A stretch of DNA of 64,000 nt from Gracilaria domingensis (taxonomy: Eukaryota > Rhodophyta > Florideophyceae > Gracilariales > Gracilariaceae), in assembly GCA_022539475.1 (NCBI GenBank), contig VCMS01000071.1, positions 124,001-188,000 on the forward strand. The letters are read 5' to 3'. The notes under the pieces were generated by a model. That model did no database searches. It saw nothing but the letters and a program-made list of their open reading frames with translations, and was not told where the DNA came from. A program made the translations under genes and the position numbers. Positions 1 through 64,000 of this stretch are shown here, piece after piece; the first letter of the stretch is position 1, and each line of letters opens with the position of its first letter.

Positions 1-10
1 CCCTAATCTT

Positions 11-500
11 ATGTCTATTGCGTTATGCAACCGGTTATCGTTGGAGATGAAACCGTCGAGTAGGAGGATTGTCGTTGCCGACGGAACCAAATCCTTAGTT
101 CGCGGAAGCCTGCACGATGTTCCCCTCGAGTTTGGTTCTCTCCGCGTCCCGTTGAATTTCCTGGTCGTTGAGAAGCCTCCCTTCAATGTGATCGTTGGCT
201 GTCCTGCTCTTGAGTCACTCCAAGCCTGCTTAGACCTCGGTACTCAGCAAGTTTCTATGCAATTTGACGGCGCATCTGTTGTTTTGCCTCTCGACTACCA
301 TCGCCCTACTGTAGTGTTCGACAAAGAGAATGAACACACCGACAGTGAGGATTTCACTTCCGCTTCAGAGTCGTTCTTCTCTGAGAGTTCAGAGAGCGAC
401 GACGATGGATACGCGATCGCTTTCTCGAAGGGAAAAGTTGACACGTCGGTATATGCTTTGAATACTATGAATGAAGAACAAGACTCCTTACAACCACTCT
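11..500 (+). pseudogene. gypsy A: C-terminal part of retropepsin-like protease plus acidic linker (fossil)
   Basis: The segment ends a retropepsin fold: a hydrophobic run reading VIVGCPAL followed by LESLQACLDL matches the ILG-x-D/P-L end of gypsy proteases. The catalytic D-S/T-G triad would lie upstream of the window. Ser/Glu/Asp-rich sequence follows (about 340-500). In the parent element this enzyme matures the Gag-Pol polyprotein. Confidence 0.65.
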
Positions 501-511
501 AAGAGGAATCC

Positions 512-1660
512 GTGAACGAACTGGAGAATATTGGTGCTACGAGTCTCGATCAGGAAAGCCCCTCCCCTGCTGATCCTCAGGATTTGGAGGAAGGTATGAG
601 ACAATTGAATGTGAATGATGTTGAACCGGAACTTGCTATTACTACTCCTCACGCCCCTGGGGAAGCAAATAGAGAATTTGAGAACGATGAAGAATCGGAG
701 GAAAGCGCAGACGACAACGACTCCGAAGGTTCTCCATCGGATGGAGGGCACGAACGCGATCTCGTTGTCCCAGTCAGGGATGACTTTGTTCTTCTACGAG
801 CCGAAGATGTGAGACGACAGCCTGATTATCTTATCTTTCGAGTCTACCGTCGTTATCCTCAGCCACCGGACAGAGAACAACTTCATCCACACATCTCTGA
901 ACTTCCGTACGGAGAAATGGGTGTCCTAGAGCTGGACAACAGCTCCGAACCAGTAGTTCGTTTCGGAGTAGGCTGGCCTATACCTGCACCGGCTGATGAA
1001 GAACGCTTCGCGGTTCCATCGCAAAGTGAAGCTCATGAAGACCATGTGATGGTTATAAGTCTTGATAACAGTAACGATGAGGCCGATAACCAACTGAGCG
1101 GTTTAGCTGAGCCGAATGACGATCAGCACCACTCGGTCTATCACGCCGCGAATCCCTCGTCTTTTCAGAGTTCCATGACAGACACTAGCCTTCAACCACC
1201 TGATTCCCCCTTTTGTCATCTGACAATAATGGAGAAGGTGAAGAGAGGAACTCTGGAAGGGACGACGAAGAAGATGAAGATTGTGTAGAAGTAGAAGCAG
1301 AAGTTCATGAAGCAGAAGTAGAAGTAGAAGAGGAAGTGGTGAATAATGGAAATGAAGATGATCATGAAGAAGATGAAGATGGTTCCTCACCAGAAGAATT
1401 CGAGCTGTCTGGTACTCCTCTCTACCGCGACCGTGTCCTCACCATCCCGATTACGGACGAGGTCACTTTGCTACCACCTGAAGAAGGGGAACTTATCAGC
1501 GACTTTCTTTTGGTTCGTGTCCAGATTCGGTACCCTGTACCCACTCCAGCGCACCACCCTCACCTCGGCGTGCACAACATGCCTTTCGGTCGTACCGGGC
1601 TACTGGAGGAGGATGACGACGGCCGCTACGTGATTGCTTTCGAGGAAGAGCTTCCTCAAG
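512..1660 (+). pseudogene. gypsy A: acidic linker with two copies of a small repeated domain (fossil)
   Basis: Two related blocks of about 60 residues (about 800-990 and 1430-1650) share a pattern: a hydrophobic strand, R-x(4)-RYP, a His-containing stretch, (L/M)P-(Y/F)-G-x2-G-(V/L)-LE and a closing hydrophobic V-x-F. Very acidic low-complexity sequence with GAA/GAT runs (about 1260-1390) separates them. The domain has no recognised function. Weakly similar units recur after the integrase, so it seems to be an accessory module of this family. Confidence 0.5.
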
Positions 1661-1799
1661 AAGAGTTGTCGACGCAGGTGCCCCCACCACCTGTTAGAGA
1701 GTTGGAAGATCAACCCGACCCCTCGCAAACAGAGCCGCGTACCACTGGCTCTGGTGAAGGACACTCTACTTCACGTGATAGTGAGCCGAAGGTTGCGTG

Positions 1800-3330
1800 T
1801 CCCGCTCCTGAGATCGAATACTCCCTGTTAGATCCTGTCGCGTTTGATGGCAAGGGTCGTATACTGGATCGAAGAGATTACCCTCCTGACACGAGTCACG
1901 AAGAAGTCATCCTCAAAAGGCTTTCACACTTGCCCAGCGGGGAGCAACAGGAACTACTTCGTGTTTTACTTGACCTTGGGGTGGTCGCCTGGTCTTTGTA
2001 CGATCTTAGACCGGCAGATGTACCAGTCATGCATGAATTCTCACTGACGGCCCAGACTCCGATACACTCAAGAGTTCGTAGACTTCCGCCGCGACATGAC
2101 GAAGTCGTCAAGAAGGAACTCGATAAAATGCTTGACGCTGGGATAATCAAACCTTGTACATCGCCATGGTCCTTTCCGATCGTCATTGCGACCAAAAAGG
2201 ATGGCAAGCCAAGGTTCTGTGTAGACTACCGAGATCTGAACCGAGTTATGAAAGCGGACAGATGGCCCTTACCTCATATTGAACAAATCTTTGATGACTT
2301 AGGCGGCTGTTCGTTTTTCACTACGCTTGACCTTTTCTCTGGGTACTGGCAGATCAGAATGTCACCTCGGTGTAAGGAGATGACCACCTTCGTCTGCCGT
2401 CAAGGAACCTATCAGTTTGAGGTCATGCCCTTCGGCTTGATGAACGCCCCCTCAACATTCCAAAGAATGATGGACTCTATCCTAAACAAGTATCCGTTTG
2501 TAAGGGTCTATCTGGACGACGTGGTTATCTATTCAAAAACCTTAGAGGATCACGTCGAGCACATCAAGTTAGTACTAAGGACAATTGCCTTCCATGGGTT
2601 GAAGCTGAAGATCTCTAAGTGCGACTTTGCCCATCCCAAGATTGAACTGCTCGGACATGTTGTCGACCAGAGCGGAGTTGCAGTGGACGTGAAGAAAATA
2701 GAGGCCATCAAGGCGGCTCCGATCTTTAAGACAACCACTGAACTGAGGAGCTTTCTTGGGCTTGCTGGCTACTACCGCCGGTTTATCAAGCACTTTGCCA
2801 AAACTTCGGCAGTTCTCTATGCAGGAACGTCCGGAAATCGGAAACTAGTGTTCAACAATGAGATGTTTGAAGCCTTCAAAGACCTGAAGGAGAAGCTAAT
2901 CAGTCCTCCAGTGTTGGCCTTTCCCGACTTCGACAATCCGTTTCGGGTCGAAACCGATGCTTCTTCATTTGCGTTGGGCGCCGTTCTCGCTCAGAAGAAA
3001 TCTGATGGCATGTTTCACCCAATTCAGTATGCCAGCCGGACTATGACTGCATCTGAAAGGAACTACGCGGTCTGTGAGCAGGAGGCGCTTGCTGTCATCT
3101 TCGCGTTCAAGAAATTTCGGCTATACCTTCTTGGAGCAAATCCATTTCAATTGATTACAGACCATCAGGCGCTGAAGTATGGGTTTCAGAAGAAGGATGT
3201 ACATGGGCGATTGGCCAGGTGGCTCGATTTCCTAGCTGAATACGAGTTCGAGGTTGTGTACCGCTCAGGGGATAAGAATTGCGCTGCTGATTATCTTTCT
3301 CGCTACTCCCCAGTAAGGGGGCATCATGCT
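1800..3330 (+). pseudogene. gypsy A: reverse transcriptase and RNase H (fossil)
   Basis: The reverse transcriptase shows the gypsy hallmarks in order: an R-x-LPP entry, SPWSFPIV, the DYRDLN block, TTLDLFSGYWQI, the active-site VYLDDVVIYS near 2508-2537, then ELRSFLGLAGYYRRF. RNase H follows with its TDAS first acidic motif, an E in the CEQEALAV block, and TDHQAL. The family uses these domains to copy element RNA into DNA in cytoplasmic particles. The domain order and a chromo-less integrase tail place it in Ty3/gypsy. Confidence 0.92.
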
Positions 3331-3489
3331 CCAGAGGTGGCGACTACTGTTTCTTCCCCTACATGTGAAGCTTTCTCAGGCCTCGAACCTTATTATGCAA
3401 ATATTGGTTGATATCTGAGCGACCTTCCGGTCGATGAGCCCAACTCGAGCCTCAGAGGGGCGATCAAAAGGAATTCTAAGAAGTTTATG

Positions 3490-4600
3490 GTATGGAATGG
3501 GCAGTTGTATGGTAGAATGGGGTCCGGGCTTCGGCTCCTTCCTCACGTCAATGAAAGGCGTAAACTCTTGAAAACATTTCATGACGATGTGGGACACTGG
3601 GATGTCAGGGCGACCAGAAGGCACGTCATTGATCGATTCTGGTGGCCCAATATTCACTCTGATGTCACAACCTACGTCAAGAGTTGTGATGGCTGCCAGT
3701 TCATGGGGTCTTTTCTTGCTTACCGAGCGGTGCAACGAGCCCCGCTGACGGATATCTCTTCCAACGTTTTCATTGATTTCGCCGGACCCCTCAGGGTGAC
3801 AAGGAACGGAAACTGATTCTTGCTCATTGGGGTCGAGCACCTCCCGGGATGGCCGATCGCAGTGGCAACTCGAACATCTACTGCAGTCGATGTAGTCAAC
3901 TTTATTAGAAGGAAGATCGTCGCGCCCTTCGGCTATCCCCGCACGATTGTCTCCGATAACGCTACCTCCTTTCTCGCGTCAAGTGTCCAAGCTTATCTAA
4001 TGCGTCATGATATCACTCTCAAACCGGTGCTCGCATACGCACCTATGTCTAATGGACGCGCAGAAAGAATGGTAGGGACGATCAAGAGGGCGATCGCGAA
4101 AACGATTCATGATCAGAACTCAGATTGGGATGAAGTACTCCCGGAGGTTCTCTATGGTTATCGCACTCGACAAATGGCCGAAGGATATTCTCCATTTCAG
4201 CTCATGTATGGAGTACGGCCCCGAATGCATCCATCAGATCCTCCTTCCCTGATAGCCACGCCGTCACTTGATCATCGTGAGGTGGAACTACAAGCCTCCA
4301 CTCTTGGGAGGGCCACAAGGGTATTGCAGCAGCCTTACCGTCAAGACGATGAGCGCCGTGGACATCGGTTCGCTGTTGGAGACCAGGTACTGGTAATGCG
4401 TGGCGAAGCCCTTAATCCTTCGGTGAAATGGCCATCATTCAAATCAAAGTTTTATGGACCATGCCACGTCGTTCGGGCCAATCATCCTCGGTACATATTG
4501 GTTTCTCCACACCGACGTATGTCGAGAAGGGGCATTCATGCGAGACGCTTAAGACCTTACCGTCCTAGACCAAGGCATCTGATCCCTAGAACAGTACGAC
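3490..4600 (+). pseudogene. gypsy A: integrase (H2C2 finger and DDE core) (fossil)
   Basis: An H2C2 zinc-binding block (HDDVGHWD ... KSCDGCQ, about 3580-3700) is followed by an rve-type core with VSDNATSF and the Glu-bearing SNGRAERMVGTIK block (about 3940-4090). A basic C-terminal region without a clear chromodomain ends near 4600. The enzyme inserts element DNA into the host genome in working relatives. Confidence 0.88.
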
Positions 4601-4679
4601 ATGAAAGAAATAATCAGCCCGGAGCGGCATGCCCGGTCGTGCTACAAGAGGGTCCAAACCCCACCAGACCCCCTGCTGA

Positions 4680-5595
4680 TTATCTGAGGATAATTGTGGC
4701 TGGATGGAGACTTTCTGAATGGCTTTCTCCTGTCAGCACGAGTACAAAAGATCTACAGAAGATCGCATGGAACCTATTACATGTTTACCTTGGGACTTTC
4801 AAATGACATGGACCCTACATAACCGAGGGTCTTCTTACTAAGCTGGTCTCATTGACAGGAAGGGTGAACCCTTTCATTATACCGCTTGTGGGTCAGCAGT
4901 TTGTCTTTTACTACTATCACTTTGCAGTGGCTGGCTATGGACATCTTCCCCCGCAGAGAACTTACGGAGTGGAGGTGTCAAGCTTCCTGCAGCGGATTGA
5001 AGCTGGAGAGGCTTTCGAGATCGATCTGGCATATGATCAAGATCGCGGTGACGTACCTCCTCCGCTCCAGATTGAAGAAACCACCCCAATAACGCCCGCT
5101 CTTCTTGCAATGCCGATAATTGTTGAATACGAAGTCTACAACCAGGACGTGAACTACTTGGAGATGGAAATCGGTGGGAGTACACTTGAGAACTGGCTCT
5201 CCCCACTAGATTGTGAGGACTGGGAGAAGCATTGTATTGTCTGGAATTGTTTTCACCTCTGCTTGAGCATCCATTTAATCTACGGCCAATACTTTACGCA
5301 ATATGCACACGTAATGTTGGGTAGACTGGCCAGAAGATTACATTCGCAGATGAACAGGCTTGGCGCGGATAGGACGATATTCTTTCTCTATCACTACGTC
5401 ATTGGGAAGTACGGACATCTACCACCCGCAGCCACACATGAAGAACAAGTTAAAGAGTATCTACGTCGTATTGAACGACATGAAGACTTCTCTGTGGAGT
5501 TTGAACCGGATCCTGAGTACCCAGAACCTTTGTATCCTTTCAGGTATACGACCGAGGAGGTTTCCCGAGACGGACCGATCCCTTCTTTTTCATAA
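4680..5595 (+). pseudogene. gypsy A: duplicated tail domain after the integrase (fossil)
   Basis: Two consecutive units share a (E/N)WLSP block with a downstream W-x2-(L/F)H (about 4720-4790 and 5190-5270), then F-x-YYH/LYHY-x5-GYGHLPP or KYGHLPP, then a Val/Leu-x-RIE helix and an acidic end (about 4900-5040 and 5375-5520). About 140 residues are therefore duplicated in tandem. The GHLPP part recalls the HP-x-LPYG part of the linker repeats. I recognise no family. Confidence 0.5.
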
Positions 5596-5604
5596 TTATT
5601 CTCT

Positions 5605-5755
5605 TGGTCGCCCAGGCGTAGCGACCGCTGAGTTGGGGGGTGTGTGGTGGCGTTTCTTAGGGGGTGTCCTGCCGTCTCAGGGACACCCCCGAAGAATTTT
5701 TTTCTTATATCTCCGCGGGGAGATAGGCGAAGTGCAGCGTGGAAGCTGCACTTCA
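5605..5755. repeat. Four consecutive hairpins after gypsy A
   Basis: Perfect or near-perfect inverted repeats follow one another: GGTCGC/GCGACC (5606-5626), a 10-bp stem GGGGGTGTCC/GGACACCCCC (5660-5690), TATCTCC/GGAGATA (about 5708-5725) and GAAGTGCAG/CTGCACTTC (5729-5754). They lead straight into the GC-rich minisatellite. Whether they belong to the 3' untranslated part of gypsy A is unknown. Confidence 0.7.
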
Positions 5756-5790
5756 CATCTCCCCCGCACTCTGCGGCGCCAGCCGCAAGA

Positions 5791-6175
5791 CAGGAGCGTG
5801 CTGCCCGTCACGCCGCCGTGGCGCGACAGCGAACAAGAAAAGGCTTCCGCCAGTCGCGACGCCCGGCGCGACTGCACAGGAGCGTGCTGCCCGTCGCGCC
5901 GCCGTGGCGCGACAGCGCACAGAAAAAGGCTTCCGCCAGTCGCGCCGCCGCGGCGCGACTGCACAGGAGCGTGCTGCCCGTCGCGCCGCCGTGGCGCGAC
6001 AGCGCACAGGAAAAGGCTTCCGCCAGTCGCGCCGCCGTGGCGCGACTGCACAGGAGCGTGCCGCCTGTCGCCCCGCCGTGGCGCGACAGCGCGGAGGAAA
6101 AGGAACGCGTCGCGCTGCCTTGGCGCGACAACGAGGACGAGGATGGTGCCGCGCGTCGCGCCGCCGTGCCGCGAT
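5791..6175. repeat. 87-bp GC-rich minisatellite built of hairpins
   Basis: The marker CAGGAGCGTG recurs at 5791, 5877, 5964 and 6051 (spacing 86, 87 and 87 bp), so about four units are present, the last decaying to about 6175. Each unit holds two half-units that each contain GTCGCGCCGCCGTGGCGCGAC, a self-complementary hairpin. Because 87 is divisible by three, several frames on both strands stay open by arithmetic. Those open frames should not be read as genes. Confidence 0.85.
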
Positions 6176-6430
6176 GACGCGGAAGAAGTGGTCGCGTCGC
6201 TCACCAGGACCGTTGGAGGTGGCACAGTTGCTCATCACGCTGAGGCTGTAACTGGCACGAGCAGGCGTGTTCGCTCGCCAGCTGTCGCTTGCTGTCGCTA
6301 ATACTGCTTGCTGGTGCGCGCTACATGACACGGCCATATTGGGTAAGCAGAGAAGCAATGTTTATCGGTGTGTAACAGCAGAAGTGCGCCTGAAGATTCT
6401 AGGCATAGAGAGGAGAGCGAGACTCGTCAT

Positions 6431-6880
6431 TCATCCGTCAATTATTGCATCAAGATCTGCCAGTAGCAGACGAACCGGGTCTAAGTTGTCACGATGACGG
6501 GCGATGAGAACGAAGGAGATGCCGTCATGAAGGCCTTGCTGGTAAGGGAACGGCGCATCCCTCACGTACTCGCGTACTTCTTGGGCAGCGCCGGGGGCCC
6601 CACCTGCAACTCGGGGAAGCAATAGATGGATACGAATTAGCATATCAATAGCAAGTTCCACGTCGGTTTCATGGAGCGCGCTAGCTGAAGTCGCGTCGGA
6701 ATCCCGCTCGGTTTCCTCCAAAGAAGAGTCGTCATCATTTCCAGCAGTTCCCTCCACTGCTTCTAAGTCCAAGACGTTACTGGTCGGCGTTGAAAGTGGC
6801 TCCCGAGAGGACGCGGCGGGATTGGAATCATCCGTCATGGACGCAATCTGTTCGGTCACGGTAGGCGGTTCGCTGCTCAT
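6431..6880 (-). CDS. Small acidic protein of unknown function (149 aa)
   Basis: An ATG-started open frame of 149 codons. The first half is Ser/Thr/Glu/Asp-rich and probably disordered; the second half, about 75 residues, is predicted mostly helical (ELAIDMLIRIHLLL, then PYQQGLHDGISFVLIA, then VRLLLADLDAIID). The leftward neighbour gene at 7037-7462 has the same architecture and a similar C-terminal pattern (Y-x2-G-x3-G, then V-x3-L). No signal peptide, membrane span or known motif is visible. It could be an accessory gene of a mobile element, since both flanks are element-derived. Confidence 0.4.
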   Translation of the reverse strand: MSSEPPTVTEQIASMTDDSNPAASSREPLSTPTSNVLDLEAVEGTAGNDDDSSLEETERDSDATSASALHETDVELAIDMLIRIHLLLPRVAGGAPGAAQEVREYVRDAPFPYQQGLHDGISFVLIARHRDNLDPVRLLLADLDAIIDG

Positions 6881-7036
6881 GGCGATGCAATATGAAAACC
6901 ACGACGCTTGCACTCTCTGAAACCGGGAGACCATTTGTACCCAGAACAAACACTCGAGGCTTAAGAAGTCAGGACACCGGCCCTGTACCTGGTGCCCTCC
7001 TCGGGGATAGTGTGGGAACGCGAGACCATGTATTAA

Positions 7037-7462
7037 TCACATACGAACGCACACAGGGCGGTCATTTTGTTCAATCACACGAGTCTTAAGAAGCTCTAAC
7101 ACGCGCATGATGTCACCTTCATGAACCTGGATTCCGGCTGAAACACCGAATGTCACGCGCAACCCCAGCAACACGCCACGAAGATAGACCGTTGGCAGAC
7201 GACTGACTAGGATGCGCAACACATTTTCGGTGGAGCCGAAGGAGACGGTACCTCGGGAAATGTCATGTAGAATTGACTCGAACTCACCCATCAACATTGG
7301 CGACCAGGTTATATCAGGACCTTCGCCAGGGATAGGCCGGGAATGACACAGATCCCAAGATGCGCTGCCCGGTGAGCTACAGACGAGGGTTAGATAATCG
7401 GTGTCGTCCGCAGTGACGGCGTTAGCAACGGCCGCCTCAGTGTTGCGTGTAGTTGTTGACAT
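7037..7462 (-). CDS. Small protein of unknown function (141 aa), likely paralogue of its neighbour
   Basis: The frame opens with ATG at 7460-7462. A Thr/Ala-rich N-terminal half precedes a helical C-terminal half (ENVLRILVSRLP, VYLRGVLLGLRVTFG, GDIMRVLELLKTRVIE). Size, polarity and the C-terminal Y-x2-G-x3-G spacing match the gene at 6431-6880, so the two may be a tandem duplicate about 155 bp apart. I assign no function. The longer reading with a hydrophobic N-terminus (from 7546) needs an earlier ATG and is less likely. Confidence 0.4.
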   Translation of the reverse strand: MSTTTRNTEAAVANAVTADDTDYLTLVCSSPGSASWDLCHSRPIPGEGPDITWSPMLMGEFESILHDISRGTVSFGSTENVLRILVSRLPTVYLRGVLLGLRVTFGVSAGIQVHEGDIMRVLELLKTRVIEQNDRPVCVRM

Positions 7463-7749
7463 GATTCCAACAAAGGTTAACCAGCCTTGAAGGATGAGGA
7501 CGGCCATCACCAGGACAACACGACCTTGAATGATAACGAGAACCAAGGAGAACTATCCCAAGACAACTGAGGAAGGGTTCCACCCCCCAGTTCCGGGACA
7601 GCATCGTTCAATACCAACAGAAATGATGGAAGAGCATGGAACACGAACGATACCTGGAAATTCCCTAGAGCGACCTAACACCATCTCATCACTGGCCAAT
7701 CACCAGCCAACATAACGAGGAACCGTACGTTAACATCCCTACCTACTAT

Positions 7750-8545
7750 GGACATGGTGAGCAACACTAGGTTATTTATCACAAGATAACGATCATGCTA
7801 CAACTTAGGCATACGAAGCATCACAGTTGTAGATATAAACCCCCGAGTTCGAGGCTCCTCAGCCAACTCGACTCGGGTAGACCACTTCCCCCCTCGACGA
7901 CCCCCCCCCCATCCTTGCCTCTCTCGCCTTTCTTCCTCCCTTTCCGTCGTCACCAACCTTCTTTCCTTTGGCACTCCTACCTTCCCTCAGCGCAGTCTGC
8001 GCCTCCCTGCCACCAACCTTTCCCCCTACATTTCCTTATTCCCGGCGGCCCGGTCTCCCGCCGCTCCCTACCCAGTCGCCTTGTGCTGCCCTCCATTGGG
8101 CTAGTCCGCACATGGCGATCATACCTACACCCCCGTTCCCCCGGACGGACGTGGGAAGTGGTACGCATTGCACGGGTTCCCTTCCTGTCGTCACCTCGCC
8201 TGGTTACTAGGTTTATGGTGGTATCGACGACAGGATCGAACGCCTTAGCCCTGCCCATTCTACTGTTCCGCCGACAACCTTGGTGTGTTGGTCTGTTGGC
8301 GCTGCATTCTGTCGTTGTGTTGGCATTCGGCATCGAACGCCGAACCACACTCTCGTTTAATTTCTCTCCCCGCTTCCTGTTAGCGGAGAGTTTCTACTAT
8401 CTTGGGTTTATCTTGTCTGCTCCTGCAGGCATCTGAGCTACGTTGACTTGTCGCCCCTTTTGGGCTGGTACTCTCGAGCATTTATTGTGTCGCTCTCCTT
8501 GGGTTTGTCACCACCCGCGCTGTTTCCCCCAAAAATGGCGTCCAC
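7750..8545 (+). repeat. Diverged member of repeat family X (promoter and leader part)
   Basis: A TATA-like TAGATATAAACCCC (about 7830), a C/T-rich leader with the block AGACCACTTCCCC followed by TCGACGAC, and a 3' end reading GGTACTC...AAAAATGGCG match the same landmarks of the X copies at 11.2-13.8 kb and 62.3-63.9 kb. The zinc-finger gene found in those copies is not visible here. Open frames in the pyrimidine-rich leader have no family signal and are not called. Confidence 0.5.
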
Positions 8546-11230
8546 ATTGAGCATATCAGAAACAAAACGTGTAGAACGATGCCGATTTCCATAAAAACAC
8601 TTCTGGAATCACAAAAAGAGGCATTTCTTAACAAATAGTTCTGTGCTGATTTATTTACAGCTTAATAAATATTCGTACCGTATGAGTGAACTGGTTGTCA
8701 AAGCTCCTCCTCTCGTAATTTTATATCTTTGCATATGACAATATTACCCAGGTAATTCATATCTTAAGTTGTTTCCTATCCGGATCCAAATCATCACAGC
8801 AGCTCTTTCCAAAAACAAACAAAAGTTTAAAATGACAAATGTTTTTTTCTATCTTTGTAGAGACCCGTTGCTTACCCAGCTGCAGCACCTAGTCAGCGCT
8901 GGCAAGCTACAGAACATATTTGTGAGGAGCTCCTAAATATTTTTATTTCTAGTTGTAGTTGTTTACAATTTTTTCGTACACTATTCTATGCAATTCTTTT
9001 TGCATGCACAAAACTGTACCCAGACCTTGTTAAGATAAACCCTTTCTGTCAATCCGATGATTACGCTCTTTAAAGGACTTTTCTAGTAATCATATCGACA
9101 CTTTGTGTAACTGCCCTTGCAGGCCGTTTCTAATCAGTAATTAGCAGCGCCGTGTTTGTGACTGACTTACTAAGTTAAAAAATGGGTGATTAATGACTGA
9201 CTGACTACGACGGTTAAACATATTTGGCCATTTAGTCATAGCAAAGTTTAGGTTTTTTACGATGGTGTATTACACGCAAAAGTCTACTTTGCTACCGAAT
9301 TACGAGCCTATTCACAAACATTAGAGTTTAGATGTGCTCTGTTGCAAGAAAATAAACTCAAAGGTTTTCAAAACATTGTTTGAAAACATCCAATTTATTT
9401 CGACTTTTTGTCACATGTAAGCTTAAAGACGATTCCGTAGCCTTCTAAATCTTGCTAAATGCACCGAAGGTGCTTTGGTCTACACAATTGAGTATTAGGT
9501 TGATACAACTGAGCAAAAAAAAATGTTTCAAAGCTTTTAATGACTAACATGACTGACTACCTGATTTTTTGATTTGACTAGTGACTAACGGAAACTAAAT
9601 TTAGTCAGTCACAAATACGCCCCTGGTAATTAGAGACTACCTTCAAGTAGTAATACACGACTTCCTGATTCAAAAACAAAAGAATTATTTTGATTCGAAT
9701 GCGACGTCGCAAAAGAGTTTTGTAAACTTTGAAAATCTGAAAAGTGCATTACCTTTTACTCATTGTTTGGAAAAACTCCGGGCAAAAATGTTACAAGAAG
9801 TAGCAAACTAGATATAATATTATCATCTTCACAGAATTCGATAGTCTAATCTACTGCTAAAATAGCGTCTTTGTAACAAACAGTAGTAGAAGCGTTACAA
9901 AGATCTTACAACATATTTTGGATTAAGTTGTCTCGTTTTCTTACTAGTTATTAGTGACAATTATTTCTTGACTAATTTAAGGTTGACTACGAAGAAATAT
10001 CCCTGACGGCTTGACTTTGAATCACAAAGTAATCTGTGTGAGGATACACTTTTATTACTCCATATGTGCAAAATACGTCATCATACATTATGCACATGGT
10101 TAGAAAGCTGACATCAAGCGCTTTCTACTCCTGTCAAAGGGACGAAGTAAAATGAGACATGTCTGTTTCAATTTTAAAATCAATTTCATTCCGGTAGTTC
10201 TGGCCTAAAACTAAATACGAACCCTTCACGAGATATCCAGACATTCTTTCTGATGATTCGAACATTCGTCACCGCCATGTACTCAACGGGCCATCATTGC
10301 CCTCTTCACAATGGTTCTGTGCGCAGATTAATCTTGAATACGTTCTGTGCGGTGTCAAACAACTCCAAGAACAAGATCTTGAAACCACCTCTGACAACAC
10401 TGACTGCTCTCTTTACAATGACAGCAAAAATGACGAGAAAAAAAGAGCCACAAACATTGATACTGGTCTTGCCTTATCTCTGACAACAAATAACGACCTT
10501 AATGAGACGGAAAAGGCGCAGAATCGGCGAAACTACTTGACCAAGAATACCCTCGACTGGTACCCTAATGCCAATGAAGCGGTACGAACCGGGTACTTGG
10601 CGTCCGGTACCAACTGGTCCATGCGGGCGTGAAAATGTTTGCTCCATAACTTTGGGATGCCAGCATCTACATCAAATCAGTCAAGATGAACAGAATTCTC
10701 TTTTTTCGCTCTATATCTTTCATGTTGAGGCCCAAACGGCCTGAGTGGAAGTGCTTTAAGCATATCTCTGTGCCCGCCTTCTAAACGTATAGAGTAATTA
10801 AAGTGTATCTGTACACATTTCGGATTCTGTAACATACTCTTGCCAAAAACTGTAAAGACACCAAAGGATGCATACAGAAGACAGTCATTCTGAATGACTC
10901 ATTCATCCTGAAATGAAAACTGTGGCCAGTCAAACGGTACACGCGACAGGTAAACGTGTCTACACTGCTGCGTTGTGCAAAACGCAGCAAAAATACAAAA
11001 TATAGTTTAAAAATGCTTTATTGTAGTTAATCCTATGTCAGAAACTAACTAAATGTTTCGTAAGTTTTCTACGCAGAATCTACCTTGCGGGTTGTCAAAA
11101 AGTGCCGCACTACAAGCAAAACGACAACAAATTGCCTACTTCAGCGAGAGAGAATGTTCCAACGTTGCCGACTTGATCTCATCGGCTGTCAATTGCCAAA
11201 TTTATAGTCAACTACGAGAGGCGCCTGCGC
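8546..11230. other. AT-rich stretch without recognisable genes
   Basis: Apart from the hAT-type MITE at 9145-9625 I see no supported gene. The composition is more AT-rich than the flanks. A reading frame of about 110 codons near 10297-10632 lacks an ATG and shows no known motif. Short GACTGACT and CTAGT-type repeats occur outside the MITE, possibly older MITE remains. Confidence 0.6.
9145..9625. mobile_element. Non-autonomous hAT-type MITE, 481 bp, with perfect 8-bp target duplication
   Basis: The element starts CAGCGCCGTGTTTGTGAC and ends with the inverted counterpart (read inward, CAGGGGCGTATTTGTGAC), giving about 23-bp terminal inverted repeats with three mismatches. It is flanked by an exact 8-bp direct repeat GTAATTAG at 9137-9144 and 9626-9633. 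CAGGGGCG-type ends plus 8-bp target duplications are the signature of the hAT superfamily. Inside are subterminal GACTGAC repeats in both orientations and no coding capacity, so it must have been mobilised by a hAT transposase encoded elsewhere. The exact duplication suggests a fairly recent insertion. Confidence 0.88.
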
Positions 11231-11931
11231 TTGCGCAAGTACAGGTGCATTTCACGCTTTCTACCGCGTACTGCAAGCGCTCTTTGTAGCGGCATATGCG
11301 CTAAAAGTATCTATGACCTACGCTTTATATAAGCTAGTACGGTAGATATAACGTAGCTATTGGCCAAACCAAGCGTACCGTCGATTCTCGCCTGAAATCG
11401 ACGGTGCGGTTGTGCGTATAAAAGCCAGACCAATTGCTTCCTACTCAACTCCAGCCAGACCACTTCCCCTTCGACGACCTTTCCCCATCCCTACTCCTCA
11501 TCTCTTCTTCGCTTTGTCGTCTCAACCTTCTCACCCACATCTTCAACCTCTCTCACTCTCCGTTTCTGTCGGCCTAGTCTCACCGCCCCTACTCACACAG
11601 CCCATCCTCTGGCCTCGTCTTTTGGAAGTCGGCAAAGCGTCTACACTACCCTACCGTTGGGTTAGCCGTGTGCGGGCGTGACTTTCTCTTCCGAAGTACG
11701 TTCTTTTTGGTCTCCCGTCTCTCCTTCTTCTCCGTGGTGATTCACTTTGTTGTCGTTGTTCCCGTTATCTTTGTTTTCCGTTTCTACCCGCCACGGTTGT
11801 CTTCGTTAGTGCTCCTCTCCGTTCATTCATAGTTGTGCAGGCCTATCCTGCCTGCATCTGTTCCCTTGCTTCTCGTCTTGGCCTTGGACTCTGCTCTCAC
11901 TGGTTCTCTCGTGTTGCGATTCCGTTCTTCA

Positions 11932-12910
11932 TGTAGAGCAATCGCGATTTCACGTTTGTGACGTGTTCCGTCTCATAACATCTCGGCTTTCCGAGTTTCC
12001 TCTACAGCAAGGTTATGAATTTAGGTGGCATTCTGACGCCATATGGTATGGTTGCATCCGATGGGGTTGATGGATTGGTAACTGGTTGTGGCAGTGGATC
12101 GCGTGTACGCGTGTATGGATTGGTTGTGTTACAGAGAAAATTGGATTGGTTATTAGAATTAGTGGCCGCTAAGGCGGGTCTGCACAAGTGCAACACGTGT
12201 GTGGCTCTGCAGTATTTGGCACTACTTAGTTTAAATATTTAGTTTAATTTGTGGAAACCTACTTAGGTGATGGCGACCTCACCGTCACCACCACAAAGTA
12301 AACTCAACCTTGTCCGCGGCTCTGACTTGAGCGCCTGCGCGTAGTGCAGAACTCGGCAAAGAGGGACACCGCGTACGCCTTCGCTTATTTCATCCCCAAG
12401 GGAGCACTCAGGTACCCTGATCTAATACTACGTTTGTCTTCGGACTGTGTTCGCACATTTATTTGCAGTTGTCTGCTACTCTGGTGTTCAGATATTGTAT
12501 CGACTCTGTATAGAGGTCTGCCGCGTGGGCTCAATACAAATCGTCACCCTCGGCCCGGGTCTGTTGCCGCTTGTCGCACGACCCCGCCCTCGGGTTTGTC
12601 CCTTTTTCTTTTCTTTCCTTTCCCCTTTTTCCCATCCTTTTTCCTATCTTTTCCCTCTTTTTCGAGGCACCCCGTCGACCTGGGTTCCTCCCCTTCCGCC
12701 TCCGATCAGAGATCTCCGACTCTCGGACGTTTGCTTACAGATCCCCTCTTGGCGATTCCCGCCGTCATCTCCGTGGTATTTCCGAAGTACGGGCGGATTT
12801 ACACCCGCGCTATCCGTATACGGAGGGCTCTTCTGCTGAGTCTACCTCCCAAGGGAGCAAGGATTCGAGCACCTTGAGTGTCATTTCTCCCAAGTGCGAT
12901 TTTCACTACA
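11932..12910 (+). mobile_element. Solo LTR related to gypsy B, 979 bp, inside X (fossil)
   Basis: The insert begins TGTAG and ends CTACA, giving the TG...CA ends of an LTR. The flanking pentamers are CTTCA and CCTCA, and the uninterrupted copy of X at 62-64 kb shows the empty site with CCTCA, so a 5-bp target duplication with one difference is well supported. Internal blocks (GGTGATGGC...CACC, GGATTTACACCC, AAGGATTCGA) match the LTR at 15308-16195. It is the usual residue of LTR-LTR recombination of a gypsy B-like element. Confidence 0.85.
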
Positions 12911-13009
12911 CCTCACATAGTGTTGGTTTGCACATGTTGTTGCTAGACACACTGTGTGATACGGCGTAAGGTTCCTATTAACCTACGGCCCTGAGGCAAT
13001 CTTTCAAGA

Positions 13010-13078
13010 GTAAGTTGTTCTCAGCTGCTCTTTCGGCATTTTGTGTGACTACTAACTTCTTGTTTGTTTCACATCAAG
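13010..13078 (+). other. Putative 69-nt spliceosomal intron of X (left copy)
   Basis: A consensus donor GTAAGT (13010-13015), a perfect branch-site heptamer TACTAAC (13050-13056) and a pyrimidine-leaning acceptor ending CATCAAG (13078) delimit 69 nt. The inverted copy of X has the same three signals at the same spacing. The base before the donor is A and the two bases after the acceptor are TG, so splicing would create an AUG at the head of the zinc-finger frame. Confidence 0.7.
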
Positions 13079-13513
13079 TGCCAAGGTCTTTCGTTTCATC
13101 TAGCGAGTATTCGTCCGTGGTTGACCCGGACGAGCGTCTAGAAGAAGTCCCCGATCCCGTTCCGCAGATAAAGAAGTGGGCTGTGCAGCCCCTTGACGGG
13201 CCACGCGAGCGTCACACACATCTTTCGCGTAGCCAGTCAGAAGGAGAGGCGTCGTCGTAACCCTCCGCCGCGTAAGCGAATCTTCAAGCGCTGTCGTGTC
13301 TGTGACATCAAGGTCCAGAGCCAGCGCCAGCTTGAAGTCCACCAAGCCGGCCGTCGTCACCGCAGAGCTTTGCGCCCTGCAAACTATACCGAGCTGGACA
13401 TCCACTGCAAGGCTTGCGACATTCGGTTCTCTGAAGCCCACGATCTGCGCGTCCACTACAGGAGCCGTCGTCATCGTGTGACACTTAAAAAGAAGAAAAA
13501 TACTATCTTTTAG
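13079..13513 (+). pseudogene. X zinc-finger protein gene, left copy (damaged)
   Basis: The sequence encodes the same product as 62599-63029 on the other strand: a Glu/Asp-containing N-terminal part, a basic stretch with RRR and PPR, then two C-x2-C-x12-H-x5-H fingers of the U1/matrin or JAZ type (CRVCDIK...HRRAL and CKACDIR...HRVTL). The finger part is intact, but the copy as a whole looks broken relative to its sister. Such fingers bind RNA or double-stranded RNA in known families; what this protein binds is not known. Confidence 0.6.
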
Positions 13514-13820
13514 AGCACAAGTCTCTCTTTTCATCGTCAAGTTGTGACACATTTCTATTCATATTTCAATACATCTATCGTCCTTGTTCGTTCTTCTTTA
13601 TCTCTTTGTCTATCGTTTGGCCTCCTTCCCCTGTTCTTGTGTTCGTGCCTTTGTTGTTTTGCTTCTGGTGTAGTCTATCTACGTAAGCTTATATTTGGCT
13701 AGTGCCTCTTCGTCCGACTGGACTGGTACTCCACGAGAGCAAACTTTATTTTTATCGTTTTTGCCCGCTTTGGCTGTAACCGCCGACGCCATCACCAAAA
13801 TGGCGTTTTCAAAAACGTTG

Positions 13821-15307
13821 TTTAGTCAAGTACAAGTGTAGTGTCAGCCAGCCGCAGATTGAAAACACTACCAGTAAGATCTTAAGCTTGCTGACACTAC
13901 AAGAAGATTCATGTGAAGTGGGATCTTACTGCATGTGGGCGGTTATGCTTCATTACGGCTTATTCTTGCAGACACTCCACACGTGGTAATACAGCAGTGA
14001 GCATATCGTGACTTGGCTCACGTAGATTGCTTTGACGTAACCGCATGTGTACTAAAACAGCGAATGGGCTCTCTCTGCACTCCCGTAGTCACTACAGTGA
14101 TAGATGTAGAAGTAGTAGTGCAGTATACTTGTAACTATTTTGCTTTACTACGTTTAGAACTCATGAAGAAGGGTTCAGAGCTCTATATCAGATGTTTCAG
14201 AGACGCCTAACGGTATCTCAGCCGAATACAACATCTCGTTCATCAACTTTGTTATTGTATCAATCTTATCCAATACTTTGGTCAGTACGGCTAAGAAATT
14301 TATTACTTTGTCTACATCTCTGTGCTTTACTAACATCTCTTGTGCTTTCCCGTTTTCTGCGAACCCCTCTCTACTCAACAAATAACCCAGTACCGGTCAA
14401 AAGGCCTTAAGCTTCAACGGAATTTGAATAGTGTGTACCAAACGCGCTGCTGCCGTCAGTGAGCCCCAACGGAGATTTGACCCGAATACCGGTGTCGGTC
14501 GAAAAACCTGGTCCTTCATGGACCTTTTCGGTAGACGGGAAGCTGTAGTTTGGGTTTTCTTTTGATTGCCGCGTAACGTCTTCTGCAAGAGGCCAGCTTG
14601 GAGTACGGGTTGAAGATATATGTTCAGTTAGTAATTCTACATTGCGAAGCCTCGTACGAAGTCTATAAGCTTGTCTTAAGACCCCCAGAGATACGTTTGG
14701 CTGCAGAATTTGCTTGCAGTTAGTTTTCGTCAGTTGTTCGTTTTCTTTTGTTTAGTGGTTGGCCAACCACGAGTTTGTCCTTCTTCTCTCTTTGTCCTGG
14801 GAAGTTCCACTGGGCATACTATGTTTATTTGCTTTGTCAATTTTCGGCCCACGTTGGTTTTTCTATGTCGCTGGTTGTTTTACCCTGAGTCTGTTTGTGC
14901 TACGAGAGGCAAGTACAACAGTCAGTAAACACCCGCGTGCTCTCGCGAACGCCGCAGCCGATTCCGCCTGTGCACCGCACTGGGCTTTTATTCACGGATG
15001 ATCACGTGCCCGATGTAGCATGGGATGATCCAGCTTTGGATGTTGAGGACGTGAATCCAGCGAGTGCAGTTCAGCTTATTGTGGTAACGGCTGATGCATG
15101 ATGCAGGCGGGGATGCTCCAGCGGGTCCAAGTGGTGGACAGGCAGTCCCTGCGTGGTGGCAGATCTCCATGCCTTCACAAGGCGTGCAACTACCTCCTCA
15201 GGTGCAAGCCCTCAAGAAGGCCCTCGTCGGCTTAGAAGCTAGTATTCCGAGAATTATGACGGACCCGCACCAGATGGCGCCGCTGTATGCAAGCAGCGCC
15301 CCTTCCT
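13821..15307. other. Intergenic stretch between X and gypsy B, no supported gene
   Basis: I find no coding sequence with a recognisable domain. A short inverted pair (GTAGTGTCAGC near 13838 and GCTGACACTAC near 13890) recalls CACTA-type ends but is only tens of bases apart. The right edge is set by the start of the gypsy B LTR at 15308. Confidence 0.6.
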
Positions 15308-16195
15308 GTAGAGCAAACCCTCCTCAGGGATACCATTTCGGTAGTGGCAATCATAAGTTTATGAGACGCTCATCGATGGGGAACTCGAGGTTATGAGTAG
15401 CACGATGACGTGGATCCGGACGCGGAATGTGTACATGTGTACCACTATTTGGTTGTTTGGATGAAGTGAATCTTTTCATAATTTTTAGAATACTACGGTT
15501 TTGGTCCGACACTGTCAGGACTGCTCGGACACGAGGTACACACGAGGTGCTGGATTAATCTATTATTTAGATATTTTTAATAACCCTCTACAGGGCCGCT
15601 AATTCTACTGCTTAGGTGATGGCTCACCGCCATCACCAACCTAGTAAAGGTAACCGGGTGTGCCGCTCTAGTTATTTCGCCTGCGCAACGACTCCAACTC
15701 CTCTCCGAGCGAGTTACCACAGCACGGTCCATTTATCCCCCGGCTCCACCCAGGAGAGTGCACGCAGTGCATACCATCATTGGTCTTGTTTTTCTTTTGT
15801 TTTCTTTGTGACTCGTGGAGTGCACACATATTTGTTCACCGACCGGTACTTTCTCTTGGCCCCAGTACTGGGGTTTGTTTCTGTTCTTTCTTTTGTTTTT
15901 ATCATTGGTTTGGTTCATTACCGCCTATTTCTATTTGGTTGTTCCACATTTGGATGTCTAAATTTGGCTGCAGATACCGTCATTGGTCACCTACGATCTA
16001 CACTACTGTGGTCGCCTTTTCTGGCCCTTTTTCCCGTTCGAGCATTCTTTCTTAGCCCTGTGGTATAGCCTGAAGTCCTCGTGGATTTACACCCACACCG
16101 AAGGATACGTGGTGCACTGTCGCTGCGCGAACCTCTCTTGAGAGCGAGGATTCGAACTGCCTGGCTGGCTTTTCCCTTCCTGGGATGGCTCCACA
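15308..16195 (+). repeat. 5' LTR of gypsy B copy 1, about 888 bp (fossil)
   Basis: The LTR starts TGTAGAGCAA and ends CTCCACA. It aligns with the solo LTR at 11932-12910 through the blocks GGTGATGGC...CATCACC, CGCCTGCGC, GGATTTACACCC and GAGGATTCGA. Directly downstream, TTGGTCTTCCGAC (16199 onward) is placed as a tRNA primer-binding site would be, starting TGG, but the tRNA cannot be named from the sequence alone. Confidence 0.75.
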
Positions 16196-16377
16196 AATTG
16201 GTCTTCCGACTTAGAAGCATAAGAGCGGGTTAACCACAGTTGTTGTTAATTGTTGTTGATCGTTTTCGATTGGTTTACTGTTGTTCAGTTTGGATATCTT
16301 TGTTGTTTTTGTTGTCATTGTTTGGCCTTGGTTTGTTACTTGTACTGAAGTAATCAGTCGGACCACGTTCGGTTGAT

Positions 16378-18221
16378 ATGGCTGGCCCTTCAGAGGGATC
16401 TCGTGAAGGTTCGAACCGCTTCGCCGCTCGCGCGTCGAGGCAGGTGTCGCGGCATCCTACGCAGGAAAAGCCGATATCGGCCCAAGTGAAACAGACCGCG
16501 GATGTCCGGGCTACCCAGGCTGGTGGGTTGGCTGTAATATCTACCCAGTTTGGTTCTCTCGTACATGAGGTTGAAGAGTTGAAGACCCACGTGCAGGTTC
16601 TCCGTATATCGAATACCGATCATCTGCAGGATATTCAGACTCTCCGAGCTCGTGTCGAGGAAGCCCAAGTTAGGGATGTTAGTGCAGAACTACGCACCAT
16701 GCGTAAGGATATTAATTTCATGTTGGAAGGTGTCGGTGCCCCGACCATATTCGTATCGAACATCGAAACTCGTTTCAAGACTCTCCAGAGTATGATGGAG
16801 CGAGCCCAGAGTGGCATCGATACGCTCGAGGCAATTTGCAGGGCAGATGAAGAGTTCATCGCTGCCCAGGCAAGGGAAGATGCCCGCCCTCGGGTTTCAA
16901 TCCGTCATTCTTCAAAGAAGTTGCGAAATGACCGACCGACTACGTATGGAAACCGTTTGGTTCGTTCTGACTCCGACTCGGACAGTTCTGCTACTTCGTC
17001 ATCTGACTCGTTTAAGGATGGATACTGTGACTGCCGCGAACGACCGACAGGGTCTAAGGTTACCTGTGCTGCGCACGGCACCATCATAAACCGCGAGAAA
17101 GGTAGGAAGCACATTGGACTAAAGAGTTGAAGCCCTCTAACATTGTGTTTCGGAAACTTTTATCGTATCGATATTATCGCTTAGAAGATTCGTCACTTGA
17201 TCGTACTCCCGTGGGACTGGTAATGGCTGAAAATCAGTTTCGCTCCGTCATGGGAGTTTCCCGTGCCTCGGAGGGAGGTGTAACTTGTTGGCCGGAAGCT
17301 GTTCAATACCTTCTGAGGTCATACGCCACTAGTACTGCGATCCAGTCTGCCATCTTGGCTTTACGCGATACAAAACAGAAATCCGGAGAGACGGAAACGC
17401 TTTATTCGACTCGCCTCAATAAGGCTTTCCATCGTTGTAGAAATGTGTGTTCTCACCATGAGCGATGCGCTTTGTTTTGCGATGGTTTAGATCCTGCTAT
17501 CAGGACACTTGTGTCCCCGTATCGGGAATCAGACAGAAAGGCAACCTACCTGGAACTGGTTCAGTTCGCCCAGGCAGAGGGAGATGCTTTGCGTGCTCGC
17601 CAGCACCCGAAACATCGGTCTTCTAGGATACTCCATCCGGAGAACTCGCCATCACTCTCCTTAGTTCACCGTTCTATGGAAAATCCAGGTGTGAACAATG
17701 TTCATTGGGCTCAAAGCCAGGGCAGACAGTCCTTGCTTAGTACGGAGTTTCCTTCAACCTCATTTTCCTCTGAGGAAGATCCGGTTCTGTACGCGGGAAC
17801 GCAGGTCGTACCAACGAAGGTCCCATACGCCAACAACACCACACGTTTCAGTAGACCCGGTTGGCGGGATAACACTACTCCGCAACATCGGATGGATAAC
17901 CGTACGGATACCCGTGCACCCATCGATGGGTCAACGCTTATCTGCCATGTTTGCTACCATCGTGGTCATGTTTCGACACACTGTCAGTTCAATCTGAAAG
18001 ATATGTCTAAGATTATCGAAGCTTATGAGTCCCTTAGGGAAGAAGAACGTGCGCACGTTCCGAATTTGTCTTACCAACAGGTCCGTTCGCTGTTCTTGCC
18101 GAATATCATTGCATCGGTTTCCAGCCCGGCGCCGGTATCTCAAGGAGCTCAAACCTCTGAGGTCGTACAGTCCTCAGACGGAGGCAAAACCGCTTCGGTG
18201 GATTTGCCTTCGAAGAACTAA
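16378..18221 (+). pseudogene. gypsy B: gag region with CCHC zinc knuckle (fossil)
   Basis: A helical, partly coiled-coil N-terminal region (about 16550-16880) and a Ser/Asp-rich stretch lead into a capsid-like helical region and a zinc knuckle CHVCYHRGHVSTHC (C-x2-C-x4-H-x4-C) near 17942-17983. This is the layout of gypsy Gag: capsid followed by an RNA-binding nucleocapsid knuckle. Confidence 0.8.
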
Positions 18222-18399
18222 TTTTGGGAGTCTCTCCGAACGGAAAGGCGCTCACAAATTCGAGGAGTGTGGCGCCCGAGGCGTCATCGTCTCGCTTCCT
18301 AGTCAAGATCCTTACTAAGAAATCGGCTGATTCCAACGTTAACTCGAGAAACTTTGGTGTCCTGCGTCGACCGTGTGTGCGGTATAGAAATCGCCGTAT

Positions 18400-18800
18400 C
18401 ACGGATCGGGTTACGGTCATGGCCAAGCGTAACTACAAGTTCTTCGCTGACCTTGGCTTGTCTAGCCAGTTTATGGTTCGAAAAGTATATGCTCTAGATG
18501 CAAGAGTTGGTCCTAACCTTTTGGTTAAATCGTTGTTACCTGCCTCGTTACGGCCGTTGATTCGTCAAACTCCATCGCTGGGTATTGCCGATGCAAACAA
18601 TAATGCGTTACGGACAGAAGGCTTCATTGACCTGATGGTTCGGTTCGGCCCATGTACGGTCCAATTGGAATTTCTCGTATGCGAATCGTTAGCTGCTCCC
18701 GTTATTCTTGGCTGCGACTTTTGCGACAGGTTCGTCGAAGCGATTCGTCCGCATTCCAAATGTGTGAAAATGGAAGATGTTTCAACCATACCGATTGTTC
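18400..18800 (+). pseudogene. gypsy B: retropepsin-like protease (fossil)
   Basis: A sequence with the features of a pepsin-like fold ends with APVILGCDFCDRFV, the flap-distal ILG-x-DF block of gypsy proteases. The usual D-T/S-G catalytic triad is not obvious by eye. The corresponding block in the inverted copy (near 52660-52700) is nearly the same, which confirms the shared family. Confidence 0.65.
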
Positions 18801-19299
18801 GAAAGCCGCTTCGGCAAGCTTTCAAGCGTCAAGTTCCTCTCCTTGCCGCACAGGATATTCCAAACATCGATAGAAGCTCTACTCGTTTACGGTGCGCCTG
18901 TTCAATTATGATTCCTCCGGAATCCCAAACTTGGGTCACTGTGAGCTCGGACCAACATTGTTTTGCGTCGTGCAACCGATACAGTCATTGTATGATTCTC
19001 GCCGTCTTGCTCTCCCTAATGGAGTTGTTCATATTGAACCTCAGAAGCCTTTTAAGCTTTTGATAGCCAATTTGGGACGTAAACCTTAATGGTTAACCAA
19101 ACACCAGTTTATTGGTTCAGTAATGCCGCATCCGGCCTCTGTAATACCTAGAAAGGTTACCCTCGCGGACGTACTCTGCGTACAACACTCTGAGAAGGGG
19201 GAAGAGGAGATAATTGTAACCGTTTCGGATGTCGGCACGCCGAACGCAATATTACAGACTGATGCAAAGGCTAGTTTCCCTGGACAAGAATAGAAGGAT

Positions 19300-20960
19300 C
19301 CTGTTAAGGAATTGGAAGAATTGAATCTGAAACATTTACCAGATACTCATCATGAGAAATTACGTGATATGTTGAGGGAGTTTACCCCGATGTGGGATGG
19401 TTCCCTAGGAAAGATCTCGATTACCGAGCACAGAATTGACCTGCTTCCGAACACTCGACCGATAGCGCAACACCTTTATAGGGCTGTCCCTAAGGCGAGG
19501 GAAGAAGGAGAAGCTCAAGTTGAGAAGATGCTTAAGGTTGGAGTCATCGAACCGGCCCAATTCCCGTGGCCATCACCGGTAGTACACGCTCCTAAGAAGG
19601 ACGGATCGTGGCGATTCTGTATTGATTACCGTCGCCTCAATTCGGTTACAGTTAAGGACGTCTACCCGATTCCACGAATGGACGAATGCATTGAATCACT
19701 TGGGAGTGCTCAGGTTTTCACGGCTCTCGACGCGTATTGAGGATATTCGCAAGTTCGTATCCGCAAGGAAGACCGTGACAAAACTGGTTTCGTGTGCCAC
19801 CAAGGCTTGTATCGTTGGAAACGAATGCTCTTTGGGCTCACAAACGCGCCCGCTACGCTCCAAAGAGCATCGGACATTCTAATGGCTCTAGACAAATGGA
19901 AGACCTGTTTGGTATACCTTGATGACATCATCATCTTTTCCAACAACATGGATGATCATTTGTCTCATGTACAAGAAATCATGCGTGTTCTCCGCGATGC
20001 CGAAATAAGTCTGAAGTTAAAGAAGTGCGAGTTTTTCACCGATTCGGTTCAGTATCTTGGACATACGATCCGTCCCGGAAAGCTTTCGATTTACGAAGTT
20101 TGTGTGAAGTCCTTGAAGGAAGCTAAGCATCCGACGAACCCAGCGAAAACTCGTGCAATGAAATTGAATCAGATATTCGACTGATTTTCTATCGTGCGCG
20201 CTCTTTTCTTCAGTAAACCGTGATCAAAGTCATTATGTTCTCATTGGCTCAAAATGCAATGAAGATATAACGAATTAATTACTTTTCAAAAATTTAAGCC
20301 AACGAAGTTGCCTTGAACATTAAAAATTTTTTCTTCACATGCTGAGAAACAATTGAAACATCAATGACGGAAAGTTTTACCTGGGGAATCAAACGGAACT
20401 CCGTTCTTCTCTTAGACTTTGTAACGTGTATCTTAGATTCGTCCCGAACTTTGCCGAGATCTCGCCTCCCCTTAACGAACTTTTGAAGAAAGTCAGGCCA
20501 GTTGAGCCGTAACCCTCCAGGGAAGGGAAGCTTCCACATCTTAATCCGTTGTGGACGCTGTAGAGTCACCACCAGTTTTGGCTTTACCAACTCCTGGGTT
20601 ACCATACTCGGTTGACACAGACGCTAGTGCCTGCCAAGTTGGTTGCGCTTTGTTCCAAACCTTGGAAGACGGAACTCGTAGAACGATTGGCTATTGGTCA
20701 AGGACACTGAACGTTCATGAGAAGAACTACTCAGTATCTGAGAAAGAATGTTTAGCCGTCGTCTGGGCATTGAACATACTGCTACCCCACTTAATGGGTA
20801 CTCACTTCGTGGTGCATACCGACCATTCGGCTCTCCGTTGGATCTTCGGAATATCGGAACCCTATGGCAGGTTATTGCGCTGGCGTCTCCGTTTAGCGGA
20901 ATTCGATTTCGAAGTTCATTATAAGAAAGGTTCTCTGAACTGCCAAGCAGATGTCCTTTC
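19300..20960 (+). pseudogene. gypsy B: reverse transcriptase and RNase H (fossil)
   Basis: Blocks EHRIDLLPN, PSPVVHAPKKDGSWRF, DYRRLN and the active-site YLDDIIIFSNN (about 19914-19946) identify RT; VDTDAS, SEKECLAVVWAL and TDHSALRW identify RNase H (about 20600-20840). An unrelated AT-rich insertion separates the two parts. No integrase follows, since the element is cut at about 21300. Confidence 0.9.
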
Positions 20961-21299
20961 TTGGCTAAGGACTAACGCTTATACGTCGGCCACGGAAGAC
21001 TTTGAGATACCCTGTTTTATGGTTATGACCAAGGATGGTTTGATCGAGACAATAGATGATGACGTGTGTGACGATTTATTCGTTACCGAATCCACGGAAC
21101 CCCCGTTGGGTTCCTCTGTGCCTATTACTTCTGAGGAGATGATCAGAGAGCAGATGTCCGATCCATTCTGTACGCGGATACGCTCTCGCCTCAATGGAGG
21201 TTTTCAGATTCAGTTCGCTTTAAACGACCAAGGTTCTTCTTCTTCTTTAGTATGGTCTGCAACTCCTTATTGCGAAGAAGCAGGAAAAGTACGCTATAG

Positions 21300-21860
21300 T
21301 ATTCTAAACGTAATTCTCTCTCCTTAAGAAGGACAAAATTTTCGAGGGGTTTCGCTTAATCAACTCTAACAGAGGTTTGTCTTCTCGCTCTCTTGGTGGT
21401 GGGAGCTCGTTTCGCCGTGAAACACTTCTAAGCGGGCATGGGAAAAGAACGTGTTCGACATTCTTTTTGACGTTTGTACCGCACTCGCACTTCGGTAGGC
21501 GTTGGTCTAAATAAGACGCCACCGGGTGGAGTGCAGGTACGTGTCCCGTGCAGAGTTGCGCTAGCACAACTTCCGATCTCCGCGCCTCGCGTTGGTCATC
21601 AAAAATTTCCACGGATTGTCCCGCAATGTTTTTGCTCTTTGATTTGAGCTTTAAGATTGCTTTCACGTCGGCATAATCCATCGAAACGTCTGCTTGAAGA
21701 CGTATGGAAATATACAAGCCGCTCTTGGCAAGAGTGCCGACTTTTTCGTTTTGATCTACGCCACAGTGGCTGGGAGTCCAGGATACGTACACTACGCAAG
21801 TGGGACTGAGCTCATCCAGCTTTGCGGCAAGATGTTGTAGACTGCTACACTGCGTCTGTC
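21300..21860 (-). mobile_element. LINE (non-LTR retrotransposon) 3' fragment with RNase H domain
   Basis: The leftward frame (stop at 21304-21306) carries VYVSWTPSHCGVDQNEKVG, the Trp-x-Pro-Ser/Gly-His-x-Gly...NE-K/R block that ends RNase H domains of I/Jockey-type LINEs. It then has the typical QLCTGHVPAL and a Cys-rich CECG...VEHVLFPCP tail. Only the last about 190 codons are present: the fragment is 5'-truncated, or cut by transposon C at 21853-21860. No poly(A) tract is seen at its 3' edge in the gypsy B sequence. The frame that remains is open throughout. Confidence 0.8.
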
Positions 21861-22269
21861 TCTTGCAGATGCTAGTTTTTGGCGAGGGTCGTCCAGAAAG
21901 TGGCAAGGGTCGTCCAGTAAATTTTTTGAAAAAATATCGAGATCAATTATTTCAAAATTTGAAGATAATTGCTTGGGTCGTCCAGAATCGCTGTGCAGTA
22001 AATACTGGTGAGTTTTCCACTCGTGCCAGTTCTTTAGTCGAGGGCTACCTGAACGGTATTTCGCGAAGTCTAGGTTCAGTTTCCATTAAGGTGCACATTA
22101 CACGATACCTTCTGCGGAATGATACCCTGCAACGCATGGAATACTGTTGCTAGTACAGATGATGTCCATTATGAAATCATACCGTTTTATTCGTATCTAC
22201 TCTTCTATCGACCGCTTTTGCTAACCACTACTTCGCTATATTACATGTACCATTTCCCCATGATGGAGC

Positions 22270-22430
22270 GGGTGTAGGCGCAATCTGCGGCAGATGCCGC
22301 AGAGGGCGGTATCGGTAGAACAAATACGCACTCCGAGAGGATGAGGCGCGAAGCGTCTCATCCTCTCCGTTCCTCATGTAGGGAACCATGCCGAGATGCA
22401 TGGTTCCCTACTTGAGGAACCTGCACCTGC
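22270..22430. repeat. Three adjacent hairpins in the left part of transposon C
   Basis: TCTGCGGCA/TGCCGCAGA, GAGGATGAG/CTCATCCTC, and a 20-bp stem TCCTCATGTAGGGAACCATG pairing with its complement eight bases later. All three are kept in the second copy (about 53320-53475) despite small sequence differences. Confidence 0.8.
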
Positions 22431-22458
22431 AACTCGTGAGCTACGTCCGCATCAAAAG

Positions 22459-23204
22459 TCATTTACCTGTATACGCAAGCAGAAAGTATCCATAAGTTAG
22501 TCAATGCTCCGTTGAATGCATTTGAAATGCGATGGAACTAACCATTGATAAACCAAAACAGAAACGTTGAGCTAGAAAATTCGAGGGACCTAATAGCCGC
22601 AAAAGGAAGAAGAAGAAGGAAAGGGATCGGTTAGATTACCAGCAATCCATTCATCGTAAAACGCGAGAGGTTTGAAAGCGATAACTCACAAGCAACGACA
22701 CCAAGAATGCCCATGCAGTAAACATACCGCAAGATGCGATAAACGAGAATGCAGTCTATGTCCCAACCAAGCACCAGAATCGCCTATCTCGAACAGTCAG
22801 ACATCGATCTTGAGAGACGAAATGAAATTGGTCATTTACCTGTATACGCAAGCAGAAAGTATCCATAAGTTAGTCAATTCTCCGTTGGGTACGTTTGAAA
22901 TGCGATGGAACGTACCATTGATAAAACAAAACAGAAACGTTGCGCTAGAAAAGTCGAGGGACCTAGTAACTCGCAAAAGGAAGAAGAAGAAGGAAAGGGA
23001 TTGGTTAGATTACCAGCAAATCATTAATCGTGAAGCGCGAAAGGTGTCGAAGCGAGAACTCACAAGCAAGGACACCAATAATGCCCATGCAGCAAACATA
23101 ACGCAAGATGCGATAAACGAGAGAGCAGCCTATGTCCCAACCAAGTACCAGAATCGTCTATCCCGAACACTCAGAGATCCAAGATCGCTAAGAAACCAAC
23201 TTGG
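22459..23204 (+). repeat. Direct tandem repeat of about 373 bp in transposon C
   Basis: TCATTTACCTGTATACGC starts at 22459 and again at 22832, and the two units stay alignable to about 22830 and 23204. Shared markers are AAACAGAAACGTTG, GAGGGACCTA and CAAGATGCGATAAACGAGA. The second C copy has the same duplication with a 368-bp period (53514 and 53882), so it predates the split of the copies. Confidence 0.85.
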
Positions 23205-23640
23205 TTTGTTGCGCAGTAGGCTCTAGCTTCTCGCGTCTTGCGCTACTTTTGAAAAGGAGCGTAAGAGGCGAAGCTAGAGCCTATGGCGCAACGAAATGAA
23301 CCATTGTTCGCGTACTTACAGTCGTCGCTTTGGGTTACCGGGTTCCCGTTTTCACCCTTCAACTCGTTCTATATCTTGGGCAAATAGAAGAAGTTGAGGG
23401 TGAAAACTTATTTCCTGCCGTTTGCATGTCGCAGAGCGCGAAGAAACGTGGTGAGGATTGGTTAGTTTAGAGCAAAGATACGTGGAAGGATATGGAAGAA
23501 CGTACGAATAGACTGCACGGAATACATCCGTGAGATACGGATGACTCCGTCCTACTTTTTTCCGCCCTGTACTTTAAGGAGCCTCCATAAGGTAGAGGGA
23601 GGAAAAAAGAAGGACGGAGCGGAGTATAACGCGAGGATGT
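23201..23640. repeat. Further long hairpins upstream of the transposase gene
   Basis: A long-stem hairpin runs from TTGCGCAGTAGGCTCTAGC to its complement ending near 23297. A second pairs TTTTCACCCTTCAACT (about 23350) with AGTTGAGGGTGAAAA (about 23405). A third pairs CTCCGTCCT...CCGCCCT with AGGGAGG...AGGACGGAG (about 23545-23620). In copy 2 the third hairpin has a different stem (TTTTCCGCCTC with GAGGCGGAAAA) but still pairs, hinting that the structure is maintained. Confidence 0.65.
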
Positions 23641-23988
23641 GGATGGCACGGATCACGACGGTAACAGAAGGTCGGACGTCGGACGGGCGGCGGCGGCGGC
23701 GGAGGGAAGAGATTCATTTTTCTGTGCGAGATTGGACAAGTGTACAGCCTACAATGTTGCGAAACCACAGGTTTATAACCAGTGGTAGATAATACGAGAA
23801 GTACACCCTTGTGTTGAGGTCGACGTGTACCTACGTTCCTTTTTGAACGAAAGCACGTGATTTAAACTCAAAATATATTCTCCGTTCTCAGCATGACGTC
23901 GATCTTGACTGTCGCTCGACCTCCTTCTCCCTTCTTACAACCTTCCCTTGCAGTCTTTGTCGTCGTTTCTCGTTCATTTCTTCTTCCC

Positions 23989-26940
23989 ATGGTCTACTAC
24001 TGTACACATAAGAAGCGTGGGTGCCCCTTCGTTACTCGCCGAGGAGTCTTATCTCTTCAACAGCATGTCAACCATTGCCCGTTTCGTCTGAAAGCAGCGC
24101 TGGAAGACGACAATAGCCGGCCCATTCGGAGAAGCAAGCGTCTCAAGGTTTCCGCGCCCGCCCCCGCATCTTCCGAAACGGTCACTGCCCCTTGTCGCCT
24201 TCCCGAGCCTCCGGTGTCCGAGGACATCGTCGACCCCACTCCGTGCGCCCCTCCCATTCCGGACACTTCGCATTGTGTTTCTCCTTCCCCGAGTCCCGCG
24301 TCATTAGAGCGAGAACACGGAAGCAGTTCCCGCCCAGTGCCTTCTGAGGAGGCCCTTGGTGATTTGCATATGGATTATCTCACGGTTTGTCTGGCTTCAG
24401 TAGCTTCCAACCTTGGTCATCGTGAGGCGGACGAGCTAATTGGGCTACTTCGGGACCCGCGATCCTCGCAAAAGCGATTCAACGAGACCATAACAAGTTC
24501 CAAGCGCTGTACAGAACTGAAGAACGCCATTTTCGAACGATACGCCTCAAAGGACGGTTTCAATCGCAGAACTGTCTCGCCAGAAGGATGTAAGTTCAGC
24601 GCCACCCTCTACACGAGAGACCCCGTTCAGACACTTGTGAAACAGCTCCAGTTGGCTAACAACGAAAACACATTCTTCCACCCTATACCTCAGACCCACT
24701 CCATGAAATTATCTCACCCCATGTCCGGCTCTCTCGCAAGAGACGCCACCTCAAAACTTAAGGAAATGGTCATGGGCTCTTTGGATAGTAGAATAGTATG
24801 GTACTCCCAAGAAATAAGTTACAGTGAATCTTTCGTAGGTCTTCTGCAGGTATACACCGATAAGTCTTCAACAACTCTAAAGCAAACATCGGTTACCGCC
24901 TATCCTCTTCACCTCATATTTCTCAACTTCTCTGACGAGCTTCGCGGTAAGTGCATCCGTGATGACCTCACAGTAGTGGCATACTTCCCTACCACACTGA
25001 TCGAGGTTTCCGCATCTGAAGCAGACGCAATGCCATTCGTTTCTAGCAAGTCTCTACGCGAGTCCAGGATGCAAATCCTTCAAGAATCTCTTCGTCAAGT
25101 CCTGGAGCCCATTCTAAATCTCAAGCAGAAAGGTTTTCAGTTCATCGGCGAAGGCAAACTAAGTCGAGTGTGCCATCCTCTGCTTGCAAGTTATTGTGCG
25201 GATATTTCTGAGGCTAAGGACATTCTGTACATTCTTCATGGGACCAAAACGGAAAGCCCGTGTCATAGATGCAAAGCCCCTCGCTCATCTTTATGCAGTC
25301 CTATTCCCACCTCATTCAACGGACGTTCTCAAAAGCACACGAAAAGCATCCCAAAGACATACACAGCTATCTTGCAACATGCACAAAAAGACGAGGCGGA
25401 AAGACGTCCACGTCGTGCGAGGGAGAGGAGATCTCAAGCGGATACTCTGATGCGTTCAAATTCCATATCTCTCATTCCTTCGTTCCTCGAAACTTCCGTA
25501 AGCCTTGGAATGATCCCGGGATTGTCTCCATACAGTCTGTTCTCATTCGAACCATTACACAACTTGCATCTCGGCATCTCAAAGCTGATAAAAACGGCCA
25601 CAATCGAGAGACTGCAGACAGACACCCTGTGCACCACAATAGGAACATCTGCATCGCGTTCATTTCGAACGATACGCACCCAACTCCTCAACCATGCAAA
25701 CGCAATTCTAGCTGCCATAGAACGTGATTCTCCTGCCAAAGGTTTACATATCGATTTCTCCACGCAGGAGAAAGGCAAATCTTTGAATGGCATCTTCACG
25801 AAAGACGGTCTCCGTGGAATGCTGGAGGCCAAAAACTACAAAACACTTGACATGGTCTTCCCCTTCATAGGAGCATTCTTTGACATATGCTGTGGAGAAC
25901 AGGACGTTGCCCCAATCACAACCGTTTTCTCTCAGTACTCGGACTTGCTCTCGACTTTATTCAGATACAATCGTGACCCGTATTGGACTGAAAGCTCTCT
26001 CCTGTGTCTTATATCGGAGATTGAAGCCTTCAAGCGTTCCGCAACAAAGACTCTGGCGGATTTTCATCCCTCCAGACTGGGAACTCTGAAGTTTCATCTT
26101 CTCGATCATCTCGTGGACGATATTCGCCGTCTGGGAAGTATCAAGTACTACGACGCAGGCATATACGAACATGCACACCTGCTATTTAAGAGACACTACA
26201 AAAAGACGTCCAGAAGAACAGCAACGGCTGTGGAGGAGACTATTCGCTCCATTGAGCACCGACATGTTAGAAAGCAATGGAATGGCAATACTCCTTACCA
26301 GCGTAATCCAGGTTTACCAGGAACTTCCACACAGCTTCCTCGGTTTGCAATGAGAGGGCGTTCTTTCACTTTACGAGCTCTTCAACATTGTGTTTCAAGT
26401 ATGTCCAGTTCAAAAACATGGACTGCTGTTAGAGAGATGTTCTCAAGTACGGACACAAGGTCGATTCTTGATCAAATTGGTGAGCAGGCCCTTCCTCCTT
26501 TCCTCAGTCTCGTGAAAGAAACACTGGATGAGCACTCTATTACATACTTCCCAGAAAAGACAAGGATAACTCTGGTGAATTCGGCTCTCGTGAAAGGCGG
26601 TTTCGTTCCGACTCTTGAACACTTCGATTCGTCTTCTAAGGCACTTAAGCTGGGACGACCCAAATACCCCATCATCCAACGTGTCTTCGCTTCTCCAGCA
26701 TTTGGCCCCAGTAGAAAGCCAAAGTTTTCCACTGTATTGGTAAGCGGAGAAGATTCAGAGACTTGGGTTGCCCAGGTAGTCGCTGTGATTCGAATATCTC
26801 TCCTTGATTCTGCACTTACCGCACCAGAGGTGGCATTCGTCCGGTATTTCGAGGTTTTACCCCCCGCAACAAACATCGACCACATATTTTGCCATCTAAA
26901 AAGGTGCCCGTATCCTTGTCTTCCACATCATACCCAATAA
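23989..26940 (+). CDS. Plavaka/CACTA-like transposase of element C (about 983 aa)
   Basis: The protein starts best at MVYYCTHKKRGC (23989), because the earlier ATG at 23893 is absent from the second copy. An N-terminal C2H2/CCHC-type finger (residues about 4-30) is followed by a basic KRLK patch. The catalytic region shows VYTDKSSTTLKQTSV, then YCADISEAKDI with a CHRCKAP zinc motif, then FSFEPLHNLHLGISKL. This matches the Asp, Asp-x2-E, (D/E)-x2-HN-x-x-LG order of Tnp2/Plavaka-type RNase H-like transposases, with Glu rather than Asp in the third block. One uninterrupted frame with no lesion, so it may be functional. Its last 125 bp overlap, tail to tail, the coding end of the leftward gene at 26816-28795. 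The superfamily name is a judgement from motifs. Confidence 0.75.
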   Translation: MVYYCTHKKRGCPFVTRRGVLSLQQHVNHCPFRLKAALEDDNSRPIRRSKRLKVSAPAPASSETVTAPCRLPEPPVSEDIVDPTPCAPPIPDTSHCVSPSPSPASLEREHGSSSRPVPSEEALGDLHMDYLTVCLASVASNLGHREADELIGLLRDPRSSQKRFNETITSSKRCTELKNAIFERYASKDGFNRRTVSPEGCKFSATLYTRDPVQTLVKQLQLANNENTFFHPIPQTHSMKLSHPMSGSLARDATSKLKEMVMGSLDSRIVWYSQEISYSESFVGLLQVYTDKSSTTLKQTSVTAYPLHLIFLNFSDELRGKCIRDDLTVVAYFPTTLIEVSASEADAMPFVSSKSLRESRMQILQESLRQVLEPILNLKQKGFQFIGEGKLSRVCHPLLASYCADISEAKDILYILHGTKTESPCHRCKAPRSSLCSPIPTSFNGRSQKHTKSIPKTYTAILQHAQKDEAERRPRRARERRSQADTLMRSNSISLIPSFLETSVSLGMIPGLSPYSLFSFEPLHNLHLGISKLIKTATIERLQTDTLCTTIGTSASRSFRTIRTQLLNHANAILAAIERDSPAKGLHIDFSTQEKGKSLNGIFTKDGLRGMLEAKNYKTLDMVFPFIGAFFDICCGEQDVAPITTVFSQYSDLLSTLFRYNRDPYWTESSLLCLISEIEAFKRSATKTLADFHPSRLGTLKFHLLDHLVDDIRRLGSIKYYDAGIYEHAHLLFKRHYKKTSRRTATAVEETIRSIEHRHVRKQWNGNTPYQRNPGLPGTSTQLPRFAMRGRSFTLRALQHCVSSMSSSKTWTAVREMFSSTDTRSILDQIGEQALPPFLSLVKETLDEHSITYFPEKTRITLVNSALVKGGFVPTLEHFDSSSKALKLGRPKYPIIQRVFASPAFGPSRKPKFSTVLVSGEDSETWVAQVVAVIRISLLDSALTAPEVAFVRYFEVLPPATNIDHIFCHLKRCPYPCLPHHTQ

Positions 26941-28795
26941 ACTCCTTCAGTACTTGTACCCCGACACGGTTTCGGAAGAACAAGTCTTGATCTTCCGTCG
27001 GCATATCCTCGACATTGTCCGCATTGGAGTACTTTAGACGAACAAATGGGGCTTTTCTCCACCATGAAGTGTTCGGTACTCCATTTTCGTCAAGACGCAG
27101 TATGTTCTCCTGCGCTTCCTTCAACTGCATTGTGAGTTCGTCAGCATTCTCTTCTACCAGTTTTGTTCTTCTCCAAATCAGATCGTACCCCAGGAGCAGA
27201 AATAGTTTATCCCTCGTATTTCTCTTACGAACGCCCACGACGTCACTCATGGTATGCCGCATTCTCTGCCTAAGGCAAATATCTCCACAAAGTTCCAGTA
27301 TACACCTGTCGGTAAGAGATGCTTTTCTAATACCTTCCCAGCTCAACTCCTTCAACTCGCTTTCAACCATTTTCTTCAGCAAAGCATCTGACCCCCCCTC
27401 TACCGACGGTTTGAACATGCCAAAACTACCCAAGAGCTCCACGGGGTTTTTAGGAACCATGTATGAACCACCTTCCTCCGGCTCAATAAGCCCTTCCCCA
27501 CTCTCAGTTGCGTCTTCCACCTTCTCGGCACGGTTACCCCAATTTCGGGTGAGCCACTCACCTTCGAGCCATAGCTCACTTGTTTCTCTCCTTGCCCACG
27601 TGAGCATGTTGTGATACATTGCTCGAGCAACCCCTCGAAACTCGTCGTACACCTCAATTTTATGCTTCTTTCGACATGTCTGCCCAGGTTCACCAGCACG
27701 TGTACTCCTATCTCCCTCCTGTTTCAGTGCCCCTCTTAGCCCTTCAATGACTAGATCCTTCTCTTCAAGCCTCTTTTTCAAAGCCGTACTCTGCTCTTGG
27801 GCGACCTTCACTAGAATACCCCGAACTATCAAGTCCTCTTGTAGCGTCTTAACCTTTTCTTTCAAGCAATTCAGTTCATTTAAAAGATCACGTCTGTTCA
27901 TAGAGGTTGATTTCACACCAGTGTGGATATCTTCCGGTATTTCCCTAGCCTCTTCGGCGATAGGCCCCGGTAATGCCGCAGGATTCGGTGTTATTTCGTT
28001 ATCGGAACTATCCTCATGTGCCATACCCTTAGACACGAGAGGCTGCAGGCGTTCTGTGTCCACCCTTGGCACGGCTCCGAGCTCCAACTCCCGTGTCTGG
28101 CCTCCTCCATGGCATGGTATATCAGATGAATTAGGCCTCGTACGAGCTGCAACGGCACCCGTTCTGGAAAGAGGGGAAGATCGAGGAGTAACTCTTCTAT
28201 CAGTTGTCTCTCGATTTCTTATTGTCTTTCTCCCTTGTCCGGACCCATTGCGAGGCATGATACGATTCATAGCGGCCCCAGTTCTAGAAGACAGGGATGG
28301 ACGTGACGATCTTAATATACTAGGGCTCTCACGACTTCTCGTCATTGTCCCTTGTTGTCCAGATCCACTGGGCGGCGTAACCCGCGCCCCAGTAGCTCCG
28401 GTTTTCGATATCGGCCGGGGACATGAAAGTTTTGGTGTCATACGAACCTCTTCAGTTCCAGTTGCGATGCCCTCCTGTCCTGACCCGCTGCGCCGAGTTA
28501 CCTCATCTTCTTGAGGAGCAGAGACAGATGCACGATCTGCATTATCTACAGTTGACGGCACGACATCGTTCGCTGATCCACGAATTCTTGACGCAATCCC
28601 GGAAGACGCTCCGCTGCGAGATGGGCGAGAGAGTACTGTAGAAGGATGCCCACTGACTCTCTCCTTCGTCGAGGACGACTTCCGTTTAGGAAGTGCGGTG
28701 CTTGTAGCCTGATTCGTATCATCCGATGCTCTTCTCTTCTTCTGTCCACTCTTGTTCCGCTGCGTACTATTTCGCTTTCTCGGCGTTATACCCAT
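26816..28795 (-). CDS. Unknown protein with 40-aa repeats and coiled coil (659 aa)
   Basis: Intact leftward gene starting ATG at 28795. Residues 1-95 are basic and Ser-rich with NLS-like PRKRNS and QKKRR. Residues 99-218 are three exact-length 40-residue repeats sharing GSGQ-x-G and SxTGA-x3-R. Residues about 300-362 form a Leu/Glu/Lys coiled coil. The remaining about 290 residues form a helical domain (EFRGVARAMYHNMLTWARRET, DRCILELCGDICLRQRM) that I do not recognise. It is the most distal gene of the leftward set and its coding end overlaps the transposase end by 125 bp. A nuclear scaffold or DNA-binding role would fit the composition; that is inference only. Confidence 0.65.
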   Translation of the reverse strand: MGITPRKRNSTQRNKSGQKKRRASDDTNQATSTALPKRKSSSTKERVSGHPSTVLSRPSRSGASSGIASRIRGSANDVVPSTVDNADRASVSAPQEDEVTRRSGSGQEGIATGTEEVRMTPKLSCPRPISKTGATGARVTPPSGSGQQGTMTRSRESPSILRSSRPSLSSRTGAAMNRIMPRNGSGQGRKTIRNRETTDRRVTPRSSPLSRTGAVAARTRPNSSDIPCHGGGQTRELELGAVPRVDTERLQPLVSKGMAHEDSSDNEITPNPAALPGPIAEEAREIPEDIHTGVKSTSMNRRDLLNELNCLKEKVKTLQEDLIVRGILVKVAQEQSTALKKRLEEKDLVIEGLRGALKQEGDRSTRAGEPGQTCRKKHKIEVYDEFRGVARAMYHNMLTWARRETSELWLEGEWLTRNWGNRAEKVEDATESGEGLIEPEEGGSYMVPKNPVELLGSFGMFKPSVEGGSDALLKKMVESELKELSWEGIRKASLTDRCILELCGDICLRQRMRHTMSDVVGVRKRNTRDKLFLLLGYDLIWRRTKLVEENADELTMQLKEAQENILRLDENGVPNTSWWRKAPFVRLKYSNADNVEDMPTEDQDLFFRNRVGVQVLKEFIGYDVEDKDTGTFLDGKICGRCLLRGVKPRNTGRMPPLVR

Positions 28796-29040
28796 GTTGT
28801 GGAGATAAACGGGGTAATGAAACGAAATTGTTGGGGGGGGGAAGGGGTGAGGGGGGGTGCATGGTTCAGATATTCCGGGAGACTCCGCAGTTCCTGCTTT
28901 TTAGGAATTTTAGGTGCCCAATGGGTCGCAAATATCGCCTTTACAGATGAAGAGCTCCAGTGTACATGTACAACAACGCGTATTGCAGGCAGCCGCAACA
29001 TTCACAAGCATATTTACTTTCTATTCGGTACTGAACTCAT

Positions 29041-29559
29041 CTATTGCTCCAATGTCAGAGCCCAGTCCCAGGCGTACTGCTCTCCGTAGTTGAAATACAA
29101 CTCTTCGCCCCTCTCAATATCTCTTACTGCTCTACAACGAAGTAGAGCATAGTTAGGAAGGTCGGACTTAAACTGTATCACGGACTTCGCTTCCACCACC
29201 TGCACATTGGCACTTCGAGTCCTGTTTGACCGGGGCTCCGATAAATCGGGATCCCCGGCATGATATCCGGCGTCGTTAATGTAGCCCCCGATACAAAAAG
29301 GCGCCGGGACAATGTAGACTTCGCTCTCCTTTCTATCCTGACCCTGTCCTGGTCTGTTTCTCAGGTGCAGAAACTCCGTACCAGTCACAGTGACCATCAT
29401 AGAAAACAACTTGTACCGCACTGGAGTTGCTCCGAGACAGCCACTTCCATACGTTAAGTGTCTTTCCTTCCGGTTCGTCAGATCCGTGTATACCAAAGTT
29501 CCATAAAAATGACAGATAGTTTCCCCAGCCAATATCTTATGTTCCGTGAACACCCCCAT
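29041..29559 (-). CDS. SET-domain protein (172 aa from ATG; domain begins upstream)
   Basis: SET-domain signatures are visible: GMGVFTEHKILAGETI at the start, GGYINDAGYH...NVQVVEA in the position of the catalytic N-H block, and RDIERGEELYFNYGEQYAWDW, the E-L-x-F-x-YG end with its aromatic residue. SET proteins transfer methyl groups from S-adenosylmethionine to lysine, often on histones. The domain's first strand (KIRHPRAG) lies before the ATG, in frame with the methyltransferase gene upstream; only its TGA at 29608-29610 separates the two. The product may therefore normally be the C-terminal part of a methyltransferase-SET protein. The cysteine-rich post-SET motif is absent. Confidence 0.75.
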   Translation of the reverse strand: MGVFTEHKILAGETICHFYGTLVYTDLTNRKERHLTYGSGCLGATPVRYKLFSMMVTVTGTEFLHLRNRPGQGQDRKESEVYIVPAPFCIGGYINDAGYHAGDPDLSEPRSNRTRSANVQVVEAKSVIQFKSDLPNYALLRCRAVRDIERGEELYFNYGEQYAWDWALTLEQ

Positions 29560-29607
29560 ACCAGCACGGGGATGTCGAATCTTAGAAGATGCTATATGTA
29601 AGCGATA

Positions 29608-31296
29608 TCAATTGGCTTCAACAGTCAACAGCATATGCATATCCATTAGATTCAGAGCTCCTCGGTACTTCTCCTCCCAAAGATGTACAGTATGCTGTCC
29701 ACACTTGTCGACAAAGTCCCAGTCCTTCCAGTATCTTCCTAGGAACTGAGTAATATGTCCAGGCATCACTTGGTACTGGGGGTAACCAAATGGAGCCTCC
29801 CATTCAAGCCGACCTCGGTCTCGATAGGGAACTCGTTCATAAGTCGTTGAAGCCGCATCCACCACCTCCTGTTCAACCAGGATGTCATTCTTCCCCCCGC
29901 GAATAACTTCGGCCATAAGAGTCGTTATATGGTGCTTCGCATGGCTGAAACATGGCCTATTATTCTCGCGCCCCAAGAACTTCCTATGCTTTGTCAGCGA
30001 TAGGCACGCCATACCCGTAGAAAAAGTTCCCGCGAACATGTCCATGACAAGATCATCCGGTCTTGTGAAGCGACATATCAACTCTTTCATCAACTCCCTG
30101 GACTTCTGCTCCGGTCTTATGTACTGCCCACCTGGTACTGAACTACCTGGCTCATGTACCTTCCATGTCAACCACTCCCCCGCTCTCGGTTTTGGCACCC
30201 GGTCAATTACATTCCTGTTAGCCGGGAAAGTAGAAGGAATGAAAGTGTTCTCCTCAAATGGAGTAAGACTGGCTTCCTCCGATGGTCGCAATCCACGATT
30301 CACCCCATGAACGGCGTACTCCGTTACGGGCTGTATCCCAAACTTCCGTGGATTCCCTCCAACATTACTTCGATCCCGGATGAACACCAGTGGATTCGCA
30401 TCCAATTTAAACGAAGGCGTGAGTTCTGGTTTACCTTCGCTTCCAGCTTCATCCTTCGTACTCGCCGTTTCCGAAAGTATCCTGTGCCAAACATGAAACT
30501 GTGCCATGGCACAGAATATAATGAAATGCCCACCTGACCGAAGCGCGGAACTTATTAAGTCAGCCGTACGGATCATGTCATCCTCACTGAAGACATCGTG
30601 AGCACTATTCCGTTTGTTCCTCTTCCTTCGAGTGTTAAAGGGAGGGTCTGTTAGGACAAGCTGTGCCTCACCCCATAAAATCTCACTCTGATTCACAAAC
30701 GTTTCGTGTGTGTGCCTTAGGTCCTTCATGTCACAGTTGTACGCTACAAAGTGTGAATTTCTCATCCCCTTCCACACCTTGTCCATATTCATTCGAAGGA
30801 GACTGGATATCCCCTTCATGGGCGGCTCAATACCAGTCTTTTGGATGTTGTAACCGGCAACCCGAGATTCATGCTCCGCAAGATTCACCGGCTTCTCGAA
30901 GTCGTCGCTATCGGAGCTCACGAGGTTCATATACTCTCGACGAGGTGGGGGTGGGGCAGACTTGGTCGAAGAAGGTTCGGCATTACCGGAAGTTTTAGGG
31001 GTTTTCGTCAGCTCAATATCAGGTTTCGCGTGAATGCCGACATGGAACCCTGCCGCATGACGCATATTCTGTATCGGTTTCCATAGCAACTCCGAAAACT
31101 TCTGAAATCGAGCAGGCAACTCACCGGAGTCAGAACCAGATACGGTATCCATCCGTATCTCCGAAAACTCTATCCAGTTCCTCATCTGATCAGCCCGTAA
31201 GCTATAGAGGCTATCGTGGGTGCATACGGTTTCGAGGTCTGTATAACCAGACTCCCGTGTCTCTAGCGCCGTATACTTCAACGTCTGCATATTCAT
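29608..31296 (-). CDS. Bacterial-type DNA amino-methyltransferase (N6-adenine/N4-cytosine class), 562 aa
   Basis: Catalytic motif IV reads LTDPPFNTR (residues about 215-223) and the S-adenosylmethionine motif I reads DMFAGTFSTGMACL (about 419-432) after a motif X-like KSRELMKELICRF stretch. The order IV, then a long variable (target-recognition) part, then X-I is that of the beta class of amino-methyltransferases (N6_N4_Mtase family). DPPF favours adenine, since cytosine-N4 enzymes usually have SPPY. The N-terminal 200 residues are unique, with a Pro-rich and acidic linker. It lies 14 bp downstream of the gene at 31311-32051, with SET sequence after its stop. Such enzymes are rare in eukaryotes, suggesting lateral origin. 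Confidence 0.82.
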   Translation of the reverse strand: MNMQTLKYTALETRESGYTDLETVCTHDSLYSLRADQMRNWIEFSEIRMDTVSGSDSGELPARFQKFSELLWKPIQNMRHAAGFHVGIHAKPDIELTKTPKTSGNAEPSSTKSAPPPPRREYMNLVSSDSDDFEKPVNLAEHESRVAGYNIQKTGIEPPMKGISSLLRMNMDKVWKGMRNSHFVAYNCDMKDLRHTHETFVNQSEILWGEAQLVLTDPPFNTRRKRNKRNSAHDVFSEDDMIRTADLISSALRSGGHFIIFCAMAQFHVWHRILSETASTKDEAGSEGKPELTPSFKLDANPLVFIRDRSNVGGNPRKFGIQPVTEYAVHGVNRGLRPSEEASLTPFEENTFIPSTFPANRNVIDRVPKPRAGEWLTWKVHEPGSSVPGGQYIRPEQKSRELMKELICRFTRPDDLVMDMFAGTFSTGMACLSLTKHRKFLGRENNRPCFSHAKHHITTLMAEVIRGGKNDILVEQEVVDAASTTYERVPYRDRGRLEWEAPFGYPQYQVMPGHITQFLGRYWKDWDFVDKCGQHTVHLWEEKYRGALNLMDMHMLLTVEAN

Positions 31297-31310
31297 GTAA
31301 ATTTATGGTT

Positions 31311-32051
31311 TCACCATATGCTGAACGTTCGTGTATCCAAGATGAGCCGCAAAACAACTCCATGCCCATACGACCTCACTGATAGCGAATCCCAGTCGAT
31401 CACAGTTGTCTTTGGAGAACGACGTAAAGTGGGTATGTACACAGATGGTGCATGGTTCAATTTTCGTTTCTTTTTCGGTTGTTTCTTCTTCATCATTCGG
31501 ATGTTGTCGTTCTCTCCCATTTTGTGGCCGAGGTATGATAAGTATATAACGACCTCAAATGGGTTCACAGCTGTTGGTGGGATGAACACTGTCGTCTTCA
31601 GAACCTGCTTTCTCCTGGTCATGAAATAACCAACCAGGCATCGCACCAGTGGGTATATACCCATATCCATAGAGAGAAGGAAAAAATCGCGGCGTCTCTG
31701 GTACTCATCCCCGTCTTTCTTGTCAAGAAGCTTCGTTACAAGATATCGTTGTTCCACAGGTTTGTTATTCACAACACTCTTTCGCAGCTGTTGCAGTGTC
31801 AAGTTCTGCAGGTTCTTGGAGTTAGTGGCCTCCTCAAACATTTTCCTTGCCTCCGGAATATCCTTATAGTTCTCGGCGCAGAACTCTATTAGCCCTCTAA
31901 ACCCCACGTCCCGTGGCCGATCAGGGCCTCCATCGCTGTTTGCCAAAGCATCGCGAAGAACCAAGACAAGTCTGACATATGCATGGAACGCCGGAGGCGG
32001 AGCACTCATGTCAATAGGCTGTATCTCCTCTCCATCATCGGTGGAATCCAT
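31311..32051 (-). CDS. Unknown protein, first gene of the leftward set (246 aa)
   Basis: The ATG at 32051 sits just inside the left arm of the palindromic region, which carries an ATTTAAAGG TATA-like box about 40 bp upstream. Residues 1-20 are acidic. Helical stretches follow (FHAYVRLVLVLRDALAN, LQQLRKSVV), then a hydrophobic strand (VFIPPTAVNPFEVVIYLSYLG) and a basic cluster KKKQPKKKRK near residue 190 that could be a nuclear-localisation signal. No known domain is recognised. The intact frame and tight spacing to the methyltransferase gene argue it is a real gene. Confidence 0.6.
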   Translation of the reverse strand: MDSTDDGEEIQPIDMSAPPPAFHAYVRLVLVLRDALANSDGGPDRPRDVGFRGLIEFCAENYKDIPEARKMFEEATNSKNLQNLTLQQLRKSVVNNKPVEQRYLVTKLLDKKDGDEYQRRRDFFLLSMDMGIYPLVRCLVGYFMTRRKQVLKTTVFIPPTAVNPFEVVIYLSYLGHKMGENDNIRMMKKKQPKKKRKLNHAPSVYIPTLRRSPKTTVIDWDSLSVRSYGHGVVLRLILDTRTFSIW

Positions 32052-32073
32052 CGCTTCAGCGCATACAACAAAG

Positions 32074-33347
32074 GCGAGCCTTTAAATGGCGACTTGCGCT
32101 GGGCACCCCCGCTTTCGGCAACTCCTCCCAGCGCGCTGCCAATCTCGTCCCTGTCCGTGTCCGCTCGGTGCGATAGCGTCGCATGTCGGCCACGTCGCGA
32201 TTCGGAGCTATTGCAAAGGTCGCGTATTGGGCTAAAAGTGGCGGATCAAGTGAGTGTGAAGCGCTAGTTTTCTCTAGTTTGATATATGTGCACGGCGTGT
32301 GCAGCGAAATCACTGCCGGAAGTGCCGGGAGGAGTGTTTGGGAGGTCTCCGGAGGGTGCCAGAATGTGGCCAGAACGTGCCCGCGGGCGGAGGGGGGGGG
32401 GGGGTTCGGTCGTGTTAGGGTAGGTACCATAACACGACCGGACACCCCCGACCGCGGGCACGTTTTGGGCGATTCTTTGAAAAATGTGCGATTTCATGCC
32501 CGCGGGCGGGGGGTTCCGGTCGTGTTAGGGTACCTACCCTAACACGACCGACCGGCCCCGCCCCCCCCCGCCCGCGGGCACGTTCTGGCAACATTCTGGC
32601 ACCCTCCGGAGACCTCCCAAAACACACCTCCCGGCACTTCCTGTACCCACTGCGTCACCTCAGTGCACCATCCCTGAAATTAGGGAGTGTCTGGAGGGTG
32701 GAGAAGACGGGATGGTGCACTGAGGTGACGCAGTGGGTACAGAAAGTGCCGGGAGGTGTGTTTTGGGAGGTCTCCGGAGGGCGCCAGAATGTGGCCAGAA
32801 CGTGCCCGAGGGCGGGGGGGGGGGGGGTGGTTTGTGTTAGGGTAGGTAACCTAACACGACCGGAACCCCCCGCCCGCGGGCAAGTTTTGGGCGATTTTTT
32901 GAAAAATGTGCGATTTTATGCCCGCGGGCGGGGGGGTCCGGTCGTGTTAGGGTACCTACTCTAACACGACCGACCCGCCCCGCCCGCGGGCATAAAATGG
33001 CCACATTCCGGCGCCTTCCCGGGACCTCCCAAAACACGCCGCCCGCAGTGATTTCGCTACACCCGGCCGCCGGTACGTTGCCGCCGCTGTCCACGTGTAT
33101 TGGCGGGAGTAGGCTGTACATGGAAGTGAATGAGTGTACTCTTGACTACTATGCAAAGCATTTGAAGAGCATGATTAGAGAGCGCGACCATTGCTCGCGT
33201 GAGTCATCATTGCGCGAACTCCACGACTCTAAAGCGTACAAGCAGCGTGCGAGCGGCCACGGACAGGACACGGACGAGACTGGCAGTGCGCTGGGAGGAG
33301 CTGCCGAAAGCGGGGGTGCCCAGCGTAAGTCGCCATTTAAGGCTCGC
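32074..33347. repeat. Nested palindrome between the two gene sets (bidirectional promoter, possible origin)
   Basis: Outer arms 32074-32167 and 33251-33347 are inverted copies (about 90 percent by eye), each with a CGCCATTTAA(A)GGCTCGC promoter-like block. Inside lie two units (32321-32638 and 32745 to about 33050), each itself palindromic. Between them, a perfect 33-bp inverted repeat (32641-32673 with 32710-32742) flanks a 36-bp spacer. Each unit has two GGTCGTGTTAGGGTA...TAACACGACC palindromes (32408, 32518, 32829, 32940), runs of 9-14 G and repeated CCCGCGGGC. No coding sequence is supported. Divergent transcription is clear from the layout; a replication or structural role is speculative. 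Confidence 0.85.
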
Positions 33348-33415
33348 ATCCGTTTTGTATCGTCCAGAGCGAGCGTATTGTTGATATACACCTTTCACTG
33401 CAATAGCTGTTCAAC

Positions 33416-34090
33416 ATGAAGCCAACTCGTGTTCGAAAGCGTACGCAAAGCGTGACTCTCGCACTCCGCGGAGCACTCGATTATTGCAAGGTGGAATGCG
33501 GTTTCTCTGCAGATGGATATTGAGAATGAAGGAAAGGTGATAGTCGGGGGAGCGTTGTGCATGAATTGGAAGTGTTCTACGCCGCGAGTTGCACGGGAAG
33601 CATTGGACTCAGGTCTTGTGGTGGTTCATAATTTCTCATCAGTCGAATGCGGTCAGACGTTCTACCTTACCGGGCGGAGGGCCCTTGGATCCTTCACAAT
33701 ATATCCAGGAATCTCCGGACGGCGCTCCTTGGATGAGAAAATGATGGAAACGGGTGGCCAAGCCAGATTCCGGCGTCCAAGCGAGGAACGGTAGCGCTAT
33801 GAGTGAGGTGATGACGCCCGAAAGCCGCACGGAGCCAATTCGGGGAAGTTCATCAACACGAGAGGATAGGCGCATCAGTAGCACCTCCGCAGGCAGGTCC
33901 GTCGTCTGTTACGAAGCGGTCTATGGAAGACGAGAGCATCCCCAGCTACGAGGACAGGTCAAACAAAGTTACCACCGCTACGAAGCNNNNNNNNNNNNNN
34001 NNNNGCATCTCCTGCCATGAATCAGACCGTCGACACAAGGGGATCTTCTGCGTCGAAAACAGACGGTTCAGCAGGGGACGGCTGTGCAAG
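33416..34090 (+). pseudogene. First rightward gene, unknown product, broken or gapped
   Basis: An ATG at 33416 (MKPTRVRKRTQSV...) sits about 80 bp after the right-arm ATTTAAGG box, and another at 33513 (MDIENEGKVIVGG...) opens a 93-codon frame. Hydrophilic Ser/Arg/Glu-rich coding-like sequence then passes through more than one frame up to an 18-base assembly gap at 33987-34004. It could be one gene with sequence errors or a decayed gene. No domain is recognised. Confidence 0.35.
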
Positions 34091-34229
34091 AGGAGGAAGA
34101 TGAGATCATGAAAGGTCCCTTCCAGACGCGGATGCGCAATCCGCGCAAGGAGCTGGTCCATCTGTACCCCAAACTGCACCAGAAACTGCGGAGCAGCAGG
34201 ACGATGACGTTGTGCTTCTGTCCGCAAGA

Positions 34230-35438
34230 ATGGCACGTTCAAGTGTTTCTGGCGAGCGGTCTGGAACACAAGGGACACCTACTCGGAGCAAGACGTACAG
34301 ACGAATTCGTCAGAAGGTACCAAAGGTGAACCTCAATCAGTACCGGATGGTTGTTGTTACTGTTGACATCACTCTGGTGGACACTCCGCCCAATTTACTC
34401 CGTGGAGTAAGTAAACGCCACGTTGAAGCCCTTGTGAAGAGTATGGAGGAGCGGGGGATATTGCAGTCGATGGGTTCTCCAGTGGTGGCCTTACAAGATG
34501 CTACTACGGGAGAGAGGGATACTGACAAGGGACGCCTAACGAAGAAGTGCTTCATTGTAGATGGTTTGCATCGTCTGAAAGCTATACAATATTTGGCAGC
34601 GACTGGTGCACCGAAGTGGAAGCGATTAGCCAAGTTTTGGCGTTGCAATCTGCTGATACGAAGAGATGGGAGGCCCATTGGGATGAAGGAATTGTTATGT
34701 GTTGCTTCGTACCTCAATGAGTCGACGAGTACCATGCGAAGGATGATGTTTGCAGACAAGATACACTCTATAGTTAGTGTGGTCGCCATTCTAATTGAAG
34801 ATGTTGAGGGGGTGACGCCGGCAGACGTGGATCCTGCAGAAGTGACAGAAGTGTTGAAGGAGAGCCAACTGATTGGGACTGTGCAAGAGCGTCAGTACCT
34901 GAGATATGCCAATGTCGCCCTGCAACTCATGTCTCGTGAGGGAATGCTGGCCCATTTCGAGGATATATGTGAGACTGTGAGTGACATAGGTCTCACACAT
35001 CTGTCCCATACTCCGCTATATGTTTTGGATGCCGAGGAGTTTTCCTTCATTCTTGATTGTCTTCAGATGTTTCTATTGAAGGGCAAGTCGACGAAGACAA
35101 AGCAATGGAAAAGCTTTGAGGAGGTTCGAGGTTTCTTTTATGATAGAGCAGTGTCTCTGTTCCGCGCGGCTAGAGCAGTGAGGAATGAACTGAACGAGGA
35201 AGAGTCCATGGAAGTGTTCCTGAAACGCGAAGTCAGTCTTTCTGCTCCATCGAATGAAGATGACGTTGAAGACCCAGACAACAACGCAGCTGTGTATCAG
35301 TTCCTTTTGGGACAAGTTGTGAACTTCAACACATTGCCGCGTGTTCGGAGCAGGACGAACTCAATTAGAACTGCCACGACTTCCGTTCAGAATCGATTGC
35401 GGACGATGCTCAAGGTAATTCCGCCCCCGCACCAGTGA
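34230..35438 (+). CDS. ParB/Srx-fold-like protein (402 aa)
   Basis: After a basic N-terminus (KTYRRIRQK), residues about 40-120 show the ParB/sulfiredoxin-fold pattern: a strand (VVVTVDITLV), a helix VSKRHVEALVKSMEERGIL and the signature FIVDGLHRLKAIQYL (about 108-122), equivalent to the G-x-HR-x2-A loop of ParB N-terminal domains that bind and hydrolyse nucleotide. The C-terminal 250 residues are helical and unrecognised, ending acidic. ParB-like domains accompany DNA-modification enzymes in phages and bacteria; in a eukaryote the gene is unusual. The start is taken at the first in-frame ATG. Its end overlaps the next frame by four bases. Confidence 0.6.
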   Translation: MARSSVSGERSGTQGTPTRSKTYRRIRQKVPKVNLNQYRMVVVTVDITLVDTPPNLLRGVSKRHVEALVKSMEERGILQSMGSPVVALQDATTGERDTDKGRLTKKCFIVDGLHRLKAIQYLAATGAPKWKRLAKFWRCNLLIRRDGRPIGMKELLCVASYLNESTSTMRRMMFADKIHSIVSVVAILIEDVEGVTPADVDPAEVTEVLKESQLIGTVQERQYLRYANVALQLMSREGMLAHFEDICETVSDIGLTHLSHTPLYVLDAEEFSFILDCLQMFLLKGKSTKTKQWKSFEEVRGFFYDRAVSLFRAARAVRNELNEEESMEVFLKREVSLSAPSNEDDVEDPDNNAAVYQFLLGQVVNFNTLPRVRSRTNSIRTATTSVQNRLRTMLKVIPPPHQ

Positions 35439-37339
35439 AGCAGTCCGTGACGAAGAGGAGGACTCCCGCTGCTGCTGCTGCAACATCTGCCAGTGAAGAA
35501 GGGGAGCCGCGAAGAAGTGCACGAGAACGGGCGCAGGTGAGTTATAGGGAAATTGAGCACGGCCGAAATCGAGGTGCCATAGAAGTTCTGGATAGCTCTG
35601 AAGAAGAACAGCGGGCTCCGCCGAGGAAGAAACGGAGAAAGACTTTCACACAACAGATGAGATCTACTCTGAACAGCATGACACCGGATGACCTGATGTC
35701 TCAACTAAATGAACATGTGCTGAGAGGAAGGTCGATGAAGGTTCAGTTCGTGGCATTGGGAGAGGGAGCGAATGCAGAGAACGCAGGCAGTTCTGCATTT
35801 GTGGATGACGAAGAGCTTCTTTCTGTGACAGTTCCACGGGTTGTCACCGTCGAGAAAGATGCTGCGCCAGACGATCAGCAAGAGACAGGTGGGGGGTCAT
35901 TTGATGACGAGTTACCTACAGCTCTTCCGGAATCTGAGGAGCACGGACTTGTTCGAGGTGACCCATATGATGGCCCACTGAACCCATCATGGTGCGGGTA
36001 TGCCAGGCTGAGACCGCAGGAATGGCAAGGGAAGAACGTAATTGAGCACAAGGACCCCTGGCTCAGAGTCATTCACTTGCCGAAGGGACATAGGTCGGAG
36101 CTGCTAAGTGTCTCGAATCTCAGAGATGTACACCATCTTGTCTTTTGGCACGCTGCAAGGGCTGAACATCGCCTACGGGCGGAGACATTTGGTATGCAGT
36201 ATCCTCGTACTCGACCGACAGGTATGGATGATGAAGAGGTGCTGTGGGTTGCTGCGAAGGAGCATGACGAATTTGGGCAAATGTTCTTCGCCCGAATGCA
36301 AGCTGAGCTAAGGCAGAATGGATATTGCGTGCTTGATGGCTTTGCGACGGATAATGGTGTCCCTAAATGGGAGGAGTTGGAAGAAGTTCGGGAGTTCGGA
36401 GATGTGTCGGGGAAGTTGGTGGACTTCTTCGAGAATGAGTATGGAGCGATGCCGGATATACGGAAAGGAGAGGAACAGAAGTCGTTTGTTCAAATAATCA
36501 ACGATGATGAAGGATGGAAGGACGGTAGCGATGGACCATTTGAGGGGAGAGTGATGTCGACACGTTGGGGTACGGTGGAGAAGCCGGAGGATAATGAGGA
36601 GCTCAGGTGGGTTGTAAGGTCGCGTGCTTTACTTGATGTTCGAATGGGTACAATTGCTGCGGCTTTGGGACTATGGGACAATGAAAGGGAAGCTGTGAAG
36701 ATGTACACTCCGAAAACTGGTGGTCGATTTCTGGGGACGACGAGAAAGTGCAAGCGCCAGACGCTGCACACCGACTTCAGTGGTCTGGTTACGAAGGAAA
36801 CAATGAATACTGGCAACCCCGGATACTTTGTAATGGCCTCTGGGAAAGAGGGCTTTCCTCTCTGGGTGAGCGCTGGAAGCCATCAACTGGTGGGGATGAA
36901 CAACCAACAGTTGCGAGTGATGTCGGAGGTGTATCCAGCGAAGAAGATAATCATCCCACCGTACTCTGTATTCGTGGGCCGTGGTGATGTGACACATGCT
37001 GGAGCAAGTGGGAAGGACAAGGTGGATAGGCCCGAGTCTATGGATTTGCTGGTTAGATACCACATGTACATGGTACCAGAGGGCTACGCACTACCTGATG
37101 CTGTTCATCGGGTGCGGGATTTCGACCCACGTTTGTCAATGGTGACGAGGAGGAGGAGGCGGAGGATGAACTGTTGTCCGATAAGGAGGGTGGGGCGGTT
37201 GACATGGACGAAGACCAAGTGGTCGTGGAGATTGGTGTGGAAGCGGACGCCGGTAGAACCGAAGTGCTCGAGAGTAGTAGTGATGACGATTTGCCATAAT
37301 GAGGCTGCGAGCGCCTCGAAGTGGATGAGAATGAGATGA
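35435..37339 (+). CDS. 2-oxoglutarate/Fe(II) dioxygenase-like protein (about 634 codons)
   Basis: The metal and cofactor residues are visible: HTD (residues about 445-447, in QTLHTDFSG), a distal His in GRGDVTHAGASG (about 521) and Arg in LLVRYHMYM (about 541), with LWVSAGSHQL and IIIPPYSVFVG strands between. This is the HxD...H...R arrangement of double-stranded beta-helix 2OG oxygenases. The N-terminal region has PPRKKRRK, NLS-like. There is no ATG near the left edge: the first is at 35657, although coding-like sequence begins earlier and overlaps the ParB-like gene. After about 37140 the frame turns Arg-rich while the +1 frame gives an acidic tail (DEEEEAEDE...SSSDDDLP), so an indel is likely. 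Substrate unknown; DNA, RNA or protein oxidation are all possible. Confidence 0.65.
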   Translation: MKQSVTKRRTPAAAAATSASEEGEPRRSARERAQVSYREIEHGRNRGAIEVLDSSEEEQRAPPRKKRRKTFTQQMRSTLNSMTPDDLMSQLNEHVLRGRSMKVQFVALGEGANAENAGSSAFVDDEELLSVTVPRVVTVEKDAAPDDQQETGGGSFDDELPTALPESEEHGLVRGDPYDGPLNPSWCGYARLRPQEWQGKNVIEHKDPWLRVIHLPKGHRSELLSVSNLRDVHHLVFWHAARAEHRLRAETFGMQYPRTRPTGMDDEEVLWVAAKEHDEFGQMFFARMQAELRQNGYCVLDGFATDNGVPKWEELEEVREFGDVSGKLVDFFENEYGAMPDIRKGEEQKSFVQIINDDEGWKDGSDGPFEGRVMSTRWGTVEKPEDNEELRWVVRSRALLDVRMGTIAAALGLWDNEREAVKMYTPKTGGRFLGTTRKCKRQTLHTDFSGLVTKETMNTGNPGYFVMASGKEGFPLWVSAGSHQLVGMNNQQLRVMSEVYPAKKIIIPPYSVFVGRGDVTHAGASGKDKVDRPESMDLLVRYHMYMVPEGYALPDAVHRVRDFDPRLSMVTRRRRRRMNCCPIRRVGRLTWTKTKWSWRLVWKRTPVEPKCSRVVVMTICHNEAASASKWMRMR

Positions 37340-37641
37340 TTAGTAAATTATGTGTGTCTTGCGAGTATTAAGAGTAGTATACTATTACAAGGCTATACAT
37401 ATGAACATAGAAAAGGTGCGGCAGGCTGGTAATTGAACAAATGTCAAACGTCTTTGGTCCAGTTGCGTCTAATTGCAACATGCCAAATGCTCGGTATCGT
37501 TAACATCATTGGTGGCACCAGTCAATTCGCAATTGAAATGTAGCGTCCTAACATTTCTGAAACTGCACTTAAGGTTGCTTTTAGGAGAAGTATGAAACTG
37601 AGAAGTTATACAGTTCCTGTCTATGCGGTACTTGTGGCAGT
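37340..37641. other. Intergenic spacer, nothing recognised
   Basis: About 300 bp of AT-rich sequence between the dioxygenase and the HAD-like gene. I looked here for an inverted copy of the transposon C left end and did not find one. Confidence 0.5.
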
Positions 37642-38502
37642 ATGGTGACTGTATCAGGAAAAATGGCAGAGGAACAGAGAGACTTGGCGGAAATTTCACC
37701 AAATACCTTGTCTAAGTTCATATATGCCAATGGTTACGGTATATTAAGTTCCGTTGATGGAACGTTGAGAAGAGAAGGAGAGTCAATTCCAGAAGAAGTT
37801 GTGAAGTGTATGAAGTTCATTGACGAACGTGTTGGTTTCGGACTTGTCACAGGGGGTGATGTGGGCGACGTGGAGGGGAAAATGGAAGGACTCGGAGACT
37901 ATAAGTTTGGTGTCTCGGCGAATCATGGAGCTTTCCTGCGTTTCTCTGACGAGAGGGAAATTAAGGGTGCATTCAATGATCACACCCTTGACCACACTGT
38001 TGACGGACTACTGTTCCTGGCAAGGGATTTGAATAGGAGGCATGGTATTGTGAATGATGATGACAAGGGGTTCGTGGAGACCAGAAGTGATAGTGGCCTT
38101 CCCAATTTCGTGTACAACAAACTGTGGCAGTGGAAAGAAGAAGTGGATTCTGCTATTGGGGACCTGTTGCAGAAGATGGATGCGTTTGTTATCTATCCCG
38201 GCGATAAAAGTTGCGAAATTGTGGACAAGCGATACACAAAAGGAAGCGGAGGAGAAAATCTTGTGGATAATGAACCGAGATTTATTGATACGGATGACGT
38301 CGTGACGTTCGGAAGTGCTTTGAGCGACGGGCCTTTGCATGAGGTAGGCGTGTACGGCGTTCACGTCAAAGAAGATTGTATCCCGGGTGGAGTACACAAC
38401 CTGTTCGAAAGCATGGAGGATGTACATTCGACAGTTATGTTGGTGGCTCTGTTGTACGGCTACGAGGAAAAGCAGCACGATAAAAACCACCAAGATTCAT
38501 AA
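37642..38502 (+). CDS. HAD-superfamily phosphatase-like protein with lost nucleophile (286 aa)
   Basis: It is clearly a paralogue of the leftward gene at 38555-39427: both share ENGYAVISDVDGTL or ANGYGILSSVDGTL, the V-KCMK(F/Y)I block, GFG(L/I)(V/A)TG, SGLPNF-x-YN, FTKNSG or YTKGSG, and FG(N/S)A-x-(N/S)DGPL. HAD enzymes need the first Asp of D-x-D as nucleophile; here it is Ser (S37-V-D39). Motif II reads TGGD instead of TGRD, and motif IV has S-D in place of N-D. The fold is probably kept but phosphatase activity is unlikely. The frame is intact, so it looks like a pseudo-enzyme rather than a decayed gene. Confidence 0.75.
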   Translation: MVTVSGKMAEEQRDLAEISPNTLSKFIYANGYGILSSVDGTLRREGESIPEEVVKCMKFIDERVGFGLVTGGDVGDVEGKMEGLGDYKFGVSANHGAFLRFSDEREIKGAFNDHTLDHTVDGLLFLARDLNRRHGIVNDDDKGFVETRSDSGLPNFVYNKLWQWKEEVDSAIGDLLQKMDAFVIYPGDKSCEIVDKRYTKGSGGENLVDNEPRFIDTDDVVTFGSALSDGPLHEVGVYGVHVKEDCIPGGVHNLFESMEDVHSTVMLVALLYGYEEKQHDKNHQDS

Positions 38503-38554
38503 AAGGGTATTGAGATATACAAGACACTTTTATTACTGAGATCTCATATCATAG

Positions 38555-39427
38555 CTAAGTATTAAAGGCATCGTAGCACTTGAAACAAATTCCAAGAGCA
38601 TTTCTAAACCTTTGACACTTGCATTTTCTGTACCCGTACAGTTCTGCCACCCTTCTGATGGTCTCATGCACGTCCTCCACGCCATCAACAAGATATGTTA
38701 CCGCTGCTGGATGGTCTTCTCCCTTCACATGAACTGCCAGGGTTGCCATTTCATATAGAGGGCCATCATTGGAAGCATTCCCGAAAGCAACGATTAAATG
38801 TGTGTCGAACTGGGGGTCGTTTTCAACCAAGGCTAGCGCCCCACTATTTTTCGTGAAACGAATGTCCCCTATGTCACAGTTTTCATCTTGAGGGTACGCA
38901 ACCAGGTTCGGAAAGGATGTCAACACTTTTGAAATACCGGAGTTAACTTCTGTTTTCCACTTCGACAGTCCATTGTACGTGAAGTTAGGGAGTCCACTGT
39001 CTTTTCTAGTGCTCACCACTGCTTGTTGAAGCTCTTCGTGAAGTCCGTGCGATTCATTTAAGGAGAGTGCAAGTCTCTCAAGTTCGGCTGCACATCTTTC
39101 GTAACCTTCCCTGTCAAGGTCCTGATCAATTTCGGTACCATTGGATAATCTCACCCGTGCGCCTTGGTTTCCAGAGATGCCAAAAGTGTAGCCACCCAGG
39201 TGCTCCATGAAACTCTCGGCATCCTCTATATCTCGCCCAGTAGCAATTCCGAAACCAACGCGTGCGTTGATGTACTTCATGCATTTGACTGTTTCGGGAG
39301 GAATGTTCTCCCCAGCTCTTTTCAGAGTACCGTCAACATCACTAATCACGGCGTAGCCATTTTCGAATATTTCGTTAGCCAGCTGCTGAGGAGTTACTTC
39401 TTGGGCTCTAACTTCCGAGTTATACAT
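38555..39427 (-). CDS. HAD-superfamily (type IIB-like) phosphatase (290 aa)
   Basis: Motif I DVDGTL (D30, D32), motif II ATGRD, and motif IV FGNASNDGPLYEM (with N-D acidic pair) fit HAD hydrolases of the trehalose/sucrose-phosphatase and Cof-like group with a C2B cap. Such enzymes dephosphorylate small sugar phosphates; the substrate is not readable from sequence. I chose the ATG at 39427 because the paralogue starts at the equivalent place; an upstream ATG at 39526 would add 33 residues. A Cys-rich tail (CKCQRFRNALGICFKC) is an unusual addition. It converges with its paralogue, 52 bp apart. Confidence 0.78.
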   Translation of the reverse strand: MYNSEVRAQEVTPQQLANEIFENGYAVISDVDGTLKRAGENIPPETVKCMKYINARVGFGIATGRDIEDAESFMEHLGGYTFGISGNQGARVRLSNGTEIDQDLDREGYERCAAELERLALSLNESHGLHEELQQAVVSTRKDSGLPNFTYNGLSKWKTEVNSGISKVLTSFPNLVAYPQDENCDIGDIRFTKNSGALALVENDPQFDTHLIVAFGNASNDGPLYEMATLAVHVKGEDHPAAVTYLVDGVEDVHETIRRVAELYGYRKCKCQRFRNALGICFKCYDAFNT

Positions 39428-40054
39428 GTTTTGAAAGCTTTCGAAAGGGTTCGTTTTGCAAATGGGTGTGGGTATACGAATGAGAAGGATGTGATTGATG
39501 TTCACAAGGTGTTTCGTAGTATACAAAGAGTCTAAGAACGACCATATACGGGTATTGTAGTACTGTTTTAAAACGTTACTAGGAGGAGAAGTTTTTGCAT
39601 CGATTTGAAGTAAAGAAAGGATGATTTAGTCATAAATTATATGTACGGGTTCAAGTGGGTAAAGAAAACTGTAAATATCTTTAACATGAGCTTAGAAATC
39701 AAGAAGAGTAAAACAACCTCCATTATGGGTTGAAACCCATAAAAGGTTTACCTTACTTTATACGGGTGCCCCAAGTAATGCAAACGCTTAGTTCTTCAGA
39801 AATATCACAATTTTTGTACTTGTTTCGTTACTAGTATCGTGCACTTTAATGATATGGAATGACCATTTTCTATCTAGCAAAATCTTAGCGAAGTATTAGT
39901 GATAAGGGATGTAGGATTTAAAGGGGCATATTTGAACCACAGAAGGAAGAACAATATAAGTAATGTAATAGGAACAGGTCATTTCGATAAAGTAACTTTT
40001 ATGTTTAACTATCTCTAAAAGGTTTACAACACCGAAAAGTCATGTGTTCTAACC
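39428..40054. other. Intergenic region
   Basis: About 630 bp of AT-rich sequence. It contains a perfect short palindrome TATGGGTTGAAACCCATA (about 39724-39741). No coding sequence is supported. Confidence 0.5.
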
Positions 40055-40957
40055 TCAAAGCTGGGGGAATGGGGAGGGGGATAACTTTTCCTTAACAACG
40101 TTGACGTAGTTTGTATGAAAAGGAGCGGGGTCACCGCCTACAATGTTTCTTTCTTGGCGCGAAAAGTCGTAGAAGTACGCGTTCCTAAACTGAAAGTCGG
40201 AGAAAGAAGTAGGGAAGCCAACGAGAGTTTTCCCATATGCAAGAAGTCGCCCAACGGTCTCTTCCAGGTTGAAAGTAGTACCTGTCTTAAGCGAAACTAT
40301 CTTCAACAGCTCTTTCATTATTGTGAGCACAATCGTACTGCACTCCGTAGCGACTACGTCCATAGGAATGAAACCTCTTGAGGCCCCGACGATGTTGAAC
40401 GCTGATAGCCACACGAGCTTCTCATAATAGCTTACGAGAAATGTGTCTTCGTCGACAACCCCGCAAGTGAGACCCATAGACCTAAACCTGTCTGCAACGT
40501 TGGAGGCCCACTTTCCTGTTCCGACAGTGAGACCATCCGGACTTTGAGAAGTGACACCATCCTGCGGAGCTGCGTTTCTTGAGGGGACACCAACGTATAG
40601 GACAACTTTTGAACATTTGTCCACACCGAGTTTCGAAACCAATGGTATGATGTCTCCATTATGGAAGAAAACGAGATTCTCTCTGAGCGAATAAGGGCAA
40701 GCCTGAATTACGGTCTCCAGGGTGTTCGTTCTTCCACAAACTAGTATCGGTACATCAGAAAGATGAGAGATAGCAGCCATGCTGCAGAATTCGTGTGCGG
40801 AAATGACCGTATCTTCTTCGTTCGCCAGCATGGTACCTATACGCCCCCTTCCAACAATAACGGCCCGAGTCCTTCGGGCGGGAGATGAGGCCTGAGGGAC
40901 GTCAGAGTATCTGGGACTCGGAGGCGGAGTCGGAGGCATGTCGGACTGGGAGTTCAT
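40055..40957 (-). CDS. Ketopantoate reductase-like NAD(P)-binding protein (300 aa)
   Basis: After a Pro/Ser-rich N-terminus (PPTPPPSPRYSD) a Rossmann start RAVIVGRGRIGTMLA gives the GxGxxG dinucleotide loop. The central part has VLYVGVPSRNA and GLTVGTG strands, and the C-terminal helical domain has YEKLVWLSAFNIVGASRG, which matches the K-x2-x-N-x3-N block of PanE/ApbA-type reductases (the Lys is catalytic in that family). The canonical asparagines are partly replaced (LSAFN), so the substrate may differ from ketopantoate. The start is set at ATG 40957, where the hydrophilic N-terminus begins; upstream codons are low-complexity. Confidence 0.6.
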   Translation of the reverse strand: MNSQSDMPPTPPPSPRYSDVPQASSPARRTRAVIVGRGRIGTMLANEEDTVISAHEFCSMAAISHLSDVPILVCGRTNTLETVIQACPYSLRENLVFFHNGDIIPLVSKLGVDKCSKVVLYVGVPSRNAAPQDGVTSQSPDGLTVGTGKWASNVADRFRSMGLTCGVVDEDTFLVSYYEKLVWLSAFNIVGASRGFIPMDVVATECSTIVLTIMKELLKIVSLKTGTTFNLEETVGRLLAYGKTLVGFPTSFSDFQFRNAYFYDFSRQERNIVGGDPAPFHTNYVNVVKEKLSPSPFPQL

Positions 40958-41354
40958 TGCAAGTGTTCGATTGTTTTTGTGTGACGATAAAAAGGGAAGA
41001 TGGGGCGGAGAACTGCTGGGGTAAAGAGTGATACGTAAGTACAAACGGTTGGGAAGCGCAGAACGGGAACATGGTTCACTTTGTGAAAGTGAGCGAAATG
41101 TATGATATGTGATTGTACTGAATGAATGATAGGGCTTGTATGAGACGACAAGCCACAAAGTGTGATGATGTTTTATGAAAGGTAGGTGGAACAGTAGAAA
41201 GTGTGCAATGAATGAAACTGATTTCGAACCTGAGTTGTAAAGTAGTTGTAAAGTACGAGTTACGGGGAGCTTGAATACAGGATGAAAGGAGCCATTTTGG
41301 CTTCATAAATGACGTGAACGGGTTTTATAGCTTCACTCGGATTGCCATAATTAA

Positions 41355-41675
41355 AAGGATGGAGTTGGGTTGCGCCCGAATACGTCTATAAAGGTCGTAG
41401 AAGCACTTATCAAGGAAGGAGTTGTAGACATGTTGTTGTTGATGACGGTGGAGCCAGGGTTTGGAGGACAGGCGTTTATGGAGGGTGTTCTTGATACGGT
41501 GCGACATGCAAGGGAGTTGTACCCAAGAATAGGGATACAGGTGGATGGGGGTATTGGACTGAGTACTGTGAAAGGAGTAGTGAAGGCCGGTGCAAACATT
41601 TCAGTTGCAGGATCTGCCATCTTTGGCTCGAGTAACCCAGCTCATGTCATAGCTGGTTTTCGAAAGGTTTGTTAG
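41355..41675 (+). pseudogene. rpe: Ribulose-phosphate 3-epimerase fragment (C-terminal half only)
   Basis: The frame reads GVGLRPNTSIKVVEALI, then VDMLLLMTVEPGFGGQAFM, then GIQVDGGIGLSTV and AGANISVAGSAIFGS, an unmistakable match to the second half of ribulose-5-phosphate 3-epimerase (Calvin cycle and pentose phosphate pathway). The catalytic Asp of VDGGI and the phosphate-binding GG and GS loops are present. The N-terminal half with the other catalytic Asp and the metal-binding His residues is missing: an in-frame stop lies just upstream (41352-41354) and no epimerase sequence is found back to the divergent gene at 40957. An unseen distant exon is possible; a transferred gene fragment is more likely. 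Confidence 0.8.
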
Positions 41676-41743
41676 AGATAGTAGCATAAAATTATTGTTT
41701 ATTACATTGTTACCTTTACGTGTTATCACGACTATATTCTCCG

Positions 41744-42080
41744 TGTCCATTGGAGATGTATTTCTCTTGTATCACAACCGGGAAAGGATGTGAGAGAACA
41801 TCAATATATCCCCAGTGGACGCTGAGAGGGAGGATGAACTACTCTACGTGCTACCATTGTTACCCATCCGGTGTCGAGTGGTGACATATTCTTTTTTTGT
41901 CACAACCCACAAAAGATGTGACGGAAGAAGAACATGCCCCCAGTCGAGACAGAGGGTGAGCAACTCTAAGTACAATCACTAGTCTCTAGCTTGCCTCCAC
42001 TGGCAATATCTTCCTGTTTTGCTATAACCATCGAGTGGGGTTATGGTGGAAGAGAAAAATATCGCCGGTCGAGGCGAGGT
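41744..42080. repeat. Three tandem hairpin repeats (period about 125 bp), structure conserved
   Basis: Hairpins of about 77-85 nt at 41744-41820, 41871-41950 and about 41992-42076 share the same design: a basal stem (GTCCATTGG/CCAGTGGAC in unit 1), a middle T-rich/A-rich stem, and an apical stem with TCACAACC or CTATAACC. The linkers also align (GAGGG...GAACTACTCT against GAGGGTGAGCAACTCT). Sequence differs at many paired positions while pairing is retained. No protein coding is visible. Confidence 0.7.
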
Positions 42081-42308
42081 GGGTGGGGACTATGTGAAGA
42101 GGGGACAGAGAGATGGCGCTTAAATAGTGGAAGGTGCGGAGGTGTACAGTGGATGTTTTGGCGGGAAATGGGATGAGGGAAACAGGGACAATCATGGTGC
42201 TGGATATAGCCCGTGTGGTTGGACAGTGGGGGTGGACAGCACAGTTTAGCTCGATTGCACTGTATCGCAGCGGAAACTTCGATCCAACTACTACTTCTTC
42301 TTCTGAAG

Positions 42309-43238
42309 ATGTCGAACGGATACGTGAAGAATGAGGAGCTGTGGGTGCTGTTGGAGGGGAAGGAGGTACCGCCGACGCCGTCACCAAAGCGGGAAGAGGA
42401 CGTGATTACGGCGGCTGGTCGGATGTCGCAGAAGAAGGAAGTGGCTGATGGAGGAAAGAAGTGTGAGGCGAGGAGAGGGGATGGTGATGAGGTGGAGAAG
42501 GGGGTAGAATTGGAGGTGGAGGGGGTCGCAATGGAGAGAAGGGGTGCGGTGCATCTGAGTCAGTTAGAGGTTGGAGACCAGATAGAGAGTGGAGACGGAG
42601 AGGGTGACAGGGAGATGCGGTTTGTGGGGGAGATGAAGGCGAGGGTGGGGATGTTGGGGTTGGTGATGAAGGAGCAACTGGACGATGGAATTGTGGAGAT
42701 TGTAACGGAAATGGGCGGTGTGGTGCTGAGTGGGGGTGGTAGTGGTGTTTCGGTTGAGGCGATTTCGAGCCTGCGGAATTCGTTGTCGGTATTGGGAGTG
42801 GAGATGAGAAATCATGTGTATGGGATAGTGGAGTGTGCGGGAAGGGAGGTTGGAGAGTTGCGGGAGGAGAATAGGGTTCTGAACGAGAGGTTGGACGTGC
42901 TGGAGAAGGAGGTGAAGGAGCTGTGCAAGAGGCAAAGATTGGTGGAAGAGGAGAGGGTGAAAGGAGGTGTGGAGGGAAAGACGGAGAAGGGAAGTGTGGG
43001 AAGGGTGGCGGTGCAGAAGGGGTCTCCTGTGACACCGAAGACAAAGGGTGGTGGGGTTGGGGATGGGAAGAGCCGTCTGAAGAAGAGGCGTAAGGAGATG
43101 AAGAAGGTGGAGGAGGAGGTGGCGCGGGAGGGAGTGGGAGCTCCGGTGGTGACTGGGTTTAGGAGTGCGGCGGAGGTAGCGCGGACTGCGAAGGGGATTC
43201 TGAGGGGACAGGAGGAGAGAAGGATGGGAGGGATTTGA
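42309..43238 (+). CDS. Coiled-coil protein of unknown function (309 aa)
   Basis: ATG at 42309 opens MSNGYVKNEELWVLLEGKEVPPTPSPK. The middle is acidic and Gly-rich; residues about 185-250 form a heptad-like coiled coil (VGELREENRVLNERLDVLEKEVKELCKR). The C-terminal part is Lys/Arg-rich with KSRLKKRRKEMKK, an NLS-like cluster. Strand-specific purine bias is strong and the frame is clean over 309 codons. Function is not recognisable; it could be a host nuclear protein or a transposon accessory protein. Confidence 0.55.
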   Translation: MSNGYVKNEELWVLLEGKEVPPTPSPKREEDVITAAGRMSQKKEVADGGKKCEARRGDGDEVEKGVELEVEGVAMERRGAVHLSQLEVGDQIESGDGEGDREMRFVGEMKARVGMLGLVMKEQLDDGIVEIVTEMGGVVLSGGGSGVSVEAISSLRNSLSVLGVEMRNHVYGIVECAGREVGELREENRVLNERLDVLEKEVKELCKRQRLVEEERVKGGVEGKTEKGSVGRVAVQKGSPVTPKTKGGGVGDGKSRLKKRRKEMKKVEEEVAREGVGAPVVTGFRSAAEVARTAKGILRGQEERRMGGI

Positions 43239-43652
43239 AGCCGTTTTGGGGCGAGGCGGGTATACGAGAAGGGGGAGGGTTGTCCACCTGAATTCTACAA
43301 AATGACGTTTGCGGAGACGCGGAGAGAGGATGGGAACGCGTGATGGACGAGAAATGGGTAAATAGCGGGGGTGGTGTGGACTGGGAAGAAGTGATGGGAT
43401 GATTGAGGTGGGATGAGTTGCGATTGGCATTGCAACATGGGAGAAAATGGAAACGCAAACTAGCACGAGTGCAGTTTTGAGAGAGGGTCGCGGAAAAGAG
43501 TGAATGGGGTGGTGCGGCGAAGTAGAACCTCTACAAAAACTAGGGGACCCAAGCACTAAACTGCGCGAAATGGAATTTAATATTCCAAAATTTCTTAATT
43601 TTTTGAGTGCCAGCCTCTGCTACCCCCTCGCGCGCCCCAAATAGCCCCAAAA
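43239..43652. other. Spacer holding the probable left edge of transposon D
   Basis: Non-coding. CTCTACAAAAACTAGGGG at about 43531-43548 resembles CACTA-type termini (CACTACAA...), and an AT-rich palindromic GGAATTTAATATTCC follows at about 43571. No matching inverted end was found on the other side, so the boundary is tentative. Confidence 0.35.
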
Positions 43653-45992
43653 CTAGCTTAGTTTCCAAAGCGAACAGACTATATTCCACTTTGCAGAACA
43701 CAGACGTCGGATACGACTGCCTACTTCTCCGAGAAGGCGCTCCACGAGAAATTGAGATGAAACAGGCAAGGGACCGCATTCCTCTAAAAGTTCGGGAAGA
43801 TGCAAAATGGCATGGGTTGAAGGCGTGAAGCAGTAGTACTCAGATGGTTTGCTTGCAAACAAGTCGATGAATCTGGCAAACAATTCTTCAACCACGCACA
43901 AGAGGTCTTTTCTCTGTTGATTACTGCAGTTGTAACTGAAGCATATATTCACCATTCTACCCGTGAGTCTCCAAATTCGTAGAATTTTCTTCTTCACCTT
44001 ATAGTGATGCATGAAAGGTAACAGATATAACTGTGCCTGTCTTTTGAAGTCTTCTGCTTTGTACTTCGTGACATGCTCCAACGACATAGGTGATCTCCCC
44101 CAACTGCTTGGTATTCCTCTTGCAGCTTCTTCCATTGACTTATTGATGGATTTCAGGGTCTCAGCCTCAATGCAATACTTCGGCAAACACGGTAACTTTT
44201 CGTGCTGGGAGTGAGACCCGATTGCGAGTTTAAGTACATGTTTTGACCAACCGAGCAACACCAAATGCATGACATCGTAAGGGAACGAGAAAACGTAGTC
44301 AAGAGTTAGTCTTCTCAAAAGAGATGAACGTTTAATACCGGTCTTCCGCTTCAAATCATCTCTTTCTTGTTTGCTGCAACTGTTCTTTGCCAGACGTTTC
44401 CATACTGAGAGGACCTCGGCACTATCTCGAATCGTAGGACACTCAGTCCTGATTATATCCCCTCGACGGCATAATCTCTCTCTCGAAATAACGTCTTTGA
44501 GAAGTCTAGATGAAACGTCAGGAACGACGCACGCGCTTCGGCATTCCCTCACAAAGGTCTTCTTTTTCTTGCAAAAACGGCAGAACATCAAACCTGTATG
44601 ACCAACATATCCTAGTACCTTGGAGGCCGCAGGCCAGTCTGCAGTGAAGTACACAACATATGCCTTCATCAAACGTATCTGCTTGTCATAACACACAATT
44701 GGAATACCCTGTTCTAGCTCACGAAGATCTTCAACAATTTCATGCAGAAAGGTGTCAAAGTATAAGGTATCATGCGATCCCGATATAACTGCGAGTATCA
44801 ACGAGTTAGAGGCTTTGGCTCTCTCGTTCGGATTGAGTTTGAGCACGGTGCATGTCACAGGCCACGATGAGACAGGCTCACCGCGCTTGTTTCGAAAGCA
44901 TTCAAAACCATCAGTTGATATCGTGAGGAAGAAAATCAACGTTTTCTCGGTGGTATCAACATGTTTTGCACGTTCTTGAAGAAGCCTTGAGAACATCCTT
45001 CCATTATAGTAGTCGTCCGTCGATTCAAACCTGTCTGGAACTTCATCTACATCTCTTTGAGAGAAAACCGCATTCATTGCTCGCTTATAACCCTCTTGAG
45101 CTTCTCTAAAAGTATCAGGACATCTTAGAAATGCTTTGAACGCTACTGATGGTTTCAGAAACCAAAAAGTTGCGCTTCCTTGGCCCATCATAGGGGCCTT
45201 ACAGGTTGGACACTTTCTGCTTCCTTTCAACGCGCCGGAACACGCTGCATGGCCTTGTCGGCACATACGGACCGAACTCTTAAAGAGAATGTTTCTCTTT
45301 ATGGCGATAGAAATAAGAGAACGATAAGAGAAAATGGAGTTGAGAGGTTCAACGGACAGAAGTCGCTCGATAACGTTTTGAGAAATGTCGGATACTTCTG
45401 CCATATATAGGAAACGGCTTAACCGCTTAAACTCATTAATTCTAGGGTCTTCATCGATTTCAATGTTCCCGGAAGGTACTGAGGAGCTCAGGCACGAATG
45501 ATTGGAAGAAGAGGAAGGCTCCGAACTAGAACATTCATGCACAGGTGTACTAGAACCGAAGCTATGTTGATCGTTGCCCTCTCTAATAATTGCCTCATCT
45601 GCATAATTCATGTTCTCACTTTCTTCAATCTCTGCTACAACGTTATTACCCTCTATTGGAACGACTTCTAGTTCTTCTGTGGACTCTGCATTATTTTGGT
45701 TCGATGCAAACGTTGGATGCTGTCGTGCTACTTCTCCGTATTGGACTGAATCTGAAGCAGGCAAGTGTGTTTCAGAGCAATTTATGGCCGGCAAAGAACC
45801 TGATGGGTTTCGTGTTACATGAGGTGTGGTCTGCCATCGGAATCTTCTTCTTTGGTTTGAGAGATTTGGAATCTGGGGTATGTCTTCTACATTGCTTTGC
45901 TCATCACTTTCCCCATTATCTGCTCTTTCCATGGGCTGGGTAATCTCCCATCTTCTCTTTCTTACCCGTCGATAATTTTCTTCTCCTTCCAT
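43653..45992 (-). CDS. CACTA/EnSpm (Tnp2-like) transposase of element D (779 aa)
   Basis: After a disordered acidic N-terminus (residues 1-185) come a zinc motif C-x4-H-x2-C...CPTCKAP, then the catalytic blocks ISTDGFECF...SSWPVTCTVLKLNP, FTADWPAASKVLGYVGHTGLMFCRFCKKK and FPYDVMHLVLLGWSKHVLKL. The three Asp residues (TDG, ADWP, YDVMHL) match the Tnp2 transposase family in order and spacing. The end LPVSSQFLVERLLG corresponds to the (E/D)R-x2-G block; the remainder of the usual C-terminus is missing, so the protein may be slightly truncated. The frame is otherwise open. It is transcribed divergently from the accessory gene at 46582. Confidence 0.82.
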   Translation of the reverse strand: MEGEENYRRVRKRRWEITQPMERADNGESDEQSNVEDIPQIPNLSNQRRRFRWQTTPHVTRNPSGSLPAINCSETHLPASDSVQYGEVARQHPTFASNQNNAESTEELEVVPIEGNNVVAEIEESENMNYADEAIIREGNDQHSFGSSTPVHECSSSEPSSSSNHSCLSSSVPSGNIEIDEDPRINEFKRLSRFLYMAEVSDISQNVIERLLSVEPLNSIFSYRSLISIAIKRNILFKSSVRMCRQGHAACSGALKGSRKCPTCKAPMMGQGSATFWFLKPSVAFKAFLRCPDTFREAQEGYKRAMNAVFSQRDVDEVPDRFESTDDYYNGRMFSRLLQERAKHVDTTEKTLIFFLTISTDGFECFRNKRGEPVSSWPVTCTVLKLNPNERAKASNSLILAVISGSHDTLYFDTFLHEIVEDLRELEQGIPIVCYDKQIRLMKAYVVYFTADWPAASKVLGYVGHTGLMFCRFCKKKKTFVRECRSACVVPDVSSRLLKDVISRERLCRRGDIIRTECPTIRDSAEVLSVWKRLAKNSCSKQERDDLKRKTGIKRSSLLRRLTLDYVFSFPYDVMHLVLLGWSKHVLKLAIGSHSQHEKLPCLPKYCIEAETLKSINKSMEEAARGIPSSWGRSPMSLEHVTKYKAEDFKRQAQLYLLPFMHHYKVKKKILRIWRLTGRMVNICFSYNCSNQQRKDLLCVVEELFARFIDLFASKPSEYYCFTPSTHAILHLPELLEECGPLPVSSQFLVERLLGEVGSRIRRLCSAKWNIVCSLWKLS

Positions 45993-46581
45993 TCAAAACG
46001 ACAAATGTCCCTCGCTTTTAATGTGTTTGGCCGGAGTAGAAGCTCTTGCCCTTCCTTTGAGATGCAAATACTGCGGCGATGCCTCCTCATGTAATCCGAG
46101 TGTGAGAAACTTTTCGCAGATATTGGAAATTGGTCATTATTTTCTGTAGATCCATTCCGGAATATTTTGAAACAGATCAACGGCAACTACTCCCGCTTCA
46201 TCACGTGATAGTTTTCGCTTCACCTCACCTCGGTGAGACAGAAACGGCGCCAGAAGAGTGATCCACGGCTTCCCGCCCATCGCCTCCCCTGCAGTTCGAT
46301 ACATAAGCGCTTCGTTCCGCTTCCTCCGACGACAATGGCTATACCTGGTACCATTCCTTCCGCTCTCATCCATTTCCTCTTTTGGTTCAGCCATTCTAGC
46401 GACGCCCTCCTACTGAACCCGGTCAAGCGGTGCAGAGACTCACATCTTTGCAGTCTATACCTTCCTCATACATCCAGTACGTTGTCCTGTCTGCTTTGCT
46501 GCGAGCACATCGCCTAACCTTTCCAAACTAACTTTGTTATGGATACTGAAATCATCCCTATCCTGTTATCCGAAATATGAC
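45993..46581. promoter_or_regulatory. Divergent promoter region of transposon D
   Basis: About 590 bp separate the start of the leftward transposase from the rightward accessory gene. No coding signal of its own is convincing; both genes must be controlled from here. No clear TATA motif can be singled out. Confidence 0.4.
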
Positions 46582-47304
46582 ATGACTTCCCGCCAAATCT
46601 CCAGCGTCTCTGTCGACCGTTCCGTAACTGCTGCTCAAGCAGCGACCATGCCCCATAGTTCTTCTCCTCCCAATCAAGTTCCTCCTCAATGCATCCCCAT
46701 TTCAACAGCTATGAATCGTCGGAAAATGAAAGAGGCTGACAGGAACGGCAGACCCACAGGAGCCGTAATCTCTGCAAGGCTAGTTTTTAATCGTCTGTTC
46801 CGTGAGCGATTTCCAGACTGGATAGACTACGCGAGGACAGGGGATAACGAAGACTCGGACAACAATGTGGACCATGATCAGTTCCCAATCTACCTCGAGA
46901 TGGCAAATGCCGTCAAAGATATGACACGTCAGTTTCTTTACCATAAGATGGGTCTGACTCGTGGCGCCCGTAATTTCCGTTCTGTGAAAATTGAGTACGC
47001 CTCTCAGCTTTTGCAGCTAAATCAAAAGGTTGTGAAGGCCTTTCCAGTTCTTGGAGCTGCCCAAAACTATTGGATAGTTACCGATTTTGTGAAGGAGGCA
47101 ATGCAGAGAGACAAGAAGGCAGTGAAGGAAGCGACGAAGAGGACTAACGCTCCCGTTAAGGTTGCTATCGAGCGGGGATCGGCAGGAGGCAGAGACGGCC
47201 AGAATGGTGTCCCGGGCCGGTGTCTGGTGGCAACTTTCGGGAAATGCCTGATTCCGTGGCCGGTGATGAAGCAGCTCCTACTAATGGTGATGCTCGAGCT
47301 ATGA
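46582..47304 (+). CDS. Accessory protein of transposon D, N-terminal part (unknown, TnpA-like position)
   Basis: From ATG 46582 (MTSRQISSVS...) the protein has a helical middle (ISARLVFNRLFRERFPDWIDYAR, FPIYLEMANAVKDMTRQFLYHKMGL, IEYASQLLQLNQKVVKAF). After about codon 210 the frame becomes hydrophobic and unlikely (LIPWPVMKQLLLMVML), while the frame opening at about 47200 gives a hydrophilic continuation. The gene occupies the place of the second (TnpA-like, DNA-binding) gene of CACTA elements, but I recognise no domain. Confidence 0.45.
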   Translation: MTSRQISSVSVDRSVTAAQAATMPHSSSPPNQVPPQCIPISTAMNRRKMKEADRNGRPTGAVISARLVFNRLFRERFPDWIDYARTGDNEDSDNNVDHDQFPIYLEMANAVKDMTRQFLYHKMGLTRGARNFRSVKIEYASQLLQLNQKVVKAFPVLGAAQNYWIVTDFVKEAMQRDKKAVKEATKRTNAPVKVAIERGSAGGRDGQNGVPGRCLVATFGKCLIPWPVMKQLLLMVMLEL

Positions 47305-47759
47305 GCGGTCATGTCCAAGCGTCAGCTGAAGAACATGGTGAAGAGGTTGTTCACTCAAACTGTGATGCGCATTCGAGTCATTCAGAGATGGCTTATGGAT
47401 CTCAAGATGATGTATTCCAAAGCGATGACCTTAATGAAAATGCGTCTCAGTCTTGCCAAGACTGTGAAGAAATTACCCCTGCGGTTGTGCGAACTGCAGG
47501 TTCTCGACGTGGCGGGAATCGTACTCAGGGAAATGGTCCCCACTTGAGCCGCAAACGGAATGAAGTTGAGCCCATCAATCGCGACCAGGATGAATCCAAC
47601 CGTCAGAAGCGTCGGCGCAAGAAGTCAAAGAACGCTCGATCCCGTTCGAATGTCACATCCAGCAACCAGAACAATCAACAAAGACCATCTCATATGCCTC
47701 GCCATGCTTCATCCGGACGTTCCCGTGCGGTTGGCTCCCGCACGCATCATCGTCAGTAG
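47200..47759 (+). CDS. Accessory protein of transposon D, C-terminal part in another frame
   Basis: A Ser/Asp/Glu-rich stretch (residues about 1-90) precedes a strongly basic tail with RQKRRRKKSKNARSR and Arg/His-rich end, typical of a nuclear DNA-binding protein. It overlaps the preceding frame by about 100 bases with no start codon context of its own, so it is probably the same gene after a single-base indel near 47200; a spliced or frameshifted product is an alternative. Confidence 0.45.
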
Positions 47760-48059
47760 ACCATTAACGCAACGTAAGTAGTTCGCGCACAAGATATTCA
47801 CGATGATGACCCCAACAAATCTGGAGGTAACTATCTCACTCATTTCTTTCTCATACTTGCGTTATGACTAACTTTTATATTATCAGTAATGTCGACAAAG
47901 GTAGCCGTAGTTGCCCTGGCCGACACGATGGCTTCATTCTAAGTTCTCTTGCGCAGCTTTCCTGCCATCTATAAGTATTGATTTTGGACCAACACAAGGT
48001 CCTTGGGTAAACGGGTGTTCTAGGTCTGGTGTCGGATCTCAAGATGCATTGCATCTTCC

Positions 48060-48700
48060 ACATACGACAAAGTTTTCTGATACCTACTCTGTTCTTCGTA
48101 GACATTTTGACAAAATTTGGCGTAGATGGTGTACCTCTTCGGACAAATCTGAGGTCCAATATGGTACATTACTTGACATCAACAGAGACATAAAGAGAGG
48201 AGGTTAGGTACTCTTGATAATGTCCTAGTTTGACAGTTTTCCGTCCCAAGAAGGGACAGATTATGTCTTACCATATAATTCTTCAATGGGCTATGTCTTG
48301 TCCTTTCTAGGACCTCTTATTGTCTGACTCTGAAAGTCATATAGCGTACACATCACGAACCATTTCAGGAGGCCTTGGAGCATCCAAAAAGTAACGATTT
48401 TGAACTGATTTTGGACAGATTTGGTGCTGCGAAAGTCGCACTTTCGAACCTCCTCTCGGACAGATTTGGAACTAATTGGGCCATATAACAACCCTAGTTG
48501 GACCAGCTACTTTTGCACATATTTTGGCCATCTTATGTACGAACTTAGTTGGCCATGTTTCGGCACACATTATGTGCCATTCTTTCGGGACAAATTAGTA
48601 CACATTTAGATTACTTCAGGGACACTTAAATCAGGATCTCTTTGGACCAATTCACGTCCATTTTTGGGCCATACTTAGGTATTTTACATTGCTTGTAGGG
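48060..48700. repeat. Direct repeats GGACA(G/A)AT(T)TGG in the non-coding right part of element D
   Basis: The motif recurs at least five times in the same orientation: CGGACAAATCTGAGG (about 48140), GGGACAGATTATG (about 48255), TTGGACAGATTTGG (about 48410), CGGACAGATTTGG (about 48458) and GGGACAAATTAG (about 48587). Related TTGGACC and TTTTGG(G)CC blocks lie between. Clustered short repeats near element ends are a CACTA hallmark. No gene is seen here. Confidence 0.5.
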
Positions 48701-49249
48701 TTCTGTCCTTCGGTCTGTGACGGCAGTACAGTACCATCCGCGGGCAAAGCGGCGACTTCTGCAGCAGCTACATCCTGGTGTTCTTCCGGATGTTCGGCTT
48801 TGTGCTCCACCGAAGTCGTGCGTTCCTTCTCAGGCTTTCGCGATAAATGCGCGTTGTTTGCGTCTTTCCGCTTGTTCGGCAGTGCGGCAGGCGTCCTCTC
48901 GCGTTCACTACGACTTGCATGCGACATTGAGGCCTGCAACGGCGTTTCCGTCGACGACGGCGACAGCGACAGCGAGCGATTTGCCTCCTCCTCCCCCTCC
49001 TCAGTTGGAGCGTCGGGGGCGGTGGTAAGTATTCCCGCAGGGGCCAGTATCCGCGTGCGTACGTGAGCGGCAGCAGAGACCGACTGGTGAGGCTCCAGCT
49101 CAGCCAGCAAATCAGCAAGTCCGCGGTTGGGATGCTGCAATACTGACAGTGAAGTGGGAGCTTCCGCTTCAGCGGCTGTTTCTGCAGTAGGCGTAGCGGT
49201 GTCCGACGTTTCCGCTTACGTTTCCTGAGAAGCAGACGTTTGTGCAGGC

Positions 49250-50250
49250 GTTACGCGATCCCGCGAAAAACGCTCGTGCTCTCCCTTGATGTCAAGGACA
49301 ACCGTAGTTTCGGCAACTGAAATGACCCGGTAGGGGCCATCCGCGATAGGAGAAAGCTTGTGGCGGTTCTCCTTCTCGGGATTGTAGTATTCCTTCCGTA
49401 TGAAGGCATAGCTACCTTCCCTAATCTGAGGGGCATGTCTGCGCACTCTTGCCTCGAAATTCCGCTTGTAGGCGGCTTGTGCCTTAGCGATATTCTGCCT
49501 AACCGTAGGAATAATCTTCGTGAGCCATTCCTTCCACGCGTCCTTATGGAGGCGGGGCGAGGGGAACTTTTCCAGTACTGGCTGTGGCTCGATGACCACC
49601 GACGGTAGAACGCGTGATAGCACAAGCTCGAACGGCGAGATCTGAGTAGTACGATGGACCTGCGTATTGTAGGCATACATCACCGCATAGGTGTACTGAT
49701 CCCATTCCGACGGATGCTCGGCAACGAATGTCCGTAATGCATTGAGCATTATGCGGTTAAAAGGGTTCAACCTTCTCGTTACTCTGAGGATGATATGTTG
49801 TCGTGAACCAGTTTTGGATCCGCAGGATGTGGCAGACGTCTTGAAAGAACTTATTCGCGAATTGCGGTCCATTATCCGATACCAAATCAATCGGCGGTCC
49901 GTAGACAGAAACCCAGTGTGTGACGAAAGCTTGGGCGACCGCACTGGCGATAACCTTCTCAAAGGCACAGTCCGTACCAGCTTAGAAAAGCAGTCGGTGA
50001 TCACCAGTAGAAACTGGTTTCCCTGACGGGGGCGAATAAACTCACCGAGCAAGTCAATAACCACGAACTCCAGTGGAGCCCTAGCAGGGAAGAGTACCAA
50101 TTTCTTGGAATACTTCCGCAGTTTGACGAGGTTCTTCGCGCAATCAGAACATCCATGAACAGTGGCATACGAATTGAAAGCCATCGCTGGCCAGTAGAAG
50201 TCCTTCCTCAAGGTGTAGTACAGCTTCCTGCCACCATGGTGGGCTGAGAG
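49250..50250 (-). pseudogene. gypsy B copy 2: integrase (fossil)
   Basis: A zinc-binding remnant (HGCSDCAKN), an rve core opening with LEFVVIDLLG and containing ITDCFSKLV, and the basic C-terminal KDAWKEWLTKI...RRHAPQIREGSYAF, LSPIADGPYRV block identify the integrase. This part is missing from copy 1 of family B, so the two copies complement each other as evidence for family layout only. Confidence 0.8.
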
Positions 50251-50449
50251 CTTCGCATAGTGCGACAGATGCAGTACTCATGACTGAAGTGAGTGAGGAA
50301 CCAAAATCTGTGGCCTGCGCGCGACAGTTCGGATGAGGAATCCCTCGTCGTCCTCGACGAAAGGCAGTCGTGCTCGACCGTTCAGACGGCTACGAATCTC
50401 CGTACAGAAAGCGTCCGTGTGCTGCTCCCTGATGAGTTCTCCCGGCTTG

Positions 50450-52050
50450 ATCAGTACGAAAGAACCGGTTCTGGGAGCGTGTCTGACACGGCTAAAACAG
50501 CATCGTAGATGTCCCATCCTTCCGAATCTTCATCGGCATCGCTCGAGCCGTCTTCTGCGAGGAAGCACGATATTTCCAGGTCATCGACTGGCGCAGCTTC
50601 AGCCGCTGTTTCCAAACGGGACAGTGCATCTGCCTGAGTGTTCAGGAGTCCTTTCTTGTAGCGGATTTTAAAGTCGAATTCCGACAAGCGAAGTCTCCAC
50701 CGCATCAAGCCGCCAGATGGCTCTGCTATAGAGAGTAGCCAGCGTAGGGCCGAATGATCGGTATGAACAATGAAGCGAGTTCCCATAAGATAGGGCCGCA
50801 GTGTCTGTAATGCCCACACAACAGCCAAGCACTCCTTCTCGGATACCGAGTAATTCCTCTCGTGAACATTGAGGCTTCTTGACCAATACCCAATTGGCAA
50901 TCTCTCGCCTTCCTTGATGGTCTGGATAATGCACAGCCAACTTGGTAGTCGCTCGCATCCGTACCTACTGCATATGGCAAACCAGCCCTAGGCAGGGATA
51001 AAACAGGTGGCGATGTCACCGCGTCCACGAGCGACGAGAAAGCCGCGACCTTGCGGTCGTCGAATTCTTCCAGATCGACTGGCTGTCCTTTGCGGAGGAG
51101 CTCATTCAACGGCGCCGCAATGTCCGCAAAGTTCGGTATGAAGCGGCGGTAGACATTACACAAGCCGAGAAAAGATCGGAGTTCCGTCTGCGTCCGCGGA
51201 TGCTTAGCCTCTTTGAGGGATTTCAAGCGAACCTCGTCTATCGACAGCCGTCCAGGACGGATAACGTGGCCGAGATACCTGACGGTTTCGGTGAAGAACT
51301 CACACTTCTTGAGCTTGAGCGTAATGCTTGCATCTCGTAGGACTCGCATCACATCCCGTACGTGGGTCAAGTGTTCGTCCAGGTTGTTGGAGTAGACAAT
51401 GATGTCGTCCAGGTAACCAGGCAAGTCTTCCACTTGAAGCGGGCGAGCAAAATGTCCACAGCACGTTCAAATGTGGCTGGCACGTTCGTTAACCTAACGG
51501 GCATCCGATTGAATCGGTATAATCTTTCATGGCAAACGAAGGCTGTCTTGTCACGATCTTCAGCCCTCACGGGAACTTGCCAATAGCCCCAATTCGCGTC
51601 TAGGGCCGTAGAAACTTTCGCGTCCCCCAATGAATCGATGCATTCGTCCATTCGTGGGATATGATACACATCCTTGACTGTAGCCGCGTTAAGCTTGCGG
51701 TAATCGATGAAAAATCGCCAAGACCGATCAGCTTTGGGCCCGAGCACCACCGGCGATGCCCAAGGCGACTGAGCCGGCTCGATAACTCCAGCGCGGAGCA
51801 TTTTCTCAACTTGAGCTTTTTCCTCCTGCCGAGCTGTCGGTCCTGCCCTGTAAGGGTGCTGTGAAATGGGCCGAGTTATTCGGTAGCAAATCAATCCGAT
51901 GTTCGGTAATACCAATCTTACCCAGTGTGCCATCCCACATGGGCGTGAACTCTTCGAGCATGTGCCGCAATTTATCGCGGTGAGTCTCTGGGACGTGTTC
52001 AAGATCCAGAGACTCCAGTTCCTGTACTGCCTTATCCTTCGTGTCATCAG
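50450..52050 (-). pseudogene. gypsy B copy 2: RNase H and reverse transcriptase (fossil)
   Basis: RNase H is shown by SEKECLAVVWAL and TDHSALRWLL. RT is shown by KMLRAGVIEPAQSPW, ASPVVLGPKADRSWRF, DYRKLN and YLDDIIVYSNN. The sequence matches gypsy B copy 1 block by block. Confidence 0.88.
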
Positions 52051-52895
52051 CACTACGGTCGTTATCATTACTTTCCGACGGGGTCGGCATCGCTTCCCTC
52101 GCCAGGCTGCAGTTATCCGCATCCGGCGCAGTTGGCTTAGCATCTCTCGACGGACTGTTTGGTCCAGTCTTCGGTTCGGAATTGTTCCCTTCCGCCTCCC
52201 CTCCTCAGTTTCGAGGGTACGAGAACTTCGGCAATAGAAACCTAGGTAGGCACTATAGCCGCGGGGTGCGGGAGCAATGATCCAATAACTTGGCTCCTAA
52301 CCAACCGTTGAGGAAACGGTGAAGTTCGCAACCAGCACCTGAAAAGGCTTCTCGGGTTCGACGAAAACGATCCCATTAGCCAGGGCGAGCTAATGCTTCT
52401 CCTGCAACGCAGGCAACGGTTGCACCGTTTGTAAGCCACATTGTGGATACGTCACAGTAATCCAGACCTGCGATTCAGGCGGGATGAAAATAGACCGAGC
52501 TACTCGGAGTTTTGTAGACTTCCGTCCATCGGTTGTAGGCTCCTGCGCAGCAGGCAAAAGGACTTGCTTCTTCAAAACCCGTCGAAGGGACGCCTAACGA
52601 TCGTACAGTAGTCCCATCTTCGACTTCGATGGTTCGCTTCCGCGGTCGAATTGCCTCGACGAAGCGGTCACAGAAGTCGCAGCCGAGGATAACCGGCGCA
52701 GCGAGTTGCTTGCAAACCAAGGAATCGAGCTTCGCCACGTAGCGGCCAAGCCTGACCAGCAGGTCTATTACTCCCACAGTCCAGAGTCGGCGATTGTTCG
52801 CATCCGCTATGTCAATATGCGGCGCCGCACGAACGCGAGACCGCAAGTGCGGCGGAATCATCGATTCAACCAGAAGTTTGGACCAGCTCCTGTAT

Positions 52896-55800
52896 CGTCT
52901 GTCTCTTGCAGATGCTAGTTTTTGGCGAGGGTCGTCCAGAAATTGGCAAGGGTCGTCCAGTAAATTTTTTGAAAAAATATCGAGATCAATTATTTCAAAA
53001 TTTGGCAGATAATTGCTTGGGTCGTCCAGAATCGCTGTGCAGTAAATACTGGTGGTTTTCCACTCGTGCTAGTTCTTTAGTCGAGGGCTACCTGAACTGT
53101 ATTTCGCGAAGTCTAGGTTCAGTTTCCATTAAGGTGCACATTACACGATACCTTCTGCGAATGATACCCTGCAACGCATGGAATACTAGTGCTAGTACAG
53201 ATGATGCCCATTATGAAATCATACCGTTTTATTCGTATCTATTCTTCTATCGACCGCTTTTGCTAACCACTACTTCGCTATATTACATGTACCATATCCC
53301 CATGATGGAGCGGGTGTAGGCGCAATCTGCGGCAGATGCCGCAGACTGCACCTCCACCATCGGCTGTATCGGTAGAACAAATACGCACTCCGAGAGGATG
53401 AGGCGCGAAGCGCCTCATCCTCTCCGTTCCTCATGTAGGGAACCATGCCCAGATGCATGTTCCCTACTTGAGGAACCTGCACTGCAACTCGTGAGCTACG
53501 TCCGCATCAAAAGTCATTTACCTGTATACGCAAGCAGAAAGTATCCATAAGTTAGTCAATCTCCGTTGAATGCATTTGAAATGCGATGGAACGTACCATT
53601 GATAAGAACAAAACAGAAACGTTGCGCTAGAAAAGTCGAGGGACCTAGTAACTCGCAAAATGAAAAAGAAGAAGGAAAGGGATCGGTTAGATTACCAGCC
53701 CACCATCATCGTAAAGCGCGAAAGGTGTCGAAGCGAGAACTCACAACAAGGACACCAAGAATGCCCATGCAGCAAACATACCTCAGATGCGATAAACGAA
53801 AGAGCACCTATGTCCAACCAAGTACCAGAATCGCCTATCCGAACAGCCAGAGATCGATCTTGAGAGACGAAATGAAATTGGTCTTACTTGTATACGCAAG
53901 CAGAAAGTATCCATAAGTTATCAATGCTCCGTTGATACAGTGAAATCATAGAACTACCATGATAAGAGCAAAACAGAAAACGTTGCGCTAAACAACCTAT
54001 TAACTCGCAAAAGTAACCCAACCTTTTCTTCCTTACATTCGCAGAGCGCGAACGAACTGTGAGATTTTATTTAGAAACAAGTACGGTAGAAGAAAATGAA
54101 GCACGTACGAAAAACGCACGGAATACATCCGTGAATACGAATGCTGCTCTATGGAGCATCCGACGAGCGAGAAAGAGGAATGAGACGCTTCATGTTCCCT
54201 AATATCCATTCTCAGCACCTACTTCGTAATCGCTCGACTTTTCCGCCTCCACTTCGTACGACGAGGCGGAAAAACTACGACGGACGAGTAAAACCCGAGA
54301 TGGCACGATCCACGTACAAAAGTCGGACGTCGACGGGCGGGGCGCCGAGGAAAATTTATTTTCTGTGCGAGATGGACAAGTGTACAGCATACAACGTTGG
54401 AAACCACAGTTTATAACCGTGTAGATAAACCGAATACACCCTTGTTGAAGGTCGACGTAACCGACGTTCCTTGTTGAACGAAAGCACGTATTAAAACTCA
54501 AAATATATCCTCCGTTCTGCAGACGTCGATATTACTGTCGCTCACCTCCTTACTCCCTCGGACGCCCTTCCCTGCAGTCTTTTCTCGTTCTCGTTCATTT
54601 CTCTTCCAATGGTCTACTACTGTACACATAGAAGCTGGGTGCCCCTCGTTACTCGCAGGATCTTATCTCTTCACAGCATGTCAACCATTGCAAACCTTTC
54701 GTCTGAAAGCAGCGCTGAAGACACCAATAGCCCCCATCGAAAGCAAGCGTCTCAAGCTTTCCGCGCCCCCCGCATCTTCAACGAAACGTCACTGCCACTT
54801 GTCGCTTCCGAGCTCCAGTGTCAGGACATCTTCGACCCCACCCTGCGCGCCTCCTATCGACAACTTCGCATTGTTTTCCTCTTCCCCGCGTCCCGCTCAT
54901 TAGAGCGAGAACACAAAGCATTCCGCACCAGTGCCTACGAGACCCTAGGTATTTGCATATGATATCTCACGTTGTCTGCTCAGTACTTCCAACCTTGTCA
55001 TCTGAGCGGACGAGCTAATTGCTACTTCGACCCCGATTCTCGCAAAAGCATTCAACGAGACCATAACAAGTTCAAGCGCTGTACAAGAACTGAGAAGCCA
55101 TTTCAAACGATACGCCTCAAAGACGGTTTCAATCGCAAACTTTCTCCAAAATGTAATCAGCCCACCCTCTACACGAGAGACCCCGTTCAGGACAACTTGT
55201 AAACAGCTCCAGTGGCTAACCAACGAAAACACATTCTTCACCCTATACCTCAACCCACTCACAAAATATCTCACCCATGTCCCTTCTCTCGCAAGAAACG
55301 CCACCTCTAAAACTTAAGGGAAATTCATGGCTCTTTGTATAGTATAGTGTGGTACTCCAAAATAAGTTACAGTGATCTTTCGAGTATTCTGACATTATAC
55401 ACCAATAATTCTTCAACAACGCTAAACCAAACACGTTACCCCTTACTCTTCACCTTCAATTTCTCAATTCTCCGACGACTACGCCGTAAGCGCATCCGTG
55501 TGACCTCACAGTATGCATACTGTTCTTACAACACTGGTACAGTTTTCGCATCTGAACAACTCAATGCCATTCGTTGCTAGCAAGTCTCTACGCATTCCAG
55601 ATGGACATCCTTCAAGAAATCTCTTCGTCAGTCTGAGCAAATATACATCTAATGCAAAGTTTCATTCACGCGAAACGCAGTATGCGAGTGTCTATCCTCT
55701 GCAATCTTTGTCGGATATTCTGGGCTAAGACATCTGTCTACTGCTTCAGAACCAAACGGAAACCCTTCATTCAGATGCAAACTCCCTTCCCATCTTTAGG

Positions 55801-57000
55801 CGGTAAGTTCTTACGTCATTCACTGACTCTCCAAAACCACACTAAAAAGCGTCAGAAAACATACTCAATATTCTCAATATGCAAAGAAGCGCAAGGAGAA
55901 AAACTTACGTCTACCAAGGAGACGAATCCAAGTCGAATATTTCTGCTTCCAATTCCATATTCTCTCATTCTCTCGTCAATCAAAACCGCCTTACCGTAAA
56001 TCATCCAGGTTATTTCTATGCGTCTGTTCAAAAAGAGAGCTCCTCGAACATACGCAACTTGCATCTCTCGTGCATATTAAAACTATTAATATTCAGAAAT
56101 CGAGAGACGAGTCAGAGACCCTAAGACACTGCAAGTAGAATCATCATTTTCTATTTGCATCTTAAGCGGATGATCGCTCACGTTCGATTTCGAACATACT
56201 ACTCAAATCCAGAACTTTACAAAGCAAACTATCGTCCATGCAATGCAACTTTCTGTCAGAAGTTGCCTATAGATTGTCACACGAAGAAAGCGTTATAATG
56301 AACCTTCACCAAGCAGATCTCCTTTGAATGATGAGGCCAAAGCATACCCAAAGACATTGACATATTTTCCTTTCATATGAAATCTTTGAAATCTGATGGG
56401 GAGGCGCAGACACGCCCCAATCATAAAAATTTCTTCAAGTACTCGACGTTCTGAATAATTATAGTGCATTAGGTGCCATGATGTAATAAACTCTATTTCG
56501 GTCTCTTCTGCATTAAGCCTCCAAATGCTGCTCACAACGCATCGGCAGCAATTCATAGCTCTGGAAGTGAACCTGAATTTTAACGGCATCTTAACAGAAG
56601 AAGAACTAACACCTTGGCCATTTTACGATCTTCACAACACGTCATTTTATATCTCCTCTCTGTATTGTTGCTGACAGCCTTGTTACAGAGCGAAGCGATA
56701 GGAGTTCAAATATTGGAACTTATTGTCATTGCTACAACCCAAGCATGCCGGGCTGAAGTTTCATAACTACCATAGGTTTTGCTTTCACTACCACTCTGTT
56801 GCGTTTTTCTTCCATAAGATTTTTATACTGATAATTAGCATATAGATCTGCTACACCCCCGTCTCATAAACCTGTGAGGATCATTAGTAGTAGCTGATCA
56901 AACTCCATTTGTTCTTTTTGTGTTCCCAGAGAAATCCACTACCACTATTATTCAGGATCTATGATCGTTGAAGGCTTCGTGCTGTTTACCAGCCGTCAGA
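52896..57000 (+). mobile_element. DNA transposon C, copy 2, degrading toward the assembly gap
   Basis: From 52896 the sequence follows copy 1 (21853 onward): GGGTCGTCCAG repeats, hairpins, the 373-bp duplication (here 368 bp), then the transposase gene from 54609 (MVYYCTH). For the first 800 bp the copies are nearly identical. Farther right single-base deletions accumulate, many of them lost G residues (for example GGGCTACTTCGGGACCC against GCTACTTCGACCCC), so no long frame survives. Similarity is traceable to about 56600 (NGIFTKDGL against NGILTEEE) and then fades before the gap at 57201. It may be a decayed copy or low-quality consensus. Confidence 0.85.
54609..56650 (+). pseudogene. Transposase gene of element C, copy 2 (many small deletions)
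   Basis: Stretches of copy 1 transposase are recognisable in rotating frames: MVYYCTH, KAALK, LEREHK, the TLYTRDPVQ block (about 55165), SSTTL (about 55412) and the NGIL block (about 56583). Indels are spaced roughly every 10-20 bases and are mostly deletions, while substitutions are fewer, which is an unusual ratio for neutral decay. See the separate finding for the sequencing-artefact alternative. Confidence 0.75.
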
Positions 57001-57200
57001 ACAACAATTAAATTCATATTGCGTAAAACCAGAGCCGAGGGCTCACTAGACGATATTACCTCATCTACATCATCGGTGAATTGTATCTCACGAAAACAAG
57101 GGCAGTATTTGAAGTAGCTACCTACTGTCATCACGTGTTTATTGCCGCTCATCCCGCGCATTACCACTTTGTGGTGAGATGTTGAGCGCTTTTGTAGTTC
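56650..57200. other. Unassigned sequence before the gap
   Basis: A leftward open stretch of about 80 codons (56952 to the gap; VVMRGMSGNKHVMTVGSYFKYCPCF) has coding-like composition but no recognised family. The 321-base run of N that follows (57201-57521) ends the contig. Confidence 0.3.
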
Positions 57201-57521
57201 NNNNNNNNNNNNNNNNNNNNNNNNNNNNNNNNNNNNNNNNNNNNNNNNNNNNNNNNNNNNNNNNNNNNNNNNNNNNNNNNNNNNNNNNNNNNNNNNNNNN
57301 NNNNNNNNNNNNNNNNNNNNNNNNNNNNNNNNNNNNNNNNNNNNNNNNNNNNNNNNNNNNNNNNNNNNNNNNNNNNNNNNNNNNNNNNNNNNNNNNNNNN
57401 NNNNNNNNNNNNNNNNNNNNNNNNNNNNNNNNNNNNNNNNNNNNNNNNNNNNNNNNNNNNNNNNNNNNNNNNNNNNNNNNNNNNNNNNNNNNNNNNNNNN
57501 NNNNNNNNNNNNNNNNNNNNN

Positions 57522-57950
57522 AACAAAGATTCCAGAGATGGCAAGATGCAAGCTTCCTAAGTGACCCTGAGGGGTAGTAGCGCCGAAACCAATCGTGTTA
57601 CTCTCCGAGGGAGTGGTAAACCTACGTAGGCAGCTGTCTACTATAGCCCGATCCTCAACAGGACGCGACTCAGTTGTCCATTTACTCGGAGGCTCCAGGG
57701 TGAGATCACCCGAGCATATATACTATTACTACTACGGTATCTACAATGCACACCTCCCGATGGTCATACACGTGGACGAACCACTGTCAGGGTGCAGGGT
57801 ATTCCCAACGGGCGTGGCACAAATATCTAACTAGCCAGCTCCACCACGTGGCCTACTATCACACCCACTAGGCACTTCCCATGCAGGGTCCACCTATTAA
57901 GGGTCCAACCAAACCATCCCAACAATACCCAAAATTAAAGGGAGTTTTCA
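57522..57950. other. Sequence after the gap, nothing firm
   Basis: No gene is supported. A GGTGAGATCACCC palindrome near 57699 superficially resembles a tRNA T-arm but a tRNA cannot be folded around it. TTAA occurs at 57895 and 57933, which matters because piggyBac elements insert at TTAA; no terminal repeat could be confirmed. Confidence 0.4.
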
Positions 57951-57957
57951 TAACTTA

Positions 57958-58522
57958 GCCACGTCACCGGCCATCGGTACCATCTCATTATGAGAACCGT
58001 GATGCATCCGATAGCGGAAAGCCGTTGCTCCACAGTTTGCCACACGAACTTGAGCTACTAAGGGCGACTTCGTTACGTTCTGTAACGAGCAGGGAGGCCG
58101 ATTGTGAGCAGTTGGTAGCTGAAGATGTGGAAAGCATGCTCTTTCTTAGTTATGATGACGAGCGCTACGAAAACGCTCCGTGGTAAACGCACAATAACGA
58201 GAATGTTCCTGAAGTTCTACCACAATCTAATGAGCAACACCTGGAGAGCAGAACACGTTCTTGTTCTGACGTTGGCCTTCCAAACTGGGATTACGACAGT
58301 CCATTTGAGCCCATCCAAGTAGAGATTGATGATGTTGATAACTGGTTAGGGACAAGATTTCTTGATGAAGCTAATATAATTCTTGGCGATGTGATTAACG
58401 AAGTCGAAGCTCAAAGTACGGTACGAAATGGAACCCACAAGGTTTCTAGGAACGTGAATAGTTTGTCGAAGGTATCTCCAATTTCACTTTTGCTGGTATT
58501 TTTGCCTGACGCTTTGCTCTAA
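57958..58522 (+). pseudogene. Element E transposase: acidic N-terminal region
   Basis: The frame (positions 2 modulo 3) runs from after a TAG near 57955. It is interrupted by TAA at 58184 and closes with TAA at 58520. It reads YDDERYENAPW, then NENVPEVLPQSNEQHLE, then LPNWDYDSPFEPIQVEIDDVDNWL in short acidic blocks, as is usual for the disordered N-terminus of piggyBac-type proteins. It is in the same frame as the core that follows. Confidence 0.45.
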
Positions 58523-58567
58523 AGACTGGTAGATGTGTCTAACCGAAGTTTAGTATGACGAAATTAA

Positions 58568-59329
58568 CCCATCACAAACAAAGAAGAAATTCTTGGATTA
58601 ATCGTTCTACACATTCTTTGTGCGTCCAACGACGAGTCGCCTACTGTCGTTTGTGATTTTAATGAGCGCGGAAACTTTTTACAATTAGGATTCACAGGGG
58701 AAAGATATCATGACGTCTGGGGCTCACTAGCTGGTGGAAAAAGCAAGCGAGGAGATATGGATTACTGCAGAGGTGGCTGGAGCAGAGCAGCAGGACGTCA
58801 CACTGCATTAGTTTTACACATTGAATCAGACCTTGCCGCAATTAACAGGGAACTGCTTTACGTTCCTCAGGCTACTATCTTATCTCTAGATGATGATCAC
58901 CTCAGGATGGCATCTAGGGCCGTAGTGAGATTGACCTACTTGCAGCAACAGAATAATCCCAAGAAAGGACTGGGACCAGTTGGCAATGCGCTCTGCTCCG
59001 CGTTAAACCCTGTTTTCATTGCTTGCCACTTCTCCAGAAAAGGGGAGAAACTTATTCATTTATGGGAGAGGCTGACCAGACTTCTGCAGGAAGCCACAAC
59101 GGAAGGGGAATTACGGCCTATGTGCGATGCAATTTTCGCAGCAGATCGTTGGCATAACTCGAAAGAAACGACAGAATTTGTGTCGCACAAGCTGGAAGCA
59201 AGCTTGCTTGGCACTCATAAGAGAGACCTCACGTACCCTTACCTCTTTGGGGATGGTGCGATAACACATCGCCATAAAGGAATGCTTGTTTCGGAAAAGG
59301 GATGCGGAGCTGTGTACCCCCCAGATTAA
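58568..59329 (+). pseudogene. Element E transposase: piggyBac-like core with first two catalytic Asp
   Basis: PITNKEEILGLIVLHIL matches the (T/S)-x2-E-(I/L)-x3-LG entry of DDE_Tnp_1_7 proteins. ATILSLDDDHLRMASR (Asp near 58889) fits the first acidic block. CDAIFAADRWHNSKETTEF...LLGTHKR (Asp at 59144) fits the second, whose family form is TD-x-(F/W)Y-x-S...GT-x-(R/K). KKGLGPVGNALCSA and SRKGEKL lie between them, as in piggyBac. The frame ends at TAA 59327-59329 but coding-like sequence (NAEIHIGRERGRLKLVCTARAV) continues directly after it. Confidence 0.65.
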
Positions 59330-59355
59330 AACGCAGAGATTCACATCGGGCGTGA

Positions 59356-60784
59356 GCGAGGAAGATTGAAGCTTGTCTGTACCGCGAGAGCTGTTCAGGA
59401 CGTATTGCAGCCTTAATCCATAATAATCGCAGATTGTTTAAGTCTCGTTCTTTTACAGTCGTGCTTCATGAGCGCTTTCGAGAAATGGACGCGCTTAGAG
59501 ATATAGAAGAGATCCAAACCGTTTTCGAGGAAGACAAAGAAGAGCTTCACGCAATGAGAAGTAGTTCAAGTCGGGATTTTCGAGATCTCGCAAACGATGC
59601 ACTACGTCATGTTTCTCAGTTAACGTTCTCTCAGTTGGAAGATCCTGTCTGGTTCCTATTTCGTGCCTTCAGGTTTACTTCCAGAACCTCGCACGTATTT
59701 CTAACCACGCTTGCGTCCGATTGTGATAACATGATACAGAGCCTGTGTTACTTGGCCAAGGGTAAAACCCTCACAAAGGGTGGTGATATTCTCCCACAAT
59801 CTGTGACAGATGTTAAGGCACGTATTGAGCCAAATTGCAAGGTTGGTATGGATCTATTGGGTCTCACAATTAGGAATGTCGAGCCAACATCTTCGCAGCA
59901 GAATGTGTCATCACAACTGAGTGGGTACTCTATAACCGCTGTCAAAGCGTTAACAAAACCCAGGCTCCAGGGAATCTTATCCGTTTCTTCTAGATCACTA
60001 GGAGCAAGGGCAGCGAAGAACGAATTAGTTGCAACAGTGTTAGAACTTCAGTCGGATCTACGGGAGGGGAGGGTAGTGGCAGAAGCAGATATCGAGATTC
60101 CGGTTTCTGAAGAAGCACAAGCACAGGAGTACTCTATCAAGACTTTGTCTCAGGTGCAGCATGCCTCTCTTCAAGCATGGGTGATGAAACCTTTGGTATG
60201 CACCACAGGAATGAAAGAAGGCTCACGTAATGAAATAGAAGTGCTTAAGGCCCTCCCCGAATTCTTTAGACACAGTCCTGGAGCATGCGAGCTAGACGAA
60301 AGTGGAGCTTCATACAAGTTTGACATAGGAAAGAAACTCAAATTGCGATGCATACGAACAACGGGGCTCGTAGAAAATAACAGCTCCAAAATGATCGCCG
60401 ACAGTCCAGACGCAATTCTTATATGTAATTGGTGGTATGAAGGATGGCTTCGATGCGTAGTGGAGGTCAAGACTATGACGGCAGGAAGAACCATCGACGA
60501 GGCTTCTAGTTTGGCGTCTTTGTATGGACCGCTTGCTGTTATAAAAAACATTGAGTCTCAAGACAAAGAAAAAGAGCTTTTCCACAAACTGATTCCGTCA
60601 TCAGCCTACAGGTAACAAGAGTTTCACCACGTAGCAACGTTGGAATTGGATCATGTTCTCTTTGTTGTAGCTACAGGATGTTCTATTACACAAGGCCGAA
60701 TAATGTACGCATATCTTGTGGAGATTACAAGAAGTATGAGAAACAAATACAAGTTTGTTTTAGACAGTAAGAGCTGGATGTTTT
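59356..60784 (+). pseudogene. Element E: SAP plus PD-(D/E)XK (YqaJ/lambda-exonuclease-like) nuclease segment
   Basis: The segment lies between the second and third catalytic Asp of the transposase. A SAP-like helix-extended-loop-helix (VKALTKPRLQGILSVSSRSL...KNELVATVLE, about 59940-60050) suggests DNA binding. The nuclease shows a conserved Glu in EGSRNEIEVLKAL, then SPDAILI (about 60403) and VEVKT (about 60463), the D...E-x-K metal site. AYR is then followed by QEFHHVATLELDHVLFVVA, like the Q-x3-Q end of YqaJ folds. One TAA at 60613 splits this last part; the frame ends with TGA near 60784. The role is unknown; cleavage of donor or target DNA is a reasonable guess. Confidence 0.65.
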
Positions 60785-60785
60785 G

Positions 60786-61651
60786 AATGGATTGGGGAAG
60801 ATGCAAAGGACATGCCACAAGAGTATGACGTTATGCTGAAGGACTCTCATGCATCTGATCTACACAGTTTTGCGTCATATTACTCGTTGAGAACCGCACT
60901 TAGAGCAAGAACAAGAGAACAGAAAGGGCCTATATCTCCTTGCAGAATGATACGCCTTACACCACCCGTGTGCTGGAACCACCTTAAAGGTGGAGTGGAT
61001 GTCATTTCTCGTTACATGAAGTCGTTGGCTCGTTCGAACATATCGGAAACCGCTGTGTTTAGCATATTGGCAAGACTACTAACTATGCAGGTTAACAATG
61101 CGGCTGTATTGCATCGTTTGTATAAGTCAAGGATAAATGGAAAACTGCCCGAGAAGGAAGCAAAGATTGGGTACGCCCGTGCACGTCACAGCGTGACAAG
61201 CTGTGGAACGTTTGGAGGATTTGTAAGAACGTTGGCTCGTGAATGGTTGGAATGTTATCAATCTAGTGAGAACGACGGTTTGTCAAGAACAGCTAATCTG
61301 GAGCCAATTCAGGTTATGTTTTTGCGGAAAGCTGCTGAACATTACAATTTAGGCACACACAAAGCAAGAAGACTTGATAGAAATCTCAATCATGTGCCCA
61401 TATCGGCAAGGGCCGCATATTGTTCGTTATGTAGCTGGTCGTTAAGAGGAAAACTACCCTCTGGAAAAGTGAAAGTTTAACACGCGGGATCAAAGACAAA
61501 AAAATGGTGTAGAATATGCAAGCAACCAGTGTGTGGCAACTGTTGGTCTGTGTGGCATACGGAACCAGTTTTAAAGCGTAAGACGCCCACAGAAGGAGAA
61601 GGACATACCTTTAACACTTCTCTTTCTCAAAAGCGAAGAAGAGTTATTTGA
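60786..61651 (+). pseudogene. Element E transposase: third catalytic Asp and Cys-rich end
   Basis: CWNHLKGGVDVISRYMKSL (Asp at 60998) matches the GGVD-x-(A/I) block that bears the third catalytic Asp of piggyBac transposases. Helical sequence follows, and then, after an in-frame TAA at 61478, WCRICKQPVCGNCWSVWH. This is the C-x2-C...C-x2-C-x3-H zinc-binding tail expected at the piggyBac C-terminus. The reading resumes in the same frame beyond the stop and closes at a TGA near 61649 after a basic KRRR end. Confidence 0.6.
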
Positions 61652-61659
61652 ACGTTGTG

Positions 61660-62304
61660 AATAAGAACTCAAATGTGAATCACTGATTTTATACAGAAAT
61701 TAGATATTCAGTATTGTTTGGTAGCAATATAAAAAGGCTACGGTGTTGCGCTTTTAAGAATGATATTCTATGGGGTTTTGTAGAGTTTTAAAATGATGTC
61801 TAATTTTTGTAGAACTATTGTGAAGTCTACCTTGATTTGTAGAAGTCTATTGCTGTTTCTACGAATATTTAAATCTTTGAAAATGTTGGACTCTGTAGTT
61901 TGAAACCTATAAGAAACTTGATGTTTTTGTTTTCACATATGAGTTTGGGGCTAAATCGAAGTCATTTGGTATGCTTTTTGGATGTTAAATATGAATTTTA
62001 TGGCTTTGAAGTGGTCATCATTATATTTGGGCTTAAATTAAAGTTCTACTATTTGCGTCACAGGGCTAAGCGCACTAGGTCAGCTGATATGTTTATTTTT
62101 CCCTTCTCGCCCAGCCCCGCACTGTGCCTTTTCGCTCAACATGTTTTTTTCTCGTTTTTTCTGTTTCTTTCTTTGTTTGTCCTGGTACTTACTTTCAACC
62201 TTCTGTTTATAAGAATAAACAGCAATGCACAATGCAATATTATTCTGACATTACAGCATTCTGTACTTATTCCCCAGCTCTCTGGCCGCGACTTCGGTTA
62301 CTTA
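61660..62304. other. AT-rich spacer with TTTGTAGA repeats
   Basis: TTTGTAGA occurs at about 61779, 61806 and 61838, with an inverted TTTCTACGAA near 61856; these could be subterminal repeats of element E. The rest, up to the edge of the inverted X copy at about 62305, has no supported gene. Confidence 0.4.
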
Positions 62305-63890
62305 AAACGCCATTTTGGTGATGGCGTCGGCGGTTACAGCCAAAGGGGCAAAAACGATAAAAATAAAGTTTGCTCTCGTAGAGTACCAGTCCAATCGGAC
62401 GAAGAAGCACTAGCAAAATATAAGCTTACGTAGATAGAGAGCGGCAGAAGCCAAACAACAAAAGCACGAACACAAGAACAGAGGAGGGATACCAAACGAT
62501 AGACAAAAAGATAAAGAAGAACGAACTAGGATAATATATGTAATGAGATATGAATAGAAATGTGTCACAACTGCACAATGAAAAGAGAGACCTGTGCTCT
62601 AAAAGATAGTATTGTTCTTCTTTCTAAGTGTCGCACGATGACGGCGGCTCCTGTAGTGGACGCACAGATCGTGGGCTTCAGAGAACCGGATGTCGCAAGC
62701 CTTGCAGTGAATGTCCAGCTCGATATAGTTTGCACGGCGCAAAGCTCTGCGATGGCGACGGCCGGCTTGATGGACTTCAAGCTGACGCTGGCTCTGGACC
62801 TTGATGTCACATACACGACAGCGTTTGAAGATTTGCTTACACGGCGGAGGGTTACGACGGCGCTTCTCCTTCTGAGAGGCTACTCGAAAGGTATGGCACT
62901 CGCGTGTCCCGTCAAGAGGCTGCACAGCCGACCTTTTTATCTGCGGAACGGTATCGGGGACTTCTTCTAGACGCTCGTCCGGGTCAACCACGGACGAATA
63001 CTCGCTGGATGAAACGAAAGACTTTGGCACTTGATGTGAAACAAACAAGAAGTTAGTAGTCACACAAAATGCCAAAAGAGCAGCTGAGAACAACTTACTC
63101 TTGAACGATTTCCTCAAGGCCGTAGGTTAATAGGAACCTTACGCCGTATCACACAGTGTGTCTAGGAACAACAGCTGCAAAGCAACACTATGTGAGGAAC
63201 GGAATCGCAACGCGGAAGAACCAGTGAAACCAGAGTCCAAGGCCGAGACTAGAGGCAAGGGAACAGATGCAGGCAGGGAAGGCCCACGCAACGACGAAGG
63301 AACGGAGAGTAGCAACAACAAAGACAACCGTGGCTGGTACGAACGGGGAACAACGATAAAGAGAACAACGAAAGCAAAGGATACAACCACGGAGAAGACG
63401 GAGGGACGGGGAACCAAGAAGAACGGACTTCGGGAGAGAGAGGCACGCCCGTACAAGGCTGACCCAACCGTAGGGTAGTGCGAACGCTTTGCCGACCCAC
63501 ACGAGACGAGCCCAGACGAGGGGCTGTGTGAGCAGCAGGGAACGTTGGGGGCGGTGACACCAAGCCGCCAAAGGGGGAGAGTAAGAGAGGTTGAAGGTGG
63601 GGAGAGAAGGTTGAGACGACAAAGGAGAGAAGAGATGAGAAGTGGGGGTGGGGGGGAGCTCGTCGAAGGGGAAGTAGTCTGGCCGGAGTTGAGTCGGAAG
63701 CGACTGCTCCGGCCCTTTTATGCACAACCGCACCGTCGATTCTAGGCGAGAATCGACGGTACGGTTGGCTTGGCCAATGGCTGCGTTTTATCTACCGTAC
63801 TAGCCTATAAGAGGCGTAGATGGTAGATACTTTTAGCGCGTATACAGCCAAAGGGGCGCCTACGCCACGCAGCCCTAATCGTGGAATGCA
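62305..63890 (-). mobile_element. Repeat family X, right copy (inverted, uninterrupted)
   Basis: It is the reverse complement of 11230-13820 without the solo LTR. Reading leftward: an imperfect counterpart of the TATA region (GTGCATAAAAGGGCC near 63715), a pyrimidine-rich leader, an intron, the zinc-finger gene and an end that can fold (CGCCATTTTGGTGATGGCG at about 62310-62328). Similarity to the left copy stops just beyond that palindrome, marking a common 3' boundary. A run of palindromic 31-bp repeats lies upstream at the window end. Confidence 0.72.
62599..63099 (-). CDS. X zinc-finger protein, intact copy (about 143 aa, two exons)
   Basis: Exon 2 (63029 down to 62599) encodes a protein opening PKSFVSSSEYSSVVDPDERLE, with a basic KRRRNPP stretch and two C-x2-C-x12-H-x5-H fingers (CRVCDIKVQ and CKACDIRFS blocks), like U1/matrin or JAZ fingers that bind RNA. 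There is no ATG in the exon 2 frame. Splicing of the 69-nt intron (63098-63030: GTAAGT, TACTAAC, CATCAAG) joins the A at 63099 to TG at 63029-63028 and makes AUG, so translation would begin exactly at the junction. The frame is clean. Promoter and leader lie about 600 bp upstream. Confidence 0.65.
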   Translation of the reverse strand, partial: SKLFSAALLAFCVTTNFLFVSHQVPKSFVSSSEYSSVVDPDERLEEVPDTVPQIKRSAVQPLDGTRECHTFRVASQKEKRRRNPPPCKQIFKRCRVCDIKVQSQRQLEVHQAGRRHRRALRRANYIELDIHCKACDIRFSEAHDLCVHYRSRRHRATLRKKNNTIF

Positions 63891-63910
63891 CGTGTACCTG
63901 TGAAAAGTTG

Positions 63911-63993
63911 TCATACCGCCATGCTGGCAAATGACACTGCCATGACCTGCCATCATGGCAATTACACTTGCCATGACCTGCCGTCTTGGCAAA
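63911..63993. repeat. Palindromic tandem repeats of about 31 bp
   Basis: Almost three units of the pattern TTGCCA-x-GA-x-GGCAGGTCATGGCA (read leftward) run to the window end. Each contains a near-perfect palindrome such as TGCCATGATGGCA. They lie upstream of the X promoter and could be binding sites; the array may continue beyond the window. Confidence 0.6.
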
Positions 63994-64000
63994 TTCCGAT

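Follow-up and report, generated by a model that had tools for sequence, protein, structure and literature searches.

Gene content of the locus

The window, by which we mean the whole 64,000-nucleotide stretch of a Gracilaria domingensis contig analysed here, holds at 23989-37339 seven long intron-less ORFs of 172 to 1015 aa (Table 1). Four of these (protein B, SET, the methyltransferase MT and protein E) lie on the minus strand and three (the transposase, the ParB-like protein and the candidate oxygenase OG) on the plus strand, in agreement with the two-way layout described in the initial annotation. In 200 simulations under a Markov null for this 13.4-kb region, the longest stop-free frame reached 325 (mean 182); five of the seven cluster ORFs exceed this maximum, SET (172) and E (246) being the two below it. 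The feature as a whole probably extends beyond these genes, to about 21853-43706.

Table 1. Features of the proposed element and of its second copy in the window
Feature	Position	Strand	Evidence or remark
Proposed giant Plavaka-type element, ~21.9 kb	21853..43706	.	left end good, right end provisional
Left terminal non-coding region	21853..23892	+	CGTCTGTCTCTTGCAG terminus, three GGGTCGTCCAG motifs, 374-bp tandem repeat (22458-23179)
Plavaka transposase	23989..26940	+	PF18759 E 7.5e-15
Protein B, 659 aa	26816..28795	-	3' end overlaps transposase 3' end
SET domain	29041..29607	-	PF00856 E 3.4e-8; methyltransferase frame, after one TGA
N6A/N4C-type DNA methyltransferase (MT)	29608..31296	-	PF01555 E 1.9e-13
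Protein E, 246 aa	31311..32051	-	best-scoring frame switches near 31430
Central imperfect palindrome, 1.3 kb	32040..33380	.	513/586 aligned pairs identical, gaps uncounted
ParB-like protein	34212..35438	+	phrog_3264 E 3.6e-4; open frame from 34104
Candidate 2OG-Fe(II) oxygenase (OG)	35369..37299	+	motifs HTD, H, R only
HAD-IIB phosphatase-like gene 1	37642..38502	+	PF08282 E 4.4e-5
HAD-IIB phosphatase-like gene 2	38555..39526	-	PF08282 E 2.1e-13; 47% identity to gene 1
ORF at 40055	40055..40965	-	frame stays open to 41302; unmatched in Pfam and NCBIfam
Ribulose-phosphate 3-epimerase, C-terminal half	41355..41675	+	PF00834 E 3.4e-24, profile 108-198 of 198
Very G-rich ORF	42309..43238	+	no Pfam match
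Provisional right terminal inverted repeat	43545..43706	-	TIR-like match to left end
Second, decayed Plavaka copy of same family (left end and most of transposase)	52896..56581	+	

Candidate DNA- and histone-modifying proteins

N6A/N4C amino-methyltransferases are marked by DPP[YF] and an FxGxG-like motif I. MT carries DPPF at 217 and FAGTFSTG at 421, with motif IV preceding motif I, and in addition to its Pfam match, which lies above the cut-off, it matches phrog_67 (2.3e-19, PHROGs) and DpnA (2.9e-8, PDB). Among plasmids, distant bacterial methyltransferases were found in 194 of 72,556 records, the best at E 2e-4 with 26.5% identity and 44% of the query covered. The SET domain spans profile positions 2-105 of 105, also above the Pfam cut-off, and has ELYFNYG at 153; a search against the PDB by sequence gave nothing significant (best E 0.17). 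Both domain assignments of the initial annotation stand. Its count of the two as separate proteins needs correcting: MT and SET occupy one reading frame parted by one TGA (29608-29610), and the N-terminal strand of the SET domain is found upstream of the listed ATG. Since a single TGA splits this one frame, MT and SET look like one broken MTase-SET protein, and the copy of the element studied here (copy 1) is probably unable to produce the fused form. An intron between the two was considered and rejected, the 42-nt GT..AG stretch that can be read there by eye seeming too short.

Protein E is separated from the MT frame by a TAA and was not taken as part of it. It has no convincing match in Pfam or PHROGs, and the case for it consists of its place and its 246-codon frame, because the codon-usage score was trained on E itself. 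Together with protein B, which has no match in Pfam, NCBIfam or PADLOC, it makes up the two proteins of unknown kind listed initially. The one hint for B is phrog_95 (integrase) at E 0.0034 in PHROGs, on a stretch that looks coiled-coil-like by eye, and we rejected its reading as a tyrosine recombinase of the kind found in Amoebidium.

For the ParB-like protein, the earlier assignment agrees with three weak matches to ParB PHROGs (phrog_3264 at 3.6e-4, the others at 0.026 and 0.041) and with a sub-threshold match (0.18) to GmrSD_N, a ParB-like fold, in Pfam; NCBIfam, PADLOC and the PDB gave nothing. The stretch upstream of its open frame shows shifts of frame and, at 33987-34004, an N gap. The assignment of OG as a 2OG-Fe(II) oxygenase is at motif level only (HTD at 445, H at 521, R at 541): Pfam, PHROGs, NCBIfam and PADLOC gave no match for it, and the PDB returned only unrelated entries at E 0.73 or worse. 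Single-sequence structure models of the fragments 34290-35018 (ParB-like, pLDDT 41) and 35960-37144 (OG, pLDDT 32) were unusable. The acidic tail of OG lies in another frame after ~37140, and because of this frame change the listed end at 37339 is probably untrue. OG and the ParB-like part possibly form one protein.

The transposase, its junction with the cluster and the second copy

The transposase scores 55.4 bits against PF18759 (Pfam cut-off 26.3) and its frame, open from 23893, runs over 1015 codons, which confirms the intact Plavaka-like transposase noted before; the ATG at 23989, rather than the frame start, is the start retained in copy 2. Candidates for the two motifs described ahead of the last catalytic E in Plavaka transposases, C(2)C and H(3-4)H (PMC12730594), are a C..C at 457 and an H...H at each of positions 735 and 997.

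By codon usage, the frame of B, which was outside the training set, outscores the other five in 9 of 11 windows, one of them 26996-27175, and the sequence is therefore coding-like to within ~56 bp of the transposase stop (resolution 180 nt). The final 60 codons of B score under zero. A transposon end between the transposase and B was rejected, B being coding-like to ~26996 and open to 26816; at the 180-nt resolution of the junction scan, a short transposon end or a truncated B is compatible with these data.

Copy 2 lies in different flanks from copy 1, is 91% identical to it over 1150 aligned bases and has many small deletions throughout. To its right, no remnant of the cluster was seen up to the window end, and alignment of its end continuing into the cluster was no better than shuffles, with looser DNA settings giving only E 0.26 or worse. 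This absence is no refutation of a transposon-borne cluster, because copy 2 is decayed and what lies beyond it is an N gap and then other sequence. On its left, copy 2 is flanked by a Gypsy protease region, for which no gag part turned up to the right of the copy.

The lack of a cluster at copy 2 would be explained if the cluster, the HAD pair and the epimerase formed an ordinary host gene neighbourhood beside a Plavaka insertion. HAD-IIB proteins and ribulose-phosphate epimerase are cellular enzymes, and these right-arm metabolic genes could be host DNA. We nevertheless consider a host neighbourhood unlikely, given that the epimerase is present as a C-terminal half only and that there is little room for a transposon end ahead of B. 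We know of no host arrangement in which MTase-SET, ParB-like and 2OG genes surround a 1.3-kb palindrome.

Extent and termini of the proposed element

We favour, with moderate confidence, a reading of the region as a single giant DNA transposon, ~21.9 kb long, that belongs to the Plavaka group (relatives of CACTA/EnSpm) and carries its own epigenetic toolkit. Its left end at 21853 is exactly common to copy 1 and copy 2 (at 52896), so that the left end occurs in two copies within the window and the right end in one. Alignment of the right TIR candidate, a weak inverted match, to the left end stops at 43679, with a 15-base terminal match at 43692-43706. Its score of 16.6 was reached by 3 of 1000 shuffles and none of 459 other windows and is the highest among non-self minus-strand tiles, yet a plus-strand tile elsewhere scores 19.3, and two 15-mers within OG match the left terminus equally well or better. 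The candidate sits 154-181 bp beyond the end of the GC-skew domain described below. The termini are CGTCTGTCTC on the left and, for the right candidate, GAACACAGACG, with TGT..ACA readable inside, and a clear target-site duplication is missing, the longest candidate being a 2-bp CG; Plavaka ends are described as TGT..ACA or CATCA..TGATG with a 2-3 bp TSD (PMC12730594). A right end bearing the left motif GGGTCGTCCAG was also sought and rejected, none occurring right of 26940 outside copy 2; the sole minus-strand match to this motif is at 7893, with one mismatch.

To the left of copy 1 lies an ORF that looks RNase-H-like by eye but gave no Pfam RNase H match, and to its right a Transposase_21 ORF; the flanks of copy 1, like those of copy 2, do not read as a single interrupted target. 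The remainder of the left-flank RNase-H-like gene was looked for on the right side; a motif scan of stop-free frames (minimum length 40 aa) gave no RNase-H motif and three RT motifs, all within Gypsy elements.

Central palindrome and GC skew

The palindrome holds four 24-bp palindromes of the form GTGTTAGGGTA-nn-TACCCTAACAC, three of them imperfect, and eight GCCCGCGGGC sites, six of them exact. All eight half-sites of the former and all eight of the latter are central, and none of 100 shuffles reached eight for either. If the right end is 43706, the palindrome midpoint (32691.5) is <90 bp from that of the element (32779.5). Scanned over 20001-48000, GC skew forms one bipolar domain with its onset at 23827, a flip at 32166 and its end at 43525. 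The sign of third-position skew in the plus-strand transposase follows the arm, not the strand; the left 2 kb of the proposed element falls outside the pattern, and the ORF at 40055 has third-position skew of opposite sign.

A palindrome at whose centre the skew changes sign is reminiscent of a replication origin, and its presence here with a ParB-like protein and intron-less genes with a 14-bp and a 48-bp spacer is also compatible with the cluster being an endogenised separate replicon, plasmid- or virus-like with a central origin, with the Plavaka merely beside or inside it; large DNA viruses, too, commonly carry MTase, SET and 2OG genes. This origin appears quite unlikely to us, in that the transposase shares the arm skew and almost adjoins B, and the Pfam hits of the 13 ORFs inside the proposed element include no capsid, polymerase (such as polymerase B) or packaging gene (such as a packaging ATPase) of a large-DNA-virus insertion. 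Scans that catch close relatives only found none for any of the seven cluster or transposase queries in viral_contigs, for any of four (MT, OG, ParB, SET) in phages or for the one (OG) run against genome_contigs; such misses say little, because the contig scans seed on exact 8-residue stretches and the collections included no eukaryotic one.

We judge it distinctly improbable that nested, decayed or misassembled repeats make up the region as a composite in which gene order and frames are partly artefact. Consistent with such a composite are the N gap upstream of the ParB-like frame and another at 57201-57521, the changes of frame within E, at the OG tail and ahead of the ParB-like frame, the small deletions of copy 2 and the mismatched flanks of both copies, but the long open frames, the single skew domain and the symmetric layout argue against it.

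A probable giant transposon and its proposed epigenetic toolkit

The transposon-borne cluster proposed in the initial annotation is thus supported, though unproved. In its favour are the left end shared with copy 2, the right-end candidate, the single bipolar domain of GC skew, the palindrome at the centre and the scant space for a transposon end ahead of the cluster; against it, the cluster was seen only once in the window, and the right side of copy 2 is free of it. In a giant Plavaka-type element of this kind, the palindrome may serve as a two-way promoter and as the binding-site array of the ParB-like protein, which would bring the methyltransferase to the element to place N6A or N4C on its DNA, and the SET domain to place a histone mark. 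The candidate oxygenase would remove or alter a mark, and the net effect may be that the element is kept from host silencing or that transposition is timed. A more elaborate version, which we regard as a long shot, is a plasmid-like eukaryotic transposon, whose ParB-bound central palindromic array would combine the roles of a two-way promoter and of a replication- or partition-like centre, with a bound complex of MTase-SET from one arm and ParB-2OG from the other writing a linked DNA/histone mark on the element alone.

Giant Plavaka transposons have reportedly been named as a cause of genome expansion by Petroll et al. (Current Biology, 2025). Elements of the general kind favoured here are already reported from algae. 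Giant red-algal EnSpm/Plavaka elements are likewise large CACTA-like DNA transposons with several accessory genes, and ParB/methyltransferase accessory proteins occur in algal, including red algal, transposons (PMC12477816). The closely comparable Sola1-1_Ec32 of Ectocarpus, 21.5 kb long, has a ParB-like domain and an N4C/N6A methyltransferase opposite the transposase strand; there, however, a single protein of 1104 aa holds both and the transposase is of the Sola1 type, whereas in the Gracilaria element ParB and MTase are on opposite arms, the MTase is joined with SET and the transposase is Plavaka (PMC12477816). Plavaka giant repeats are known in Amoebidium, where many of the genes are tyrosine recombinases (PMC11244446); in the present element none was recognised beyond the match of B to phrog_95. 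In fungal TET+ Plavaka elements, as here, the Plavaka transposase is accompanied by a 2OG oxygenase that is a candidate for DNA modification; theirs is of the TET/JBP type, OG being a candidate 2OG protein by motifs only, and the passages of that source used here describe no MTase, SET or ParB within fungal Plavaka (PMC12730594). HarbingerS and MuDR of Phytophthora encode a SET histone methyltransferase, as here, but with another transposase, and SET in our element is in frame with a DNA methyltransferase (cited in PMC12730594). In the main text of a survey of 6mA in eukaryotes (PMC12695648), none of six terms for red algae or transposon-borne enzymes occurs. The surprise of our finding is limited, because the general idea is in print: that such proteins write and edit a mark has been put forward for the ParB-MTase proteins found in transposons of algae (PMC12477816).

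Confirmation would mean that a DNA methyltransferase of bacterial type, a SET domain, a ParB-like DNA binder and a candidate oxygenase are brought together on a single mobile element. The shared frame of MTase and SET hints at a protein coupling DNA and histone methylation, and the palindrome array provides a concrete predicted binding site. Self-targeted epigenetic systems on transposons would then become directly testable, as would the question of whether transposons bring 6mA/4mC into nuclei that otherwise have neither.

Gene content and reading frames

The two-way gene cluster at 23989–37339 that the initial annotation placed beside a transposase was recovered with all seven ORFs present. 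That annotation also suggested that a transposon carries here a system which would write and edit a mark. Protein B (659 aa), the SET and methyltransferase ORFs and protein E (246 aa) lie on the minus strand, and the ParB-like ORF and the candidate 2OG-Fe(II) oxygenase ORF (OG) on the plus strand. The claimed transposase is confirmed as Plavaka, and its start at 23989 is probably right, since a second, decayed Plavaka copy in the window (copy 2) keeps this ATG and not that at 23893. The proposed minus-strand N6/N4 methyltransferase was likewise borne out (PF01555, E 1.9e-13; phrog_67, E 2.3e-19). The SET domain (PF00856, E 3.4e-8) also stands, but not as the separate gene first described: it shares the frame of the methyltransferase, from which one TGA alone separates it, its start is encoded directly past that TGA and no start codon precedes the stretch. 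This arrangement is most simply explained by a single MTase-SET protein, which in this copy would be broken or read through.

The tentative ParB-like assignment derives from three PHROG matches (E 3.6e-4, 0.026 and 0.041), whereas the Pfam matches, GmrSD_N (0.18) and DUF1335 (0.12), both fall under the cut-off; PMC5512222 describes GmrSD_N as a ParB-like fold. For OG, the motif HTD 445, H 521 and R 541 is the one line of support found for the oxygenase suggested earlier. Pfam gave no match for B, and neither Pfam nor PHROGs gave a match over cut-off for E. The ParB-like frame gives way to that of OG at ∼35.4 kb, the open frames overlap and OG has no nearby ATG; the two may form a single protein. 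A further frame shift occurs in the OG tail near 37140. Decay and sequencing error look alike in these frame changes and in the N gap at 33987–34004, and this bears on the unity of ParB-OG.

Features of the window outside the epigenetic genes (HAD, HAD-IIB phosphatase-like)
Feature	Position	Strand	Remarks
Plavaka transposase ORF	23893–26940	+	Pfam, 55.4 bits (cut-off 26.3)
HAD-IIB-like gene pair	37642–39526	+/−	Convergent; 47% identical to each other; SSVDGT (+; nucleophile Asp of the HAD motif seemingly absent), SDVDGT (−)
ORF without assignment	at 40055		Between OG and proposed right end
Ribulose-phosphate 3-epimerase, C-terminal half only	41355–41675		PF00834, E 3.4e-24, profile 108–198
Very G-rich ORF			Between OG and proposed right end
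Three imperfect palindromic units	41740–42080		By eye; close to proposed right end
Transposase_21 (tnp2) ORF	43653–45992		RING-like match under threshold; C-terminal end apparently cut by proposed right terminus
ORF	46534–47304		AEP-TOTE primase model under threshold (E 0.009; 16 bits, cut-off 27)
Plavaka copy 2	52896–57200		Departs from copy 1 mostly by small deletions (by eye), a pattern typical of decay or of long-read sequence left unpolished
Three ORFs	58757–61480	+	No Pfam match at E 0.1; VVEVKT stretch in the middle ORF is reminiscent of a PD-(D/E)XK nuclease
Gypsy-type remnants (three)	1–4806; 16378–21327; 49216–52895		Two are ∼70% identical mutually, in opposite orientation
GC-rich tandem repeat	5790–6103		87-bp unit, 3.6 copies
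Additional inverted repeat family	11236–13809; 62304–63900		80–92% identical

Extent of the element

Self-comparison of the window revealed copy 2 from 52896 on. Both copies begin at the corresponding base (21853 and 52896) next to differing flanks, an RNase-H-like ORF for copy 1 (by eye; no Pfam RNase H match) and a Gypsy protease region for copy 2. The common start base, together with three GGGTCGTCCAG motifs and 374-bp repeats present in both copies, fixes the left terminus at 21853. The alignment extends to ∼56581 (26094 in copy 1), past which copy 2 is too decayed. The gag part of its flanking Gypsy element was not found on the far side of copy 2. No remnant of the cluster was detected in copy 2 up to the window end, a mild argument against its constant presence in the family.

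GC skew forms a single domain (onset 23827, cumulative minimum 32166, maximum 43525) and is much weaker outside it within the 20–48 kb examined. The right-end search was placed at this skew boundary, noticed beforehand. There, an inverted likeness of the left end (left-end positions 1–127; alignment stops at 43679) scores 16.6, a value reached by 3 of 1000 shuffles and none of 459 other, overlapping windows. A terminal 15-base match (12/15) at 43692–43706 lies inside the C-terminal end of the Transposase_21 ORF, and we provisionally place the right terminus at ∼43706. Against this placement, a plus-strand tile elsewhere in the window reaches 19.3 and two 15-mers within OG equal or exceed the terminal match. 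The proposed ends have no clear target-site duplication (TSD), and the two flanks do not resemble one target.

In a codon-usage score whose training set left B out, B's own frame came first among the six reading frames for 9 of 11 windows, 26996–27175 included; the scores are modest, the last window is negative and the frame stays open down to 26816. At the 180-nt resolution of the score, coding-like sequence of B approaches the transposase stop (26940) to ∼56 bp, leaving scant room for a transposon end between. Third-position GC skew has the same sign in the plus-strand transposase (−0.17) and its minus-strand neighbours (−0.18 to −0.36); the leftmost 2 kb of the proposed element are near-neutral in GC skew. 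The cluster is thus supported as part of the Plavaka element, on a modest coding signal, and 21853–43706 is probably a giant Plavaka transposon with epigenetic cargo. The right-arm metabolic genes would fit as captured host pieces; on the rival account the HAD and epimerase genes are host flank outside the element. The minus-strand HAD gene follows the right arm in third-position skew, with the ORF at 40055 as an exception opposing the arm pattern. A giant Plavaka transposon carrying its own epigenetic toolkit remains the best explanation, one towards which we lean somewhat. Two points slightly lower its odds and slightly raise those of the host-gene and composite alternatives: B ends in a stretch of modest coding signal, and no continuation of the Gypsy element that adjoins copy 2 was found beyond that copy.

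Central palindrome and proposed mechanism

An imperfect palindrome of ∼1.3 kb separates the two arms; when its halves are forced into alignment, 513 of 586 pairs are identical, with gaps left uncounted. Its midpoint, 32691.5, is 88 bp off that of 21853–43706, a distance contingent on the provisional right end. The 24-bp palindrome GTGTTAGGGTA-nn-TACCCTAACAC occurs here four times, giving eight half-sites (five exact, three with one mismatch), and GCCCGCGGGC is present eight times, six of them without and two with a single mismatch; neither motif was found elsewhere in the window, and none of 100 shuffles reached eight of either. This palindromic array, adjoining a ParB-like gene, may be likened to parS sites, an analogy whose basis in sequence is limited to the TGTT..AACA ends.

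From the observed domains, frames and layout, we infer that the ParB-like protein most likely binds the central palindromes, where, or across the whole element, the MTase-SET and OG proteins would work. The DNA mark may be N6A or N4C, as DPPF alone does not separate them; both this target base and the direction of the effect we infer, the element presumably staying open to transcription or escaping silencing.

Relation to known transposons

In PMC12730594, Plavaka is placed near EnSpm, termini and TSDs are given, and TET-bearing Plavaka and SET-bearing transposons are noted. Among the literature matches listed, from a search that did not include the main red-algal study, no description was found of MTase-SET, ParB and 2OG in one Plavaka element; such absence is no proof of novelty. 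The contig scans for relatives were seeded by exact short peptides, to which distant relatives are invisible. The element is probably a variant architecture of a transposon kind already reported from algae.
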